The notes under the pieces were generated by a model. It searched no databases. It worked only from the letters and a program-made list of their open reading frames with translations, and was not told the DNA's origin. Of a stretch of DNA of 64,000 nt, positions 1-64,000 are shown piece by piece (positions within the stretch are counted from its first letter, which is position 1; each line of letters begins with the position of its first letter). Source of the stretch: Owenia fusiformis (lineage: Eukaryota > Annelida > Polychaeta > Sabellida > Oweniidae); assembly GCA_903813345.2 (NCBI GenBank), contig CAIIXF020000002.1, positions 472,001 to 536,000 on the forward strand, written 5' to 3'. Both the position numbers and the translations under genes were made by a program.

Positions 1-612
1 TTGATGTGTATGTCCGAGTAGGATGTATGCCATACTCAGGAATCGTATACCATTTAGGGCGAGATACGAGCCTTTGGGAGCATCAACACTCATCAGTTGC
101 GGCAGATTGCTGTACACTGAGAAGGCAAGAATGATTCGAATACCAACTCCTATAATATAATTAAAGAGAGTAGGATATACGACATGTTGACAAATCATAT
201 ACAATTTAGGGCGAGATACGAGCCTTTTGGAGCATGAACACTCATCAGTTGGGGAAGATTGCTGTTCACTGAGAAGGCAAGAATGATTCGAACACCAACT
301 CCTGTAATATAAAGAGAGTAGGATATACGACATATTGACAAATCATATACAATTTAGGGCGAGATACGAGCCTTTGGGAGCATCAACACTCATCAGTTGG
401 GGAAGATTGCTTTACACAGAGAAGGCAAGAATGATTCGAACACCAACTCCTGTAATATAAAGAGAGTAGGATATACGACATATTGACAAATCATATACAA
501 TTTAGGGCGAGATACGAGCCTTTGGGAGCATCAACACTCATCAGTTGGGGAAGATTGCTTTACACAGAGAAGGCAAGAATGATTCGAACACCAACTCCTG
601 TAATATAAACCC
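1..612. repeat. Minisatellite, ~150-bp unit, about four copies
   Basis: A unit containing TTTAGGGCGAGATACGAGCC recurs with its core ending at about 60, 212, 360 and 508, so spacing is 152, 148 and 148 bp. The last two complete units are nearly identical and the first carries several substitutions and small insertions. The short open frame overlapping its right end (545-814) is a by-product of the repeat. The first unit is incomplete at the left edge, so the array may extend outside the window. Confidence 0.85.
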
Positions 613-1208
613 ACCATATGGTAGTTCTTTGTTCAAAATAATAAAAGAGCAGTTTACAAAATGTCTTCAAAACAACGGAAGGAAAATAGAGGGAAATACT
701 TCATACATTTTGAAGTCGTATAGGATCATTCGTTACTCACTCGTGTCATCTCTTAAAGCTTCATACGTACCTTGGGAGATCCAAGAAATACCTAGCTTGT
801 GCCTACGTTCATAAAGTGAATAAATGCACTTTGCCTCCACTATGATGACTGTGAGTTGGTCTATAGCAACTTCATTTAAACCATAGATCAAAACCATTTA
901 TACATATATGAATAGGGATACAAGGATACAACAACAGAATGGTAAAATTTGAAAAACTGCTACACGTTTCTAAGGTATCGTCCGTGACGCTTAGTAATTA
1001 ATAAACAAACTCTATGTAGACGGTGAGCCTACAAGAAGAACTCGGTCTGAATAAATGGATGGTCGATGCAGCGGAGGAAATTTGTTTCACAAATTTGAAA
1101 TATTCTATGAATTTAATTGTGTGGCCAATTGAATAGTGACACTGGAAGCATTGGTCATTAATATGAAGCATATCGGCTTAAATGTTTATTCCTGAATGTT
1201 AATTATAC
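613..1208. other. No gene recognised
   Basis: AT-rich sequence between the minisatellite and the last visible exon of the NRF-like gene. If the donor at 1208/1207 on the minus strand is used, this is intron of that gene. If it is not used, the frame stops at 1186-1188 and this would be 3' untranslated or intergenic sequence. Confidence 0.5.
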
Positions 1209-1465
1209 CTGGAGTGTATGCTTTCGGTTTATGACCTTTGGTGAGTGGTACATTATCATTATCGTTGGATTGGTCTTCCATAGTAAAACTTGACGCTTGG
1301 GTACCATGTTTATCATTTGAATCAACACATGCCAGATTGACCTCATCAGTGGTTGCTTCATACTTTGCTATCTTATCCTCATGTTCTTTTCTTTTTGGTG
1401 TGATGTAAAACATATCTATAGCAGAGGCTGCCAACACTATTGCCACAAACATACTTATAATACAC
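1209..1465 (-). CDS. NRF-like gene exon 4: first membrane helix and cytoplasmic linker
   Basis: Acceptor TTTTCAG at 1466-1468 on the minus strand. The exon reads CIISMFVAIVLAASAIDMFY, then a charged tail with KRKEHEDK. A candidate donor CCAG|GTATAA lies at 1208-1207. Without it the frame ends 21 bp later at a TAA (1186-1188), giving a short single-pass form. I favour splicing because the family continues into an acyltransferase domain, but the sequence does not settle it. Confidence 0.65.
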
Positions 1466-4400
1466 CTGAAAACAAATTATATTCATAAAAATAAGCAGTC
1501 ACAATTATTTAGGGATGTTCGTTGGAGATTCGAACATTTATAAATAGTAATCAGTATTTAAACTTTCCCATGTATAATTTTCTGAGATTCTAACTAGCAA
1601 CAATGGCTATTAGAATGTTCTACAGTAGTGATCTACATTATATATGATATTCTACTATATTCACCTATAGTTTAATTTGTAATCTATGCTTGCTGTATAT
1701 GTTGAGCTATTCTTTATTAGAGATCTTAGGTCAAGGTCACAATGACATTACACACTATATCTTGTAAACAAAACTGAACTGAATGACTCATTAACCCTTG
1801 ACCTCCTAGAACATTCTAAAACTAGTAAACATTTGCTCAGATTTAATCGGGTGACTGGAGATGTCCAATCATAACTCAACAAGAAGTCTCAGTTCCAGAA
1901 GATTCTTTCTAGATGATTCTTTCACACTAAAAACAAAACTGCAAAGTGGACTCAGGAGCAGAAATTCAGTCATCATAACTAGACATCTCAAAGGAACTAA
2001 ATAAAGTCGAACATCAAAATTGTTTAATAGGACACCTACTTCGGGAACATTTATAACACTACAAACATACAACCTGAGGACTTTATATGGACATTATACA
2101 GCACACACTCTATACGGATTATCATAAACATTTTTGTGTATTATCATAAACATTTGTGGATTATCATCAAACATTATTGGGTACGAACATTATAGGATTA
2201 CGACGAACAATTTTTGATTATTACAAACATAGGAGAACTATAAACGATTATTGAAACGCTTCGTGATCTAGAATATTCTCAATGTTCATCAAGGATATTT
2301 ATCGACATCCAGAGACAGGCATATCATTTATTGGACATGTATATTTACATCTGCATATCATAAGTATTGACTGTTATATATTATTGTTATCGCATTTAGT
2401 TTTCAAAAATATATTACTGTACATTGTTATATTTTAATTGTTGTTTTTACTTTCTGTTATTTTCGAACGTAACACATGTATGTTAGTTTGTTGTCCTGAA
2501 CAAGAGGCCCCTTGTTATCGATATTTGACAAAAGTGGGTGTGGCACTTCCTCATTTTATCCCATGGCAAAGATTTAATTTTCACCAAAAATAGATTTGAT
2601 CCTATGTTTTAAATGAACTAATGTGCCAGAATTCATTGGAATAGTATTTTATCATCTGATTTGGGTATATATAATTGATTCGAACATGACTGTATTCACA
2701 CCTTCTCTAAACTCTGAACAAAGTCAACATTTCACCCAGGGAATATTCGTCAATAATGCCCCTGGTAATACGAGTAATGTGTGACGTCATTACGACGGGC
2801 CGTAGTAATGGCGGACGATTGAATTAATATTCGAACGATTTGGGTAATTTTTAATGTACGATCGTAACATAGACCTCAGAGCAGGGGAAATATTTTCGAA
2901 TACGCCTAGCCCTGCGGGGTGTATTCGAAAATATTTCCCCTGCTCTTTGGTCTATATTTCTTAATTAACATAGACTTATTTTGATTGATTAATGCTAGAT
3001 TAAAGGTTTAACCCTAAGATTGTACTAGATGAAGCTATAATTAAGAATAAGTAAGTGAAGCAGAATAGACACTTGTTCAAATGCTACTTACAATGCTACA
3101 ATAGCCCCTGGGTCATTTTTTATCAACGTTCTACTTGATCTGGGATCTGTTACGGATATGACACTAAAAGACCGTTCGCCATCATTCAGCATTCTATGTA
3201 CATCAGATGACTGACAGCTGTCAGGGGCGCACACCCCAAAGGTAATGTTAACCTGAAAAAATAAGGGTTATATACTGGGAGATTTTGGAACAGGGTTTAT
3301 TCCAAGGAAAATATGTTTCCATTCATTTCACGAGGTATAAACCTTATATTCAAATCGACCGTATATACTATATATAACAGACGTAGGTGCATTCCAGCAT
3401 ATCTTCTAAAATTCAAAAACATACTAAAACGCGTTTTCTCAGTTTTTAAACCAATTTTTCCATGTTTTTAAGTTTGTGAGATTTTCACTTTCATATATTG
3501 CTTGGGCTGATCATTGATATCAAAATTTCAAATATACAACATTAGTTTGAAATATATCGTTTTTCAGGAGCGGGACCGGGATAAATCCAGCCTGTATCCA
3601 TCCCGACCCTGGAACTTGGTTATTGCTCCCTAGTATATCCCCGCTCGTTATGTACCTAGAGCCTTAGTAAGTATGGAATAAAACCAATTTTTCAACAAGG
3701 CATTAACATGACAAAATGATACCACCCAGTTACTCACAAAATTATGAGTTCGATCTTAAGTCCAATTTGAATTTCTGAGAATTTGTAGATGCTTTTGAAA
3801 AGATATAAATCGGTCAATTTGAAGCAAGCTGAAAAAATACCTCTTTGAACATGAGAAGGTCATTGAAGGTGAAATCTCAAATCTATAGTCAGATTTGAAC
3901 TTCTGAGAACTTGTAGATGATTTTGAAAAAAATTGGTCAATTTGAAGCAAGATGAAAAAAGACCTTTTTGACCTTGAGAAGGTCATTGAAGGTCAAATCT
4001 TCTTTGACCTTGACAATGTCATTGATTTTCAAATCTATAGTCGGAATTGTCAGATTTAAATTTCTGATAACTTGTAGATGATTTGAATTAAAGATCGGTT
4101 AATTTGAAGCAAGTTGAAAAAAAACTTTTTGACCTTTTTTTCATTGACGGTCAAATTTATTGACCTTGTCATTGAATGTCAAATATAAAGTCAGAATTGA
4201 AATTTTGAGAAAAAAAGTTGAAAATACCTTTTTACCTTATTTGACCTTGAGAAGGTCATTGAAGGTCAACTCTTAAATCTAAAGTCAGATTTGAACTTCT
4301 AATAATTTGTAGATGGTTTTAAAAAAGGATTGGTCAATTTGATGCAAGTTGAAAAAACTTTTTGACCTTTTTTTACCTTAAAAAGTCAATCTAAACAGTA

Positions 4401-5739
4401 TTTGTTAAGATATTGGAAGTTTTAAGAATTTGTTACAGACGCCAACCGCCAACCACCAACAGTCAACCACCAACTTTTTGGTGGTGACATAAAAATCAGT
4501 GATCTATGCCAGATGTTTGGCTTTGATTGAGATACCAATAAAAAAATTAGAATACATGAAAATAGAATTTGGTCAGAGATTCTAGTCTAATTTGATAAAA
4601 TTATAGACAACATAGTATGGAAATCTAGCAGGCATCCCTATCAAAAATTAGGAAATTTCACAATACCGTGATAAGTCTGGTGATAAGCCCCTGGGGGCCG
4701 TTCTTGGAAACGGTCTTAAACTTACGACCGGTCGTAATTCGGTCGTAAATATTTAAACTTACGACGGTCGTAAGTTACGATTGTACCAAGAACGCCCTCC
4801 TGTGTCCTCCCCCAACCACTACACACCAGCCCACGAGCTGGTGTTTATATTAAGGTAAGGATTGAAGTTCTGAGACTTATGTCGTAACTACAATTACTCT
4901 ATCGAATCTTACCCCATCTAAACCAAGTATTTTTACTCGGAAGTACTGCGCCTTAAAGTTTGCTTGGAGGCTGATATCTTTTGTTTTCCGATCCTCATTT
5001 TCTTCAGTGTAGTAGAACCACTTGTTATTCACCCTGATGCTCATACACAGGTCATAGTCGCCTATCCAAAAAGTTTTACCGCTTCCTATACCAGCATTTG
5101 GTGTTCCATCAGCATCTAACACTAAAAGTAAAGAGGACGGGTATTTTAATATGTTTTCAAGTGCATGATAAAGGAGTAACTGTTTACTGTTTAGTGGAGC
5201 AGGCAATTTCTGTATACATTTCATGTTCTTGGGGAGTACGTCACCCCTCCCTGTTCTATTATATAGCCTATATAGAGAATAAGAGGGGGTGGCTTACTCC
5301 CCGAGGTGCATGTCATTTTGCATTTCGCATGATGTAGGCATGCATAACAATAATATAAAAGCAAATACGCACTACTATTGATTTCTGGTACTGCAAGGTT
5401 TTCCACTGCTGGTCCCGTTGGATTGTTAACCACTGCTGGTCCCGTTGGATTGTTCACCACTGCTGGTCCCGTTGGATTGTTAACCACTGCTGGTCCCGTT
5501 GGATTGTTAACCACTGCTGGTCCCGTTGGATTGTTAACCACTGCAAAATAGAACTGAAGATCCGATGAACATTTTGGTGTTATTGATGTGTTGTTCGTTA
5601 GACTACTCCCGAGAAACAATGGACCCGGGACAGATTTAAAAGCATCGATAATTTCCGTAAGCCAGAGTGACTTCTGTGCATCCGTCGAATAGAAACACAT
5701 TCCAAGTAGGCAGGTCAATTTTATACTTAGCGTATTCAT
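1209..5739 (-). CDS. NRF-6-like (nose resistant to fluoxetine) membrane protein, N-terminal exons 1-4, 3' end outside window
   Basis: Four exons on the minus strand: about 5739-5390, 5227-4913, 3252-3092 and 1465-1209. Translation starts with a secretion signal (MNTLSIKLTCLLGMCFYS). It continues through an extracellular NRF domain with the family hallmarks of a Cys pair and the texts LVLDADGTPNAGIGSG, WIGDYDLCMSI and FGVCAPDSC. It ends in a membrane helix (FVAIVLAASAIDMFY) followed by a charged tail. Exon 2 to 3 joins in phase 0 and exon 3 to 4 in phase 2, both with good GT/AG sites. NRF-6-family proteins normally carry a multi-pass acyltransferase-3 domain after this region; none is visible here, so it should lie left of position 1. 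The 3' border of exon 1 is uncertain. The function in worms is transport of lipids and drugs across epithelia; for this copy function is inferred from the family. Confidence 0.75.
1466..2868. other. Intron 3 of the NRF-like gene (part), no gene recognised
   Basis: AT-rich intronic sequence. I see no coding motif on either strand. The short minus-strand frame 1869-2072 has no recognisable content and no flanking splice signals. Confidence 0.5.
2869..2955. repeat. Hairpin-forming inverted repeat
   Basis: Arms of about 35 bp, starting ATAGACCTCAGAGCAGGGGA on the left and ending CCCCTGCTCTTTGGTCTAT on the right, flank a GC-rich loop of about 17 bp. They match almost perfectly. It lies within an intron of the NRF-like gene and looks like a small foldback MITE; I did not identify a target duplication. 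Confidence 0.75.
3092..3252 (-). CDS. NRF-like gene exon 3: Cys-rich end of NRF domain
   Basis: A 161-bp exon with acceptor TTTTTTCAG and donor GTAAGT. It is too short for ordinary ORF scans but reads VNITFGVCAPDSCQSSDV, the characteristic closing Cys motif of NRF domains. It joins exon 2 in phase 0 and leaves two bases for exon 4. Confidence 0.75.
3741..4480. repeat. Degenerate ~120-bp tandem repeat with TTGACCTT motifs
   Basis: Diverged units built from TCAAATCTATAGTCAGATTT, then a run with CTTGTAGATGATTTTGAAAA, then TTTTTGACCTTGAGAAGGTC, repeated about five times. The block ends with GACGCCAACCGCCAACCACC. An inverted copy of the same family lies at 21250-21500, where the mirror text GGCGGTTGGTGGTTGGTAGT opens the block. 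Confidence 0.75.
4693..4800. repeat. Small MITE-like palindrome
   Basis: The ends GGGGGCCGTTCTTGG and CCAAGAACGCCCTCC are inverted copies, with TTAAACTTACGACCG-type palindromic text between. Total length is about 108 bp. It lies in an intron of the NRF-like gene, just downstream of exon 2 in the direction of transcription. The superfamily is not assigned. Confidence 0.6.
4913..5227 (-). CDS. NRF-like gene exon 2: core of the extracellular NRF domain
   Basis: An exon of 105 codons, phase 0 at both ends. The acceptor is CCCCAAG at 5228-5229; the donor is a strong GTAAGA starting at 4912. It encodes the most conserved part of the domain, including the segment reading SSLLLVLDADGTPNAGIGSG and WIGDYDLCMSI. 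The open frame continues past the donor into intron for about 11 codons, which is why an unspliced reading ends at 4877. Confidence 0.75.
5390..5739 (-). CDS. NRF-like gene exon 1: signal peptide, start of NRF domain and nine-residue repeat
   Basis: The ATG at 5739-5737 opens a hydrophobic leader of about 20 residues. Residues that follow (LTEIIDAFKSVPGPLFLGSS, then CSSDLQFYF) fit the first Cys-containing helix of the NRF domain. Five copies of VVNNPTGPA follow. The frame runs on past the likely splice donor and stops downstream. Candidate donors lie around 5376-5396, but none is strong and only one would match the phase-0 start of exon 2, so I leave the border approximate. Confidence 0.65.
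5403..5537 (-). repeat. 27-bp in-frame coding tandem repeat, five copies
   Basis: Five head-to-tail 27-bp units encode VVNNPTGPA inside exon 1 of the NRF-like gene. All but one are identical: the second from the left differs by one base (GTTCACC instead of GTTAACC). Such low divergence means recent expansion. The repeat inserts 45 residues, rich in Pro and Asn, between the first Cys helix and the rest of the NRF domain. Confidence 0.9.
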
Positions 5740-5774
5740 CGTAGTGTAGCTCTACACATGTCTAGAGCTAGGTG

Positions 5775-5786
5775 CTTGTATATATA
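5775..5786 (-). promoter_or_regulatory. TATA-like element upstream of the NRF-like gene
   Basis: CTATATATACAA on the minus strand, about 40 bp upstream of the start codon. It directly abuts the 8-bp target duplication of the 3-kb element at 5795-8877, so any regulatory sequence beyond the TATA box has been displaced by the insertion or is supplied by the element. Promoter activity is inferred only. Confidence 0.35.
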
Positions 5787-6557
5787 GATTAATAGGTAGT
5801 TTAGAAAATACAACACAAAGAAAATGCATTTTCTTTGATTTTGGGGCTCCCAGAGGGTATAAACATTTTTCACCAAGTGCTTTTTTCATTTTGCAGGGGT
5901 GGCAGGATATACACATACCCTATCAATTTCCACATACTCAAATTGCCTTATTAAAGAAAACCTACTATTAAAAGTTTAGTGGTCAATAAATATCAGATCT
6001 GTTAATTCCAAAATCAGAAGCGAATTGAATAATATAGATTAGAATGCACAAATAAATTAGTGGCCAATGATTCAGGGGTTTCATCAGCAACAGGCAATTT
6101 TTACAAGTTGTTTTTTAAAAAATTGCCTGTTGTTTTCAATATAAAAAAAATCAAATTTTCTCTTAATTTTGAGAGTATGCAATGGCGTTTTTGCGTTTAT
6201 GATGCTACGCTATTGGCTGCAGCGCCTTGTCATTTGCTAGCTTTGCCCCTACATAACCATATATGTGAGTCTACAGAATAGAAATAAGAGGATGGTTATT
6301 CAGTTGACTTTTGAAAAGGGTTAATTTTATTCTGTCTGTCTCAACAAAACAGGAATATCCCAGAATTCATACAGTCATACTTCTTTTATGTAAACTATAT
6401 CTTTGATTGGCCAAGGGTTCATCTATACTCCTGGGAAATGACCTCTTCTGGACGTAAAGCGTGGGAACATCTGATTTGACCAGTTCCCAGTGTGTCACCT
6501 GTCATTTTTCTGGAATTATGTACACTTTCCTCCAAAAGATTGGAAACAATTGTAGTA

Positions 6558-7017
6558 CAGTAAAACCTGTATATCTGAACACTTAGCTAATCCGAACACC
6601 TCCCAATTTGAACATTTTTTGGTCCCGTGTTTCCTCCCATTGACTCAAATGTTAAAAAAACTTGAAATGTGAACACCTCCCAATTTGAACAGTGAACAGT
6701 CATGTTTGAAAAGTTAACCTATCTAATCTAAACATTTTTCATATAATGTCACATGTTACATACAAAATTGATCAAATATTTGAAAAAACGTGAATGATCT
6801 CACTCTTGGTGATGCTTTCTAGGATGAATAAATTCATTTGAATCAGATTTTCACGTCACTGTTATGCCAAAAAGCTATGTACAGAACTATAAATATTTAT
6901 TTAATTTGTTCCCATTTCTTCAAAATCCAAAATCTTGCAAATGCAAAACCTCAAAATGTGAATACCTCCTAATCCGAACGCTTTTAGCTGGTCCCTCGGA
7001 TTAGATAGGTTTTATTG
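6558..7017. mobile_element. Pogo/Tigger-like MITE nested in the 3-kb element
   Basis: Terminal text CAGTAAAACCTGTATATCTG at the left and the inverted GGATTAGATAGGTTTTATTG at the right, with TA on both sides (6556-6557 and 7018-7019). CAGTAAAACCT ends with a TA duplication are characteristic of pogo/Tigger elements. No transposase is encoded. Related text (GACAGTTTTACTGTA) just to the right suggests a second fragment. Confidence 0.7.
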
Positions 7018-8554
7018 TAGGTACAATCCCCTCTAAAAGTTACTGAGATCACTGGCTGGGAATTGGTGTTTGCTTACACACAGGTGTTCAATAGAGTAGA
7101 CTTGTGTGTTCATGGGGCACAGATCTTCACTAAAGAGGTGTTCATTATGACAGTTTTACTGTACTGAAATCAATCCTGGGAATTTACTATATACAAAATT
7201 GAAATGTGTGTATCATGCCACCCCTGCAAAATAATTGTCTCGCGCACTTGGTCTCTTGGATCCACTTGCAAAATATATATAATCATATTTAATATGAGGC
7301 CTAAAATTGTCTGCTAGTTGGCCAGAGACCAATATTCTAGCAGAATTTGAGAACAGAATCGATTTTTTCGTTCTGCGTAGGGCAAACAATGATTTGAAAT
7401 CACTTTCAACCATTCTGTGAGTAGAAGAATGGTCATAAGAGGCCCGTGGAGGGTCATGAATGAAAGAGAGCCCTCTGAAATCCCGTCAAAATTGCAGGTT
7501 ATTTCTTCATTTTTTGCTAAAATTACATGATTTTCAGGGCCCATATCTCAGTGAAATTGCTACAATGTAGCGATTTTTCATTTTAACAGGCTAGATACAC
7601 GTGTCAGGTCCACAGAAACAGTAATCATGTGTGATTTTTAAATTGCTACATTGTAGCAATATGTATTTCAAAATACAGGTGTGAGGGAAACTGCAATTTA
7701 GTTAGATTTGGGCGAAAATGGCCAAATTTCAGTCAAAATCCTCGGGACACAGGGCCTTTGTCTTAGATTTAGTCAATGATGCAACTCTTAGTAGAAGGTG
7801 TGCCATATAGGGAATGAAAGCTGTTTGTCAGACGTATCATTTTCTTCAATAAACTCAGAGATAGTCAGGTTAGATTTGTGACGCCACAGTGGCAAAGTTA
7901 GACTAGCATATTTAGACGTATTTGGGGAAGGGCAAATTAACCCTTTCTAGCCTAAATGGATAAAATTTTCACATATTCAGCCAGTTCCGACGTTTTTATG
8001 CATTTTTGAACTAAAAATGATATTTTCTGCCAAAAAAAGTTGCAAGAGACGAAAATCAGTGTGATGTCATAAAACATTAAGGTATGAGGTTCCATATCCA
8101 TCCGCCAAAAGGTATGACCCCTATATAGTCCATTTAAAAACTCGTGGTATTGTTCTAAATAACGCCATAGTTGGCTTCTAGGGTACCTAGTATGCCACTA
8201 TTTGGTATCAAAATAAAGAGGAGGAGTTCAACTTTCATTTGAATTACGAAAATAGCGATGTAGGTCAAAAATAGTTCCGACGTGAGGTTGTTTACTACGC
8301 GTTTGCCCGTCGTATCAGAATTGAGGAAGTGGTAGCAAACGCGAGTCACAATAAATGGACGCTGATATCTCAAAAAGTAACCTGACTCCCTATAATTTGA
8401 TGTAGATCAATCGAACCCCTATATGAACAGGTACATTTTGATATATAACACTATGGGGGGTAAGCGTTTTATAGTTGGTCACGAACGCCATATGTGCAAA
8501 GTATTGTTATGAATTTTCGAATTTGGTGTTGGATAACGGTACTCATACCTTAAA

Positions 8555-8780
8555 AAACACATGGCAGCCATCTTGAAAAATGGCGGCTTTTACACACGAT
8601 TTTACAATTTTTGCTATAACTTGAAAAGTAGTGGAGCGATTTTGTTCATATTTGATATGAGACTAATTATTGGCATGGCACACTGTTTAATGACATTTTG
8701 GCTAGAAGGCGGCCATTTTGAAAATCGGCTATCGAGCAGAACTTCTACTCCCATAGGGTATATGTGTCTACATGCATAAA
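8555..8780 (+). repeat. AAAATGGCGGC-type repeat block (copy 1)
   Basis: Contains AAAAATGGCGGC, then GTAGTGGAGCGATTTTGTTC, then AAGGCGGCCATTTTGAAAAT, and ends with ATCGGCTATCGAGCAGAACT. The same elements occur in tandem at 16195-16760 and, inverted, at 42110-42835. This copy has essentially one unit. Confidence 0.8.
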
Positions 8781-8885
8781 CTACGAAAAAAGCACTCGGT
8801 GAAAAATGTGTATACCCTCTGGGAGCCCCAAAATAAAAGAAAATGCATTTTCTTGGTGTTGTATTTTCTAAACTACCGATTAATA

Positions 8886-11124
8886 TCGACCAGAAAGCTT
8901 ATAAAGACTATGCCTATTTACAAAGTACCTGTACATATAATGTCCTTGTGAATGTGTCCTTAAATCACAAAATTAAGTGAGAAAGAGGTTTGGACAAACA
9001 TTTATAGATTTATGATTTCATGTTCAGTGACGAACGCAATAATTAAATCCAAGAGTAGTTCAAGGGGTATGCAGATATTATATAGACTAATTATAGACAG
9101 AAGGGTCGAAATTTAAGGGCGGGGATATTCCAACACCATCTATATGATTTACTGGTAGAACTCTCCTTATGTATGTATGTATAATTGATTTGCCTCTTAA
9201 TGAAAAGGGAGTTACATTCACAATATTATATAAACTAATTAAAAGTAAAAGCATCATGCAAAGATTAATAAAGAATTGGTAATGTACAGTAATTAAACAT
9301 TTTTAACAGCAGTTGTCTCTGCTTATGCATTATGTACACTTTCTGTGATATGGGTAATAGTTTCTCATTACCCTTTGCATTCGTTCGACTTCACTTCTTA
9401 AAAGAGAGCTCCGCCTTCAGTTTAACTAGACTCTGCACGCAGGGTAGTTTCCCATTGTCATAACATACCATACCTTAGAATAAAATTGTCATCTTGAACA
9501 GATTGGTCATTGCAATGTTAATCATGGGTTCCCTGACTCCAGAAAGAGCTGGACACTTTAATAAGAAACGTTTCACAGTCTAGAATAGTCTAGAATATTT
9601 TCAAATAAAAGCCTCTGGAAAGAGAGAGTTCTTACATTTTGGCGAGCATCCGTATCAAAATAATCCTTTATATCTTACAAACGATATGTGAGATTTGCCA
9701 AGGTGAACGAGGTGTCGAAAGGTACTAATTAGACGATTAATTAGTATAGCATTCCTCATTTCTTAACTAGTTCAATCAGTACAACCAGCGTCGATCACCA
9801 CATAAATGCCAAAACAGCTATGGTCAATGTGTCAATTGTTTCATGCTGGACATGTGCCACTGTTTTGAAAAATCCATAGATTACAGTACTCAATCTGCTT
9901 TGATTGATTTTACTGAACTTGTAAACCAATAATTAGAACCACACTACAGCATTGCACCATTGTCTGCTCCTCAGATTCTCTCATAAGGGAGCTATTGTAT
10001 TTATAAGTCTGTTATCACATAAGAGTACATGCTTATTTGATATACCAAATGATTATTTTACTATACTGTAAGTAACTCATAATCAAGTCACGTTGTATTA
10101 TGTGTTGAATAAGGTAGTCTAGCTACAAGCCTCTGTGACCCCTCCCCCCCCCCTACTTGAGTGAACATCTTCTCACACAGAGCCTGTATCTAGACACACA
10201 CCGGTGCAATTAAGAAGGTATATTTTGATGTACCGAGCTAAGAGGATACTTGGTCTTGATCATGACTTGTGTGCTAAGACTGTCCCAAAGACTTTTTGTA
10301 ACATGCTTGATATTTAAAATTGATGGTACCAATGAAATTACAGTCAATAAATAAATGAGAATAATTATGAAATAGAAGATGAAGGTGAAAATCACATTAA
10401 AATATATGTCAAATGTACTACATACATGCATTCATACCAGACATACACTGCTCAATGGAATGCAAAGCTTATTGGTCAGTGTCAATGAGCCCAGTGTCTA
10501 GGATCAATTGTACTGCTTACTGGCAAATGTGATAACAGATTGATGCAGTTCAAATATTTTGCTAATTGTTAACATTAAATACTTTTTGAAACAACATTGT
10601 TAATGGTGATGCTTTCGGTGTAAGTGATAATTTGATTGAGAGGAGTATTTTAAAAATAATTTTGTATCAATAGATTTCCAGTATTTATGATCAATTTTTA
10701 CAAATGTCATTGACCATGTATCTTTTTGAAATAGAGGATACATTAAAATAGTCATTGTAGATATCCGCTCATCCTCCTAAGCAGGTGTCCAGAATCCGTA
10801 CCTCCTTCTTCCCCCTGCTATAACCAATTTGGACGCGCCCGATCACGTGATCTAATTATGTGCAATGACTTATACACGATTTCTGTCGCAGTGTTGCGAC
10901 AGCCAATCAGATTGCGAGTTCTTGATCGGGGAAATGGCAACTGCTTATCGCAGGGGGTAAATAGAAATATTACAACCCCAATCCGCACTCTGAAATCACA
11001 TGACTTCAACATGAAATTGTCGATTTGAGTCAAAACACTCTCGTATACGCAGAGCAGATTCAAATCTTAAAAAAGATCCCCGAAAAGTTCATACAAAATT
11101 TTAATCATGAAATTATAAGACTAG
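8886..11124. other. No gene recognised
   Basis: AT-rich sequence with a short poly-C tract near 10140. Several short open frames (for example 10210-10431 and 10818-11063) show no family motif, no splice context and unremarkable composition. I see no RNA gene or element ends. Confidence 0.5.
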
Positions 11125-11125
11125 A

Positions 11126-11358
11126 ACGGCACCGTACGGTACCGTATCTCCAATCGGTACCGTACGGTACCATATTAAAAAACGGTACCATACGGTACCG
11201 TCTGAGCAATATGGTACCATACGGTACCGTATTCTCACGGTACCGTACGGTACCATCTACACGGTACCGTACGGCACCGTGTTGACGGTACCGTACGGTA
11301 TTGTTTGAGCTTACGGTACAGTACGGTACCATATTTCACGGTTCCGTACGGTACCGTT
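11126..11358. repeat. GGTACC palindrome array
   Basis: About a dozen GGTACC sites, most within the larger palindrome CGGTACCGTACGGTACCG, separated by short variable spacers. Both strands stay open through the repeat (11025-11285 plus, 11105-11332 minus), but the encoded RYGTV-like text is a consequence of the repeat and not evidence of a gene. Confidence 0.85.
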
Positions 11359-12513
11359 GGAGATTGGCTGTGTATGATCTGGATTTTGAGGCCCTGTGAT
11401 CGGAGGATGATATCCGCTACATCACAGATAATTATATGGTGTTTTCATTAACTGATGTATGAACTGGAATATACATAAAAAGGGTATACACAGCAGGGCC
11501 GCAGCCCGCTTTCAACCAGCTGAGGGGGGGGGGCTGCGATCGTAGTGTTTTAAAAGTTGGTGCAACCTCTTTCAAAATTGAGCTAGAAACTTCAAAAAGC
11601 ATTCTAAACCTCTCATCTATTTTTGGTTGTATTGTTTGGGTGGGGTTGAGATCGCACCAACCGCAACCCCCTGTTTTAACTCCTGCATTAATGTTAATTC
11701 AAATGCCTTTGAATTCGCAAGATAGAAACCACAAGGCAATACCTCAAACAGCTTCGAAAATCTCTCAAAATTGATAACAAATAGTTTTCGTCACTTTTTT
11801 ATAATCAATCAGACTATATTTGTTAAAGTTAAATTTCAAAAAATATATTTCAATTTTTGAATTTCTCTTGTAAAAACGAATTTCACCCAAAACATATTTT
11901 GACACCTATTTCATCTTGGTAAATCTCAGTCTCAATAAAGGAACCCTTGATTAAACATGGTATTTTTTGAGTAAACTAGACTGTATTTCGTATTTCATAT
12001 AAAAAAAAATTCTAAAAATGTTCTTATTAACATAAAATTATTTTGGCAAAACACAATTTTTACCCAAAACCTTACTTAGACACCTATTTCATCTTGGCAA
12101 ATCTCAGTATCAACGAAGGGACCATTTACCTTTCAATTAAATACTATGGTTAAGCTGCTCATCAAAATATGTTAACGGTGTCATCATGTTTTGGACACAC
12201 TCGTTTTAGTCGATATTGTATGCAAATCACAAAGAAAAAAACTATTAAGCTCCCAAAATCCCCCTAGTTGATTAAACATGGTATATTTTGACTTTGGAGA
12301 GAGTCAATTAGACTGTATTTTATATAACAAATTTTCAAAAATATTTTCATCAATTTAATTTTTTTTGCAAAAATACATTTTTTACCCAAAAACTCACTCT
12401 GACACCTATTTAATCTTGGCAAATCTAAGTATCAATAAAGAAACCCTTTACCTTTCATTTGACAACCATGGTTAAGGTGATTGTCAAAATGTAAGCTGTA
12501 ATCTTATTTTCAC
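11359..12513. repeat. AT-rich region with diverged long tandem repeats
   Basis: The text GACACCTATTTCATCTTGG occurs at about 11910, 12089 and 12401, each time followed by AAATCTCAGT-like and AAAGGAACCC-like segments. Spacing is about 180 then 310 bp. The block follows a G-rich tract at 11524-11532. No protein is encoded. Confidence 0.6.
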
Positions 12514-12566
12514 ACTCAATCGGCCAGGCGCTGGCCAATGGATCGGAGCATATGTGACCCAGGCAT
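12514..12566. mobile_element. Right-end fragment of the 140-bp Harbinger-like MITE family
   Basis: CACTCAATCGGCCAGGCGCT then GGATCGGAGCATATGTGACC, ending CAGGCA|TAA. This matches one arm of the full-length copies at 38311-38450 and 52801-52940. The TAA after the end fits the TWA target preference of PIF/Harbinger elements. Confidence 0.75.
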
Positions 12567-15464
12567 AAGGATAGTACACTCACCGTGCTTTACAATGCTC
12601 CTACCTCGATCACGCATGCTCGAACTTTTAGACTTACGAACTAAGTGCTTCTGCGTATAGTAAATCGACTACAATTAGGAAAGCTTAGAACGTGTCGAGT
12701 AAGACATTAGTCAATATTGTTATTCACTCAATTAAAATGGTAGATTGGTGAAGTACATGTTCAAAACTATATGTCTGTTCACAAAAACATATAAATATAA
12801 CACGAAAAATGAGGCTTTTCTACGTTGGTCATTTACGTATCCCATTTTATCCTTCGATTTTAGCTCTAAAGGTATCACTATATGAACAAGCACAGTGTGT
12901 TGTGTATAATTTGACTTAAATTTGGTGAATGGATTTGTTTATTGTTTGACATAAATCGAGTTTCTCAAATGGTATGTTCAATTCATTTTACACTGTATGG
13001 AATGGTATTACAATAATTACAGTGTACATGTTTCGCACAACGTTTTAGCTACCCGTATCAAAATCCGTGAACGCATCGATGGAGTAAAGTGTACTCAATA
13101 CGTTTGTCTTACCGATACGAACATACTAGAAAACGTATCTACATAGGCACAATGACACGCAGTATAAATAACAGTTATTTGGTTTTTTTGTTACATATCA
13201 ATGGCAAAAGTAACATAAGAAGTAATAGAGAGATTTCGCACGGCGTGAAAGTACAACTTATAACGTATGCTTATACTTATAAGAAAACGTACAAGGTGTT
13301 TCATAATGTGGGCTTTTCGTCAGGAAAGATCTTCTCGGACTGTAATAAATAAAGGTCAAAGGGATGCCATTTGTACTTTCTTGAATTGTAGCATGTTTAG
13401 TTGATCCAAATGTGTTTGTCTAGAATAAAATAAGCTCATATATAGTACATATGTTATAGACCTATCTCTTCTCAAATTGACTTTTGGAGATGCTCGTTAT
13501 GATAAACCTTGTGTGTCATTTGTCGAGCTACTGAATGGGTCGTTTCCAGGAGTTGCTAGAACCTACTGGTTTGATTGGTGTTTCAAATTGATGGTTAAAA
13601 TATTTGATTGGATACTGTTCCTACTCAGCCAATTAATTTTAAAAAATGCTTGCGGTCAATTTTTCCACACACATGTAGGTAAAGCTTTATACGGAGATCC
13701 AACTGTATACGTTTATCTTCTACATATATATCCCGTTTTGTAAATTCACTGAACTAATACTGATCATGAAAACTTTGAAATAATCAACTTGTTTATGAAA
13801 TGTCTCGCTTTAAAGCCCCCGATAAATCGGGCTACGTATACCGCCGTGTTTACATTAGGGGATTAGAAGAGTTTATTTTTACTTTAGGTATGTAAGCAAT
13901 ATCAATATTAGGCCTTCATGCATGTACTCGTGTGTACAATCAGCATGCCCTTCAATATTATATAAGCCAGGCTATTCAAGTACAACACAATGCACACTAG
14001 TATTTATGTGTGTACTACATTGGAATACAGTTCCCTGGGAAACAAAACACAAATACTTTTTATATGTTCAAAATGAGCAATTTGATTGATGCATACACTT
14101 AATACCTTCATATATAAACATCTACAAAGTATATCTAATTGTCATTTTCAATTCCAATGGTGAAACTTGCCTGGTTACGATTATACGGGAAATCAACACG
14201 GGACGATAGTTGTACATCTTCCTGGCTTACCTCTGAAGCCTGTACCCTGTAATCTCTTTATATAGGTTAGCGAGAGCGCTGCGCCTGCGCAGTTTTAAAT
14301 TTTGGCGCACACTTTAAGACTCACTTTAAAGGATCGTGGGCTTTGTTTTCAGTTTTATGTTGCTTATACCTTCTACTAATAGAATAGAGGACAAAACCTT
14401 TCAGAAATTTTGCCATACGGTCTCAGTTCTAATAGATACGTTGCTATACTTGGAAATTCTGAACCAAAAATAAAATTGATGACGTCACAATTTATGCAAA
14501 TTAGATAATTTGCATTATTGAATATCAGAAATTTATTGGAAATTTAATGAGGTTTAATTTGGTACCAATATCATCTCTATAGACCGAATGCCGCCATAAA
14601 AGTACTATGGGACATTAGTTGGCAATGTTAACAAATGAATTCATTAAATAGACACCCTAGGGATTACAAAAATGTATGTAACTTATTCACACCTTATGGG
14701 TGCACGGGAACCCCTCGTTCCTACTATACTATGCCTGTATTGGTTTTTGCCAACAACATACTACAAACTGCTATGGTTCATGACTCGTAAGAAAGGCTGT
14801 GGGATGTATGTGTATGCATTTGAATCAGAATTGGTCGACAAAATTAAAGAAAATGAAATGATGAATTTTTCATGTTTGTAGCCTGGCATGAGCCAGGCGA
14901 GGCAGCTGTGTCACATTTTACAGAACAATATTTATCTAAACTTTTTTTTCAAACTAATTATACATGGAGGCAATATAAATACTATTACATGATATAACAC
15001 TATTAAATGGTTAGAATTGGGATACGGGTCAGGATTTTAAATCAAAGGTCAAGGTCAGGCGCATGACTCTTAATAACGCATTTTTTCGTAACAGTTTTAT
15101 TAATGACAAGTCCTCGGCTGCAATAACGTATTTTAGTACAACGTTTACAAGTAAATCATTGCATGAGTACAATAATTAAGAGCTACACGTTTAGCAATGC
15201 CAGTGGGTTTAAAGAGACTCTATTGAGACTTCTCTGTGGCATTTTTTCTTTATTCCTTTTTGTTTTGACCATAACATTAACTAACTACTCAATATGCAAC
15301 TTTTCACCACGTAGAATTTTAAAATATTGAGTTTGAAAATTCCATTTTTATAATGGAGCTCAATGGGAAAAACTACATAAGTTGAATTATTTTCAAACGT
15401 AGTGTAATTTTGGTACTGATTTGATTTTTCAATGAAAATCATTTCTATAGTGTATAGTCCGTTT
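12567..15464. other. No gene recognised
   Basis: Two open frames stand out slightly (13089-13352, 87 codons; 13477-13743, 88 codons), both plus strand, but I recognise no domain, no splice frame and no homologue-like motif. A short palindrome (GCCTGGC...GCCAGGC) lies near 14881. The rest appears non-coding. Confidence 0.45.
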
Positions 15465-15934
15465 TAGAGGTGTGAATTTTTAATCGATCATCGATTAATT
15501 GATCGACACAAGTTTAATCGATTAAGATTTTTAATACTCAATTAACTGATTCTCAAAAAGATAATCTTCAATATCCTGCTGTGAGTAACCTTACTTGATT
15601 TCACTGACTGATTGAGACCTAATTTGTCAGGATGACATGCCAAGCTTAAAACTCAAACTGCCAAACAAGCTTAGCCTAAGCCCGACGGTTACCTCTTTTT
15701 TGTGTTTCACTGATACATCTTATATTGATATACAGTATACGTACTCGTATATATTAAATAGAGGTATGCAATCAAATCAAACAAATGCATTTTTGCATAC
15801 TACTAAAGAATTAGAAAATTGAAGGGAAATTATGTCAGATCTCCATCGTTTATGTTAGAATGATTAATCGATGATTAATCGATTAAAATATTTTGTTAAT
15901 CGATTAAGTGATTTACCAACAGTGCACACCTCTA
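15465..15934. mobile_element. hAT-like MITE with 8-bp target duplication
   Basis: Ends TAGAGGTGTGAATTTTTAAT and GTGCACACCTCTA are inverted copies; both subterminal regions are rich in TTAATCGATTAA-type palindromes. Flanks GTCCGTTT (15457-15464) and GTCAGTTT (15935-15942) match at 7 of 8 bases. Length is 470 bp, with no transposase. TAGAGGTGNGCA ends plus an 8-bp duplication are typical of hAT elements. Confidence 0.8.
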
Positions 15935-16194
15935 GTCAGTTTAAATAATACAATTGCTATATTTCTTTACTGAACAGTGCAATCATTTATTTATTTTTCA
16001 ACAGTAATGCAAACTACATATTATACAGTTAGTAAAATATTAAAATAATTCTATTAAAATTAAAGCATTGAGATGATACTTAAATAATTACATATTATAT
16101 TGATAGGCATATTATATTATAGGATTTAAGCCAATGACTCAATGCATTGTAGATGATTAAATTTAACATATGTCCTGATTCTAGACTATGAACG

Positions 16195-16760
16195 AGGGTG
16201 CATGGTAGTCCGAATTTTGCTGTAACTCGAAAAGTAGTCGAGCGATTTTGTTCATATTTGGTATATGAATACTATAAGCATGGCACACTGTCTAATGACT
16301 CTTCTGGTAGAAGGCGGCCATTTTGAAAAATGGCGGCCATTTTAACGTATTTTACTATAACACGAAAAGTAGTGGAGCGATTTTGTTCATATTTGGTATG
16401 TGAATACTATAAGCATGGCACACTGTCTAATGACACTTTTGGTAGAAGGCAGCCATTTTGAAAAATGGCCGTCATTTTAACGTATTTTACTATAAATCGA
16501 AAAGTAGTAGAGCGATTTTGTTCATATTTGATGCGTGAATACTATAAGCGTGGCACACTGTCTAATGACACTTTTGGTAGAAGTTGGCCATTTTGAAAAA
16601 TGGCTGCCATTTTTGCTGTATACTTTGTTTGTAAAAATGCCAGCCATGGCTGTTCGATTGGATTTGCTACACTTTGGTGTTGCTGTTGTCTAGTTGAAGG
16701 ATGGATGGACGGACAAATGGAGGGGTCTCTATAGCTTATCCCCTAATCTTCGTTGGATTG
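16195..16760 (+). repeat. AAAATGGCGGC-type repeat block (copy 2), three tandem units
   Basis: Three units of about 140 bp. Each contains a GTAGTGGAGCGATTTTGTTC-like segment, a GGCACACTGTCTAATGACAC-like segment and a palindrome of the form GGCCATTTTGAAAAATGGC. The block ends with GGATGGATGGACGGACAAAT and CTCTATAGCTTATCCC. The inverted relative at 42110-42835 ends with a similar GACGGACGGAC run, so the run appears to be the true end of this element family. Confidence 0.8.
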
Positions 16761-17382
16761 AACAATTGTGAATATGGTTTGTTGGACAAATAAAACTGAT
16801 TGAATGTCTAAAAGCAAATAATGAAGTGGTAATTTATTTAAAATCATTAAAATCTCAAACATGCTTGCTGTGGTCTAGTCACTTAATTCCTAAATGTCAC
16901 GTAATTAGTATCTATATACCTTATTAGATGCAGTGAAGGAGTTAAATCATTGGGATATGAATAAATCATGCAAAACATATTTTGTACATATTTCACATCA
17001 TTTAGGGTTACCCAGTAGTTTACAAGCTGACCTTTGCAAAATATATTTCACTTACTATCCTCATTCGCTATCACGCTATCTAGTTTCTTTCCAAATTGGC
17101 CTGGATTGCCTGGTTTATTGGTTTTAGCGAACTGTCCATTTCGTCGAACCATCATTTTGCTAAGGTTGTTTGAGATAAATATACAATATTCAGTTACATA
17201 TAACTGTACAGCAACTTTATGCAAGGGAAGGTAATACATAAAGTACATGAAGTATTGACCCACTTGTCTCAGTGAATCTTATAAATAGTGCATAAAGTTT
17301 TTTCTATGCAATCATTGGCTCACAGTTACTTATAGTGTGAGTTATTTTATTTCTATACAGTGTGGAATGTTTAATTTCAGTT
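16761..17382. other. No gene recognised
   Basis: AT-rich spacer up to the truncated 5' end of the Ngaro-like element. Short open frames at 16933-17127 and 17034-17263 have no recognisable content. Confidence 0.5.
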
Positions 17383-18422
17383 TTCAAAACATTGTTGTTT
17401 ATCTCGACGATTTCTGCCTAGTTTACCCTACATATAAGGAGTGTCAAGAAGCAAGGGACACATTGATTGGATTGATCAGGTCCCTTGGTCTGAGCATAAA
17501 CTGGTCAAAAGTGGAAGGACCTACACAGGTTCTAACTTTCTTAGGCATAAACATTGATACTATAAAAATGCAACTGACATTGCCAGAGGAAAATCTAAAT
17601 AGCTTGAAAGCATTACTCATCGAATTTTCAAGCAAAAAACGCGCCGCTAGATCCCAGCTTGAATCATTGGCTGGTAAACTTCATTGGGCAACCCAGGTCG
17701 TCAAAGGGGGTAGGCATTTCCTCCAACGGATCCTGGATACCATACGATCACTCAAACGCAGCAAACACAAATACATGCTAGGGACTCAATTCTATAAGGA
17801 CATAGACTGGTGGATTAAGTACATAGACACATTCCATGGAAAATCTTTAATAATGGACAACAATCCAGTTGTGACTGTCGAGCTGGATGCTTGCAATACT
17901 GGAGCAGGATTATACTATGATGGAGATTGGGCATATATAAATTTCCATCGTGATACCCCTTCTCTTAAGGATTACCATATCAATTATAAGGAGATACTCT
18001 CTGCATACTTCTCTGTATTGAGATGGGGGCACACATGGTCAAATAAGAAGGTTCAACTTGCAACCGATTCTTCTGTTGCAATGGCAGTGATCAACTATGG
18101 GAGGTCTCGACATCCTGTTATTATGGATATACTAAGACATATGTTCTGGATATCAGTGACTTACAACTTTGATCTAAGAGCACACCATGTCAAGGGACTA
18201 AATAATGTGATGGCAGATACAATCTCCAGACTTCATGAACCCCATGCCCTCCTATCCTTGGAAGCCTTGTTATACCCTGGCCGCTTCCCTTATTCAGGAA
18301 TGTCTGTTATGGACTTAATACCACACATGAGTTTTAATTCTCTGTTTTCCATTCTGCCGCAGGTCCGCAACTGGCTGAGCTGGAAGAAGAATTGGATAAC
18401 ACAATCGCTACGCTACGCATGA
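17337..18422 (+). CDS. Ngaro-like RT C-terminus plus RNase H
   Basis: The frame opens in flanking sequence; recognisable coding begins near 17383 at NIVVYLDDF, the catalytic block of reverse transcriptase. It continues through FLGINID and the connection region, then an RNase H domain with VELDACNTGAG, NYKEILSAYF, LATDSSVAMAV and a final HVKGLNNVMADTISR. The stop is at 18420-18422. The last 31 bases overlap the start of the recombinase frame, as is common in YR retroelements. The RT fingers and most of the palm are absent, so it cannot be active by itself. Confidence 0.85.
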   Translation: MSYFISIQCGMFNFSFQNIVVYLDDFCLVYPTYKECQEARDTLIGLIRSLGLSINWSKVEGPTQVLTFLGINIDTIKMQLTLPEENLNSLKALLIEFSSKKRAARSQLESLAGKLHWATQVVKGGRHFLQRILDTIRSLKRSKHKYMLGTQFYKDIDWWIKYIDTFHGKSLIMDNNPVVTVELDACNTGAGLYYDGDWAYINFHRDTPSLKDYHINYKEILSAYFSVLRWGHTWSNKKVQLATDSSVAMAVINYGRSRHPVIMDILRHMFWISVTYNFDLRAHHVKGLNNVMADTISRLHEPHALLSLEALLYPGRFPYSGMSVMDLIPHMSFNSLFSILPQVRNWLSWKKNWITQSLRYA

Positions 18423-19344
18423 ATTGCTACACCCCCTCTACCAGATCAACATATGCAGCCCAGCTCCAAAAATATCTTGTATTTTGTAACAATATGGGTT
18501 ACAACCCAGTACCAGTTAATCAATTACACCTGGAACGCTATGTTGCTTCATTAGCTGGGGTCATTACTCCAGCATCAGTGAAACTGTATCTTAATGTTGT
18601 CAGGCTACTCCACTTGGAAAGTGGTTATGCAAACCCATTAAATAACAATTATAGGCTGGACACCATCATTTTGGGTCTCACAAAGACCCTAGGCAGGAAA
18701 CCAATTAGGAAATCTGCTATTACTCCAACTCATTTGCTGGACATTAAGAAGCAACTAAATATGGATGATCCCCTTCATGTGGTTTTCTGGGGTGTCTGTT
18801 TAGTTGCTTTCTATGGCCTGTTTAGGAGATCTAATGTGTTGCCTTCAGAGTTTGACAATAGCAAACATTTGTGCAGGAGAGATGTAACATTTTTTCCCTG
18901 GGGGGTCTTACTTAATGTGAAATGGTCAAAGACTATTCAGTCTGGAGAGAGAATCTTGCAAGTGCCGCTTACTGAGATCAAAGGCCACCCCCTTTGCCCA
19001 GTATCTGCACTACTATCTGCCCTTGCTATTACTTTCCCCTCCAGCCCAGACTACCCCCTCTTACGTTGCCCAGAGGTAAACCTTTTCCCCCCTCCCTGTT
19101 CTCATCTCTCCTGGGCACATGCTTAGCTAAGGCAGGTTATGACCGTACTTGTTTTTCACCTCATTCCTTTAGGAGGGGAGGCGCATCTTGGGCTCTACAA
19201 AGAGGCCTTCCCCCTAATGTCATCCAGATTCTGGGTGACTGGAAGTCAGACGCATATAAGGTTTATCTTGAATTACCTGTAGCTTCAAAAGTAGAGATGG
19301 CAAAATCTTTTTCAACTAACCTACCTTCTACTACTTCTACTTAA
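18392..19344 (+). pseudogene. Ngaro-like tyrosine recombinase, frameshifted
   Basis: The first frame (18392-19126) carries the N-terminal SAM-like region (TPSTRSTYAAQLQKYLVFC) and the first catalytic Arg in AFYGLFRRSN. A single frame change near 19070-19100 moves the reading into the frame that ends at 19342-19344, which supplies HSFRRGGAS (His-x-x-Arg), GDWKSD and the nucleophile region YKVYLE. All catalytic positions are therefore present but in two frames. Phage-integrase-type recombinases use the Tyr to integrate circular cDNA without a target duplication. Confidence 0.85.
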
Positions 19345-19360
19345 CATCAAGTTTGGGTTC

Positions 19361-19585
19361 GGAGGTCATAATATTATATGCTATTATGTAACTACTTTAA
19401 TGCAATGTACTGTTATGTATTTTCTATTGTATTATTACGTAACATCTATTAATTAACGCATTATAATATTATGTAACTTCTATTGTAGTTTATTGTTTTA
19501 GTTTAGTTAGGTACAATAAACTATTTGACAAACTACTGTAGTTTTTTGCGTCTATTTTTCGTATTTGGCATTATTGGGAATTTAA
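19361..19585 (+). repeat. Ngaro-like B1 repeat
   Basis: Direct repeat of 19784-20008, starting GGAGGTCATAATATTATATG and ending TATTGGGAATTTAA. One difference is visible: TTTGACAAACTA here, TTTGACCAACTA in B2. Confidence 0.85.
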
Positions 19586-19783
19586 GTTTAATTTCAGTTG
19601 AAATAGATTTAAATTATAGAGGTTGCCATCTGGTTCTGCAGTTCATGCAAAGGTCATGAACTTTTAATTATGTCTACATCATCTAATCACTTCAGCTACT
19701 GCAGCCAAGCACTAAACATGTACTATTTTTAGCTAATGCTCCCTCCCACCCTCCCCTTAATTGAATTAGGGTGTACTGGACTG

Positions 19784-20008
19784 GGAGGTCATAATATTAT
19801 ATGCTATTATGTAACTACTTTAATGCAATGTACTGTTATGTATTTTCTATTGTATTATTACGTAACATCTATTAATTAACGCATTATAATATTATGTAAC
19901 TTCTATTGTAGTTTATTGTTTTAGTTTAGTTAGGTACAATAAACTATTTGACCAACTACTGTAGTTTTTTGCGTCTATTTTTCGTATTTGGCATTATTGG
20001 GAATTTAA
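19784..20008 (+). repeat. Ngaro-like B2 repeat, 3' end of element
   Basis: Second copy of the 225-bp repeat. The sequence after it (AGAGTGTATAAAC) is unrelated to that after B1, so the element ends at 20008. Confidence 0.85.
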
Positions 20009-20012
20009 AGAG

Positions 20013-20150
20013 TGTATAAACTTTTACAGTTTCAAGCAGGTTTTAGTGTTTTCTGACCAATGATATATTCAGACTTATTCATTTCACGAGTATGTAATAC
20101 TGACCTACATATCTGTATAGCATATCTTTAACACTCAGTGCATACCTACA
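20013..20150 (+). promoter_or_regulatory. Presumed promoter/5' UTR of the 15-PGDH-like gene
   Basis: Only 142 bp separate the end of the Ngaro-like element from the start codon. This stretch contains GTATAAAC (20014-20021), a CCAAT-like ACCAAT (about 20057) and no upstream ATG in frame without a stop. If the transcription start lies further upstream it would be inside the Ngaro B2 repeat. There may also be an untranslated first exon elsewhere; the sequence does not decide. Confidence 0.3.
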
Positions 20151-20243
20151 ATGAAAATCGAAGGAGGGGTTGCCATAGTAACCGGGGGAGCGCGAGGAAT
20201 TGGTAAATCGCTAGTGACGTCTCTACTCAAGCTTGGAGCAAAA
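20151..20243 (+). CDS. 15-PGDH-like exon 1: Rossmann cofactor loop
   Basis: 31 codons, starting MKIEGGVAIVTGGARGIGKS and ending GAK at donor AAA|GTAAGT. It holds the TGxxxGxG glycine motif. The ATG is the first in frame after stops in the preceding sequence and gives the N-terminus usual for this SDR group. Confidence 0.88.
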
Positions 20244-23200
20244 GTAAGTTTTATCTACTGTCAATGTTCAAGTGATTTGTACATTCACAATATCGACCCA
20301 GTACAAACAATTACTTTTTAATTTGCTTTGATATAACTGTTGTTTTCTTGAAAATGAAAGGAAACCCCAACTTTTTTATCTCAATATACAAGGGTCATGT
20401 TTTCGGAGGTTTTTGATACCGAGTTTATCCAAAGGGAAATATGTGTATCTCTGAGAGTGGATTAATTTGAAATTGATATTAAAGTGTCTCACATATGCGA
20501 TCAAAACTTGCAATGCAAACATGTTAGTCTACTTTACTGCCCCCCCCCCCCTCCTTGCTGTAACAAGGAACACAAAACACATTAAAACGTAAACATAAAC
20601 CAATAAGTCACTTCACTATGAAAGTGAGGGGTGTTAGCAAATGTGTATTAGCGTCGATAAATTGCCTTTTCGTTCAATCATTCACTGTGTCAACTTACTA
20701 ACCCTTGCATATCGTGCTCACTCAAGTATTGAATAATTTTTTTATAATCTTAATGTTTGTGGTTTATAAAAAAAATTGATATATTTTAGCCAGAAATACA
20801 TTCATAAATATATTCATCCAAATAGCACTAGAATGCGGGAAGAAAGAGCAATAGTGACAAAATGCAGACAGAATTTTCCGTAAGGGTTTCAAACATTTCT
20901 GGACACAATCATGCATGTACTTAATGTGTACTGTTATTTTTAGTGCTGTATTTATAGATATAATTTCACGTATTAAAATCATATTTTCCAGCAATGACTT
21001 CAAATTTGGAACCACCCCCATACCACATTTTCTTCAATAACTCGAAACATGTATAAACACTTCCCATGTGCATGTAAATTCAGATTTCACGAACTCTTTC
21101 CCATTCGAGTACCTCATACACCCCTGCATGGATCTCGAGTTGGCTTCGCCTTTTATACGTGAGCCGATTCGCATCGCAAACGCTGATTGGATAAAGATTG
21201 CGCGAATCTTTAAGTATTTTGACATATTGTTATGGTCTTATGGTTTTTGTGACGGCGGTTGGTGGTTGGTAGTTGGCGGCTGGCGTCTGAAACAAATTCT
21301 TACAAAATCAAATAACTAAATAACTAATACTTTTTAGACTTCATTTGCTTCCAAAATCATTTAAACGATCTCAGAAGTTCAAATCCTACTTTGTATTTGA
21401 GATTTGACCTTCACTGACCTTCTCGAGGTAAAACATGTATTTTATCAACTACTTGCTTCAAATTGACCATTTTTCAAAATCATCTTTAAGTTTTCTTAAA
21501 CATGTTCTTCAGGTTGGCTAATCAAATCACAAAATATTTTTTTCTTCTTTCCACAACCTTTATTTTACTATAACCAGGACGTTTCGAATCCTTTTAGACT
21601 TCGAAACGTCCTGGTTATAGTAAAATAAAGGTTGTGGAAAGAAGAAAAAAATATTTTGTCATCTTTAAGTTCTAAGCAGCTCAAATCTTACTTATTTTAA
21701 ATTTGACCAGATATGTGATGACATTTTGTCATGTCAACGCCTTGTATAACAGGTTCAGGACCTCGCCAAAAAGGTTCATGGATATATGGCCTCCGGTTTT
21801 TAAAAATCATTTTTTACCCGAATTATTTGGATCAAAACGCGAATTGGAATTGCTTGAAAATCGCACCATCTCTATGTAGTCCAGGAAAATTCACCAAAAA
21901 TACAGTGGGAATATTTGAGAGAACAGGAAAAATCCGCCCACGGCCAAGAAAACAAAACTGGACATAAATATTCTAAAATATTTCCACGGTTGAAACCAAG
22001 ATTGGTATTGGATAAACATATTATCCTATAGTCGGTTCAGGATATTGGAATTATCCCTTGGCAAATATAATATATTTTCCTTCGGGACCTGCGGCCCTCG
22101 GGCAGATATATTATATTTGCCTCGGGATAATCCTAATATCCTGAACCTCATAAAGGATAATCTCTATAAACTCGGCCAAGTATTAATTATATAACAGTAC
22201 AAGAGGGAGAAGGAATTCATCAGGTCCATAATTCTACACGTTCACGTGCAAGTTAAAAAACGAGTATCTTAAACGTATTTAGAACTACGCCTTTGTACCA
22301 GCGACACACTTTCACAGATGCGTCTTTACAATGAAACACAATAACGAAAATTGCAACTTTGGGATCTTGAAAAAAGTTGCAATATCCTTAGCTTCCATGT
22401 TAGAATAGGTTTCGACGTTCAACTAAAAACACTATATAAAATTACTATCTATACACCATCAATGCAAATATATGCTTTCTTCGAGAATACATAATGCGGG
22501 TCTGGGAATGCGGGGTATCACATTTATTGCAACACACCTTGCAACAATGTCTTATGAGGGTAATTTCTTATACTGAGAAGTTTTTCATCTTTTGAAATTA
22601 AATACTTGTAGCTACAAAAAGCGAATTTGTTTGAGCAGTCCTAGCTGACATATTATAAAGAAAACAATATTTACACCAGGGTATTAGACTGTCAATTTGG
22701 AATTTCGAAGCTTAGCCAAGCATCAGCTTTCTAGCAAAGATCATCAAAAAAAAGATTTTATCAAAGTCTTGATACAAACGGGTTGAGGTAAAAGGGTGTA
22801 TACACTGGCAGGCGAAATGGTTGAAATGGAGGCGAAACGGCCGAATTGCGTGAAATGGTTGAAATGAAAATGATTAATGAACTTAAAGAAGGTCAGGCAA
22901 ATTGATCGAAATGCTTGAAATGGCGAAACTACAATCGCAAGTAGCGAAACAGTAAATTGAAACGAAAAACGTGCGTGTTCGAATCAGATTGGCTTTTTCT
23001 TGAAGCTGGTGTTCCTCAAGGGTCTTTATTAGGCCCTTTAGTATTTCTTTTTTATATTAATGATATAGTAGCATCAATGGAAACAGATATTAACTTATTT
23101 GCAGATGATACATCTCTAATGGAGATTGTATCAGACCCATTAATTAGTACAAATAAGATACAACGGGATTTGGCACGCCTGGAAGCATGGTCCAAAACAT

Positions 23201-26200
23201 GGAAAGTTACTTTTAACGCAAATAAAACAAAACTTTTGACTATAACCTTGATTCCATCAATAACTACCTGTTGTTTTCCATTTGAAAGGTAACTATCTAT
23301 CCATTTCAAGAGTTGGCCAAAAATCCCATGCATTTGTAATTTGAAAATAAGACCACGATGCCAAACTTTATCGAGTGCTTTTGAGATATCTAGGAAGACA
23401 AAACAAATTTCTTTTTGATCATCTAAACCATTATAGATTTTGTTCACTAGGTTCACTAACTGATTCACAGCTGAGTCAAGTGGTTTGAAACCAGAGAAAC
23501 CATGCAGTAATATTTCAATATTGACATATAAAGAATACTTATGCGAATTACAAAATATCTGTGATGAACTTTCTAGCAAGGGTACTGTTATACTCTGTGG
23601 TGACTTTAACTGCCATCTGTCCTCCAAATTAGGCCCAAGGCACATCGGTAAGATAAACGATCGAGGGAATTATGTTGAGCAATTTATAGAAAACTCAGGT
23701 TTTGTTTGTGTTAACATGCAGAGTCGAACCACAGGTCCTATTTATACATATTGTAGTAGTGACTATAGTCACAAGACATGTCTCGACTTCATCATGCTAC
23801 CACAAACAAAGTATGACTTGGTTAAGAGTTGTGCAGTTATAGACGACCACGAACTCAACGTATCCAACCACAGCCCTATTTTTATGGAACTAAATGTAGC
23901 GCCGTTTGGCCACCTATTTAAGCTTTGCCCAATTCCTATAACCAAATGGAATTTGGCAACTGCAAATGATATTTCTAACTACCTTAATCTGGTAAGAGAT
24001 GGTCTCAAACATATTGATATAAAATCAGCAACATGTGAAAACGATATCTCAACTCTCACTGATGAAATAGCTATGTGCTTGAGAACATCTGCTGATAGAA
24101 CTATTCCTAAGACAACTTTTAAACACTTCCTGAATCCTTTTTGGAAATACGGTAACGTTAAAAACCTACACAAATCTATGAAAATCGCAAGGTCTATATG
24201 GGTTAATCAAGGCAAAACAAGAGACGCTACCAATATATTCTTTAGGAATTATAAAAATGCCAAAAGATTATTTAGGAGCGAGCTCAGGAAAGCCAAATTA
24301 AACTATGAACGGGAAAACTTTTCTAAAATTGAACAAGCTGCTGAGCTTGAAATTGGCGATTTTTATAAATATGTTAGGAACTCTAAGAGGCTCAAAAAAG
24401 AGACCCATGAATTGCTAATAAACAATGAAATCATTCGTGATCCTGATGCTGTGCGTGAAGCTTGGGCAAACTATTATGAGCAATTAGGAACACCTGCTGA
24501 GTTTCCTCACTTTAACAATACATTTCAACAAGAAATTGAACGTGAATTTGCTCAATGTCAAAAAGATTCATATCATAATAGGGAAAACGCTCTCTCTTCA
24601 CCCATTACATCACAAGACGTATATGACGTCATATCTGGATTTGCATGTGGTAAAGCACCCGGTTATGACCTTGTGTGCAATGAGCATTTTAAGCACGGTG
24701 GTAGCTTACTTATCAGGGTAATTACTGACTTATTCAACAAGATGATCAATCTTGAGTGTATACCCCCCAACCACAAGATTGGCACTATCATATCATTGCA
24801 CAAAGGTAAGAAAAAAGACAAACGCTCTCAATCTAACTACCGTGGTTTAACCCTAACAACGGTGATTAGTAAAATCTGGGACTATATCATACTTGATCGA
24901 AATAAGTTTATTCTCGACAAAATGAATACACCCCATAGCTTACAATTTGCTACAAGTAAAGGAGGTGGCAGCCAAATGGCTACTTACGTCTTAAAGGAAA
25001 CTATTTTACATTTTAATGAACGAAACACCACCATATTCGCAGGGTTCCTAGATAATGTTCGGGCCTATGATTATCTCTGGAGAACAGGGCTTTTTGTGAA
25101 ATTATTTCGATTAGGAATCAACTCAAAATCTTGGAGACTTATTGTCCAGAGTTATAGCAATACTACTGCAAGAGTTTTATATGATGGGAACTATTCTCGA
25201 GAATTCCTTGTCGATCAAGGATGTGGTCAAGGCCGAATTTGCTCATCGTGGTGGTTCATGATATTCATAGATGAGCTAATCTTAGAACTCTGCGAATCTC
25301 CATATGGTGCACGTTTAGCTAATGATCTTATTATACCTGCTGTTCTGGTAGCAGATGATACAACAGTATTGTCTAGTACTCCCAATGGGTTACAGCATCT
25401 ATTAGATATTGTGTTTACCTATAGTTGTAAGTGGCGTCTAGTCTACCACTCTGGCTTACAAGAACCATGTAAAAGTGCCATTATAATCTTTGGAAAGAGT
25501 ATTCTTACATCCGAAATACCATACTGGAACTTGGGTGGAGAACCTTTGCCAACCAAGTCACAAGTGACTTATGTTGGAAACACTTTAGACAAGAAATTAA
25601 CCTCGAAACCTAATACAACAGATGCATGTATTAAGGCTAGGAAAATATTTAACTCTCTGTGTGGTATTGGAATGTATAAATACGGGCTTAACCCAATCAC
25701 AAGTTCTAACATTTGGAAGCGTTTTATAATGCCTTCAGCAATCTAAGGTGCCGAGTTATGGTACGACATATCCAAAACAGAAATGAATGAAATGGAAATT
25801 GCTCAAAAATACGTTGTGAAGCGCTTTCAAGGTTTTGAAAAGAGAACACCTAGTGTAATGGCTATTAGCAGTATGGGAATATGGACAATAAGTTCCTTTA
25901 TCAGTAAAATGAAATTCCTTTTTCTAGGGAGATTGTTAAGATCCAATAGTTAATTCAACACAAAAACAAATGTTTTTATGTAGGCTCAGTAGCTTAATAT
26001 CTAGAGAATGCCAATTTAAAGTGAACAAAGGCTTTTTACAAGACCTTAAAAATCTAAACCTTCCTGCCTTGTTTGAAACAATTACAAACTACATTGACCA
26101 TGGCATATACATTCAGAGCAAGGATATCTGGAAATTTGTTGTTATAGAAGAAATTCAAACTCAACAAAAACGTCAATGGGTACATGATTTAAGCCAAGAT

Positions 26201-29200
26201 TCTAAATACCTCAGGTTTGCTAACACCCACGTAGACTATGAGCCAATTATTCATTGGAAACTTGGGATAATGGATCCCTCCAGATTATGGGAATATGCCC
26301 AATTATTATATCTCATTGTACTCTCTACTGAAGAAGAGCAGTATTGCCTAGCCTGTGCCAAAACAACAAACGACATTGTAAAACACTTCATTTTAGAATG
26401 TTCATCTCTAAGTGCAACAAGAGATATATTTTTTGAAAAGATTGTTAATCTTCTACCTGTTGAAGACTCAATTAACATCTTAAACTCTGACGATGATGTC
26501 TTAGTAGAATGTTTATTGGGTAGTCGCACAGATGTACTACAGAATTACGATTTTGCTGAATGGCAACAATTCATTAACCTTTGTTCCAATCAAATAAGCG
26601 CTATGCTTAAAGAATTCACGTCGTAAGCAAATATTACCTTGCCTTACTCATTTCGCCACATATTGTTATTTTGTATCTATTGTATCTAATGTATATACTG
26701 TAATTTAATAATTTGTCTTTTGTATTAATTTGCTCTCCAAATTGGAGGAAATAAAGAACCATACCATACCATGCCAATACCACATACGGATGGTACAAGT
26801 CCTAAAGCACATTATTTTAAAAGTTTATTTGAGACATTATTTGGACCATTTGTTTTAGATATATTGAGAGAAGAAAGGACTTTAAATACTTCAAGCTCTT
26901 CAAATTGAATTAGGTCAAGTCTTGCATGAGTAATATATGTCAAGTTTGGAAGAGGTTTAATGTCAGTAATTATAACATCATCATTTTCAATGAGAGGAAG
27001 TATACCTCTTGAAATTTTTGAGCCATATAAATTTTTCAAAATATTAAAGTATAATTTACGTGAGGTTTGATTGTCGGATAATTTTATTTTGAGTGAATCA
27101 GTATGGTCAATTTTACCTTTGATAATTGGATGTATTCCTCCAATTATAAGTAGAATTTGAATTGTAATATTAAGAGAGGCAAACATTGTAAGTTTACATG
27201 GTCGAGGTTGTGATGGTAGGTGGAAGTACTTGTTTATAAAAATATAAACTGCAGTTCTTGTTATTAAATACCAATATCCTATAGCTGCCCTGTATTGACA
27301 TATGTCAATACTCATGGTGGTTTAAACAATAAAATTAAAGTAACAACCCTAGTGAGTGAGAGTGGGATAAGTGGGAACTTAAGGGAGAGACTAATGAGAT
27401 GATAGATAACATTGTTGAGTGTAAAATTCTCAGTGCAGGAATTCATTGAACACACTCTGCTCGAAATGTGGAGATGAACATCATTAATATTTCACATGTA
27501 ACTACATCAAATATGGTTGTCAGGTAAGCTTTCTTACCAACCGGAAAAATGAAAATAAGCTGTAAATTATATATTTATATTGCTGAAACAAAATAGATAA
27601 AAAGAATAATAAGCCACACGGTGAACAGAATCGCTAAACTTTCCATAGGAACATCTCTAAAATTTTAGGATGTCATCCAATCCTGGTAAAAGATATACTA
27701 TGTGTAAAAATTTGAAAGATTGACTGTTTTGTTATTTCTAAAAAAATGTTTTAAAGTAATGTGGAATGGATGAAATGTTAGTTCAACCTACATATGAATA
27801 AGAAAAACTGAATCCCAAAGCACATTTGTACATATAAACATCGTTTTTACTGACCTTGGTTGTGTTTTGACTTCACAATTCAGCGTTTTTAACAGAAATA
27901 AATTTGCTCACACTTGCACATTGTTTGGGATTCCCTAGTCAAAGGTCATGTGACTAATAATCAGAACGAGGCTATGACCTGTGAGCTATTCCAATTGAGA
28001 GGTTAGGAGAATTTTTTCATATCACCCTATGCAGACAGAGCCTGTGGGAAATATTGGGTGCGGAGCAAATGAGCGGAGGGTGCGGAGCTAACGGTTATTT
28101 TTTAATTTAAATTTGGAATATTTCTGAAACTAAGCCGTTTTGGGACTTCAAATATACCAAGATATGTGTATTTGACACCAAATATCAATACAATTGTGAA
28201 AATAGTAGCGCAATTCATTCTATAGCGACGCAGTGAGCCTTAAACATTTCCCAGACCTATATATTTTGAAATTATCCTTTTAATACTGAGTCCCCAGCAT
28301 TCATAAAAAATGGTGTTCAAGGTGCACTATCTATACAAATTATTTTTGCATCTTGGAAGCCAGGCAGTATCTGTGTGATTTTATAAAAATTCGGAAATGT
28401 TCTTTAGATATGAGCCCCTCTAAATATTGGGTGCGGAGCAGCTCCATAAACGTAGCTCCGCACCCAATATTTAGAGGGGCTCATATCTGAAGAACATTTC
28501 CGAATTTTTATAAAATCACACAGATACTGCCTGGCTTCCAAGATGCAAAAATAATTTGCATGGGTAGTGTATCTTGAACACCATTTTTTATGAATGCTGG
28601 GGACGCAGTATTAAAAGGATAGTCTCAAAATATATAGGTCTGGGAAATGTTTAAGGCATACTGCGTCGCTATAAAATGAATTGCACTACTATTTTCACAA
28701 TTTTATTGATATTTGGTGTCAAATACACATATCTTGGTATATTTGAAGTCCCAAAACGGCTTAGTTTCAGAAATATCCCAATTTTAAATTCAAAAATGAC
28801 CGTTAGCTCCGCACCCTCCGCTCATTTGCTCCGCACCCAATATTTCCCACAGGCTCTGTCTGCATAGGGTGCATATTCTAGGTTCCACTTATTTCTGACG
28901 GTTTTCTATACAATCACTGAATCTCTTTCTTGCAAAAGAATAACTATTATATCAGGAACACATAATTAATAAAACATTATGTAATCACTATGTACAGAAC
29001 ACGAAAATTACTCTTTTCAAAAGTAGGTCACATTTTCTCCCAAGTTTTATATGCAATATTGCTCTGAACGAAATGCAAGAAAATGTGTAAACAAACATAC
29101 TTTTATTGACGTCATCAACTTGAGTGCAAAATTCGAAGTGGACGATGTGAAATCAAATTCAATGTACCCACTTCAATATGAGAAATCTCCGCTATCCTTG

Positions 29201-32200
29201 AGTAATATGAGCTGAAGTTACCCCAGTAGCAAGGTAAGACATTGCTCTTCGTGTGATATTGATATTCGTGCCATATCACTTTAATATAACATTGCTCTCA
29301 ATGAGAAATTATTTTTTATTTTTTAAAACAAACCTTCACAGACACGATTTTAGGACGAAAAATCCAAAATGGCCGCCTTAACATTTACCAAGAATGCCGA
29401 AAAACTAATCAGTTCTAAAGTTTTATAGGAAAAAACATCCCTGAGAATTTCAAATGAATCCCTCAAACGGTTTGGCTAGAAACCTGTAGACAAGATTTTA
29501 GGACGGAAAATCCAAAATGGCCGTCTTAACATTTACCAAGAATGCCGAAAAACTAATCAGTTCTAAACTTTTATAGGAAAAAACATCCCTGAGAATTTCA
29601 AATGAATCCCTCAAACGGTTTGGCTAGAAACCTGTAGACAAGATTTTAGGACGGAAAATCCAAAATGGCCGTCTTAACATTTATTTAGAATGTCGAAAAA
29701 CTAATCAGTTCTAAACTATCATAGGTAGAAACATCCCTGAGAATTTCAAATGAATCCCTCAAACGGTTTGGCTGGAAACCTGTAGACAAGCCTTGACAGA
29801 CAAGATTTTAGGACGGAATATCCAAAATGGCCGCCTTAACATTTACCCACGGAAAATCCAAAATGGCCGCCTTAACATTTACCCAGAATGCCGAAAAACT
29901 AATCAGTTCTAAACTTTCATAGGTAGAAACATCCCTGAGCTTTTCAAATGAATCCCTCAAACGGTTTGGCTGGAAACCTGTAGACAAGATTATTCGTGAC
30001 GCCCGCCCGCCCAACCGCCCGGCAAACTGATTACAATATAGCACCTTAGGGTGCGATAAAAACAGGCAAAATGATTAATGATTGCTCATGATGAAATAAG
30101 TCATATAATGTTGAATTAAACGCTGATGCGCTGTTACCCCAATTCATTCCTAACTCACACTGCAGCTTCTGAAAACAATATGCATGAATGGTGCAAGACC
30201 GGGTGGATCCGTAAGCGTCTTCTGCTGTTAACTCCCGCCCATTATGGAACCCATAATGAGACACCATGCATGTATAAAGAAACTTAGGGGTGGTCGAAAT
30301 GAGATGGTAATTACTAATGGGGCAACCATGCAGCACTGCTTCGCAACCATATCCATCTGGAGCATCTCTCCGCTACTGTTGCAATCTGCATACTTGCTCG
30401 CTTCCGCTTGGTAGATGGCATTCCAAGGGACTTCAGCATCCAAGTCACTGACTTTCAAGCAAAACCCCTGCATCCTACTTCAATAGGGAAGCTGTGGGCT
30501 TTCCAGTCCTTCTGTCTTGCTTCTGTGATAATGTCATCATATTTTGTTTGTTTCAACTCATGGGAAACCTCAATTCTATCCTCCCATGGAACAGTCAGCT
30601 CGACCAAGATAACACACCTTTTGTCATTTGATCTAATGACAATGTCTGGTCTTAGTGTCGTAACAGCTATATCTTGTGGAAACACCAACTTCCTGTCCAA
30701 ATCGACCATGATTTCCCAGTCTGTTGTTGTTTGGAGGATTCCTGGGAGCATGGTTGTTCTCTGCTGTTGGGGTGCTTTGCTCTGACCTTCTTTACAGAAT
30801 GATATCCATGGTGTTGTATCTTTAGCTAGTGGGCAGGTTTTGGAAGCAATTATGATGTCAATTTGCCTGGCTACTTCTCTCAGAACTTGGTCGTGTCTCC
30901 AAGTATACCGATGCTCCCCTAGGGCTACTCTACAGGAGCTCAGTATATGCCTTAGAGAAGCTGGTTGGTCTTTACAAAGGGAGCAGGTTGGATCGTCCGT
31001 CAAGCCCCAGAGTGACAGATTAGTTGGTGTGGGAAGGGTGTTGCTTAAGGATTTAAGGAAGAAAGCAAGTGATGATTCAGCTGTCTGCATAAGATCACTC
31101 CCTGTCACCTTTCTGCTCTCTACAGATTCCCAACTCAGCCATGCACCCTGACTGCCCATTCCAGTTGCTTCCTCCTCAGTTTTCCTTATTTCACTCGTTA
31201 CCATCTTCCTTTTTGCCTTTGGATCTGCCTTAGACCAAGGGACCCTGCCGTAACTCCCGAGCCCTTTCCGCCCCTCTGCAACAGTACCTACGATGTCACT
31301 CTGTCTCAGTCTGCTTTCAGCATTGCTGATAGCATCCTGAGCAGACCATTTCCTTCTTTCCGGAGGATTGGCTTCAGATGCCCTGGCTGTTGGATCTTTC
31401 GAGTCTCTGAGCAACATTGCTGTTCGAACTTTCGTTACTTCAACTATGGAAAAAGTAGCAAGTGCAGCTGGATATGAAGTGCTGTAGAGGTTGACAGAGC
31501 TGAAAGATTTAGGAACCCCTTACCATTTGCGAAGGAACTTGCCAGCTATCCTTTCCATGGCCTGCACCGAAGTTATGGAGAAGTCATACATGGTGAATGG
31601 CCAATTCAACCTAGGAATAATTCCATACTGGAAGCACCAGATCTTAAGCTTCCCAGGAAGTGGTGTCCTATCTACTGCTTTCATCCAGGTAGTTAGCTGA
31701 TGAAGCTTATCTGCTGTGTGGGTCTTGTCATTGAGACTGTGGTCAAACCATTTTCCAAGGCATTTAATTGGATTCTCACTGATGGTCGGAATTGTCTCTC
31801 CTTGCATTGTAAACTTGTTGTTTGATATTACGCCCACTGGGCGAAGTGACCAAAAATAAACAATTTTAATCACAAATAATCAGTGAATAAATGATTATTA
31901 TCTGGTTAAAACCTATCATCGAGACTATTATTGCTGGTTATCGCTGATTATCGAGACTTATTAACCAACAATAACCAGTGTTTTCACTGGTTATTACAAT
32001 AATCAATTCTTATTAATGTGTAGCCAATGGCAAAAATTCCAACTGATTATTATGTCAAGTGATTATTCACCCAACTGGTTATCGCTTTGTTTTCATTAGC
32101 AATTAAAAGCCGTCTGCCATTTATGCGTCTAGCGCTTCCAATTATTATCCGTTTAATAAACAAACTATACCTTTGTCTAGCTAAAGAATATGAATTTTTG

Positions 32201-35200
32201 CGAAATTGAATTTTTTATTCAAACATCATTTTTTAATTCATTATCAACCAAACAAAAAATAAAAGAAACACATTTTTAGAATTTCATTTAATGTTAGATT
32301 TTATTTAGCTGTCCAACTTCCATTACCAGGATTCGAGATTTTTCATTAGCAATTATCATGCAGCAGATTTCTGCAATTTAAATCTAATTGAAAGCCCATG
32401 ATATCACCAAGAAAATATTTTATCATCGTGTAGAAAGTCCAATCTAAAATCTGGTAAATGTGTTGCATTTATTGAAGCAATAACCTTGTGATAATACTGT
32501 AAAACTATCATTAAAATGTTTGATATGAAATTCGATTGTCAGGAATAAGAAATACACATCAATACTTTTACATAATATCCAGTGTATTGAAATAAGATGT
32601 TATAACAAAGGCAATTGAAAAACTTCAATCTCAGTGAAACTAGTAGCGAAACTCCCTAAATCTGTTAAAGGGTAGCCTTCATTCAAGCACTGAAATTTAA
32701 GGTTAAGAGGAAGAATTCAGTATCCCGTGTGTTCACTACCCCCCTCCCATCCCCAATTATTAACTATGCTCCAATGTGTTTTATTTCTGTGTTTAATAAG
32801 TGCAATCAATATGATAGTTCTATATTACTCATTATTACCGTAGAGCAAATGTGCGCAAGGTTAAATTTTAATCTTATTGAATTATGTTAGTTAGTTGCTT
32901 GGATAGTAGATTGTTTGTTTGCTTGTTTATTAGCACGATTGATTGCTTGATTGGCCGTTTACTTGCTAACATTCTTTCTTTGTTGCTTTGCTGCTTCCTT
33001 GGTTTCTTGCATTAGATTTTAATTAGCTACTTGCTTGGTTGGTATGTCGGTTGTTTGCTTGCTTTATTTGTAAGTTGCATGGTTTGCTTTTTTACTTCTT
33101 TAGTTTCCTGCTTGCTTGGATGGTCGTTTGCTTGGTTGCTTGGTTGGTTACTTGCGTGGTTGGTTGCTGAGTTATTTATTTTTAAACTTTCTAAATATCC
33201 ATAGGCGTAGCCAAGGAGGAGGGGGGGTTGCGAAAACCAATAAAAATCAAACCCTGAGAAAGAGGACTCAAAGAGCTTTTAAATGCTTTTTATTTAAAGT
33301 TTGTAGCTCACTTTGGAAGGAACTTGCATCCGATTTTTGTAAAATTCAATATAAAAATCATATTTGGCTTGTTTATGTCATAATCGCACCCCCCTGTTTA
33401 TGTCACAATCGCACCCCCCCCCCCCGACTGAAAACCGAAATATTTTTGGCAATCACACTCCCTCCTGACTGAAAGCTGACTACGCCCCTGATATCTGTTA
33501 TTGGCCATCAATAAACTATATTTATATTGTGAGCATTTATGGGTTTTGATAACAATAGGCTTTATACATGTATAATTAATCAAATTTCATATTGTAACAT
33601 GTTGGCTAAATCGTTTCAAGTGAAGAATTAAGAACTGTAATCGGGGTTTGCGTAGTTTGAGTCAGGGAACAAAATGTAATCAGACGGACGGATTAATTAA
33701 TATTTGTTAAATGAGTATTATAGGTTATAGGCAGTATCATGGGAACCAAGTAATCGTGTATAGGATTATTTTTTGTTTACTTCAGAATTGACTTTGATTT
33801 GAATAATTTCAATCAAACGTGTGTTGATGCTCTGAGTTAATACTATTAATTGACAAAATGTTGCAATAGGGGGGGGGGGCATTATTGTCTTTATTACATT
33901 ACTTTTGTACATTATTACATTTACAGTAAACGCGACCCGATCGGGGAGGGGATTCGGGTTGTGCACAGTGCACAATTTGTTATCTCTTTATGCATGTTTT
34001 ATTGCCAAATTAATATAAAAACAAGCAGGAGAAACATAATTATTTATTTTGTATTTTGTTACCACACGTCAAAAGGCGCATTTGAAGTTCAGAAAATGTA
34101 AGAAGACTTGGCTAGACATTATGTACTTATATATTTATATGTTACGTATTTATTTTGTATTCAATTCGAATTCTGTTCACTCGCACTCCTTGAACCACCC
34201 CAACCCCTTGGCTACGGGTATAAGTACTTTCGGCACACGGAGAGAATAACATTAGACTTCTGCAATGCAACTACATGTAATAAGAGAGACCTAAAATGAA
34301 AATAATGTAATGTAAAAATATACAATATTGTAGTCCATCACAAAGTTCATTTATTTCATAAAAGCGTCAAGGGACAATGCCTCTAAACACTAAGATAAAC
34401 AAATTAACTTCCGTAGAAACATCCTGTCGTGGAAAAAACAAATGGCTTTTCATAACGGATTAGAATAGCCAGTCTGTCTAATTGTATAATATATTAGATA
34501 CATTTTAAATTCCTTTATACTTCTTATCACAGACAGGTTGATCATTTTATTTAGACAAGAGATTGTATTCCAGCAGTGTCATTTGTACTTAGCCCTTTGA
34601 AGTTTAATCAGTCAGGATAATCAGTTGGTCGGTTATTCAGTAAAGAAAAAAGTGATTATCGCAAGGCCATGCCTGTTGCCATTGTATCTAGCCTTTAAAA
34701 GTTATAATTAGGTCAGGATCAGACTGTGTCTGGTTATAAATGATTATTCTAAAAAATTAATCGCTGATTAATGGATGAGGCTTCTGGATTTCTTGGGTTT
34801 GAACGTTAATCTGCCCCTTGTAGCCAGTTGTTCAAGTCGAGACAGAATCCATCTCATCCCAATTCCCTTGCATGTCATTGCTGTTATGTCGTCCATGAAA
34901 GCTCTGCAAGGAGGGGGGGTGGCGTGTTCCATCAGATGCGAGTGGCCCCCTACATTCTTTTGCTGCATCAGTCAGTAGAATGTTCATGGCTGCTACAAAA
35001 AGAATCACTGATACTGAGCATCCAGCCATGATGCCTCTCTCTAGTCGCTGCCAGTCCGAAGTGATATGTCTTGTGGAAAAGCGCATGTACAGTTCTGGGA
35101 ATTTATCTGTCATTTCATTATTTTTCAACCAATTTACTTGACATTTTTAAGGTAAATGGGGAATGTAATTTTAAGTTGGATAAAAGAGTCTCATAGTCAT

Positions 35201-38200
35201 CTGATGTCACAATGGATAATTATTGTTACTATAGCAACATGACGAATGGCGTAGCGGGTCAAGTAAAATAAAAATGAATTCAAATTTTGCTTGATCCAAA
35301 ACTATGGTTAATAAATACCTATTTGGTGGACATATTTCTGTGATTTTTTATATTTTTCAAATACTTCAAACTTTAGTTTCTAAATTAACATCTTTATTGT
35401 TATATAAGAGTGTACTTTGCTTTATTTTCGTACTATTCATCAGCATCTCAAAGTCACAATCATGACTAAAAATAGCGGGAAGTTATCTTCCATTATGACT
35501 ATGCTCCTTCCCATTACTCAAGCTGCCCATACTACTCTTGAAGAATTAGGGTTCACACAAGTTATTACTGCCCCGTATTCACAAGACAATATTCACCAGA
35601 TGAAGCACTAGTAGGCTTCACTACATTTTGGGTGCTAAAGCATTATATGAGAGGTCATAAGTTTGATTCCGATAAGGGACTGATTTCAACGGCTTGAGTA
35701 AATCTTCAAGAGATACCAAAGGGAGGACTGGAACACATCTTTATGGACTAAGTTTGTCAACAACGCATGTGCGTCCAGGCTAATGGAAACAATCATAAAT
35801 GAAATGATCCTCTCAGCAATGAAGAATACTTCTGAATAAATGACTTCAAGAGTACTGTTCTGCCTCTAGTACAAGTAGTTTGAAGCAACCATCTAGGCAA
35901 GATGAATGTTTTGGCAGAAATTTTTCAAACTAACATCAGTCAAAATTTGCTGACCCACCAACCACTTTTACTTTTTTTGTAATTACAATAAAATAAATTG
36001 TAGATGTGATATGTGTATGAAACATTGCTTGTCAATTCAGAATTATACATTGTACACTTCCTGAAAATTTCAACTCAAATGGTTGAAAAATCTTGAAATG
36101 GCAGACCAATTCCCAGAACTTAATGATCACCCTGTATAGTCCGCCAAGATGTAATTTGACAAGTCCTATTACCTCAGGTGGCACATGGTAATGTTCCAGG
36201 GCAGTGTAGATAAGTTGATGAGGCACGCTTGGATAAGCTTTTGCGAGGTCAAGCCATACCACTGAAAGATCCTTCTTCTCCTTCTTGGCCTCCCCAATCA
36301 GTTTGGATATAGCTGCTGTATGTTCGACACACCCAGCAACGCCTGTTATTCCTCTTTTCTGGACAGAGGTGTCAACATACTTGTTTTCCATGAAAAAGGT
36401 TGTAAACCGTTTGGCAATCACAGCCCAAAATATCTTGCCTTCAACACTAAGTAGGGAGATTTCTCTAAATTGGTCAAGTGAGATGGAGTTCTCCTCCTTT
36501 GGGACAAAGCCAAGGAGCAGGGAGTTCTTTCTTAATCCAGAGGACTTGCATGAGTCTCCAAAGTCGTGTGGTCAATAGTGGACAGTTCTTATATATCTTG
36601 TAGGTAAGCCCACTTGGACCAGGTGCCGAGCCTGATCTGCCTTTTCTTATAACTTGTTGAACCTCAGACATCTGATTGGTGTTGTATCAAACTCATGTTC
36701 AGGCAATGGAGCAGGTGATAAATTGGGCTTCTCGGCCAATGGCTCTTTACGTCTTGGGTCAGTATGGGCAGCTTGCACACTTGTGTTCATTTCTTCCTTT
36801 GTACATTCCAGGTTTCCAGATTTCGGTTTCCCCAAAATATCACTTACGAATTGGAATGGACTCTTGAAAAACTTGCTCCTGGTTTTCCTCTTTTCAGACC
36901 TCTTTTTCTCAAGTTATCGGCCTTCCTGAGCAGTAACAGCCTACGTCTAAGAGATTCTCTCAACCGATGGAGTCCTTCTTTCTCTGAAACGTCAGCATTT
37001 AAGAAAGCTTTCCTCAAACCTCGCAAGTCTTTCCTGATGTTACCTATTTCTTTCTGCCTTCTGCTTGGCCCTTTCTCTTTCAGGATTCCATCCCCCTTCT
37101 CCTCAAGTCCAAACCTGTCCATACATACATCATACACAATAGATGTCATAGCTTCAACTTTCCTCTTAGCGTCCCCTTTCAAAGTATTATTGAGGATCTG
37201 CTGTAAGTCAGCATCCAAGTCTTTCCATTCAGAACTTGATGCTGCTGGTAGTTTCAGTTTTGGTTTCCTTTCAAAAACTGGTACTTTCACTGCTTCTTCC
37301 TGCTCTCTTGTGTTCACTTCCTCCTCTACGGAGACTACCTGGACATTGTGGTTGTTAACCGGGTCTGGGTTGTCCTGCGTCTTACGAGGGGTATTCACCT
37401 CTCTGCGTTGTGTTGGAGTTGATGAACACTTCGTTTTACCTTGATGTATTCTTACGCCATGCCAGTTTTTGAAGATTCTTCCGCAACTTTCACATGAATC
37501 TCGTCGTCCGTTGTCATTGCGTGGGTCCTTGTCCGTTGTGTTCTGCCTATTGGATGAGTCTTCCGCCCCCCCCCCCCTCTCGGGTCATCCTGAGTGTATT
37601 CTCTTGTTTGGTTGTCTGTAGCTGTAGAAGTGGGTGCTTCGGTCATCTGATCAAAGCATGGTTCTTAAGGGTGCTGGCCTTCAGAACCCCCAATGCTGTC
37701 TTTCCAAACTGTCACAGTTCTATTCTGTCGCCATAGGGACTTTCCCCTAGGTCACTGGATAATTCCAGAACTAATGTTGAATTAAACGCTGATGCGCTGT
37801 TACCCCAACTCATTCCTAACTCACACTGCAGCTTCTGAAAACAATATGCATGAATGGTGCAAGACCGGGTGGATCCGTAAGCGTCTTCTGCTGTTAACTC
37901 CCGCCCATTATGGAACCCATAATGAGACACCATGCATGTATAAAGAGAAGCTTAGGGGTGGTCGAAATGAGATGGTAATTACTAATGGGGCAACCATGCA
38001 GCACTGCTTCGCAACCATATCCATCTGGAGCATCTCTGTTGCAATCTGCATACTTGCTCGCTTCCGCTTGGTAGATGGCATTCCAAGGGGCTTCAGCATC
38101 CAAGTCACTGACTTTCCAGCAAAACCCCTGCATCCTACGTAATGTAAGTACTCAGATAATTGAGGGATTAATATGACTATAATATGTTTCTTGCTATTAC

Positions 38201-41200
38201 TTATTTCACTATATGGTCCACTCAAAATCCTTGGTTCAAAAATTGTGAAAAGGAGTGTTGCAAACTATGTCGTGCGCAATAATATCTCATGTATGAGGGT
38301 CACACACTAATGCCTTGGTCACATTTGCTCCGATCTTCACTACGGCGCCCGGCCGATTGAGTATTTTGTTCAAAATTGAATACAATATTGAGCAAAACAC
38401 TCAATCGGGCGGGCGCCGGCCGATGGATCGGAGCAAATTTGACCCAGGCATTACACAGCTGGTTAGAAATAGTAAGTAAGATACCTTGGTTTAATTGAAT
38501 GGTTCATTAAGTATTTGAAAACACCCATCGAACTACAAACAAACACCTAAAAACTATTACAAAAAGCTGTGTGAAGTCATTCAGTGTATGGTGATGGTAT
38601 GGTCATCTGATCTCCCCCCCCCCCCCCCTGTCCATTAGTGTTATGAAAAATACGTTGTACACATTAGGGATAATTATGCTGTTAAAAGAATACAAACACA
38701 ACATTTTGCCTTTAATGACAGGTATGTAGTGTTGATGTAAACAGTGCGGATGGTGAAGAAACAGTTGAAGACCTGAAGCAAATTTACGGAGACCGTGTGA
38801 TATTTCAAAAATGTGACATCACAAAGGAAAATGAAGTCAGAAGTAAGATATATTATTATCTTTTTGCACTATTTTATACACCATATACACCCAGCACATA
38901 CATTATAAAGTAAATAAAGCTATACATCTACATTATTAAAGGATTTAAGCACTGGACTCAGTGCATTGCATACTTTTCCGGCGTCTTTACAGTATTAACA
39001 TCTCCGATATCTTGTCCTGTAGCACATTCATCTTATCAGTAGAATGAAACTGATTCCATAGAAAATAAAACAAAAAATAAAATATGCATACGTTGGCTTT
39101 CTCCCTAACCTACACTTTTGGAATGAAATTTACTCAAAAATTGCCCTCAAGCACATAGAAACCTCTAGCGTTTCAATACGTTTTTGCGGGAAGTGAATTT
39201 TCACTTTTTGCTCCGTTTGTTGGATTTTTTACCATAAAAATAATGAAAATATCTACAGCATATGATTGGTTTGGTTAAATTTGGTAGTTTTGCCGGACAG
39301 TTTGATGAATTGCGCAGGTCGTAATTATGAACAACATAAAATGACAATGTTTGCATTAATGACCCCTATATAATTGTATATAAGCAATGCAAATCTTCCT
39401 TGTAGATGCACTAAAGGTTGCGAAAGACACATTTGGCGACGTCACAATTATGGTGAATAACGCGGGAATTATTGATGAAACTAATATATCTGGAACTATC
39501 TCAATCAACCTCGTAAGATGATAATAAAAGAATAATACTAGTAAACGTTTAGTGGAAACATAATATGAATATTTTTATATGAGAGAATAGGAAACTATGA
39601 GACACAGCCAGGCCTAGTTGAATTGTTTGCCCATAACCTGCATCAAAAAATGCAGTATTGTTGTCCGGTATATCGCCACAAAGAATGAACATACCATTCC
39701 AAAGTACTGACTTCCCTGATATAGAAAATATTTTTGATTTTTTGATTGCAACATGGGCATATGTCTCTAAAATTAGGTCACACAAGGTTGACTTCTAAAA
39801 ACAACTTCTTGTACTGTATTTATATTTTTAAATATTTTACCACACAACTACATTTCAAGTATGGTATCAATTGATTTTGACGAAAATTTAGTACTTTTGA
39901 AGAATAATGAATTCTCAAAATGCCAAAAAGGTGGTTCCAAAAGAATGCAAACTTCTGCAAAAGTAAAAATCGGCATGGGGCACTGTTTCAGTGTCAATAC
40001 TTTTTAAGTTAGTAACATTGTTTAATTCTTTACAAAAAGTAATTTGACATGTATAAAAGGTACTGGGTGACAAAAATGTTAATTAAATAAATATCTGATG
40101 GTTCAGGAATATGATGGTATCCTCATGTTAAATCAATAGTACATATTCCTATGTTAAGTCAATACATTAAATCCTCAGTTTCTAAGTAGACCCCCCTGTT
40201 ACCGGGAAAATGTAACATAACTCAGTGTAGAGCATATATGTAGGAACACTATGCAGTAGTTGGATTTTGTCGCCGACACCCGGGCAAATCCTTATCTAGA
40301 GCTCCTAGAAAATCAGATAAGGGACTATGCTCATTTGCGTTGTTTTATTGTATAAAAAACATTCTTAACAATTTAGTTATACTTTCGACACATTAATCTC
40401 ATGATTTGAAACATTCATAGGCCACAATATCTAATTTCTTGAAAAGGAGGCCCCGGTTAGATGTACAATGATTGCTCTTGAGTCCATGGGTCGCAACAAT
40501 GGGGGAAACGGAGGTGTTGTGGTATATACCTCTTCAAAAGCCGGTAAGGGTTACTTCAGAAGTAAGTTACATTGCATATATCAAATAGTTCATAAAGAGG
40601 CACAGATGCGTTGTATTGATTGCTGTTCATGGCTCGCAAACACGAAGGGAAAATTGGTGCTATTCTCAAACGTAAAGTGGTCGAAAATTGGAAACTGCAT
40701 ATTCTTAAATACTGATTTTCACGTTTAGAATTAAAATAGTATATTCACACCGGAATAGCCTGACTACGGTAAAGTCAGATACCGTTGTCAAAAATGGCGG
40801 ACATAACCATCGCTTCAACTGGTTGATCACTTGGTCCTCATTTCATGGGATTTCATCGTCGCTAATTCTGTGCATGCAGTAAGCTCTTGTTATAATGTAT
40901 CATATGAAATCCCATTTTCGAACAAATTGGGTCGTGAATTGCCACAATATAGCGTCTTCGATATCTTCAATGACAACGGAATTTGAGTAATTTAGAAAGA
41001 CAACGACATTTGGTAATTACAGTGTCCGTTGTCCCGTATCTCATTTTCGATGATAGAACATTATAAACTATACAATGAGTATTAAGACACTTTGATTGGC
41101 TGTTTTTCCGAAGGAATTTAGTCTAGGTATTAAACATACAATTCATGAAAATCTAATTGAAGCGACCTCTATGTCCGCCATTTGTGACAACGGTATCTGA

Positions 41201-44200
41201 CTTTACCGTTGTCAGGCTAATCCAGGGTGATATTAAAACATTTTGATTATTGGAATTAATGTTCCAGGTATAATACCCATTGGTGGATTACCAGTGTATA
41301 CAGCAGCGAAACACGGACTCGTTGGTTTCGTTCGTAGTATGGCTGTAAGTAGTGAAGTTCTGTTTATATCGATGTAATCAGTACAATCCGTAATTGAAAT
41401 ATTACTAAGTCTAACCCTTATGTCTGCAACCTTTTTTAATAACATTACAGGGTGAACTAATATCAAATGTTCAATAATCTTTATCATTGCAGTTCAATCC
41501 ACAACATATTAAACATATTATTTAACATTATTTAATATAACTAGTTAACAGACTCAGATGCATAAACTATTTGAACTAGTTACATAACATTTAACCATTG
41601 TCCCATATAAGGTATTTGTAATACTCTACCCCATGTTTAATGCACAATAGCTGGTATTCAACTCGTTGTGTTCAACTCGTTGTTGAAACTGTTCTCTCGG
41701 GCCATCAGGTAACTTGTTTGAAGGGCCATCTGGACTACAGTCGAAAGTTGTTGCATTGTTTCATAATGTACCTCTTAGATGATCCGTCATCCTGTTGAAA
41801 TCAGCGAAATCAAGGATTGCCTCAAATTTAGATTATGGAGCTTGGGGCAGCTTTGCTATCTAATTTAACAGATATTTGTGATAGTTTCCTGCACAATATA
41901 AGCTGTGTGACTGGGTGCATTATAAATAAAATAAGAATTTGTCTAAATAGATAAGTTTTATTAACTTAGCATAGAATAATACTCTTTGTTGATTTTCTAG
42001 CCTTCTGCTACCGCACTTACTAGCAGGATCCCTCAAATGTCTATTGTCAAATATCAATTTTCCATGAGTACATTTATCATTTAAATAGGCAACAGCAACG
42101 CCAAAGCATAGCAAATCCCATCGAACAGCCATATGGCTGGCATTTTTACAAACAAAGTATATAGCAAAAATAGCGGCCATTTTTCAAAATGGCAACCTTC
42201 TATCAAAAGTGTCATTAGACAGTGTACCATGCTTATAGTGTTCAAATACCAAATGCTCCATTACTTTTTGTGTTATAGTAAAATACATTAAAATGGCGGC
42301 AATTTTTCAAAATGGCCACCTTCTACAAAAAATGTTATTAGGCAGTGCGCCATGCTAATCACCAAAATCGCTTCAGTACTTTTCGAGTTATAGTAAAAAA
42401 CGTTAAAATGGCGGCCATTATTCAAAATGGCCGCCTTCTACCAAAAGTTTCACTAGATAGTGGGTTTGCCATTCTTATAGTATTCACATACCAAATATGA
42501 ACAAAATCGCTCCAGTACTTTTCGAGTTATAGTAAAATACGTAAAATAGCGAGTAAATGCCGCCATTTTTCAAGATGGCTGCCATGTGCTTCTTTAATAC
42601 CTTCTAGCTTCATTAATGTCCTATATAATTGTTTTACATTTAAAACATATTGTTGAAAATCGGCTTTCGAGCAGAACTTCTACTCCCAAGGTATATGTGT
42701 ACAAAATATGTACAAAATCGGGCCAACGGTATTTGAGTTATTGCCCGGACGGACGGACAGACGGACGGACGTACGAACGTACGGACGGACAGAGGCGTTC
42801 CCTATATCCCTCCGAACTTCATTCGATGGGATAACAAAAAACATATGGATCTTTCATTTGCACATATTTACAGATTTCTGTAATGGTAATTTGTGTGACA
42901 TGTGCTACGACCTATAACAGAAGATGTTTTATGATACATAAAAATATACAATACGTAATTGTTTTCAACTTCAGTTGAGTCCAAGGATAAAAGATTGGGG
43001 TGTACGTTTCAATTGTGTTTGTCCAGCATTGGTAGATACAATAATGATAAGCACTGATCACATAAGAAAAATAATGCATCCTGGTGATTTCGAACCATTA
43101 GTGAAACTTATAGAAACAAAAAGAAAAATGGAAACGATTCTACAGTAAGATTATATTGTATACTAAAACTTCATGTATCATGCCATTTGTTTCAATTGCA
43201 TTACTTCATATTTTAATTCACAAAATGCATCGATACATTTGATTTAATTTGTTGTGGCATTTAAGGACTATATTGAATGTTACACGAACTAAGTCATTAT
43301 GTTTTTCATTATACAACAATACGACTTAGCCTTATGTTCTCAAGACCTTCCCAAATAGCTGATGCGATGATTAAAGGCCCACTCTGCGTATTTTCAATGT
43401 TTTTGGGCTAAATAAAGACTTTTATATGAATTCTATAGAATGTCCAATATATTGATAAGAACCCTATCTTTCATTTGGCACCAACAACAGCCCAAACGAA
43501 CCACATCAAAGCTTACAATAATTAATCAAAAAATATTTTCGATCTGTCAAGCTTTATATATCAAATTTTTATCAATGCCATTGAAAGATGGAGAAACTGT
43601 TTGGACTACATGATACATTCATTTTTATAGAAGTGTCGCCATATTTTAAATCAAAAGTAATTATATTAAAACATGCACTTTGTTAAGCATGTGCATGCAT
43701 GTCTAATGATCTCTGAAGTTCAAATGGTTTTTTCTTTGTGAGTTATATTTTTCTTGGTTCAATATTAAAGCAAATCAAACTTTGTGTCATATTTGAGCGA
43801 GTGTGTGAGTAATATGTTTCAATGATAATTTTTTTCTTCTTCTAAATTAAGTATAGTGTGGCTTTAAGTGGATGTAAGATGATGCGTTGAATGGCGTCGT
43901 TGAAAAATAACCTTTGTTAATCATTATATTGTTTATTTTATAACAATATGACATATACAGCGTGTCCCGAAAGTATGGTGCCCCCCCCCCCTAGGCAGAC
44001 ATATTCCAGTGTCGTCATAGTATGTGTCATATATCATTTTAAAGCTTGTCCTAAGTTACATCGATTTGCCAAGTATCATGGTTTAACTCCCAAATGGGAA
44101 AAAGTTACAGTCATTTTAAAAGTTAGTGTTTTGCCAAAATAAAGTTCAATTTAACACCACATTACTAGTCAATGTGTCCCCTTTGACCGTGTTAACAGCG

Positions 44201-47200
44201 GCAAGTATTTTCAGATATGACCTTAAAAGTCCTTCAAATAGGAGTGTGTAACTTTATAACCCTCTTAAAACCTGTTAAGGGGCTTTAGAAGAGTTTCCTT
44301 AGAGTTTCTACCCTCACCGTTCTCTTTTTCCAACTCAATATCCATCCAATCCGAAGAGAATTGCTGCTGTTAAGATGGCCCGAGAGGACACATTGACTAG
44401 TGATTTGGTGTAAAATTTAACTTAATTTTGACCAAACACTAAATTTTTAAATACCTGTAATTTTTCACATTTGAGAGTTGAACCATGATACTTGGTGAAT
44501 CAATGTAACTTTGGATAAGCTTTAAAATGATATATGACACATACTATGACGACACAGGTATATGTCTGCCTAGGGGGGACCCCATAATTTCGGGACACCC
44601 TGTATATTATAATATTATTTTATATACAATGTGACATGCCATATATGTATTTTGGAGGCCACCTGAAGTAGCTGGTGCAATGATTAAGCTCATATTATTT
44701 TATATACAATATGACATGCCATATATGTATTTTGCAGGCCATCTGAAGTAGCTGGTGCAATGATTAAGCTCATATTATTTTATATACAATATGACATGCC
44801 ATATATGTATTTTGCAGGCCATCTGAAGTAGCTGGTGTAATGTTTAAGCTCATATTATTTTATATACAATGTGACATGCCATATATGTATTTTACAGGCC
44901 ATCTGAAGTAGCTGGTGTAATGTTTAAGCTCATATTATTTTATATACAATGTGACATGCCATATATGTATTTTGCAGGCCATCTGAAGTAGCTGGTGCAA
45001 TGATTAAGCTCATATTATTTTATATACAATGTGACATGCCATATATGTATTTTGCAGGCCATCTGAAGTAGCTGGTGCAATGATTAAGCTCATATTATTT
45101 TATATACAATATGACATGCCATATATGTATTTTGCAGGCCATCTGAAGTAGCTGGTGTAATGTTTAAGCTCATATTATTTTATATACAATGTGACATGCC
45201 ATATATGTATTTTGCAGGCCATCTGAAGTAGCTGGTGCAATGATTAAGCTCATATTATTTTATATACAATGTGACATGCCATACATGTATTTTGCAGGCC
45301 ATCTGAAGTAGCTGGTGCAATGATTAAGCTCATATTATTTTATATACAATGTGACATGCCATATATGTATTTTTCAGGCCACCTGAAGTAGCTGATGCGA
45401 TGATAAAGCTCATATTATTTTATATACAATGTGACATGCCATATATGTATTTTACAGGCCATCTGAAGTAGCTAGTGCAATGATTAAGCTCATATTATTT
45501 TATATACAATGTGACATGCCATATATGTGTGACAGGATGTTTTAGATTTTCAAACCCTACTGTGGAGAGTTATATTTTTATGTATTTCAATTATATTTTC
45601 AAACCCTGCTAGGAGAATAGCTTTGATTTACACACAGTGTGCACATGCAAGGGGATTAACCTTGATTGCATTTACTTTCCAAATCACCAGTGCTAGCTTT
45701 GATTTTGAACTGTAAAGACATGGTAAGAAATTTTCATATATTTTTGTCACTTTTTACCCTTTAGAATATGCCAACATTATGCCAATTGTATTCATTTTAT
45801 TCTCCATAACTTTAGCTCCAATATGATGTAAATATTATTTTGTATTTCAAATACTTTTGAGTAATTTCTTTGTAAAACTTGAACAATGTGTTGGAACATT
45901 TGTCCATAAGGTGATGTTCATTTCATGCACCTGTGCGTTATTCATTTACAATTAAAACCACCATTTATGTCATTTCATATGACTTATCTTGGTACACACG
46001 TTTTACAGGAGACACTGTGTGCGTACTAAAGATGTATGGCTAGCACTCAGAGACTGTATAGCTTATTTTATAAGGTACATTCCACATTTTATTTTATATT
46101 GCTCAATTGTAAACCTTCATGGTACATTTTGCATAAAGTAACTGAATTATATTTATATTTGGTAATTTCAATAGAGAAATGTATGAAGTGCGTCAAGCAC
46201 AGTATAAGGGTTTTCTTGGGAACAGAATAAGGGCCCTTTAAGTCCCATAGCCCTTAGTACTAAGAAGTTTATCATAAAACTGTATGTTTCATTATTGTAT
46301 TTTACCTGCTTTACAAACAGCTATTTGTACATTACTTTTATTTGCAGCTCTGGGGTACAAACTAGGTGCACAGCCTTAAGCATTTGTGGTTTTGGTCTTA
46401 AGTGATTTAGGTAGCTTGAATACAAGATCAGTTAGTGATTTAGGTAGCTTGAGTACAAGATCAGTTAGTGATTTAGGTAGCTTGAGTATTAAGATCAGTT
46501 GAGAGATTTAGCTCATTTGTATAACATTTTGATCATTTGATTGATTATAGGGTTGAATACATTTTAAATACATTTTATATTCTTATTCTGTTAATTCGAT
46601 TTGTAATGTAACCCACGTCCACTCCCCCATGGTTACATTTGGTACTGCGGGTGTTACACTTCATGTTAAGATTTTGTTAGGATAGTGTTATTGATAGGTA
46701 GAATTTTTTTGACCAAATCCACATATATGCTACTGATGGAAGTCGAGTAAATCAAGTAAGTGGTACGATACGATTGAGACATCCAATGGACACTGGTTCT
46801 ACAAAGATGAACAACAAAAGTGTAAATGCAGTCCATTACCACATTGTGACAATAATTAACAACAATTCATAAGAACATTTGAATTTCAACAAGAACATTT
46901 GAATTTCAACAAGAACATTTGAATTTCAACTAGAATATTTGAATTTCAACAGGAACATACAGAAATACAACTGGAACAATCTATGTGAGAAATTCAATTA
47001 GTGACAAATGTAAACAAATGAAATCTCATATAAAACCATAAATCAGCTATTTATAGCTCAATATTTTGAATAGCCAGTCAATATCAGGTGACAATTAATA
47101 GTATTTTGTGAGTGAAAGCAAAAGTTGACTCACACAGTTCAATAAATACATGCAATTATGCATCAGGTCATGAACATGATTAAAATTTAGGGTCAGTATC

Positions 47201-50200
47201 CAGGACAAATAATTTGTTTAGTTCTCAAAGCAGATATTTTGCTTGTTGCCCAGCTCACATATTTGTTCTATACCCTTGTCAGTGTACATTTATATTTTTG
47301 ATTAGTAGCCTGGACATATATTTTATATTTTGTCTACACTTTGTCTACATTTTGTTTCCACGGAACCTAAAGTAAACCAGGACATACATTTTATCTAGTA
47401 CCAGGTTCATATGATTTGTCCAATAGTATTATAGTACACAGGACAATCATTTTGCTCTACTGCCAGCTGTTGCAGAATCTCATACTGCAGTAACACAAAT
47501 GAAATGAATATACAAGATAGCAAAATAACACAGCAAAACACAAAGTCACCAAATCAAGAAACTGAATTGAATCTGAGTGAACCAAAGAAGAACAACCTTC
47601 CTGTCAACACAAAAGTGATGGAACAAATCGACAACATCATGAAAAACTTCCAAGGAACTGAAGAAGAATCTACAAAGGCGAAGGAAATGTTTCTAACATA
47701 CCATGACATCTTTGGAACCGATGAAACCGATCTAGGATGTACTGACTTATTGCAGCACAGTATTCCAACACCTGACGGCCTAGTAATAAATGAACCGTAC
47801 CGAAGAATACCACCTGCCATTTTCGAAGAAGTAAAGGAGCACATAGACAAACTGATAGAAAAGAAAGTCATTAGACCCAGCAACAGTTCTTTTGCCAGTC
47901 CAGTGGTGATCGTTAGGAAGAAGAATAAATCTATACGCCTATGTGTGGACTACAGACGCTTGAATCAACACACCACTAGAGATTCTTTTCCACTTCCAAG
48001 AATCCAAGAGAGCATGGATTCCCTTCTAAACTCGAAGATATTCAGCTGCATCGACCTCCAAAGTGCTTATTTGCAAGTGAAAGTCATCGATGAAGATATC
48101 CACAAGACTGCATTTACTACTCCTCTAGGACTATACGAATATATGAGAATGCCATTTGGACTATCTAATGCGCCTTCAACATACCAACGACTCATGACGA
48201 TTGCATTTCGTGAAGAGCTTTTCAAAACTGTTCTCTGTTATTTAGATGATCTACTCGTATACTCCTCTTCAATCAGTGAAAACATTGACAGAATTGAAAC
48301 AGTTTTCAAGATACTAAAGAAACACAATCTCAAATTGGAACTACGAAAATGCCATTTCTTCAAAACAGAAGTAATCTACTTGGGACACAAAGTTTCTGGA
48401 GAAGGAATTCAACCAGACCCATCCAAGATAGATCAGATAGTCAACTGGAAGGAACCAAAGACTTTAAAAGACTTGAGAAAATTCCTAGGAACTACAGGAT
48501 ATCATCGACGTTTCATCAAATCCTATGCTTCTGTAGCTCAACCCCTACATGATCTTGTGAAGAAGGTTCTCAACAAATCCAGCAAAAAGACAGCAAACAT
48601 AGAGAAACTTTGGACTTCAGAATGTAAAGCTGCTATGGAGATGATCAAGGAAAGACTAACAACAGCACCATGTCTAGGTTTTGCAGATTATTCCAAACCA
48701 TTTATACTCGAAACCGATGCTTCCAATACGGGCCTTGGAGCCGAACTTTTCCAACTTCAAGATGGCAGAATGAGAGTAATAGGTTATGGCAGTCGATCAC
48801 TCCGAGGTGCAGAGAGAAATATGAAAAACTACTCATCCAAGAAACTAGAACTTCTCGCACTTAAATGGGCCATAACAGAGAAATTTCGAGACTTCTTACT
48901 AGGAACCAAGTTCACTGTATTCACAGACAATAATCCCTTAACGTACATCATGCACAAGAAGAGACTACCTGCTTTGGAACAGCGATGGATATCTGATCTG
49001 GCGAGTTTTGATTTCGACATCAAATACAAACCTGGTAAAACCAACACAGCTGCAGACTGCCTATCTAGACTAGAACATGACTCGGAAGAAGATGATAGAG
49101 AAGAAGATTTCGAAGTTAGTGCAATGCAGATACTTGCCAAACAGTGTGACATCACATACTTACCTGAGATGGAAGAAATAAAAGAAGCCAAACAAAAAGA
49201 AGTTGCAGCACTACAAATAGAAGCAGAAATATCACAAGATGTAGCATCTTCATTTCTACCAACAATAACGAAGGATGGTTACAGAGAATTACAGCAAAAT
49301 GACAAGGATATCGCTCTCATAACTGAGATGGTAAAAGTTAACTACAAACCTACTTCAAAAGCAATGAAAAAACTCACAAAAAGCCAAAGAAAATTGGTTA
49401 AACAGTTGAAAAACCTTGTAATGATAGATGAAATTCTGTACAGAAAATCACACTTTAATGACACTTCTGTATTCCAAGCTGTTGTACCAGATGTTCTGAA
49501 GGAAGAAGTTCTTAAGTCACTACATGACTTCACAGGACACCAAGGAGTAGAACGAACAGAGAAGCTCATCAGACAAAGATTTTATTGGACAGAACTTCAT
49601 CAAGATGTCACAGAATATATCACAACCTGTAGCAGATGTCTGTTCGGAAAGATGCCTTACCAGAAAGTTATTACACCTCTAGGCAGACTTACAGCAAATA
49701 GACCATTAGATCTTGTCTTCATTGACTTTACTCTTCTTGAAAAAGCCTCCAATGGAATGGAAAATGTACTTGTGATCACAGACGCATTCACAAAGTTCAC
49801 AATCACAGAACCCACCAGAGATCAAAAAGCTGAGACTGTAGCTAAAGTACTAGTGAAGTCATTTATCCAGATATTTGGCATCCCACACAGAATACATAGC
49901 GACCAAGGAAGAAACTTCGAGAGTGAGGTCATCAAGTGTCTTTGTAAGATGTATAATATAGAAAAATCAAGAACAACGCCATACCACCCCTCAGGAAACG
50001 GCCAATGCGAAAGATTTAATAGGACGCTTCACAACCTTCTGATATCTCTTGAACAAGACAAGAAGAGAAGATGGCCTGATTATATCAAAGAACTGACCTA
50101 CTGTTATAACACAACACCACACAGTTCTACGGGATACCATCCCTTCTTTCTGATGTTTGGTCGAGAACCGAGACTTCCCATATCCATTCAGCTAGGTGTT

Positions 50201-52850
50201 GACGATGTTGATACTTGTGACAAGGATAAAGAAAAAGAAGAACAGGTTCAGAAAGAGAACAAAAGTTGTATAGTAGAACATGAAAGAATATTGAAAGAAG
50301 CACACACAAAAGAAGTTCCACAGAAAGTAAGAGGAATAAAACAAAACAAACATGAAGATGTGCCTGAAACTGAGACTATCAGGAGATCAAAAAGATTAGC
50401 AGCTCAGAATGCCATGATGTAGACATGATGTCAGAAAAATTGAGATATATATTTTATCGCGTTTAGTGATTTGCGATAAGCGTTCTGTAATAAATGTTAT
50501 TTTCTTAACTATTGTTCTATTTTAATAATTCAAATTACTGTTATATGTTACTGTTATTTATACTATAAAAGAAACACAATACATATATAAAAAGTTACTT
50601 TGTTAACAGAACATAATTTTATTGACTACCATTTTAAGGTAGTGGATGTTAATTAGGGGAGGATAATCCTTCATAATGGTATTTCATAATGTTATTTTCT
50701 ATGTTCCACGTGTGTGTGACATTTTGTTGTTAGAATTTAATGTATTTTATAATTCCTGTGGTAGCAAGAGCAAGGATAATTTGGGACAAATTATGACGAG
50801 TCCGCGTGTGTGTGACAGGATGTTTTAGATTTTCAAACCCTACTGTGGAGAGTTATATTTTTATGTATTTCAATTATATTTTCAAACCCTGCTAGGAGAA
50901 TAGCTTTGATTTACACACAGTGTGCACATGCAAGGGGATTAACCTTGATTGCATTTACTTTCCAAATCACCAGTGCTAGCCTTGATTTTGAACTGTAAAG
51001 ACATGGTAAGAAATTTTCATATATTTTTGTCACTTTTTACCCTTTAGAATATGCCAACATTATGCCAATTGTATTCATTTTATTCTCCATAACTTTAGCT
51101 CCAATTTGATGTAAATATTATTTTGTATTTCAAATACTTTTGAGTAATTTCTTTGTAAAACTTGAACAATGTGTTGGAACATTTGTCCATAAGGTGATGT
51201 TCATTTCATGCACCTGTGCGTTATTCATTTACAATTAAAACCACCATTTATGTCATTTCATATGACTTATCTTGGTACACACGTTTTACAGGAGACACTG
51301 TGTGCGTACTAAAGATGTATGGCTAGCACTCAGAGACTGTATAGCTTATTTTATAAGGTACATTCCACATTTTATTTTATATTGCTCAATTGTAAACCTT
51401 CATGGTACATTTTGCATAAAGTAACTGAATTATATTTATATTTGGTAATTTCAATAGAGAAATGTATGTAGTGCGTCAAGCACAGTATAAGGGTTTTCTT
51501 GGGAACAGAATAAGGGCCCTTTAAGTCCCATAGCCCTTAGTACTAAGAAGTTTATCATAAAACTGTATGTTTCATTATTGTATTTTACCTGCTTTACAAA
51601 CAGCTATTTGTACATTACTTTTATTTGCAGCTCTGGGGTACAAACTAGGTGCACAGCCTTAAGCATTTGTGGTTTTGGTCTTAAGTGATTTAGGTAGCTT
51701 GAATACAAGATCAGTTAGTGATTTAGGTAGCTTGAGTACAAGATCAGTTAGTGATTTAGGTAGCTTGAGTATTAAGATCAGTTGAGAGATTTAGCTCATT
51801 TGTATAACATTTTGATCATTTGATTGATTATAGGGTTGAATACATTTTAAATACATTTTATATTCTTATTCTGTTAATTCGATTTGTAATGTAACCAACG
51901 TCCACTCCCCCATATGTATTTTGAAGGCCACCTGAAGTAGCTGATGCGATGATTAAGCTCATATTATTTTATATACAATGTGACATGCCATATATGTATT
52001 TTACAGGCCATCTGAAGTAGCTGGTGCAATGATTAAGCTCATATTATTTTAAATACAATGTGACATGCCATATATGTATTTTACAGGCCATCTGAAGTAG
52101 CTGGTGCAATGATTAAGCTCATATTATTTTATATACAATGTGACATGCCATATATGTATTTTGAAGGCCACCTGAAGTAGCTGATGCGATGATTAAGCTC
52201 ATATTATTTTATATACAATGTGACATGCCATATATGTATTTTACAGGCCATCTGAAGTAGCTGGTGCAATGATTAAGCTCATATTATTTTATATACAATG
52301 TGACATGCCATATATGTATTTTACAGGCCACCTGAAGTAGCTGGTGCAATGATTAAGCTCATATTATTTTATATACAATGTGACATGCCATATATGTATT
52401 TTGCAGGCCACCTGAAGTAGCTGATGCGATGATAAAGCTCATATTATTTTATATACAATGTGACATGCCATATATGTATTTTACAGGCCATCTGAAGTAG
52501 ATGGTGCAATGATTAAGCTCATATTATTTTATATACAATGTGACATGCCATATATGTATTTTACAGGCCATCTGAAGTAGCTGGTGCAATGATTAAGCTC
52601 ATATTATTTTATATACAATGTGACATGCCATATATGTATTTTGCAGGCCACCTGAAGTAGCTGATGCAATGAGTAAGCTCATATTATTTTATATACAATG
52701 TGACATGCCATATATGTATTTTGCAGGCCACCTGAAGTAGCTGATGCGATGATAAAGCTCATAGAAGATGACGAATTGAATGGAGTATCGTTGTTAGTTA
52801 TGCCATGGTCACATAGGCTCCGATCCATCGGCCGGCGCCCGGCCGATTGA
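20151..52850 (+). CDS. 15-hydroxyprostaglandin dehydrogenase-like short-chain dehydrogenase (SDR), seven exons
   Basis: Exons: 20151-20243, 38722-38842, 39406-39512, 40447-40543, 41268-41344, 42975-43144, 52727-52850. Each has AG/GT borders and phases 0,1,0,1,0,2 that chain without a break into 262 residues; human HPGD has 266. Classical SDR motifs are all present: TGGARGIG for the cofactor, Asp in VCSVDVN ending strand beta-2 (NAD preference), CDIT, NNAG, the Ser in YTSSKAG, and YTAAK as the Tyr-Lys catalytic pair. After PPEVADAMIKLIEDDELNG the C-terminus is encoded by a MITE inserted in exon 7. HPGD oxidises the 15-hydroxyl of prostaglandins in the cytosol; substrate in this animal is not predictable. 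Introns 1 and 6 are swollen by transposons. Polyadenylation signal AATAAA at 53025-53030. Confidence 0.88.
20244..21249. other. Start of intron 1 of the 15-PGDH-like gene, nothing recognised
   Basis: AT-rich, with a C-run at 20540-20550. No coding or element ends seen. Confidence 0.5.
21250..21500. repeat. Inverted copy of the 3741-4480 repeat family
   Basis: Opens with GACGGCGGTTGGTGGTTGGT and continues with GACTTCATTTGCTTCCAAAA and GATTTGACCTTCACTGACCT, the reverse complement order of the block at 3741-4480. It lies in intron 1. Confidence 0.7.
21530..21658. repeat. Perfect 59-bp inverted repeat with 11-bp loop
   Basis: The left arm 21530-21588 and right arm 21600-21658 are exact reverse complements over 59 bases by eye. 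The arm begins CAAAATATTTTTTTCTTC and ends CAGGACGTTTCGAA. Transcribed as part of intron 1 it would form a long perfect RNA stem. No terminal features or target duplication were identified. Confidence 0.9.
22034..22147. repeat. Hairpin-forming inverted repeat
   Basis: The left arm (GGTTCAGGATATTGGAATTA start) and right arm (ending ATCCTAATATCCTGAACC) are about 45 bp each with a few mismatches, around a GC-rich loop containing CGGGACCTGCGGCCCTCGGG. It resembles the hairpin at 2869-2955 in design but not in sequence. Confidence 0.7.
22972..23527. pseudogene. CR1-like LINE reverse transcriptase fragment with internal inversion
   Basis: Two blocks of the same RT domain lie in opposite orientation. 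On the plus strand 22972-23251 reads EAGVPQGSLLGPLVFLFYIN then LFADDTSLM, the QG and FADD motifs. On the minus strand 23527-23252 reads the upstream part, with FLDISKALDKVWHRGL. In the intact relative at 57188-60109 the two blocks are adjacent and collinear, so the downstream block has been inverted here. The family is the same as that relative. Confidence 0.8.
23515..26771 (+). pseudogene. LINE (endonuclease-RT type), 5'-truncated, inside the CR1-like relic
   Basis: The plus-strand frame begins inside the endonuclease (VILCGDFNCHLSSKL; CLDFIML; NVSNHSPIF). It continues through a full RT domain (NYRGLTLTTVISK, FLDNVRAYDYLW, GCGQGRICSS, VADDTTVLSS). A TAA stop at 25744-25746 and a later frame change near 25950 separate the C-terminal region 25970-26626, which carries a Cys-x2-Cys-x9-His-x4-Cys finger (CLACAKTTNDIVKHFILEC). 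The 3' end shows AATAAAGAA and an ACCAT repeat tail. Both interruptions and the missing start make it inactive. The clade is unresolved; the finger and tail resemble several APE-type LINE groups. Confidence 0.82.
26772..27335 (-). pseudogene. CR1-like LINE ORF2 relic, endonuclease deleted
   Basis: The minus frame from 27315 starts MSIDICQYRAAIGYWYLITR, clearly the N-terminus of the ORF2 at 57188. After IIGGIHP it jumps to a region equivalent to about residue 430 of that protein (SLKIKLSDNQTSRKLYFNIL), so the NPGP motif and the whole endonuclease are deleted. The frame stops at 26812-26814, but similarity runs on to about 26772, where the plus-strand LINE begins. Together with 22972-23527 this looks like one CR1-like copy that received another LINE. 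Confidence 0.8.
27336..28022. other. Intron 1 sequence, nothing recognised
   Basis: AT-rich; no element ends or coding motifs found. Confidence 0.45.
28023..28871. mobile_element. 849-bp foldback element with ~415-bp arms and CATAT target duplication
   Basis: Starts CACCCTATGCAGACAGAGCC and ends with its inverse. The arms meet around 28440-28455, where GGTGCGGAGC and GCTCCGCACC flank a short centre. Divergence between arms is a few percent. CATAT occurs directly on both sides (28018-28022 and 28872-28876). No protein is encoded; the 28676-28867 open frame is simply one arm. It is non-autonomous, superfamily not assigned. Confidence 0.88.
28877..29329. other. Intron 1 sequence, nothing recognised
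   Basis: AT-rich spacer between the foldback element and the next tandem repeat. Confidence 0.45.
29330..30045. repeat. ~150-bp tandem repeat with AAAATGGCCGCC motif
   Basis: Units start near 29341, 29490 and 29640, with further units from about 29800. Each contains GATTTTAGGACGGAAAATCC, AAAATGGCCGCCTTAAC and CCCTCAAACGGTTTGGCT. The block ends with GACGCCCGCCCGCCCAACCG, a C-rich run comparable to the GACGGACGGAC end of the repeat block at 42110-42835. Confidence 0.85.
30106..30478 (-). repeat. 3' terminal segment of the R2/NeSL-type LINE (copy A)
   Basis: 373 bp that recur at 37772-38138 with a few substitutions and a small gap (CCGCTAC present here only). It covers the C-terminal codons and 3' UTR of the element. 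The copies share a left boundary at TAATGTTGAATTAAACGC, which marks the 3' terminus of the LINE. Confidence 0.88.
30455..31417 (-). pseudogene. R2/NeSL-type LINE CCHC knuckle and restriction-like endonuclease
   Basis: A 320-codon frame. It contains CSLCKDQPASLRHILSSC (Cys-x2-Cys-x8-His-x4-Cys) and the endonuclease core RPDIVIRSND...VELTVPWEDR. It ends early at a TGA after VGCRGFA; the duplicate at 37772-38138 has GGA at that codon and reads on through GKSVTWMLKPLG, so the stop is a mutation of this copy. Confidence 0.82.
31520..31855 (-). pseudogene. R2/NeSL-type LINE, end of RT and thumb
   Basis: After the insertion the minus strand reads SLRPVGVISNNKFTMQGETI, then KCLGKWFDHSL and GIIPRLNWPFTMYDF, the thumb region of the R2-type RT. 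It joins the text at 34775 without large loss. Confidence 0.75.
32885..33180. repeat. Degenerate TTGCTTGGTTGG simple repeat
   Basis: Imperfect four- and eight-base periodic text (TTGCTTGC, TTGGTTGG, TTGCTTGG) over about 300 bp. No coding meaning. Confidence 0.75.
33200..33490. mobile_element. 291-bp MITE with CAGGGGCGTAG-like ends and ATATC duplication
   Basis: The left end CATAGGCGTAGCCAAGGAGG and right end AGCTGACTACGCCCCTG are inverted copies with poly-G/poly-C tracts just inside. ATATC flanks both sides (33195-33199, 33491-33495). A fragment of the same family (CCCCGACGGAAAGCTGGCTA) lies near 60720. Confidence 0.75.
34768..35089 (-). pseudogene. R2/NeSL-type LINE, middle part of RT
   Basis: Starting at the mariner junction it reads MRFSTRHITSDWQRLERGIM then GCSVSVILFVAAMNIL. 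In a shifted frame it continues to AFMDDITAM, the second catalytic motif, and FKPKKSRSL. It then stops in the 2.9-kb insertion. Confidence 0.75.
35090..36134. mobile_element. Tc1/mariner-like element remnant inserted in the LINE RT
   Basis: TA is present on both sides (35088-35089, 36135-36136). The right end read inward is CAGGGTGATCATTAAGTTCT; the left has CAGTTCTGGGAATTTATCTG, the same text lacking 13 bases. Both ends continue with an ATTTTTCAACCA-like segment. A plus-strand stretch near 35510-35580 (HTTLEELGFTQVITAPYS) resembles the region before the last catalytic acid of mariner-type transposases, but the frame is short and degraded. Confidence 0.65.
36137..36671 (-). pseudogene. R2/NeSL-type LINE, first part of RT
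   Basis: Two frames: 36671-36474 has SGSAPGPSGLTYKIYKNCP, the start of the RT domain; 36421 to about 36137 has LSVVWLDLAKAYPSVPHQL, the RT catalytic Asp block (usually AYGSVPH). The reading then meets the mariner-like element at 36134 and resumes at 35089. Confidence 0.75.
36844..37490 (-). pseudogene. R2/NeSL-type LINE N-terminal region with zinc finger
   Basis: The frame reads a Cys-x2-Cys...His-x4-His...Cys finger (CESCGRIFKNWHGVRIHQGK) at about 37490-37425, then MNTPRKTQDNPDPVNNHNV and a long Lys/Arg-rich, probably helical segment. Such fingers bind target DNA in R2-type elements. The sequence upstream is frame-shifted at a C-run near 37566-37577. Confidence 0.7.
37772..38138 (-). mobile_element. 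5'-truncated second R2/NeSL-type LINE, head-to-tail with the first
   Basis: Only the last 367 bp of the element. It lies immediately upstream (in element orientation) of the longer copy, with no unrelated DNA visible between. The frame GCRGFAGKSVTWMLKPLG is intact here. Such head-to-tail stacking is expected when a LINE prefers a fixed target or inserts next to its own end. Confidence 0.78.
38311..38450. mobile_element. 140-bp Harbinger-like MITE, intron 1 copy
   Basis: Near-palindromic element from TGCCTTGGTCACATTTGCTC to GACCCAGGCA, ending next to TTA. It is about 92% identical by eye, in the opposite orientation, to the copy in exon 7 (52801-52940) and has exactly the same length. It lies about 270 bp upstream of exon 2. 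Confidence 0.82.
38722..38842 (+). CDS. 15-PGDH-like exon 2: beta-2 acidic residue and CDIT
   Basis: Acceptor GACAG, donor A|GTAAGA. Reads VCSVDVNSADGEETVEDLK and ends at CDITKENEVR plus one base. The Asp after beta-2 marks NAD rather than NADP use. Contained in frame with exon 1 in phase 0. Confidence 0.88.
39406..39512 (+). CDS. 15-PGDH-like exon 3: NNAG motif
   Basis: Acceptor CTTGTAG, donor CTC|GTAAGA. It completes a split Asn codon and reads ALKVAKDTFGDVTIMVNNAG, then IIDETNISGTISINL. The NNAG motif stabilises the central sheet and helps catalysis in SDRs. Confidence 0.88.
39513..40446. other. Intron 3 of the 15-PGDH-like gene, nothing recognised
   Basis: AT-rich; the short frame 39549-39785 on the minus strand has no recognisable content. 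Confidence 0.5.
40447..40543 (+). CDS. 15-PGDH-like exon 4: catalytic Ser
   Basis: Reads EAPVRCTMIALESMGRNNGG, then NGGVVVYTSSKAG (last Gly split by the intron). Fourteen residues separate INL of exon 3 from GRNN, the same count as in vertebrate HPGD, which supports the chosen acceptor at 40445-40446 even though its pyrimidine tract is weak. Donor G|GTAAGG. Confidence 0.82.
40745..41230. mobile_element. MITE in intron 4 with ~55-bp inverted ends
   Basis: The left arm CCGGAATAGCCTGACTACGG and the right arm (inverted CCTGGATTAGCCTGACAACG) continue alike through AAAGTCAGATACCGTTGTCA and AAATGGCGGACAT. Total length is about 485 bp. No clear target duplication. The inner end of each arm carries an ATGGCGGAC motif similar to those in the AAAATGGCGGC repeats. 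Confidence 0.75.
41268..41344 (+). CDS. 15-PGDH-like exon 5: catalytic Tyr and Lys
   Basis: Acceptor GTTCCAG, donor GCT|GTAAGT. Reads IIPIGGLPVYTAAKHGLVGF then VRSMA. YTAAK supplies the proton-donor Tyr and the Lys that lowers its pKa. Confidence 0.88.
41345..42109. other. Intron 5 (first part), nothing recognised
   Basis: No coding potential or element ends identified in this AT-rich stretch. Confidence 0.45.
42110..42835 (-). repeat. AAAATGGCGGC-type repeat block (copy 3), inverted
   Basis: Three to four units of about 125 bp with AAAATGGCGGCCATTTTTCA-like palindromes, then ATCGGCTTTCGAGCAGAACT and a run GACGGACGGACAGACGGACG, ending CATTCGATGGGATAAC. It is related to the blocks at 8555-8780 and 16195-16760. 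It ends about 140 bp before exon 6. Confidence 0.82.
42975..43144 (+). CDS. 15-PGDH-like exon 6: substrate-side region
   Basis: Acceptor AACTTCAG, donor CA|GTAAGA. Reads LSPRIKDWGVRFNCVCPALV, with the CPA-Val/Thr motif that follows strand beta-6 in SDRs, then a helical region ending KMETIL and two bases of a Gln codon. Those two bases need an exon beginning with G, which exon 7 and most array copies provide. Confidence 0.86.
43345..43913 (+). pseudogene. Relic duplicate of 15-PGDH-like last exon (exon 7'), split by a MITE
   Basis: After an acceptor-like TTCTCAAG, 43345-43374 reads, in the phase required by exon 6, PSQIADAMIK. The text resumes after the MITE at 43868 with W M, a TAA stop in place of the Glu codon, then DDALNGVVEK and a second stop near 43911. 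This matches PPEVADAMIKLIEDDELNGV of the working exon 7. DDALNG is in fact closer to vertebrate HPGD than DDELNG is. It is an old duplicate of the last exon, inactivated by the nonsense codon and by the insertion. Confidence 0.78.
43375..43863. mobile_element. TTAA-flanked (piggyBac-type) MITE within exon 7'
   Basis: TTAA at 43371-43374 and 43864-43867 flanks ends AGGCCCACTCTGCG and (inverted) AGCCACACTATACT. Removing the element and one TTAA rejoins the exon relic in frame through the Lys codon. TTAA duplications are diagnostic of piggyBac-type insertion. About 489 bp, non-coding. Confidence 0.75.
43958..44602. mobile_element. 645-bp Tc1/mariner-type MITE with long inverted repeats
   Basis: TA flanks (43956-43957, 44603-44604) and ends CAGCGTGTCCCGAAAGTATG / inverted CAGGGTGTCCCGAAATTATG. 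The arms extend about 230 bp with moderate divergence. It sits at the left edge of the 80-bp array: the sequences on both sides (TTTATAACAATATGACATA and TTTTATATACAATGTGACAT) are array-like. Confidence 0.82.
44605..45527 (+). repeat. Left half of the 80-bp exon-7 acceptor array, 11 copies
   Basis: Strict 80-bp period. Copies begin (base after AG) at 44658, 44738, 44818, 44898, 44978, 45058, 45138, 45218, 45298, 45378 and 45458. Each unit is TATATGTATTTTGCAG or a variant (TTACAG, TTTCAG, GGAG in the first), then 37 nt equal to the start of exon 7 through CTCATA, then TTATTTTATATACAATGTGA. The exon part reads PSEVAGAMIKLI in the correct phase. Variants recur every third unit. The array is cut at 45527 by the gypsy element. 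Confidence 0.92.
45528..46629 (+). repeat. 5' LTR of the gypsy-type element
   Basis: 1102 bp. Contains three tandem copies of a ~30-bp unit (GTGATTTAGGTAGCTTGA-) near 46400-46500. Differs from the 3' LTR at about four positions noticed by eye (for example CTAGCTTTG/CTAGCCTTG, CAATATGATG/CAATTTGATG). Confidence 0.92.
46860..46975 (+). repeat. 20-bp tandem repeat in the gypsy leader
   Basis: About four copies of AAGAACATTTGAATTTCAAC, the last ones degenerate, between the 5' LTR and the pol frame. It occupies the place where gag would be expected. Confidence 0.85.
47504..50422 (+). CDS. Gypsy-type Pol: reverse transcriptase, RNase H, integrase
   Basis: A 972-residue intact frame. RT spans about residues 75-275 with LCVDYRRLN, FSCIDLQSAY, MPFGLSNAP and YLDDLLVYSS (near 246). 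RNase H follows with ETDASNTGLGAEL (near 402) and a closing KPGKTNTAADCLSR. Integrase has the HHCC finger (HDFTGHQGVE...CSRC, near 672) and a D,D35E core: FIDFTLL, HSDQGRNFES and GNGQCERFNR, with exactly 35 residues between the second Asp and the Glu. The C-terminus is charged and ends RRSKRLAAQ. No protease motif (DTG/DSG) precedes RT. The intact frame suggests that enzymatic functions may be retained, with Gag having to come from another copy. Confidence 0.92.
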   Translation: MNIQDSKITQQNTKSPNQETELNLSEPKKNNLPVNTKVMEQIDNIMKNFQGTEEESTKAKEMFLTYHDIFGTDETDLGCTDLLQHSIPTPDGLVINEPYRRIPPAIFEEVKEHIDKLIEKKVIRPSNSSFASPVVIVRKKNKSIRLCVDYRRLNQHTTRDSFPLPRIQESMDSLLNSKIFSCIDLQSAYLQVKVIDEDIHKTAFTTPLGLYEYMRMPFGLSNAPSTYQRLMTIAFREELFKTVLCYLDDLLVYSSSISENIDRIETVFKILKKHNLKLELRKCHFFKTEVIYLGHKVSGEGIQPDPSKIDQIVNWKEPKTLKDLRKFLGTTGYHRRFIKSYASVAQPLHDLVKKVLNKSSKKTANIEKLWTSECKAAMEMIKERLTTAPCLGFADYSKPFILETDASNTGLGAELFQLQDGRMRVIGYGSRSLRGAERNMKNYSSKKLELLALKWAITEKFRDFLLGTKFTVFTDNNPLTYIMHKKRLPALEQRWISDLASFDFDIKYKPGKTNTAADCLSRLEHDSEEDDREEDFEVSAMQILAKQCDITYLPEMEEIKEAKQKEVAALQIEAEISQDVASSFLPTITKDGYRELQQNDKDIALITEMVKVNYKPTSKAMKKLTKSQRKLVKQLKNLVMIDEILYRKSHFNDTSVFQAVVPDVLKEEVLKSLHDFTGHQGVERTEKLIRQRFYWTELHQDVTEYITTCSRCLFGKMPYQKVITPLGRLTANRPLDLVFIDFTLLEKASNGMENVLVITDAFTKFTITEPTRDQKAETVAKVLVKSFIQIFGIPHRIHSDQGRNFESEVIKCLCKMYNIEKSRTTPYHPSGNGQCERFNRTLHNLLISLEQDKKRRWPDYIKELTYCYNTTPHSSTGYHPFFLMFGREPRLPISIQLGVDDVDTCDKDKEKEEQVQKENKSCIVEHERILKEAHTKEVPQKVRGIKQNKHEDVPETETIRRSKRLAAQNAMM
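50811..51912 (+). repeat. 3' LTR of the gypsy-type element
   Basis: 1102 bp, the same length as the 5' LTR. It ends CCCCCA at 51912, followed by the TATG duplication and then array sequence (TATTTTGAAGG). Confidence 0.92.
51913..52726 (+). repeat. Right half of the 80-bp exon-7 acceptor array
   Basis: Continues the 80-bp period to the real exon 7. Copies begin at 51927, 52007, 52087, 52167, 52247, 52327, 52407, 52487, 52567 and 52647; the next, at 52727, is the real last exon. Types alternate as A-B-B: A is CCACCTGAAGTAGCTGATGC, B is CCATCTGAAGTAGCTGGTGC, giving a 240-bp higher-order unit. The real exon is an A type. Confidence 0.92.
52727..52850 (+). CDS. 15-PGDH-like exon 7: last exon with MITE-derived C-terminus
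   Basis: Acceptor TTTTGCAG. Reads PPEVADAMIKLIEDDELNGV then SLLV. From 52800 the frame enters a 140-bp MITE and reads MPWSHRLRSIGRRPAD before a TGA at 52848-52850. If the MITE and one TTA copy are removed, the frame runs from 52800 to 52944 and gives 14 other codons ending at TAA 52985-52987, close to the usual HPGD tail length. The current tail is basic and unrelated to the family. The catalytic core is intact; whether the changed tail affects stability or dimerisation is unknown. Confidence 0.82.
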
Positions 52851-52940
52851 GTGTTTTGTTCACTATTGTATTCAATTTTGAACAAAATATTCAATCGGCC
52901 GGACGCCGTAGTGAAAATCGGAGCAAATGTGACCAAGGCA
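52801..52940 (+). mobile_element. 140-bp Harbinger-like MITE inside exon 7
   Basis: Near-palindrome TGCCATGGTCACATAGGCTC ... GTGACCAAGGCA with TTA on both sides (52798-52800 and 52941-52943). PIF/Harbinger elements duplicate TWA trinucleotides. The 143 bp of element plus one TTA is not a multiple of three, so the downstream codons are lost; translation ends inside the MITE at 52848-52850. Confidence 0.88.
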
Positions 52941-53024
52941 TTACGAAGGGCAAAACAACAGTTGTTGATCCACCTGTGTTGGACTAATCTTGATTTATAT
53001 TTTTACTCCAGTAAAAACACGAAA

Positions 53025-53030
53025 AATAAA
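53025..53030 (+). terminator. Polyadenylation signal of the 15-PGDH-like gene
   Basis: AATAAA 38 bp after the ancestral TAA (52985-52987) and 175 bp after the present stop. It is the first canonical signal after exon 7. Confidence 0.55.
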
Positions 53031-53930
53031 TGAAAAAATTGCAACACTTATTAAACCTTGTGCAACAAATGCATATTGATGAGTTTAAAGACATATCAAA
53101 AATCTAGAAAAATCTAAGTAGTGGAAGACATGTAAATATCACTATTTGTACCCCCTGGTCTTATTTTATGAGGGGGTACTGTGTTAAGCATTTATATCTT
53201 CTGTTGGGTGCCTCCAATCACATTCAAATTTTCAGGGATTATGCATCCATATATAGTTAGTTGTCATGAAAAGACTGATCTTGATTGGTCAATTGGTTAC
53301 CATGGCAACATAACTTAATTGCAAAATATTGTAAATATTAAGGATAAATCTACAGTTTCCCTACAAACAGATCGTAGTTTGTCATTTTTAACTTTTCAAA
53401 AGGAACACAAACTTGAGCGTTATACATTTGAAGGAGTTTACAACAAGATAACATGATAAATAGGTTAATAGGATGACATATTTGGCTCATGTTTGATAAC
53501 TACTGCTCAATTTACCACAAAGTGGGCGTGGCACTTTTTGTTATTACAATTCCAAATAATTTCATGTTGACAGAATCATATTTACAAGGGTCATTAATAC
53601 ATATGTAATTATCTGGAATGGTGAGTCCAAATATCTTTTGTAAATTGGTTGCCATAGTAACACAACATATTGTATGTGAATCGTGGGTAGAGGTCATTTC
53701 AGGCAATCCTTGTTAATCTTAATTTTTTATTACATTCATCCTTAAGAACTGTTTTAGTGTATGATCTTTTTTAACAAATACAGGTTTGGATAATATTGAT
53801 ATGCGTTTGCTATGGTAACACAACTAATAATGCTGTTTCTTGATATACTGCTCTGTTTGTTCGTCTGCCCGCCCATCTGTCTAAGCATTTCCTGACCTAT
53901 TATATTTAATCACAGATTGGTGTTATATGT
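53031..53930. other. Downstream of the 15-PGDH-like gene, no gene recognised
   Basis: AT-rich sequence with no recognised frame or element ends. Confidence 0.5.
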
Positions 53931-53934
53931 GACA

Positions 53935-54620
53935 AAATGGCGATTCTTGACATCTTAGACTCAAGAAGATGTACCAACTTAGACCCTGTACGCTGTATCA
54001 ATTTTAGATTATGGATATTCTACCCATTGTAGACTTTGGAGGATGTACCCATTAAACACTAGAGTCTACAACCTCTAAGACTCTAGAGGCAGTACCATCT
54101 TATATCTATTTATTAATCACATATTGATGTTATATGTGGCGAAATTGTGATTCTTGACATCTTAGACTCTAGAAGATTTATCAACTTAGACTATATAGGC
54201 TGTATCAATCCTAGATTATGGATGCTGTACCCATTAAACACTAGAAGCTCTGGAGGCTATACCCATTGTAGACTCTTGGAGGCTGTACCCATTGTTAACT
54301 CTGCATCTGGAAGGTGTAAACATCTTCTCTCGAAGGCTGTTCCAAGAACTCATCAAAGGTTCTGGAGGCTATACCATTTTTTACTCTGGAGACTATACCC
54401 ATTGAAGATTCTGGAGGCGATATCATCCTAGTCTCTAGGAGGCTGTACCCATTGCAGACTATGGAGGCTATACCATATAAGGCTCTTGGAGGCTATACCA
54501 TCTCAGACTCTTGTAGGTTGTACTATCTTAGACTCTTGGAGGCTGTACATATCTTTGACTCTTGACTTTCATAGAAATCATAGACTATTGTGGCTGTACT
54601 ATCTTTTGCCCTAGAGGCTG
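53935..54620 (+). repeat. Degenerate ~28-bp GGAGGCTGTACCCATT repeat
   Basis: Variants of GACTCTTGGAGGCTGTACCC are repeated about twenty times with variable spacing. The first part also contains two copies of a longer unit (TTAATCACAGATTGGTGTTATATGTG-like at about 53905 and 54115). The open frame 54147-54431 is a by-product. Possibly linked to the LINE that follows, but it need not be its 5' UTR. Confidence 0.75.
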
Positions 54621-54862
54621 AATCCAAATTAAACTGGCCTAATTTGTGTAGTCATGTACTAGAAGTTGGATAATTTCATGGTGCTGAACTTATGGAAATT
54701 TACTAGGTTCTCGTAATAATTTAGCCTATGTAACATCACAGAGTGATACATGAATACTGTAAGTTTATAGTGGATACATTATATACAGTCTATACAAACT
54801 ACAAAGCCTTTACTTCTGAGGATAAAACTTCTACATTTTAGGATACTGAAGTTTGACATTTT

Positions 54863-56095
54863 GTGTATAGGGATCGATCATTCTGCAATCATACCCAACA
54901 TCAAACACTAAATATGTCAAAATTCTCAACGCCCGTACTCCGTGATAAAAGGAATCGTAGCAACTCTACTCCTAGCCCATCGTCAGCTAGACCTGATCCT
55001 AAGAAAAACAAGCCTGAAACACCTGAACATGAAACACTGGAATCTAAACTTATCACAATGGAAAGGGAGTTAAAACAACTTCGAACAGATCGTGAGAATG
55101 ATGCGCTGAAGATTCTTGAACTCGAGATGGAAACATCATATCTACATGAAGTAATTGCAATTCAAGATGGTCGTTTAGCCAAATCAGAGACTCATATTGA
55201 AACCATTGTAGATGATATCAGCGATATCAGATGGAGAAGTATGAGACAAAATATAGTGATCAAAGGCCTACCATCAAACAATCATGAGGTAGCGATGGAT
55301 GCGGCAGCTGAATTTATGATCAATGAAATGAAAGTTCCTCCTCGTCACATCCAATCTGATAAGACGCCCAATGGTAAAATCAAACTAGATGTTGCACACC
55401 GATTCGGAGGTGAATATAACGGATCTAGGCCAATGGTGGTTAAGTTTAAAGATCGATCCAGCAGAAATGACCTACTATCCTACGCAAAGAACTTGAAGGG
55501 CACACATTTCTCGGTACACGAACAACTGCCTTCAGACATGTCCAGCAGACGTAATGCACAGTATGTGGCTTTTAAAACTACTAAAGCAAGTGGCCATCAA
55601 GCCTCTTTGAATAAGGATGTTCTGACTGTAAATATAGTGAGAGTCGATCCCAAATTCAAGACTAACCCACTCCCATTAGATGCGAAACTATCCCCGGATA
55701 TTTTGCGCGAGCCCTTGATAGAATCTGCAATTCACAATGATAAGGGATCGAGGATGAAAGCCCATGTGATGGTGGTGAAATCACAAAATGAAGCCAAGAC
55801 TGCCCTAGCAAAGGTGTACCAAGATCGGAATAATGCTACAGCAGCTCACAACACTTATGCCTACATAACACAAGGTCGAGATGGAAAGGCTGCCACAGGA
55901 TACGACGATGACAAGGACTATGGTTCAGGGAAAGATCTCCTTAAATCAATGACTGATCTTAACATTAAAAATTGCATCGCAATCATCAGCAAATGGTATG
56001 GACCACGTAATATCGGTAACAAGGCAAAGAATGACTTGATGCAAATTACTCTGAAGGAAGCCCTCAAAAATGCTGAACTGCCAGATGAGAATTGA
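54863..56095 (+). CDS. LINE ORF1 protein: coiled coil, RRM-like domain and C-terminal IMPACT/UPF0029-like domain
   Basis: 410 residues from the first ATG; a second ATG at 54914 (MSKFSTPVLRDKR) is an equally good start. Residues 20-55 are basic and Ser/Pro-rich. About 55-125 form a coiled coil (LESKLITMERELKQLRTD). About 130-225 look like the RRM-type domain of L1-like ORF1 proteins (NIVIKGLPSNN, AHRFGGEYNGSRPMVVKF). About 295-405 match the IMPACT/YigZ family: KAHVMVV, AHNTYAY, GYDDDKDYGSGKDLL, NIKNCIAIISKWYGPRNIG. In that family the equivalent texts are AH, HN-YAY, DDGE-x-AG and RWYGG-x-LG. ORF1 proteins bind and chaperone LINE RNA; the role of the added domain is unknown. Confidence 0.85.
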   Translation: MYRDRSFCNHTQHQTLNMSKFSTPVLRDKRNRSNSTPSPSSARPDPKKNKPETPEHETLESKLITMERELKQLRTDRENDALKILELEMETSYLHEVIAIQDGRLAKSETHIETIVDDISDIRWRSMRQNIVIKGLPSNNHEVAMDAAAEFMINEMKVPPRHIQSDKTPNGKIKLDVAHRFGGEYNGSRPMVVKFKDRSSRNDLLSYAKNLKGTHFSVHEQLPSDMSSRRNAQYVAFKTTKASGHQASLNKDVLTVNIVRVDPKFKTNPLPLDAKLSPDILREPLIESAIHNDKGSRMKAHVMVVKSQNEAKTALAKVYQDRNNATAAHNTYAYITQGRDGKAATGYDDDKDYGSGKDLLKSMTDLNIKNCIAIISKWYGPRNIGNKAKNDLMQITLKEALKNAELPDEN

Positions 56096-57187
56096 TTGAA
56101 CCACTGATTACTTTCATTTAAGACCTATATTTACAATGACAGGTCCCCAAGACTACAGATGTAGTAAATAGTACACATTTTTGTTCACATTTTAATCTGC
56201 TTAGTACATTCAACATAAGGTAGACTGCTTACTGAGTTATTCGATTGTTCTTCTTTGCTCCAGATCAATCGTGAAAAATTGTTTTACGGTTTTAACACCT
56301 AGACTGCAGTAAACTCTAACTTATGAATACAACTCTCCATGACTGCATAATGCAATTACTATACACTATAGTGATTATTCAATATCACTGAACACTTGAA
56401 TGAATATATTTAAATACTACTTAGTAACCATCATTTGCCTCAGACCATAAGTAAAGTGCTCTAATTCTCAACACCTACAAAACTCTCTAATTGAGGAGTT
56501 TGCAAACTTATTCTGAATGAAAAAACATCTCCATAGTGAATGTACATACTGGATTAGCATACCGTATCTACTTACTTGTAAAACTCCTTTTGAGGAGCAC
56601 TCCATGGGTGACATCTATCTGTATACTGAGAGTTAGAATATTACTTTTTTCTGTACTTACATACCTACTTTGGCTGCTTCCTTAGTTGCTATAGTAATAG
56701 TCAATAACATTGTTCCTTTAGATATCTCCATTGTATGTTTTGTTTTTTGTTGTTTTTTAATCCAAAATGTGGGTTAAACATATAAGAGGTCCTTCAAGGT
56801 TATTGATCCATGATTCATACTGTACAATGACTTGAAATGGGAAAGGCACTTACTTGTCTTAGTGTACATATTACATATTTTACAGTTTCACCCTTACTTA
56901 ATCAATGAGACTCAACCACTTTTATCTCTGTAACAGCATTCCATGTATATTAACCATATTGCATAAATGATTAACAAATGTATATACATGTCATACTTGT
57001 ATATTATATTATTATTCACAACATGTCTCAATCTGAAAGTCGTAAAATTTGAGTTAGAAAGGTATAGAGTGTCTCTGGTGCATGTTTGTTCTTTACAATC
57101 ACTTTATTCATTAAATCCCCATGATCCCTCATGTCTTTTGATAGATTCTCTTGTCTGTGTTCCCATTCCCAACTATTTTGAACCACC
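56096..57187 (+). other. Spacer between LINE ORF1 and ORF2
   Basis: 1.09 kb of AT-rich sequence without a recognised frame. It is long for an inter-ORF spacer. ORF2 starts in a good context (CCACCATGA). Confidence 0.6.
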
Positions 57188-60109
57188 ATGAGCATTGACA
57201 TCACTCAATATAGGGCAACAATAGGGACATGGTACCTTATTACAAAAACATCAATATTTACTTTTAAAAACAAATATTTTAGAATTCCAAATCAGCCAAG
57301 GCCTTGTAAATTCATAGCAATTGCATATCTTAACATAGTTTTGCACATCTTGTTAATTATAGGTGGTATACACCCAAACCCAGGACCCATGAAGATTTTC
57401 CCAACCAATTTTTCTTTCTGTCATATCAACACCAGATCTCTAAAAAGCCACCACCAGAAAATTGATGAAATCACTTCTACTCTGTGTGTCAGCAAGCAGT
57501 GTGATGTCATTGCTCTCAGTGAAACATGGCTCAATGATAACGTTAAACCAGATGATGATGATATTTACATTCAAAATTATCAAAGACTTATTCGTAAAGA
57601 TAGAAAAAATAAGCCAGGTGGTGGTGTAGCCTTTTATGTTAAAGAATCAATTCCAACTACCAGACTGTTTAATTGTGAACACAATGACCTAGAATTAATT
57701 TGGCTTAAACTCAAAATTGGACCTAAAACTGTGATCATAGGAACTTGTTATAGGCCACCTGGTATGAATGTTCAACAAGTTGACAACTTTATTGATAATT
57801 TGACCATTTCTCTTACATGTGTGCTCAACTTACAACCAGATTGTTTGATATTGTTAGGCGATTTTAATGATACATGTACTATATGGGACTCGACTCACAA
57901 TGATAGCGAAGTGGGAAACAAGCTTGTCAATCTCATTCATGACTTTAACTTATTTCAGTTGATTACAAAACCTACGCGATGTGATGCTATTCTTGACCTA
58001 CTGATTACAGACTCTCCTGCCTTTGTTTCACAAGAAGGGGTTGAGCCTCCACTAGCAAACCTAGATCACAGTTACATTCATGGGGAACTTAATCTTAAAC
58101 ATAATGCCGCAGTAAAATATCAACGTACCATTTTTGACTATAATAACACAGATTTTATTAACCTCAATGATCATCTATTAAGTGCACCATGGGAAATAAT
58201 TTACTTCGAAAATGAACATACAAACATAGTTGTATCTAACTGGTATGAATTATTTTGGACGGTCGTTGATAGCTTCATAAATAAGAAAATAATAACTATT
58301 TCAAGTAAAGATAAACCTTGGGTAACTAAACAAATTAAACAACAAATTAACAAAAGGAACAAACTTCACTCAAAATGGAAAAAATCAAAAAATATTGCAG
58401 ACTTTTACAATTTCAAGAGAAAGCGAACTGAAGTTAATTTCTTAATTACTCAGAGCAAAAAATATAGCATAGAAAACTTGAAACTAAAACTGGCAGATAA
58501 AACGACTACTTCTAAAATGTATTTTAAAATTTTGAAGATGATGTATGGTCCAAAAGTTTCACAAGGCATCCCCTCTCTAATTGAAAATAATGAAACTATT
58601 ACTGATTCAAAAGAAAAGGCCAACCTATTAAACAACTTTTTTGCAGATCAAACAATTCTTCCTTCAAACCTAAATGACCCTTTACTTCCTAACATGATAT
58701 ATAAAACTGATTCACACCTTAGTTCTATACAATTTGAGGATTTTCAAGTTTATGATATATTGATCCATCTTAACATATCAAGGGCAAGTGGACCTGATAA
58801 TGTTTCCAATCGGATTTTGAAAGAATGTGCCCTTGGATTATCACCTAGTCTTTGTGGTATCTTAAATAACTCTTTACAAACTGGTATATTTCCATCAGCA
58901 TGGAAAGAGGCACATGTCTCACCTATTTTTAAAAAAGAAGACAGACAATCTAAATTAAACTATAGACCGATCTCTCTTTTGTCCTGTATATCTAAAGTCT
59001 TTGAACGTTTAGTATTCAATGTATTATATAACCTTTGTAAAATAAACAATATCTTAACTCCAAGAAATTCTGGTTTTAAACCAAACGACTCTGCAATAAA
59101 TCAACTGATAAACTTAGTTAACAAAATTTACAAAGGCTTGGATGATCGAAATGAAATTATGATAATCTTTTTAGATATTTCCAAGGCATTTGATAGGGTC
59201 TGGCATACTGGTTTAATTTACAAGTTAGAATCATATGGAATTTCTGGTCAACTTCTAAAATGGTTGAAAAGCTATCTTTCCGACCGCAAACAGAGAGTTG
59301 TCATAAACGGTGTTCATTCTGACTGGCGCTACATTGAAGCAGGTGTCCCTCAAGGTTCAATACTCGGACCTCTCCTATTTCTGTTTTACATCAATGACAT
59401 TGTTGAAAATAAAGATACCGTCATAAACCTTTTCGCTGATGATACATCTCTACTTGATGTGGTAAACGACCCAATACTTAGCTCAGTTAAAATGCAACAT
59501 GATATAGACCAAATAGAACAATGGGCAGAAAGATGGAAAGTTACTTTTAATGCTGCCAAGTCAAAACTTCTGATAATCTCACTTAAACAAAATAAATTTA
59601 ATTATCCTGATATAAAGTTGAACAACTCTGTAATTCAAACAGTTGATCACCACACCCATTTAGGACTTACCATACAATCAAATATGAGCTGGCATCTTCA
59701 TATCAACAATATAACTAAGAAAGCAAATATGAGACTTGGCCTCCTCAAAAGGAGCTCATTTAAATACAACTTAAATCAAAATGAACTAGAAACATTATAC
59801 TTTTCAATGGTTCGATCAGTACTTGAATATGGTGACGTCCTTTATAATAATTGCCATTTATTCCAAAGTAAATCATTAGAAAACATCCAAAGAGAAGCTG
59901 CTATATTATGTTCACATGCCTATAGACATACTAAATATAATGATATTTTGAATGAACTTGGCTGGGACTCACTCAAAACCAGAAGACAATTACATATTAC
60001 CACCACTTTCCATAAAATGGTTTATCAAAATGCCCCGCTTTATTTGACTGACCTCTTAACCCCTCTCTCCCAAAAGCAGACCAGATATAGCTTAAGAAAC
60101 ACTATATGA
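57188..60109 (+). CDS. CR1-like LINE ORF2: NPGP motif, APE-type endonuclease, reverse transcriptase (interrupted at its C-terminus)
   Basis: 973 residues read here; the last three are from an insertion. Residues 1-58 include a hydrophobic stretch, followed by GGIHPNPGP (59-67), a 2A-like motif. The endonuclease follows: INTRSLKSH, LSETWL, GTCYRPP, LLGDFND, LDLLITD and DHSYIHGEL. The RT has SGPDNVSNRIL, NYRPISLLS, FLDISKAFDRVWH (about 661), AGVPQGSILGPLLF and LFADDTSL (about 749), then the thumb region. At codon 971 a 3.8-kb element with a GAAAC duplication interrupts the frame, and the missing C-terminal segment continues at 63910. Apart from that insertion the frame is open, so this copy was recently intact. 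Confidence 0.9.
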   Translation: MSIDITQYRATIGTWYLITKTSIFTFKNKYFRIPNQPRPCKFIAIAYLNIVLHILLIIGGIHPNPGPMKIFPTNFSFCHINTRSLKSHHQKIDEITSTLCVSKQCDVIALSETWLNDNVKPDDDDIYIQNYQRLIRKDRKNKPGGGVAFYVKESIPTTRLFNCEHNDLELIWLKLKIGPKTVIIGTCYRPPGMNVQQVDNFIDNLTISLTCVLNLQPDCLILLGDFNDTCTIWDSTHNDSEVGNKLVNLIHDFNLFQLITKPTRCDAILDLLITDSPAFVSQEGVEPPLANLDHSYIHGELNLKHNAAVKYQRTIFDYNNTDFINLNDHLLSAPWEIIYFENEHTNIVVSNWYELFWTVVDSFINKKIITISSKDKPWVTKQIKQQINKRNKLHSKWKKSKNIADFYNFKRKRTEVNFLITQSKKYSIENLKLKLADKTTTSKMYFKILKMMYGPKVSQGIPSLIENNETITDSKEKANLLNNFFADQTILPSNLNDPLLPNMIYKTDSHLSSIQFEDFQVYDILIHLNISRASGPDNVSNRILKECALGLSPSLCGILNNSLQTGIFPSAWKEAHVSPIFKKEDRQSKLNYRPISLLSCISKVFERLVFNVLYNLCKINNILTPRNSGFKPNDSAINQLINLVNKIYKGLDDRNEIMIIFLDISKAFDRVWHTGLIYKLESYGISGQLLKWLKSYLSDRKQRVVINGVHSDWRYIEAGVPQGSILGPLLFLFYINDIVENKDTVINLFADDTSLLDVVNDPILSSVKMQHDIDQIEQWAERWKVTFNAAKSKLLIISLKQNKFNYPDIKLNNSVIQTVDHHTHLGLTIQSNMSWHLHINNITKKANMRLGLLKRSSFKYNLNQNELETLYFSMVRSVLEYGDVLYNNCHLFQSKSLENIQREAAILCSHAYRHTKYNDILNELGWDSLKTRRQLHITTTFHKMVYQNAPLYLTDLLTPLSQKQTRYSLRNTI
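57362..57388 (+). other. 2A-like (NPGP) motif in ORF2
   Basis: Encodes GGIHPNPGP. Canonical 2A peptides end D-(V/I)-E-x-NPGP and cause ribosome skipping before the last Pro. Here Gly replaces the usual Asp and His-Pro replaces Glu-x, so activity is uncertain. CR1-like elements of several invertebrates carry 2A sequences at this same N-terminal position. Confidence 0.6.
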
Positions 60110-63100
60110 AATAGAGAATATTGCTTTGTTATAAGCAGTGTCTATTTGTAAGAATCTCATGTAATGTGCAGTAATCAGCAAAAATACTCAGCACATATAA
60201 ACAGAGACATTACAGAGACAATACTCGCTGCATATATGGAACACTCTGTATATTCAAGTATTGCTCCTCTTTATTTGTAGAACAGCACAAATAAGCACTG
60301 ATTATACGTGGAGTTAAGAATACTCAAATGTATGCAAACGCAATACTCTGTAAGTGTGCAATATAGTCACACATTATAATTGCCTCTTTCTGACTATATT
60401 AAGCTATTTCTAAGTTGCTCTGCTCATTTTATAACTGAGCATACAAATAGATAACGGACTATTTGTGCGTATTTTTCTATTAAGCATGATAAAACAACAC
60501 AACTAAAGAATGTAAGTACCGTAGTTCTTTATGAATATGACTTTATCTGTGTATAATAAGCGACTACAGGATGGATTTCGAAATAATCTATTTTTACTAT
60601 AATTGTGATTTTTCGACACCTTTTAAGTCACACCGGAAAAGAGAGATCTTCCTTGTAGTTATCAATAAGTTGCTAATAAAGAATACTTGTGCAAACCAAT
60701 GTTTTTAATGGAGATCGCCCCCCCCCCCCCCCGACGGAAAGCTGGCTACACCGCTGAACTTGTTATCTCTACTTTTAGAGTCAATGCAACCTAATTCTTC
60801 CTGAGAAGGTATTATAATTTAACAACCTGTTACCACCGTTCGTATTTAATCATGGATTATGCATAGGAATTCAATGGTTTACTTTTTCAAATCGCTGCTT
60901 TGTTTTCAATATAGTCACACATTATAATTGCCTCTTTCTAACTATATTAAGCTATTTCCATGATCAAAGCAAATGGTAGTCTAGACTCTTTTGGTCATGT
61001 TTTCGATTGCATTTAAAATCTGCACATCAATTCAGAACCATAAAATATAAATCACTGGAGCGACGTCCAACATCTTTTAATCCGTTAATAAGTGATTCTT
61101 GCTTTTGAATTAAAGCCCATGTTAAATTGAATTCCTCCCGGTAAAGCCGGTATTTAGAAAAAAATATGACAGGTAATGGAATCGAAAGAAGATTAAATCA
61201 TTTTATAGTGTTTATGTTTCAATCAGCGTTGATTCCATTGTCTTATATAACTCATTTACAGGAGTTTTGTATTCCCGATGCACTTGGTCATAGTTCGCCC
61301 GGGATAGTTTGTTTATAATAAATTGATTTAAGTTTAAATAGAGAAAGATAGTATTCTAATTTGAATTTTAGGAACTGGGTTTCAAAAACCGGCTTTTTAA
61401 CTTCAGTTTGAAACTGGCTTTTAATAACCCTGCTTTTTGAGAACTATAGATTGCAAATGCGGTTGCCTTCGTGTACTTTTCAATGTTTCGGTGCAGTTTT
61501 GTGAATCAAAATATCATTTTTTGATAACTTGATAGTATGAGAATGAAGAGACAAAACCTGATCAGAGATACCCTTGTTTCTATTTTGAATTGGACCTTGC
61601 TTTGTTTTCCATTCCCAAATACATTCACAAAACTTTAATCCCTAATTATTCAATTCTTGCAAATATTAATCCGTTTGTTATAGTTAAATGGATTAATTTC
61701 TATAGCCAGTTTTTCTAAATCCCCGTGCTACATTGTATAATTAAATTTCTTTTAAATTCAGAAATTAACCGATTATCTCTGAAGGAATGCAAAAGGGAGT
61801 TCAACATTTTAAGGATACAACTGAACAAGGTGGGCATGGATACCGGGAGGGGGGACTTTAGCTACATTATTATTAGATGTTTGGATTGTTCACTTCTAAG
61901 GATGTTATTTTAGCGAGTAATGCAATCAAACGGCTGGTGCACAATGGTGTTACCTATAATTAGTTGTGGGATGATTTTTAAATCCATGGGAAAGTAATAT
62001 CTGAGATCAAGGCATTTGTTGAAATAAAATATTGAGAATTTTAATACCAATTATATTTTCAATAATTTCATTTAGCGTATTTGATGTGAGTTTATCTTCT
62101 GCTTCCTCTAGCATCTGGGTTCCTAGTAAATTATGATCCCGGGATTATGATGTAAAGTAAAAAAGGTTTTTGACTTGTAATACTAAATGTACGTGTACTT
62201 TGTCGAAATCTCTATCCCCGATTAAAGCTTTGATTATCGCAAAATAATAAACAATTGTATCAAAATATTGAAAACTCAGTATTACATGTCAAATGACAGC
62301 TCTTATTATGTGAAAATGTGAGTAAAATACACTACATCTTCAAATACATGTATGCAATCGCATTCAAACTTGATTTATTTAAATTGATTGAATGTCTAAA
62401 AAAGAGCTTTAATAATATGTTTTACTCAGATCATGGTGAATGGCTTTCGAAACATTTGATTGCAACCACTATTTCAGTTTGGAACAAAATACTCAATCGG
62501 CGGCCGATGAATCGTGGCAAATGTGACCCAGACATTAGCGAGGAAAATACTTTTGACCCAATAATCCCCTGCTGAATCCCCATATAGATAATATACACCA
62601 AGGCCTACACAAATATAAAATAAGGGTCCGAACAAATATTTTACAACTAGATAAGCCATATATCTGATTAAATTATGTCTATCAATCTCTTGATTGCAGA
62701 TTATTAAAGAGATACAGTACATGTATTATGTCGGGAGGGGGTCAAGGATCTTGACGCAAGATTAATACAATTCTTATATCATCAGAATGTCATTCAGATT
62801 TACTATGAATAAGCTTGTTATTTGAATTAAAACTGAATACATCAAAAAGTGAATTATTAGTTTGTATTTTGAATGCTAAGAATGAAAAGGTGATTCTATA
62901 CAAATCACAAATACCATTCAAAACAATTCCTGGTTTCAACTATCAAGGTGCTTCTCCAAACATCCGGCCACTATGTGCAATTGTGTCAGGTAATTAGTAA
63001 TTGTTTATGTTTAGATTACTTATTAGAGATGTCAAATCATGGGTTCATCAAAACAGCATTATGACTGTTCAATAGCAGCAAAATGTCGCAGAATTTAGTA

Positions 63101-63904
63101 TTTTATGTTTTAACAATTTATTTTGTTTTTGAATAACTAAAAATGAGGGGGTGGATATTGAGCAAGCTGCATGTCTCCGAGCTATGATGCACAAGTAATA
63201 ATCGTACGTGACACACACACAGGTGGTTGACAGGGAAACATTAAGCTTGCCAAATGACCAATGTCTGTTGAGAAGTAAATAATCATAAAGCCATACTGTG
63301 AGAATGTCTTCACATTGGTGCAATCATGGGCTTTAACAGATGTTTATGCCCAATTCACAAAACAGCGTCTACCAGTCCTCCTAAATAAGCAAGAATATGT
63401 CAAATATACCGATCTTGACTCTATATATGCTAATGTAGTTAGTTTATATTCTTGTGCATGTCTCAATATACTCAAATGCTGCATATTACTTATCTCAAAA
63501 TATGCAGAAATACTCATGAAAAGTGGCATATATGCAGATCATATGCAAATATAATCAGTTTTAATTTTTATATATACAGTATCTAGTATACTCAACTGCT
63601 TATATTTGTCTATCCCAAATAAGCAGGTATATGCAGTTTCAGCGCCGCATATAATCACAAGTAAACAGCAAATATGCAAAGTATGTCTGAATATAAGCAA
63701 ATATACTCAGTGACAGTACCCGTATATGCAGTCAGTATTCTCCGTGGATGTTTGTTATATGCAGCTGCATATATGTGTGTTCCATATATGCAGTTATTGT
63801 CTGCGTTCTGTCAGTGATGATTACTGGTTATAACATGCAATTTGAAGCAAATAACCACTAGAATTGCTCGTTATTTGCAAGCAATATTCGTTATTTTATA
63901 CAGT
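60101..63904. mobile_element. 3.8-kb DNA element with inverted ends inserted in LINE ORF2
   Basis: GAAAC is duplicated at 60096-60100 and 63905-63909. The left end ACTATATGAAATAGAGAATA and the right end inverted (ACTGTATAAAATAACGAATA) match through ATTGCTT. Looser similarity, including CTGCATATATGGAACAC, continues about 140 bp inward. Both subterminal regions are crowded with ATATGCAG, AAATAAGCA and TACTCA motifs, as expected of transposase-binding sites. No transposase frame is visible. Inside are fragments of other elements, including a 53-bp direct repeat (60358-60411, 60907-60960), a Harbinger-like MITE fragment (62482-62534) and a poly-C MITE fragment near 60720. Confidence 0.78.
62482..62534. 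mobile_element. Fragment of the 140-bp Harbinger-like MITE
   Basis: GAACAAAATACTCAATCGGC ... AAATGTGACCCAGACA|TTA. It corresponds to the right arm of the full copies at 38311 and 52801, with small deletions. Confidence 0.7.
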
Positions 63905-63909
63905 GAAAC

Positions 63910-64000
63910 CAAAACTCTTTCAATATACCCTTCTGTAGACTTAACATTAATTACAAGTCGTTTCTTCCAAATGCCATTAGAATATGGAACAACCTGGAAC
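63910..64000 (+). CDS. C-terminal segment of the CR1-like ORF2 after the insertion
   Basis: Reads QNSFNIPFCRLNINYKSFLP then NAIRIWNNLE to the window edge. This is the usual C-terminal text of CR1/L2-type ORF2 proteins (SFFPSTIRLWN-like). It is in frame with codon 970 of the ORF2 at 57188 once the insertion and one GAAAC copy are discounted. Confidence 0.8.

Follow-up and report, generated by a model that had tools for sequence, protein, structure and literature searches.

Gene structure and predicted product

The 64-kb window of the Owenia fusiformis genome (the whole stretch analysed; the assembly comprises 498 Mb in 525 contigs) carries on its forward strand a 15-PGDH-like gene with seven exons. 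Exons 1 to 5 lie at positions 20151-20243, 38722-38842, 39406-39512, 40447-40543 and 41268-41344, exon 6 (42975-43144) ends in CA followed by the donor GTAAGA, and exon 7 runs from 52727 to its stop at 52850. This copy of exon 7 is referred to below as the live exon; its first 34 nt belong to the repeat unit described in the next section. The reading frame stays open and in phase through the seven exons, and every internal border is GT/AG. The product of 262 amino acids is a short-chain dehydrogenase (PF00106, 6.4e-45), and 15-PGDH chains occupy the first six rows of the list of PDB matches, the best of them (8.2e-52) covering residues 1-245 of 262. The alignment with 15-PGDH continues across the exon 6/7 junction, from ILQ into PPEVADAMIKLIEDDELNG, and since it is unbroken there, the joining of exon 6 to 52727 is the one that makes the enzyme. 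The gene model of the initial annotation, 15-PGDH-like with exon 7 as the last exon, is thus correct, the GT/AG borders, the phase and the PDB match being in agreement.

Inspection by eye found TGGARGIG, NNAG and YTAAK, which we take to be the characteristic motifs of the SDR family, intact in the product. In a comparison with the paralogue L003 that covers exons 2-6 and 71 nt at the start of exon 7, dN/dS is 0.34 (dS 0.368, dN 0.125), a ratio that shows constraint, although one pairwise value cannot exclude a recent loss of function.

Other features of the window include frames at 17289-19344 resembling what is presumably a DIRS-type element (reverse transcriptase/RNase H followed by a tyrosine-recombinase-like frame), and a frame of 975 amino acids at 57182-60109, which we take to be of the LINE type, with an N-terminal GIHPNPGP presumably similar to a 2A peptide. 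An open frame on the minus strand (5221-5751) contains about five 27-bp coding repeats (NNPTGPAVV). A search of the 64-kb window against Rfam gave no match at the gathering score.

A tandem array across the intron 6/exon 7 border

Tandem Repeats Finder detects a period-80 repeat at 44612-45528 (11.5 copies, 96% match) and a second period-80 block at 51912-52763 (10.6 copies, 95% match). When the units are placed in register by the exon start, 22 units of 80 bp are obtained, 21 of them upstream and the last comprising the start of the live exon at 52727, which confirms the unit length and the copy number originally proposed. Within each unit, 46 nt come from the end of intron 6 and 34 nt from the beginning of exon 7. 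The exon part (CTC-ATA-GAAG) and the unit start (ATA-TTATTTT) have the 3-nt ATA in common, and the earlier division into 37 nt of exon and 43 nt of intron describes the same unit, the ATA at the junction being counted on either side.

The distal block (44612-45527, forward strand) comprises 11 units, with exon starts from 44658 to 45458, and the left part of unit 12. In the proximal block (51913-52726, forward strand), unit 12 is completed (exon start 51927) and followed by units 13-21; the block ends with the intron part of the live unit, so that the exon starts from 51927 to 52727 belong to 11 units, the last of which is live. The 46 nt directly before the live exon (52681-52726) are homologous to the intron end of the paralogues. 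The array is not the single uninterrupted stretch that had been described, as 6.4 kb between the two blocks (45528-51912) is an LTR retrotransposon located in unit 12.

When unit 12, which is split by the retroelement, is set aside, the intact units upstream show 0-7 differences from the live unit over their 80 sites. The unit at 52407 is identical to the live unit at 80 of 80 sites, and that at 45378 has one difference. Two exon variants, D-type and G-type, are interleaved across the array; together with the identity of 52407 to the live unit, this indicates that the array behaves in a concerted manner. The D-type occurs at every third unit of the proximal block (51927, 52167, 52407 and 52647), and its spacing over 51927-52727 looks like that of a duplicated 240-bp higher-order unit.

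Exon-boundary repeats of amphioxus Adh3 and globins have been published under the name 'mirage' (PMC3087553). The present array has the corresponding anatomy. Its 22 tandem units span an intron-exon border, the homologous sequence being single-copy in the paralogues, and the true boundary lies at the array edge, where only unit 52727 runs on into the remainder of exon 7. Five close paralogues, L001-L005, lie on this contig, and the 10 kb compared from each contains one copy of the unit, as a contiguous intron end and exon start.

Mobile elements and a dead copy of exon 7

The retrotransposon (45528-51912) lies in the gene's orientation, with direct LTRs of 1102 bp at 45528-46629 and 50811-51912 which differ at 4 positions and have TG...CA ends. 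It is flanked by the 4-bp target-site duplication TATG, and the domains for reverse transcriptase, RNase H and integrase, found in separate pieces, follow in this order; the element is tentatively classed as Ty3-like, BEL being the alternative. The insertion point falls in the intron part of unit 12. Because the element sits inside a unit, the units were contiguous before its arrival, which the high identity of the LTRs indicates to be recent.

Upstream of the array lies a dead copy of exon 7. Its first part (43345-43376, forward strand) keeps the acceptor AG, and the stretch 43235-43374 is colinear with the intron 6 end and exon 7 start of L003. A relic of the remainder (43864-43924, forward strand) matches the exon 7 remainder of a gene in the cluster at C2:1.39-1.44 Mb, with an alignment score of 54 against a maximum of 33 in 300 shuffles; aligned with L003, the second half of the dead exon gives a weak score of 53 against a shuffle maximum of 51.5. 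The two parts are separated by an insertion of about 490 bp (43373-43863), which is flanked by TTAA and has a weak terminal inverted repeat only. Directly before the array, between the dead exon and the units, there is also an inverted-repeat element (43953-44607). Compared with the array units, the sequence at 43345 has diverged strongly, and other insertions lie between it and the array. The gene now relies on the exon 7 at the far end of the array, whichever of the two copies was in use first.

A MITE-like inverted repeat, with approximate ends at 52801 and 52942, lies within the coding sequence of the live exon itself; the six paralogous loci L001-L006 have no such insertion in exon 7. The live reading enters this insertion and reaches a stop 16 codons past ...SLLV, so that the C-terminus is unlike that of the paralogues. 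Similar elements are found around 38308-38453 in the window and, in L002-L005, ahead of exon 7.

The arrangement of dead exon, array and live exon admits a tentative and rather improbable proposal, namely that exon-boundary minisatellites are common enough in this genome to provide genes with usable substitutes for splice sites and exon starts. One copy of exon 7 would have been killed by an insertion, and the gene would live on through another copy, which lies 9.4 kb further downstream and closes the 22-unit array. If this were true, mirages would let genes survive transposon hits and shift their exon borders.

Another improbable account is that the gene is turning into a pseudogene, with the array simply as debris inside it. 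The MITE-like element within the coding sequence of exon 7 is compatible with a decaying gene, which counts against an inert repeat in a working one, and the retroelement in intron 6 and the dead exon 7 upstream point in the same direction. Against this stand the seven open exons, in phase and with canonical internal borders, the SDR motifs judged intact and the dN/dS ratio, with the reservation made above for a single pairwise value. We therefore consider decay of the gene unlikely.

Splice acceptors and predicted readings of the units

The initial annotation stated that nearly every copy keeps AG at the acceptor; in fact all 22 units do (GCAG in 10, ACAG in 8, GAAG in 2, and GGAG and TCAG in one each). 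Positions -20 to +4 are identical in nine units, namely eight copies and the live one. Universal retention of AG could hint at constraint, yet the units are just a few percent diverged, and a poor base stands at position -3 in 3 of the 21 copies.

For the scoring of acceptor strength, 65 acceptors were located in the gene family; 64 of them have AG, and the 47 distinct ones, with the array excluded, gave the matrix. The 47 family acceptors score from 5.2 to 16.5 with a median of 10.2, and the live acceptor at 52727, with 7.21, falls below this median, the family sites being favoured by their own matrix. Comparable scores of 6.59-7.88 are obtained for 18 of the 21 copies, including 45378, which is slightly higher than the live site. 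Most copies would thus be acceptable acceptors, in line with the ladder that had been described, and the three others are weaker: 44658 (GGAG) scores 0.4, 51927 (GAAG) 4.4 and 52167 (GAAG) 4.2. As the live site is no stronger than the copies, acceptor strength alone does not mark 52727.

From every one of the 21 upstream acceptors the reading reaches a stop within about 31 codons. The earlier expectation that it would end at the TAG of the next unit holds for 19 of them, which finish with ...GHLK before that TAG, and fails for 45458, where the reading enters the retroelement, and for 52007, where a TAA comes earlier. A poly(A) signal AATAAA is located at 53025, downstream of the live exon, while ATTAAA occurs at 45951 in the 5' LTR, about 490 bp behind the last distal copy.

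Border copies in related and unrelated genes

Duplicated exon borders are also present in other members of the dehydrogenase family. Exon 4 with its acceptor is duplicated in three related genes of two other clusters, in one case as three 110-bp units, and exon 6 with its acceptor in one related gene. The end of exon 5 is copied in all five close paralogues, which are mutually non-independent; these copies pass the donor border in four of the five, and in L005 the match stops 7 nt short of it. In total, a local same-strand copy was found at 10 of 73 exon matches of the family, a count from which the array copies of the window and eight places judged to be copies (one of them also failing the E-value limit) were excluded.

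The multi-exon SNF transporters (PF00209) served as the comparison family, with 65 exons tested among the 107 matches listed; these came from 31 stretches chosen by place, not randomly. Two SNF matches in the first 11 stretches, each crossing several stops, were excluded. Matches to P450 were also obtained in the genome, as were many Hox-type homeobox matches on a single strand over about 0.5 Mb (C1:17970454-18468341). The Hox genes retrieved include a Lox5 carrying KLTGP and a further two whose tails are UbdA-like, presumably spiralian or protostome marks, and the erythrocruorin linker model (Eryth_link_C), presumably an annelid mark, exceeds its cut-off in 3 places; these markers point to an annelid and speak against amphioxus as the source. 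A search for mitochondrial COX1 gave no match, and the model for mollusc haemocyanin had none either, in the controls as in the genome, which makes it uninformative.

A local same-strand copy was present at 3 of 42 SNF exons in the first set and 4 of 23 in the second, or 7 of 65 together; the flanks of the second set, about 1 kb versus 1.5 kb, can only lower the count. According to the profile-match coordinates, six of the seven copies cross the exon end, and five are clear by eye: L030 (two exons), L041 and L050 have partial tandem copies of few units each on the donor side, and L031 has copies on the acceptor side. L040 is doubtful, crossing the end of the match by just 12-15 bases of a short-period repeat, and L036, with an internal 27-bp match, was not counted as a border copy.

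The largest of these, L031 (C5:204000-210400, minus strand), has a structure of the kind found in the window. Before its SNF-transporter exon, at 3444-5223 in reverse-complement coordinates, there are 28 matches, two of which are incomplete, to a 61-bp unit composed of an intron end and an exon start. The copy closest to its live border matches that border without a difference over 60 bp. The acceptor AG is kept in 21 of the 28 (CAG in 13, AAG in 7 and GAG in one, counted by eye), as expected without constraint.

Among random 161-bp windows from the first 11 loci, assessed by the same rule, 50 of 293 had a local copy, or 35 of 260 without L031. Tandem repeats with a period of at least 20 make up 6.4% of the DNA examined, a figure that includes the array reported here and that of L031. 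The rate at exons is lower than that of random windows, not significantly so (Fisher P 0.12 for 3/42 versus 50/293, 0.19 without L031 and 0.26 for 7/65 versus 50/293), and the notion that exons are rarer targets than random DNA was rejected on these values. Exons not being favoured over random DNA, there is no sign of targeting to exon borders, which look like the by-catch of a general minisatellite process.

These comparisons bear on the suggestion that the array is a regulatory ladder or decoy, in which competition for the spliceosome among the copies would reduce or adjust the output of full-length enzyme to a level set by their number. The array does lie in the sense strand of an open gene, 18 of its 21 upstream copies resemble the live acceptor in score, and because the stops would lie in a terminal exon, the resulting transcripts might escape nonsense-mediated decay. 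We nevertheless regard such a role as quite improbable, since the five close paralogues have a single copy, similar repeats occur at the exons of an unrelated gene family, for which a common regulation is not plausible, and the amphioxus study suggests that mirages leave splicing undisturbed (PMC3087553). The buffer or decoy function originally put forward finds no evidence in these sequences, either in the paralogues or in the frequency of copies at exons (3/42 versus 50/293). Nor is there support for the earlier view of the array as a singular, very unusual device, as amphioxus mirages are published and the same genome has others in related and in transporter genes.

Proposed origin and use of the array

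The history proposed here starts from the observed anatomy and order of the units, their homology to the paralogues, the retrotransposon insertion and the recurrence of border copies in other genes. We consider it very probable that the array is a mostly inert mirage, a minisatellite spanning the intron 6/exon 7 border, with splicing to 52727. It may have begun as a short tandem duplication of 46 nt of intron and 34 nt of exon with the 3-nt ATA overlap at the junction, which slippage or unequal exchange, the mechanisms that we infer, would have expanded to 22 contiguous units, most likely in a neutral manner. The retrotransposon would then have inserted in unit 12.

As only the last unit precedes the remainder of the exon, only 52727 would yield an enzyme with a conserved end, and both the protein and, by analogy, the amphioxus precedent point to it as the site that the spliceosome probably chooses. 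The terminal exon may be defined by the downstream poly(A) signal at 53025, with none close behind most copies, and the upstream acceptors would mostly be skipped, neither a donor nor a poly(A) site close behind them defining an exon. Occasional use of an upstream copy would add about 31 codons or fewer before a stop, so that the copies may be at most low-level decoys. With at least 22 similar acceptors, of which presumably one is used, the gene offers a natural test of terminal-exon choice by the spliceosome.

The interleaving of two exon types could also suggest a reservoir of exon cassettes, in which the live exon would have its first 11 codons rewritten (P/S, D/G) by gene conversion with the copies, so that alleles of the enzyme arise; units 52407 and 45378 share the live bases at exon positions 5 and 28, where the paralogues shown differ. 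We find this very improbable, as ordinary duplication inside the array gives the same pattern. That assembly error expanded or rearranged a few copies is hardly credible: tandem arrays are error-prone and several units are mutually identical, but the remaining units differ from one another, one of them contains an LTR element with its target-site duplication, and the same kind of array is present elsewhere in the assembly.

Comparison with known systems

In the amphioxus study (PMC3087553), mirages are described at both types of exon border, and one gene has 6 units in one haplotype and 3 in another. Judging from the Adh3 data and from RT-PCR on globins, mirages seem to leave regular splicing undisturbed there, although cryptic use of the copies is considered possible. 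The annelid repeats resemble these mirages in that the unit spans an exon border, that both 3' and 5' borders are affected, that many units retain the splice signal and that the units seem to be homogenised. They differ in the host, which is an annelid and not a cephalochordate, in copy number (22 units here and 28 matches in L031, compared with 3 and 6 in two BflGb6 alleles), and in the retroelement inside the array and the second, dead exon copy upstream (PMC3087553).

Segmentally duplicated human genes have internal tandem repeats at exon-intron boundaries (PMC2812944). Like the present case, they belong to genes of recent duplication and are minisatellites that take in exon borders, whereas their units average 30 bp in about four copies, and alternative splicing or new introns are reported, so that an effect of such repeats on splicing is possible. 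Intron gain by tandem genomic duplication is the subject of PMC4974935 and PMC3443670; there, as here, tandem duplication would supply splice signals, but in the annelid gene no new intron is seen and an existing one has been lengthened.

Among the open-access articles listed by the searches, none reported exon-boundary minisatellites in annelids or other spiralians. Their recurrence in two gene families suggests a broader process, which annotation pipelines may misread. Exon-boundary minisatellites, described among the articles listed for amphioxus and, in shorter form, for human duplicated genes, are present in two gene families of this annelid genome, in two cases as long arrays.
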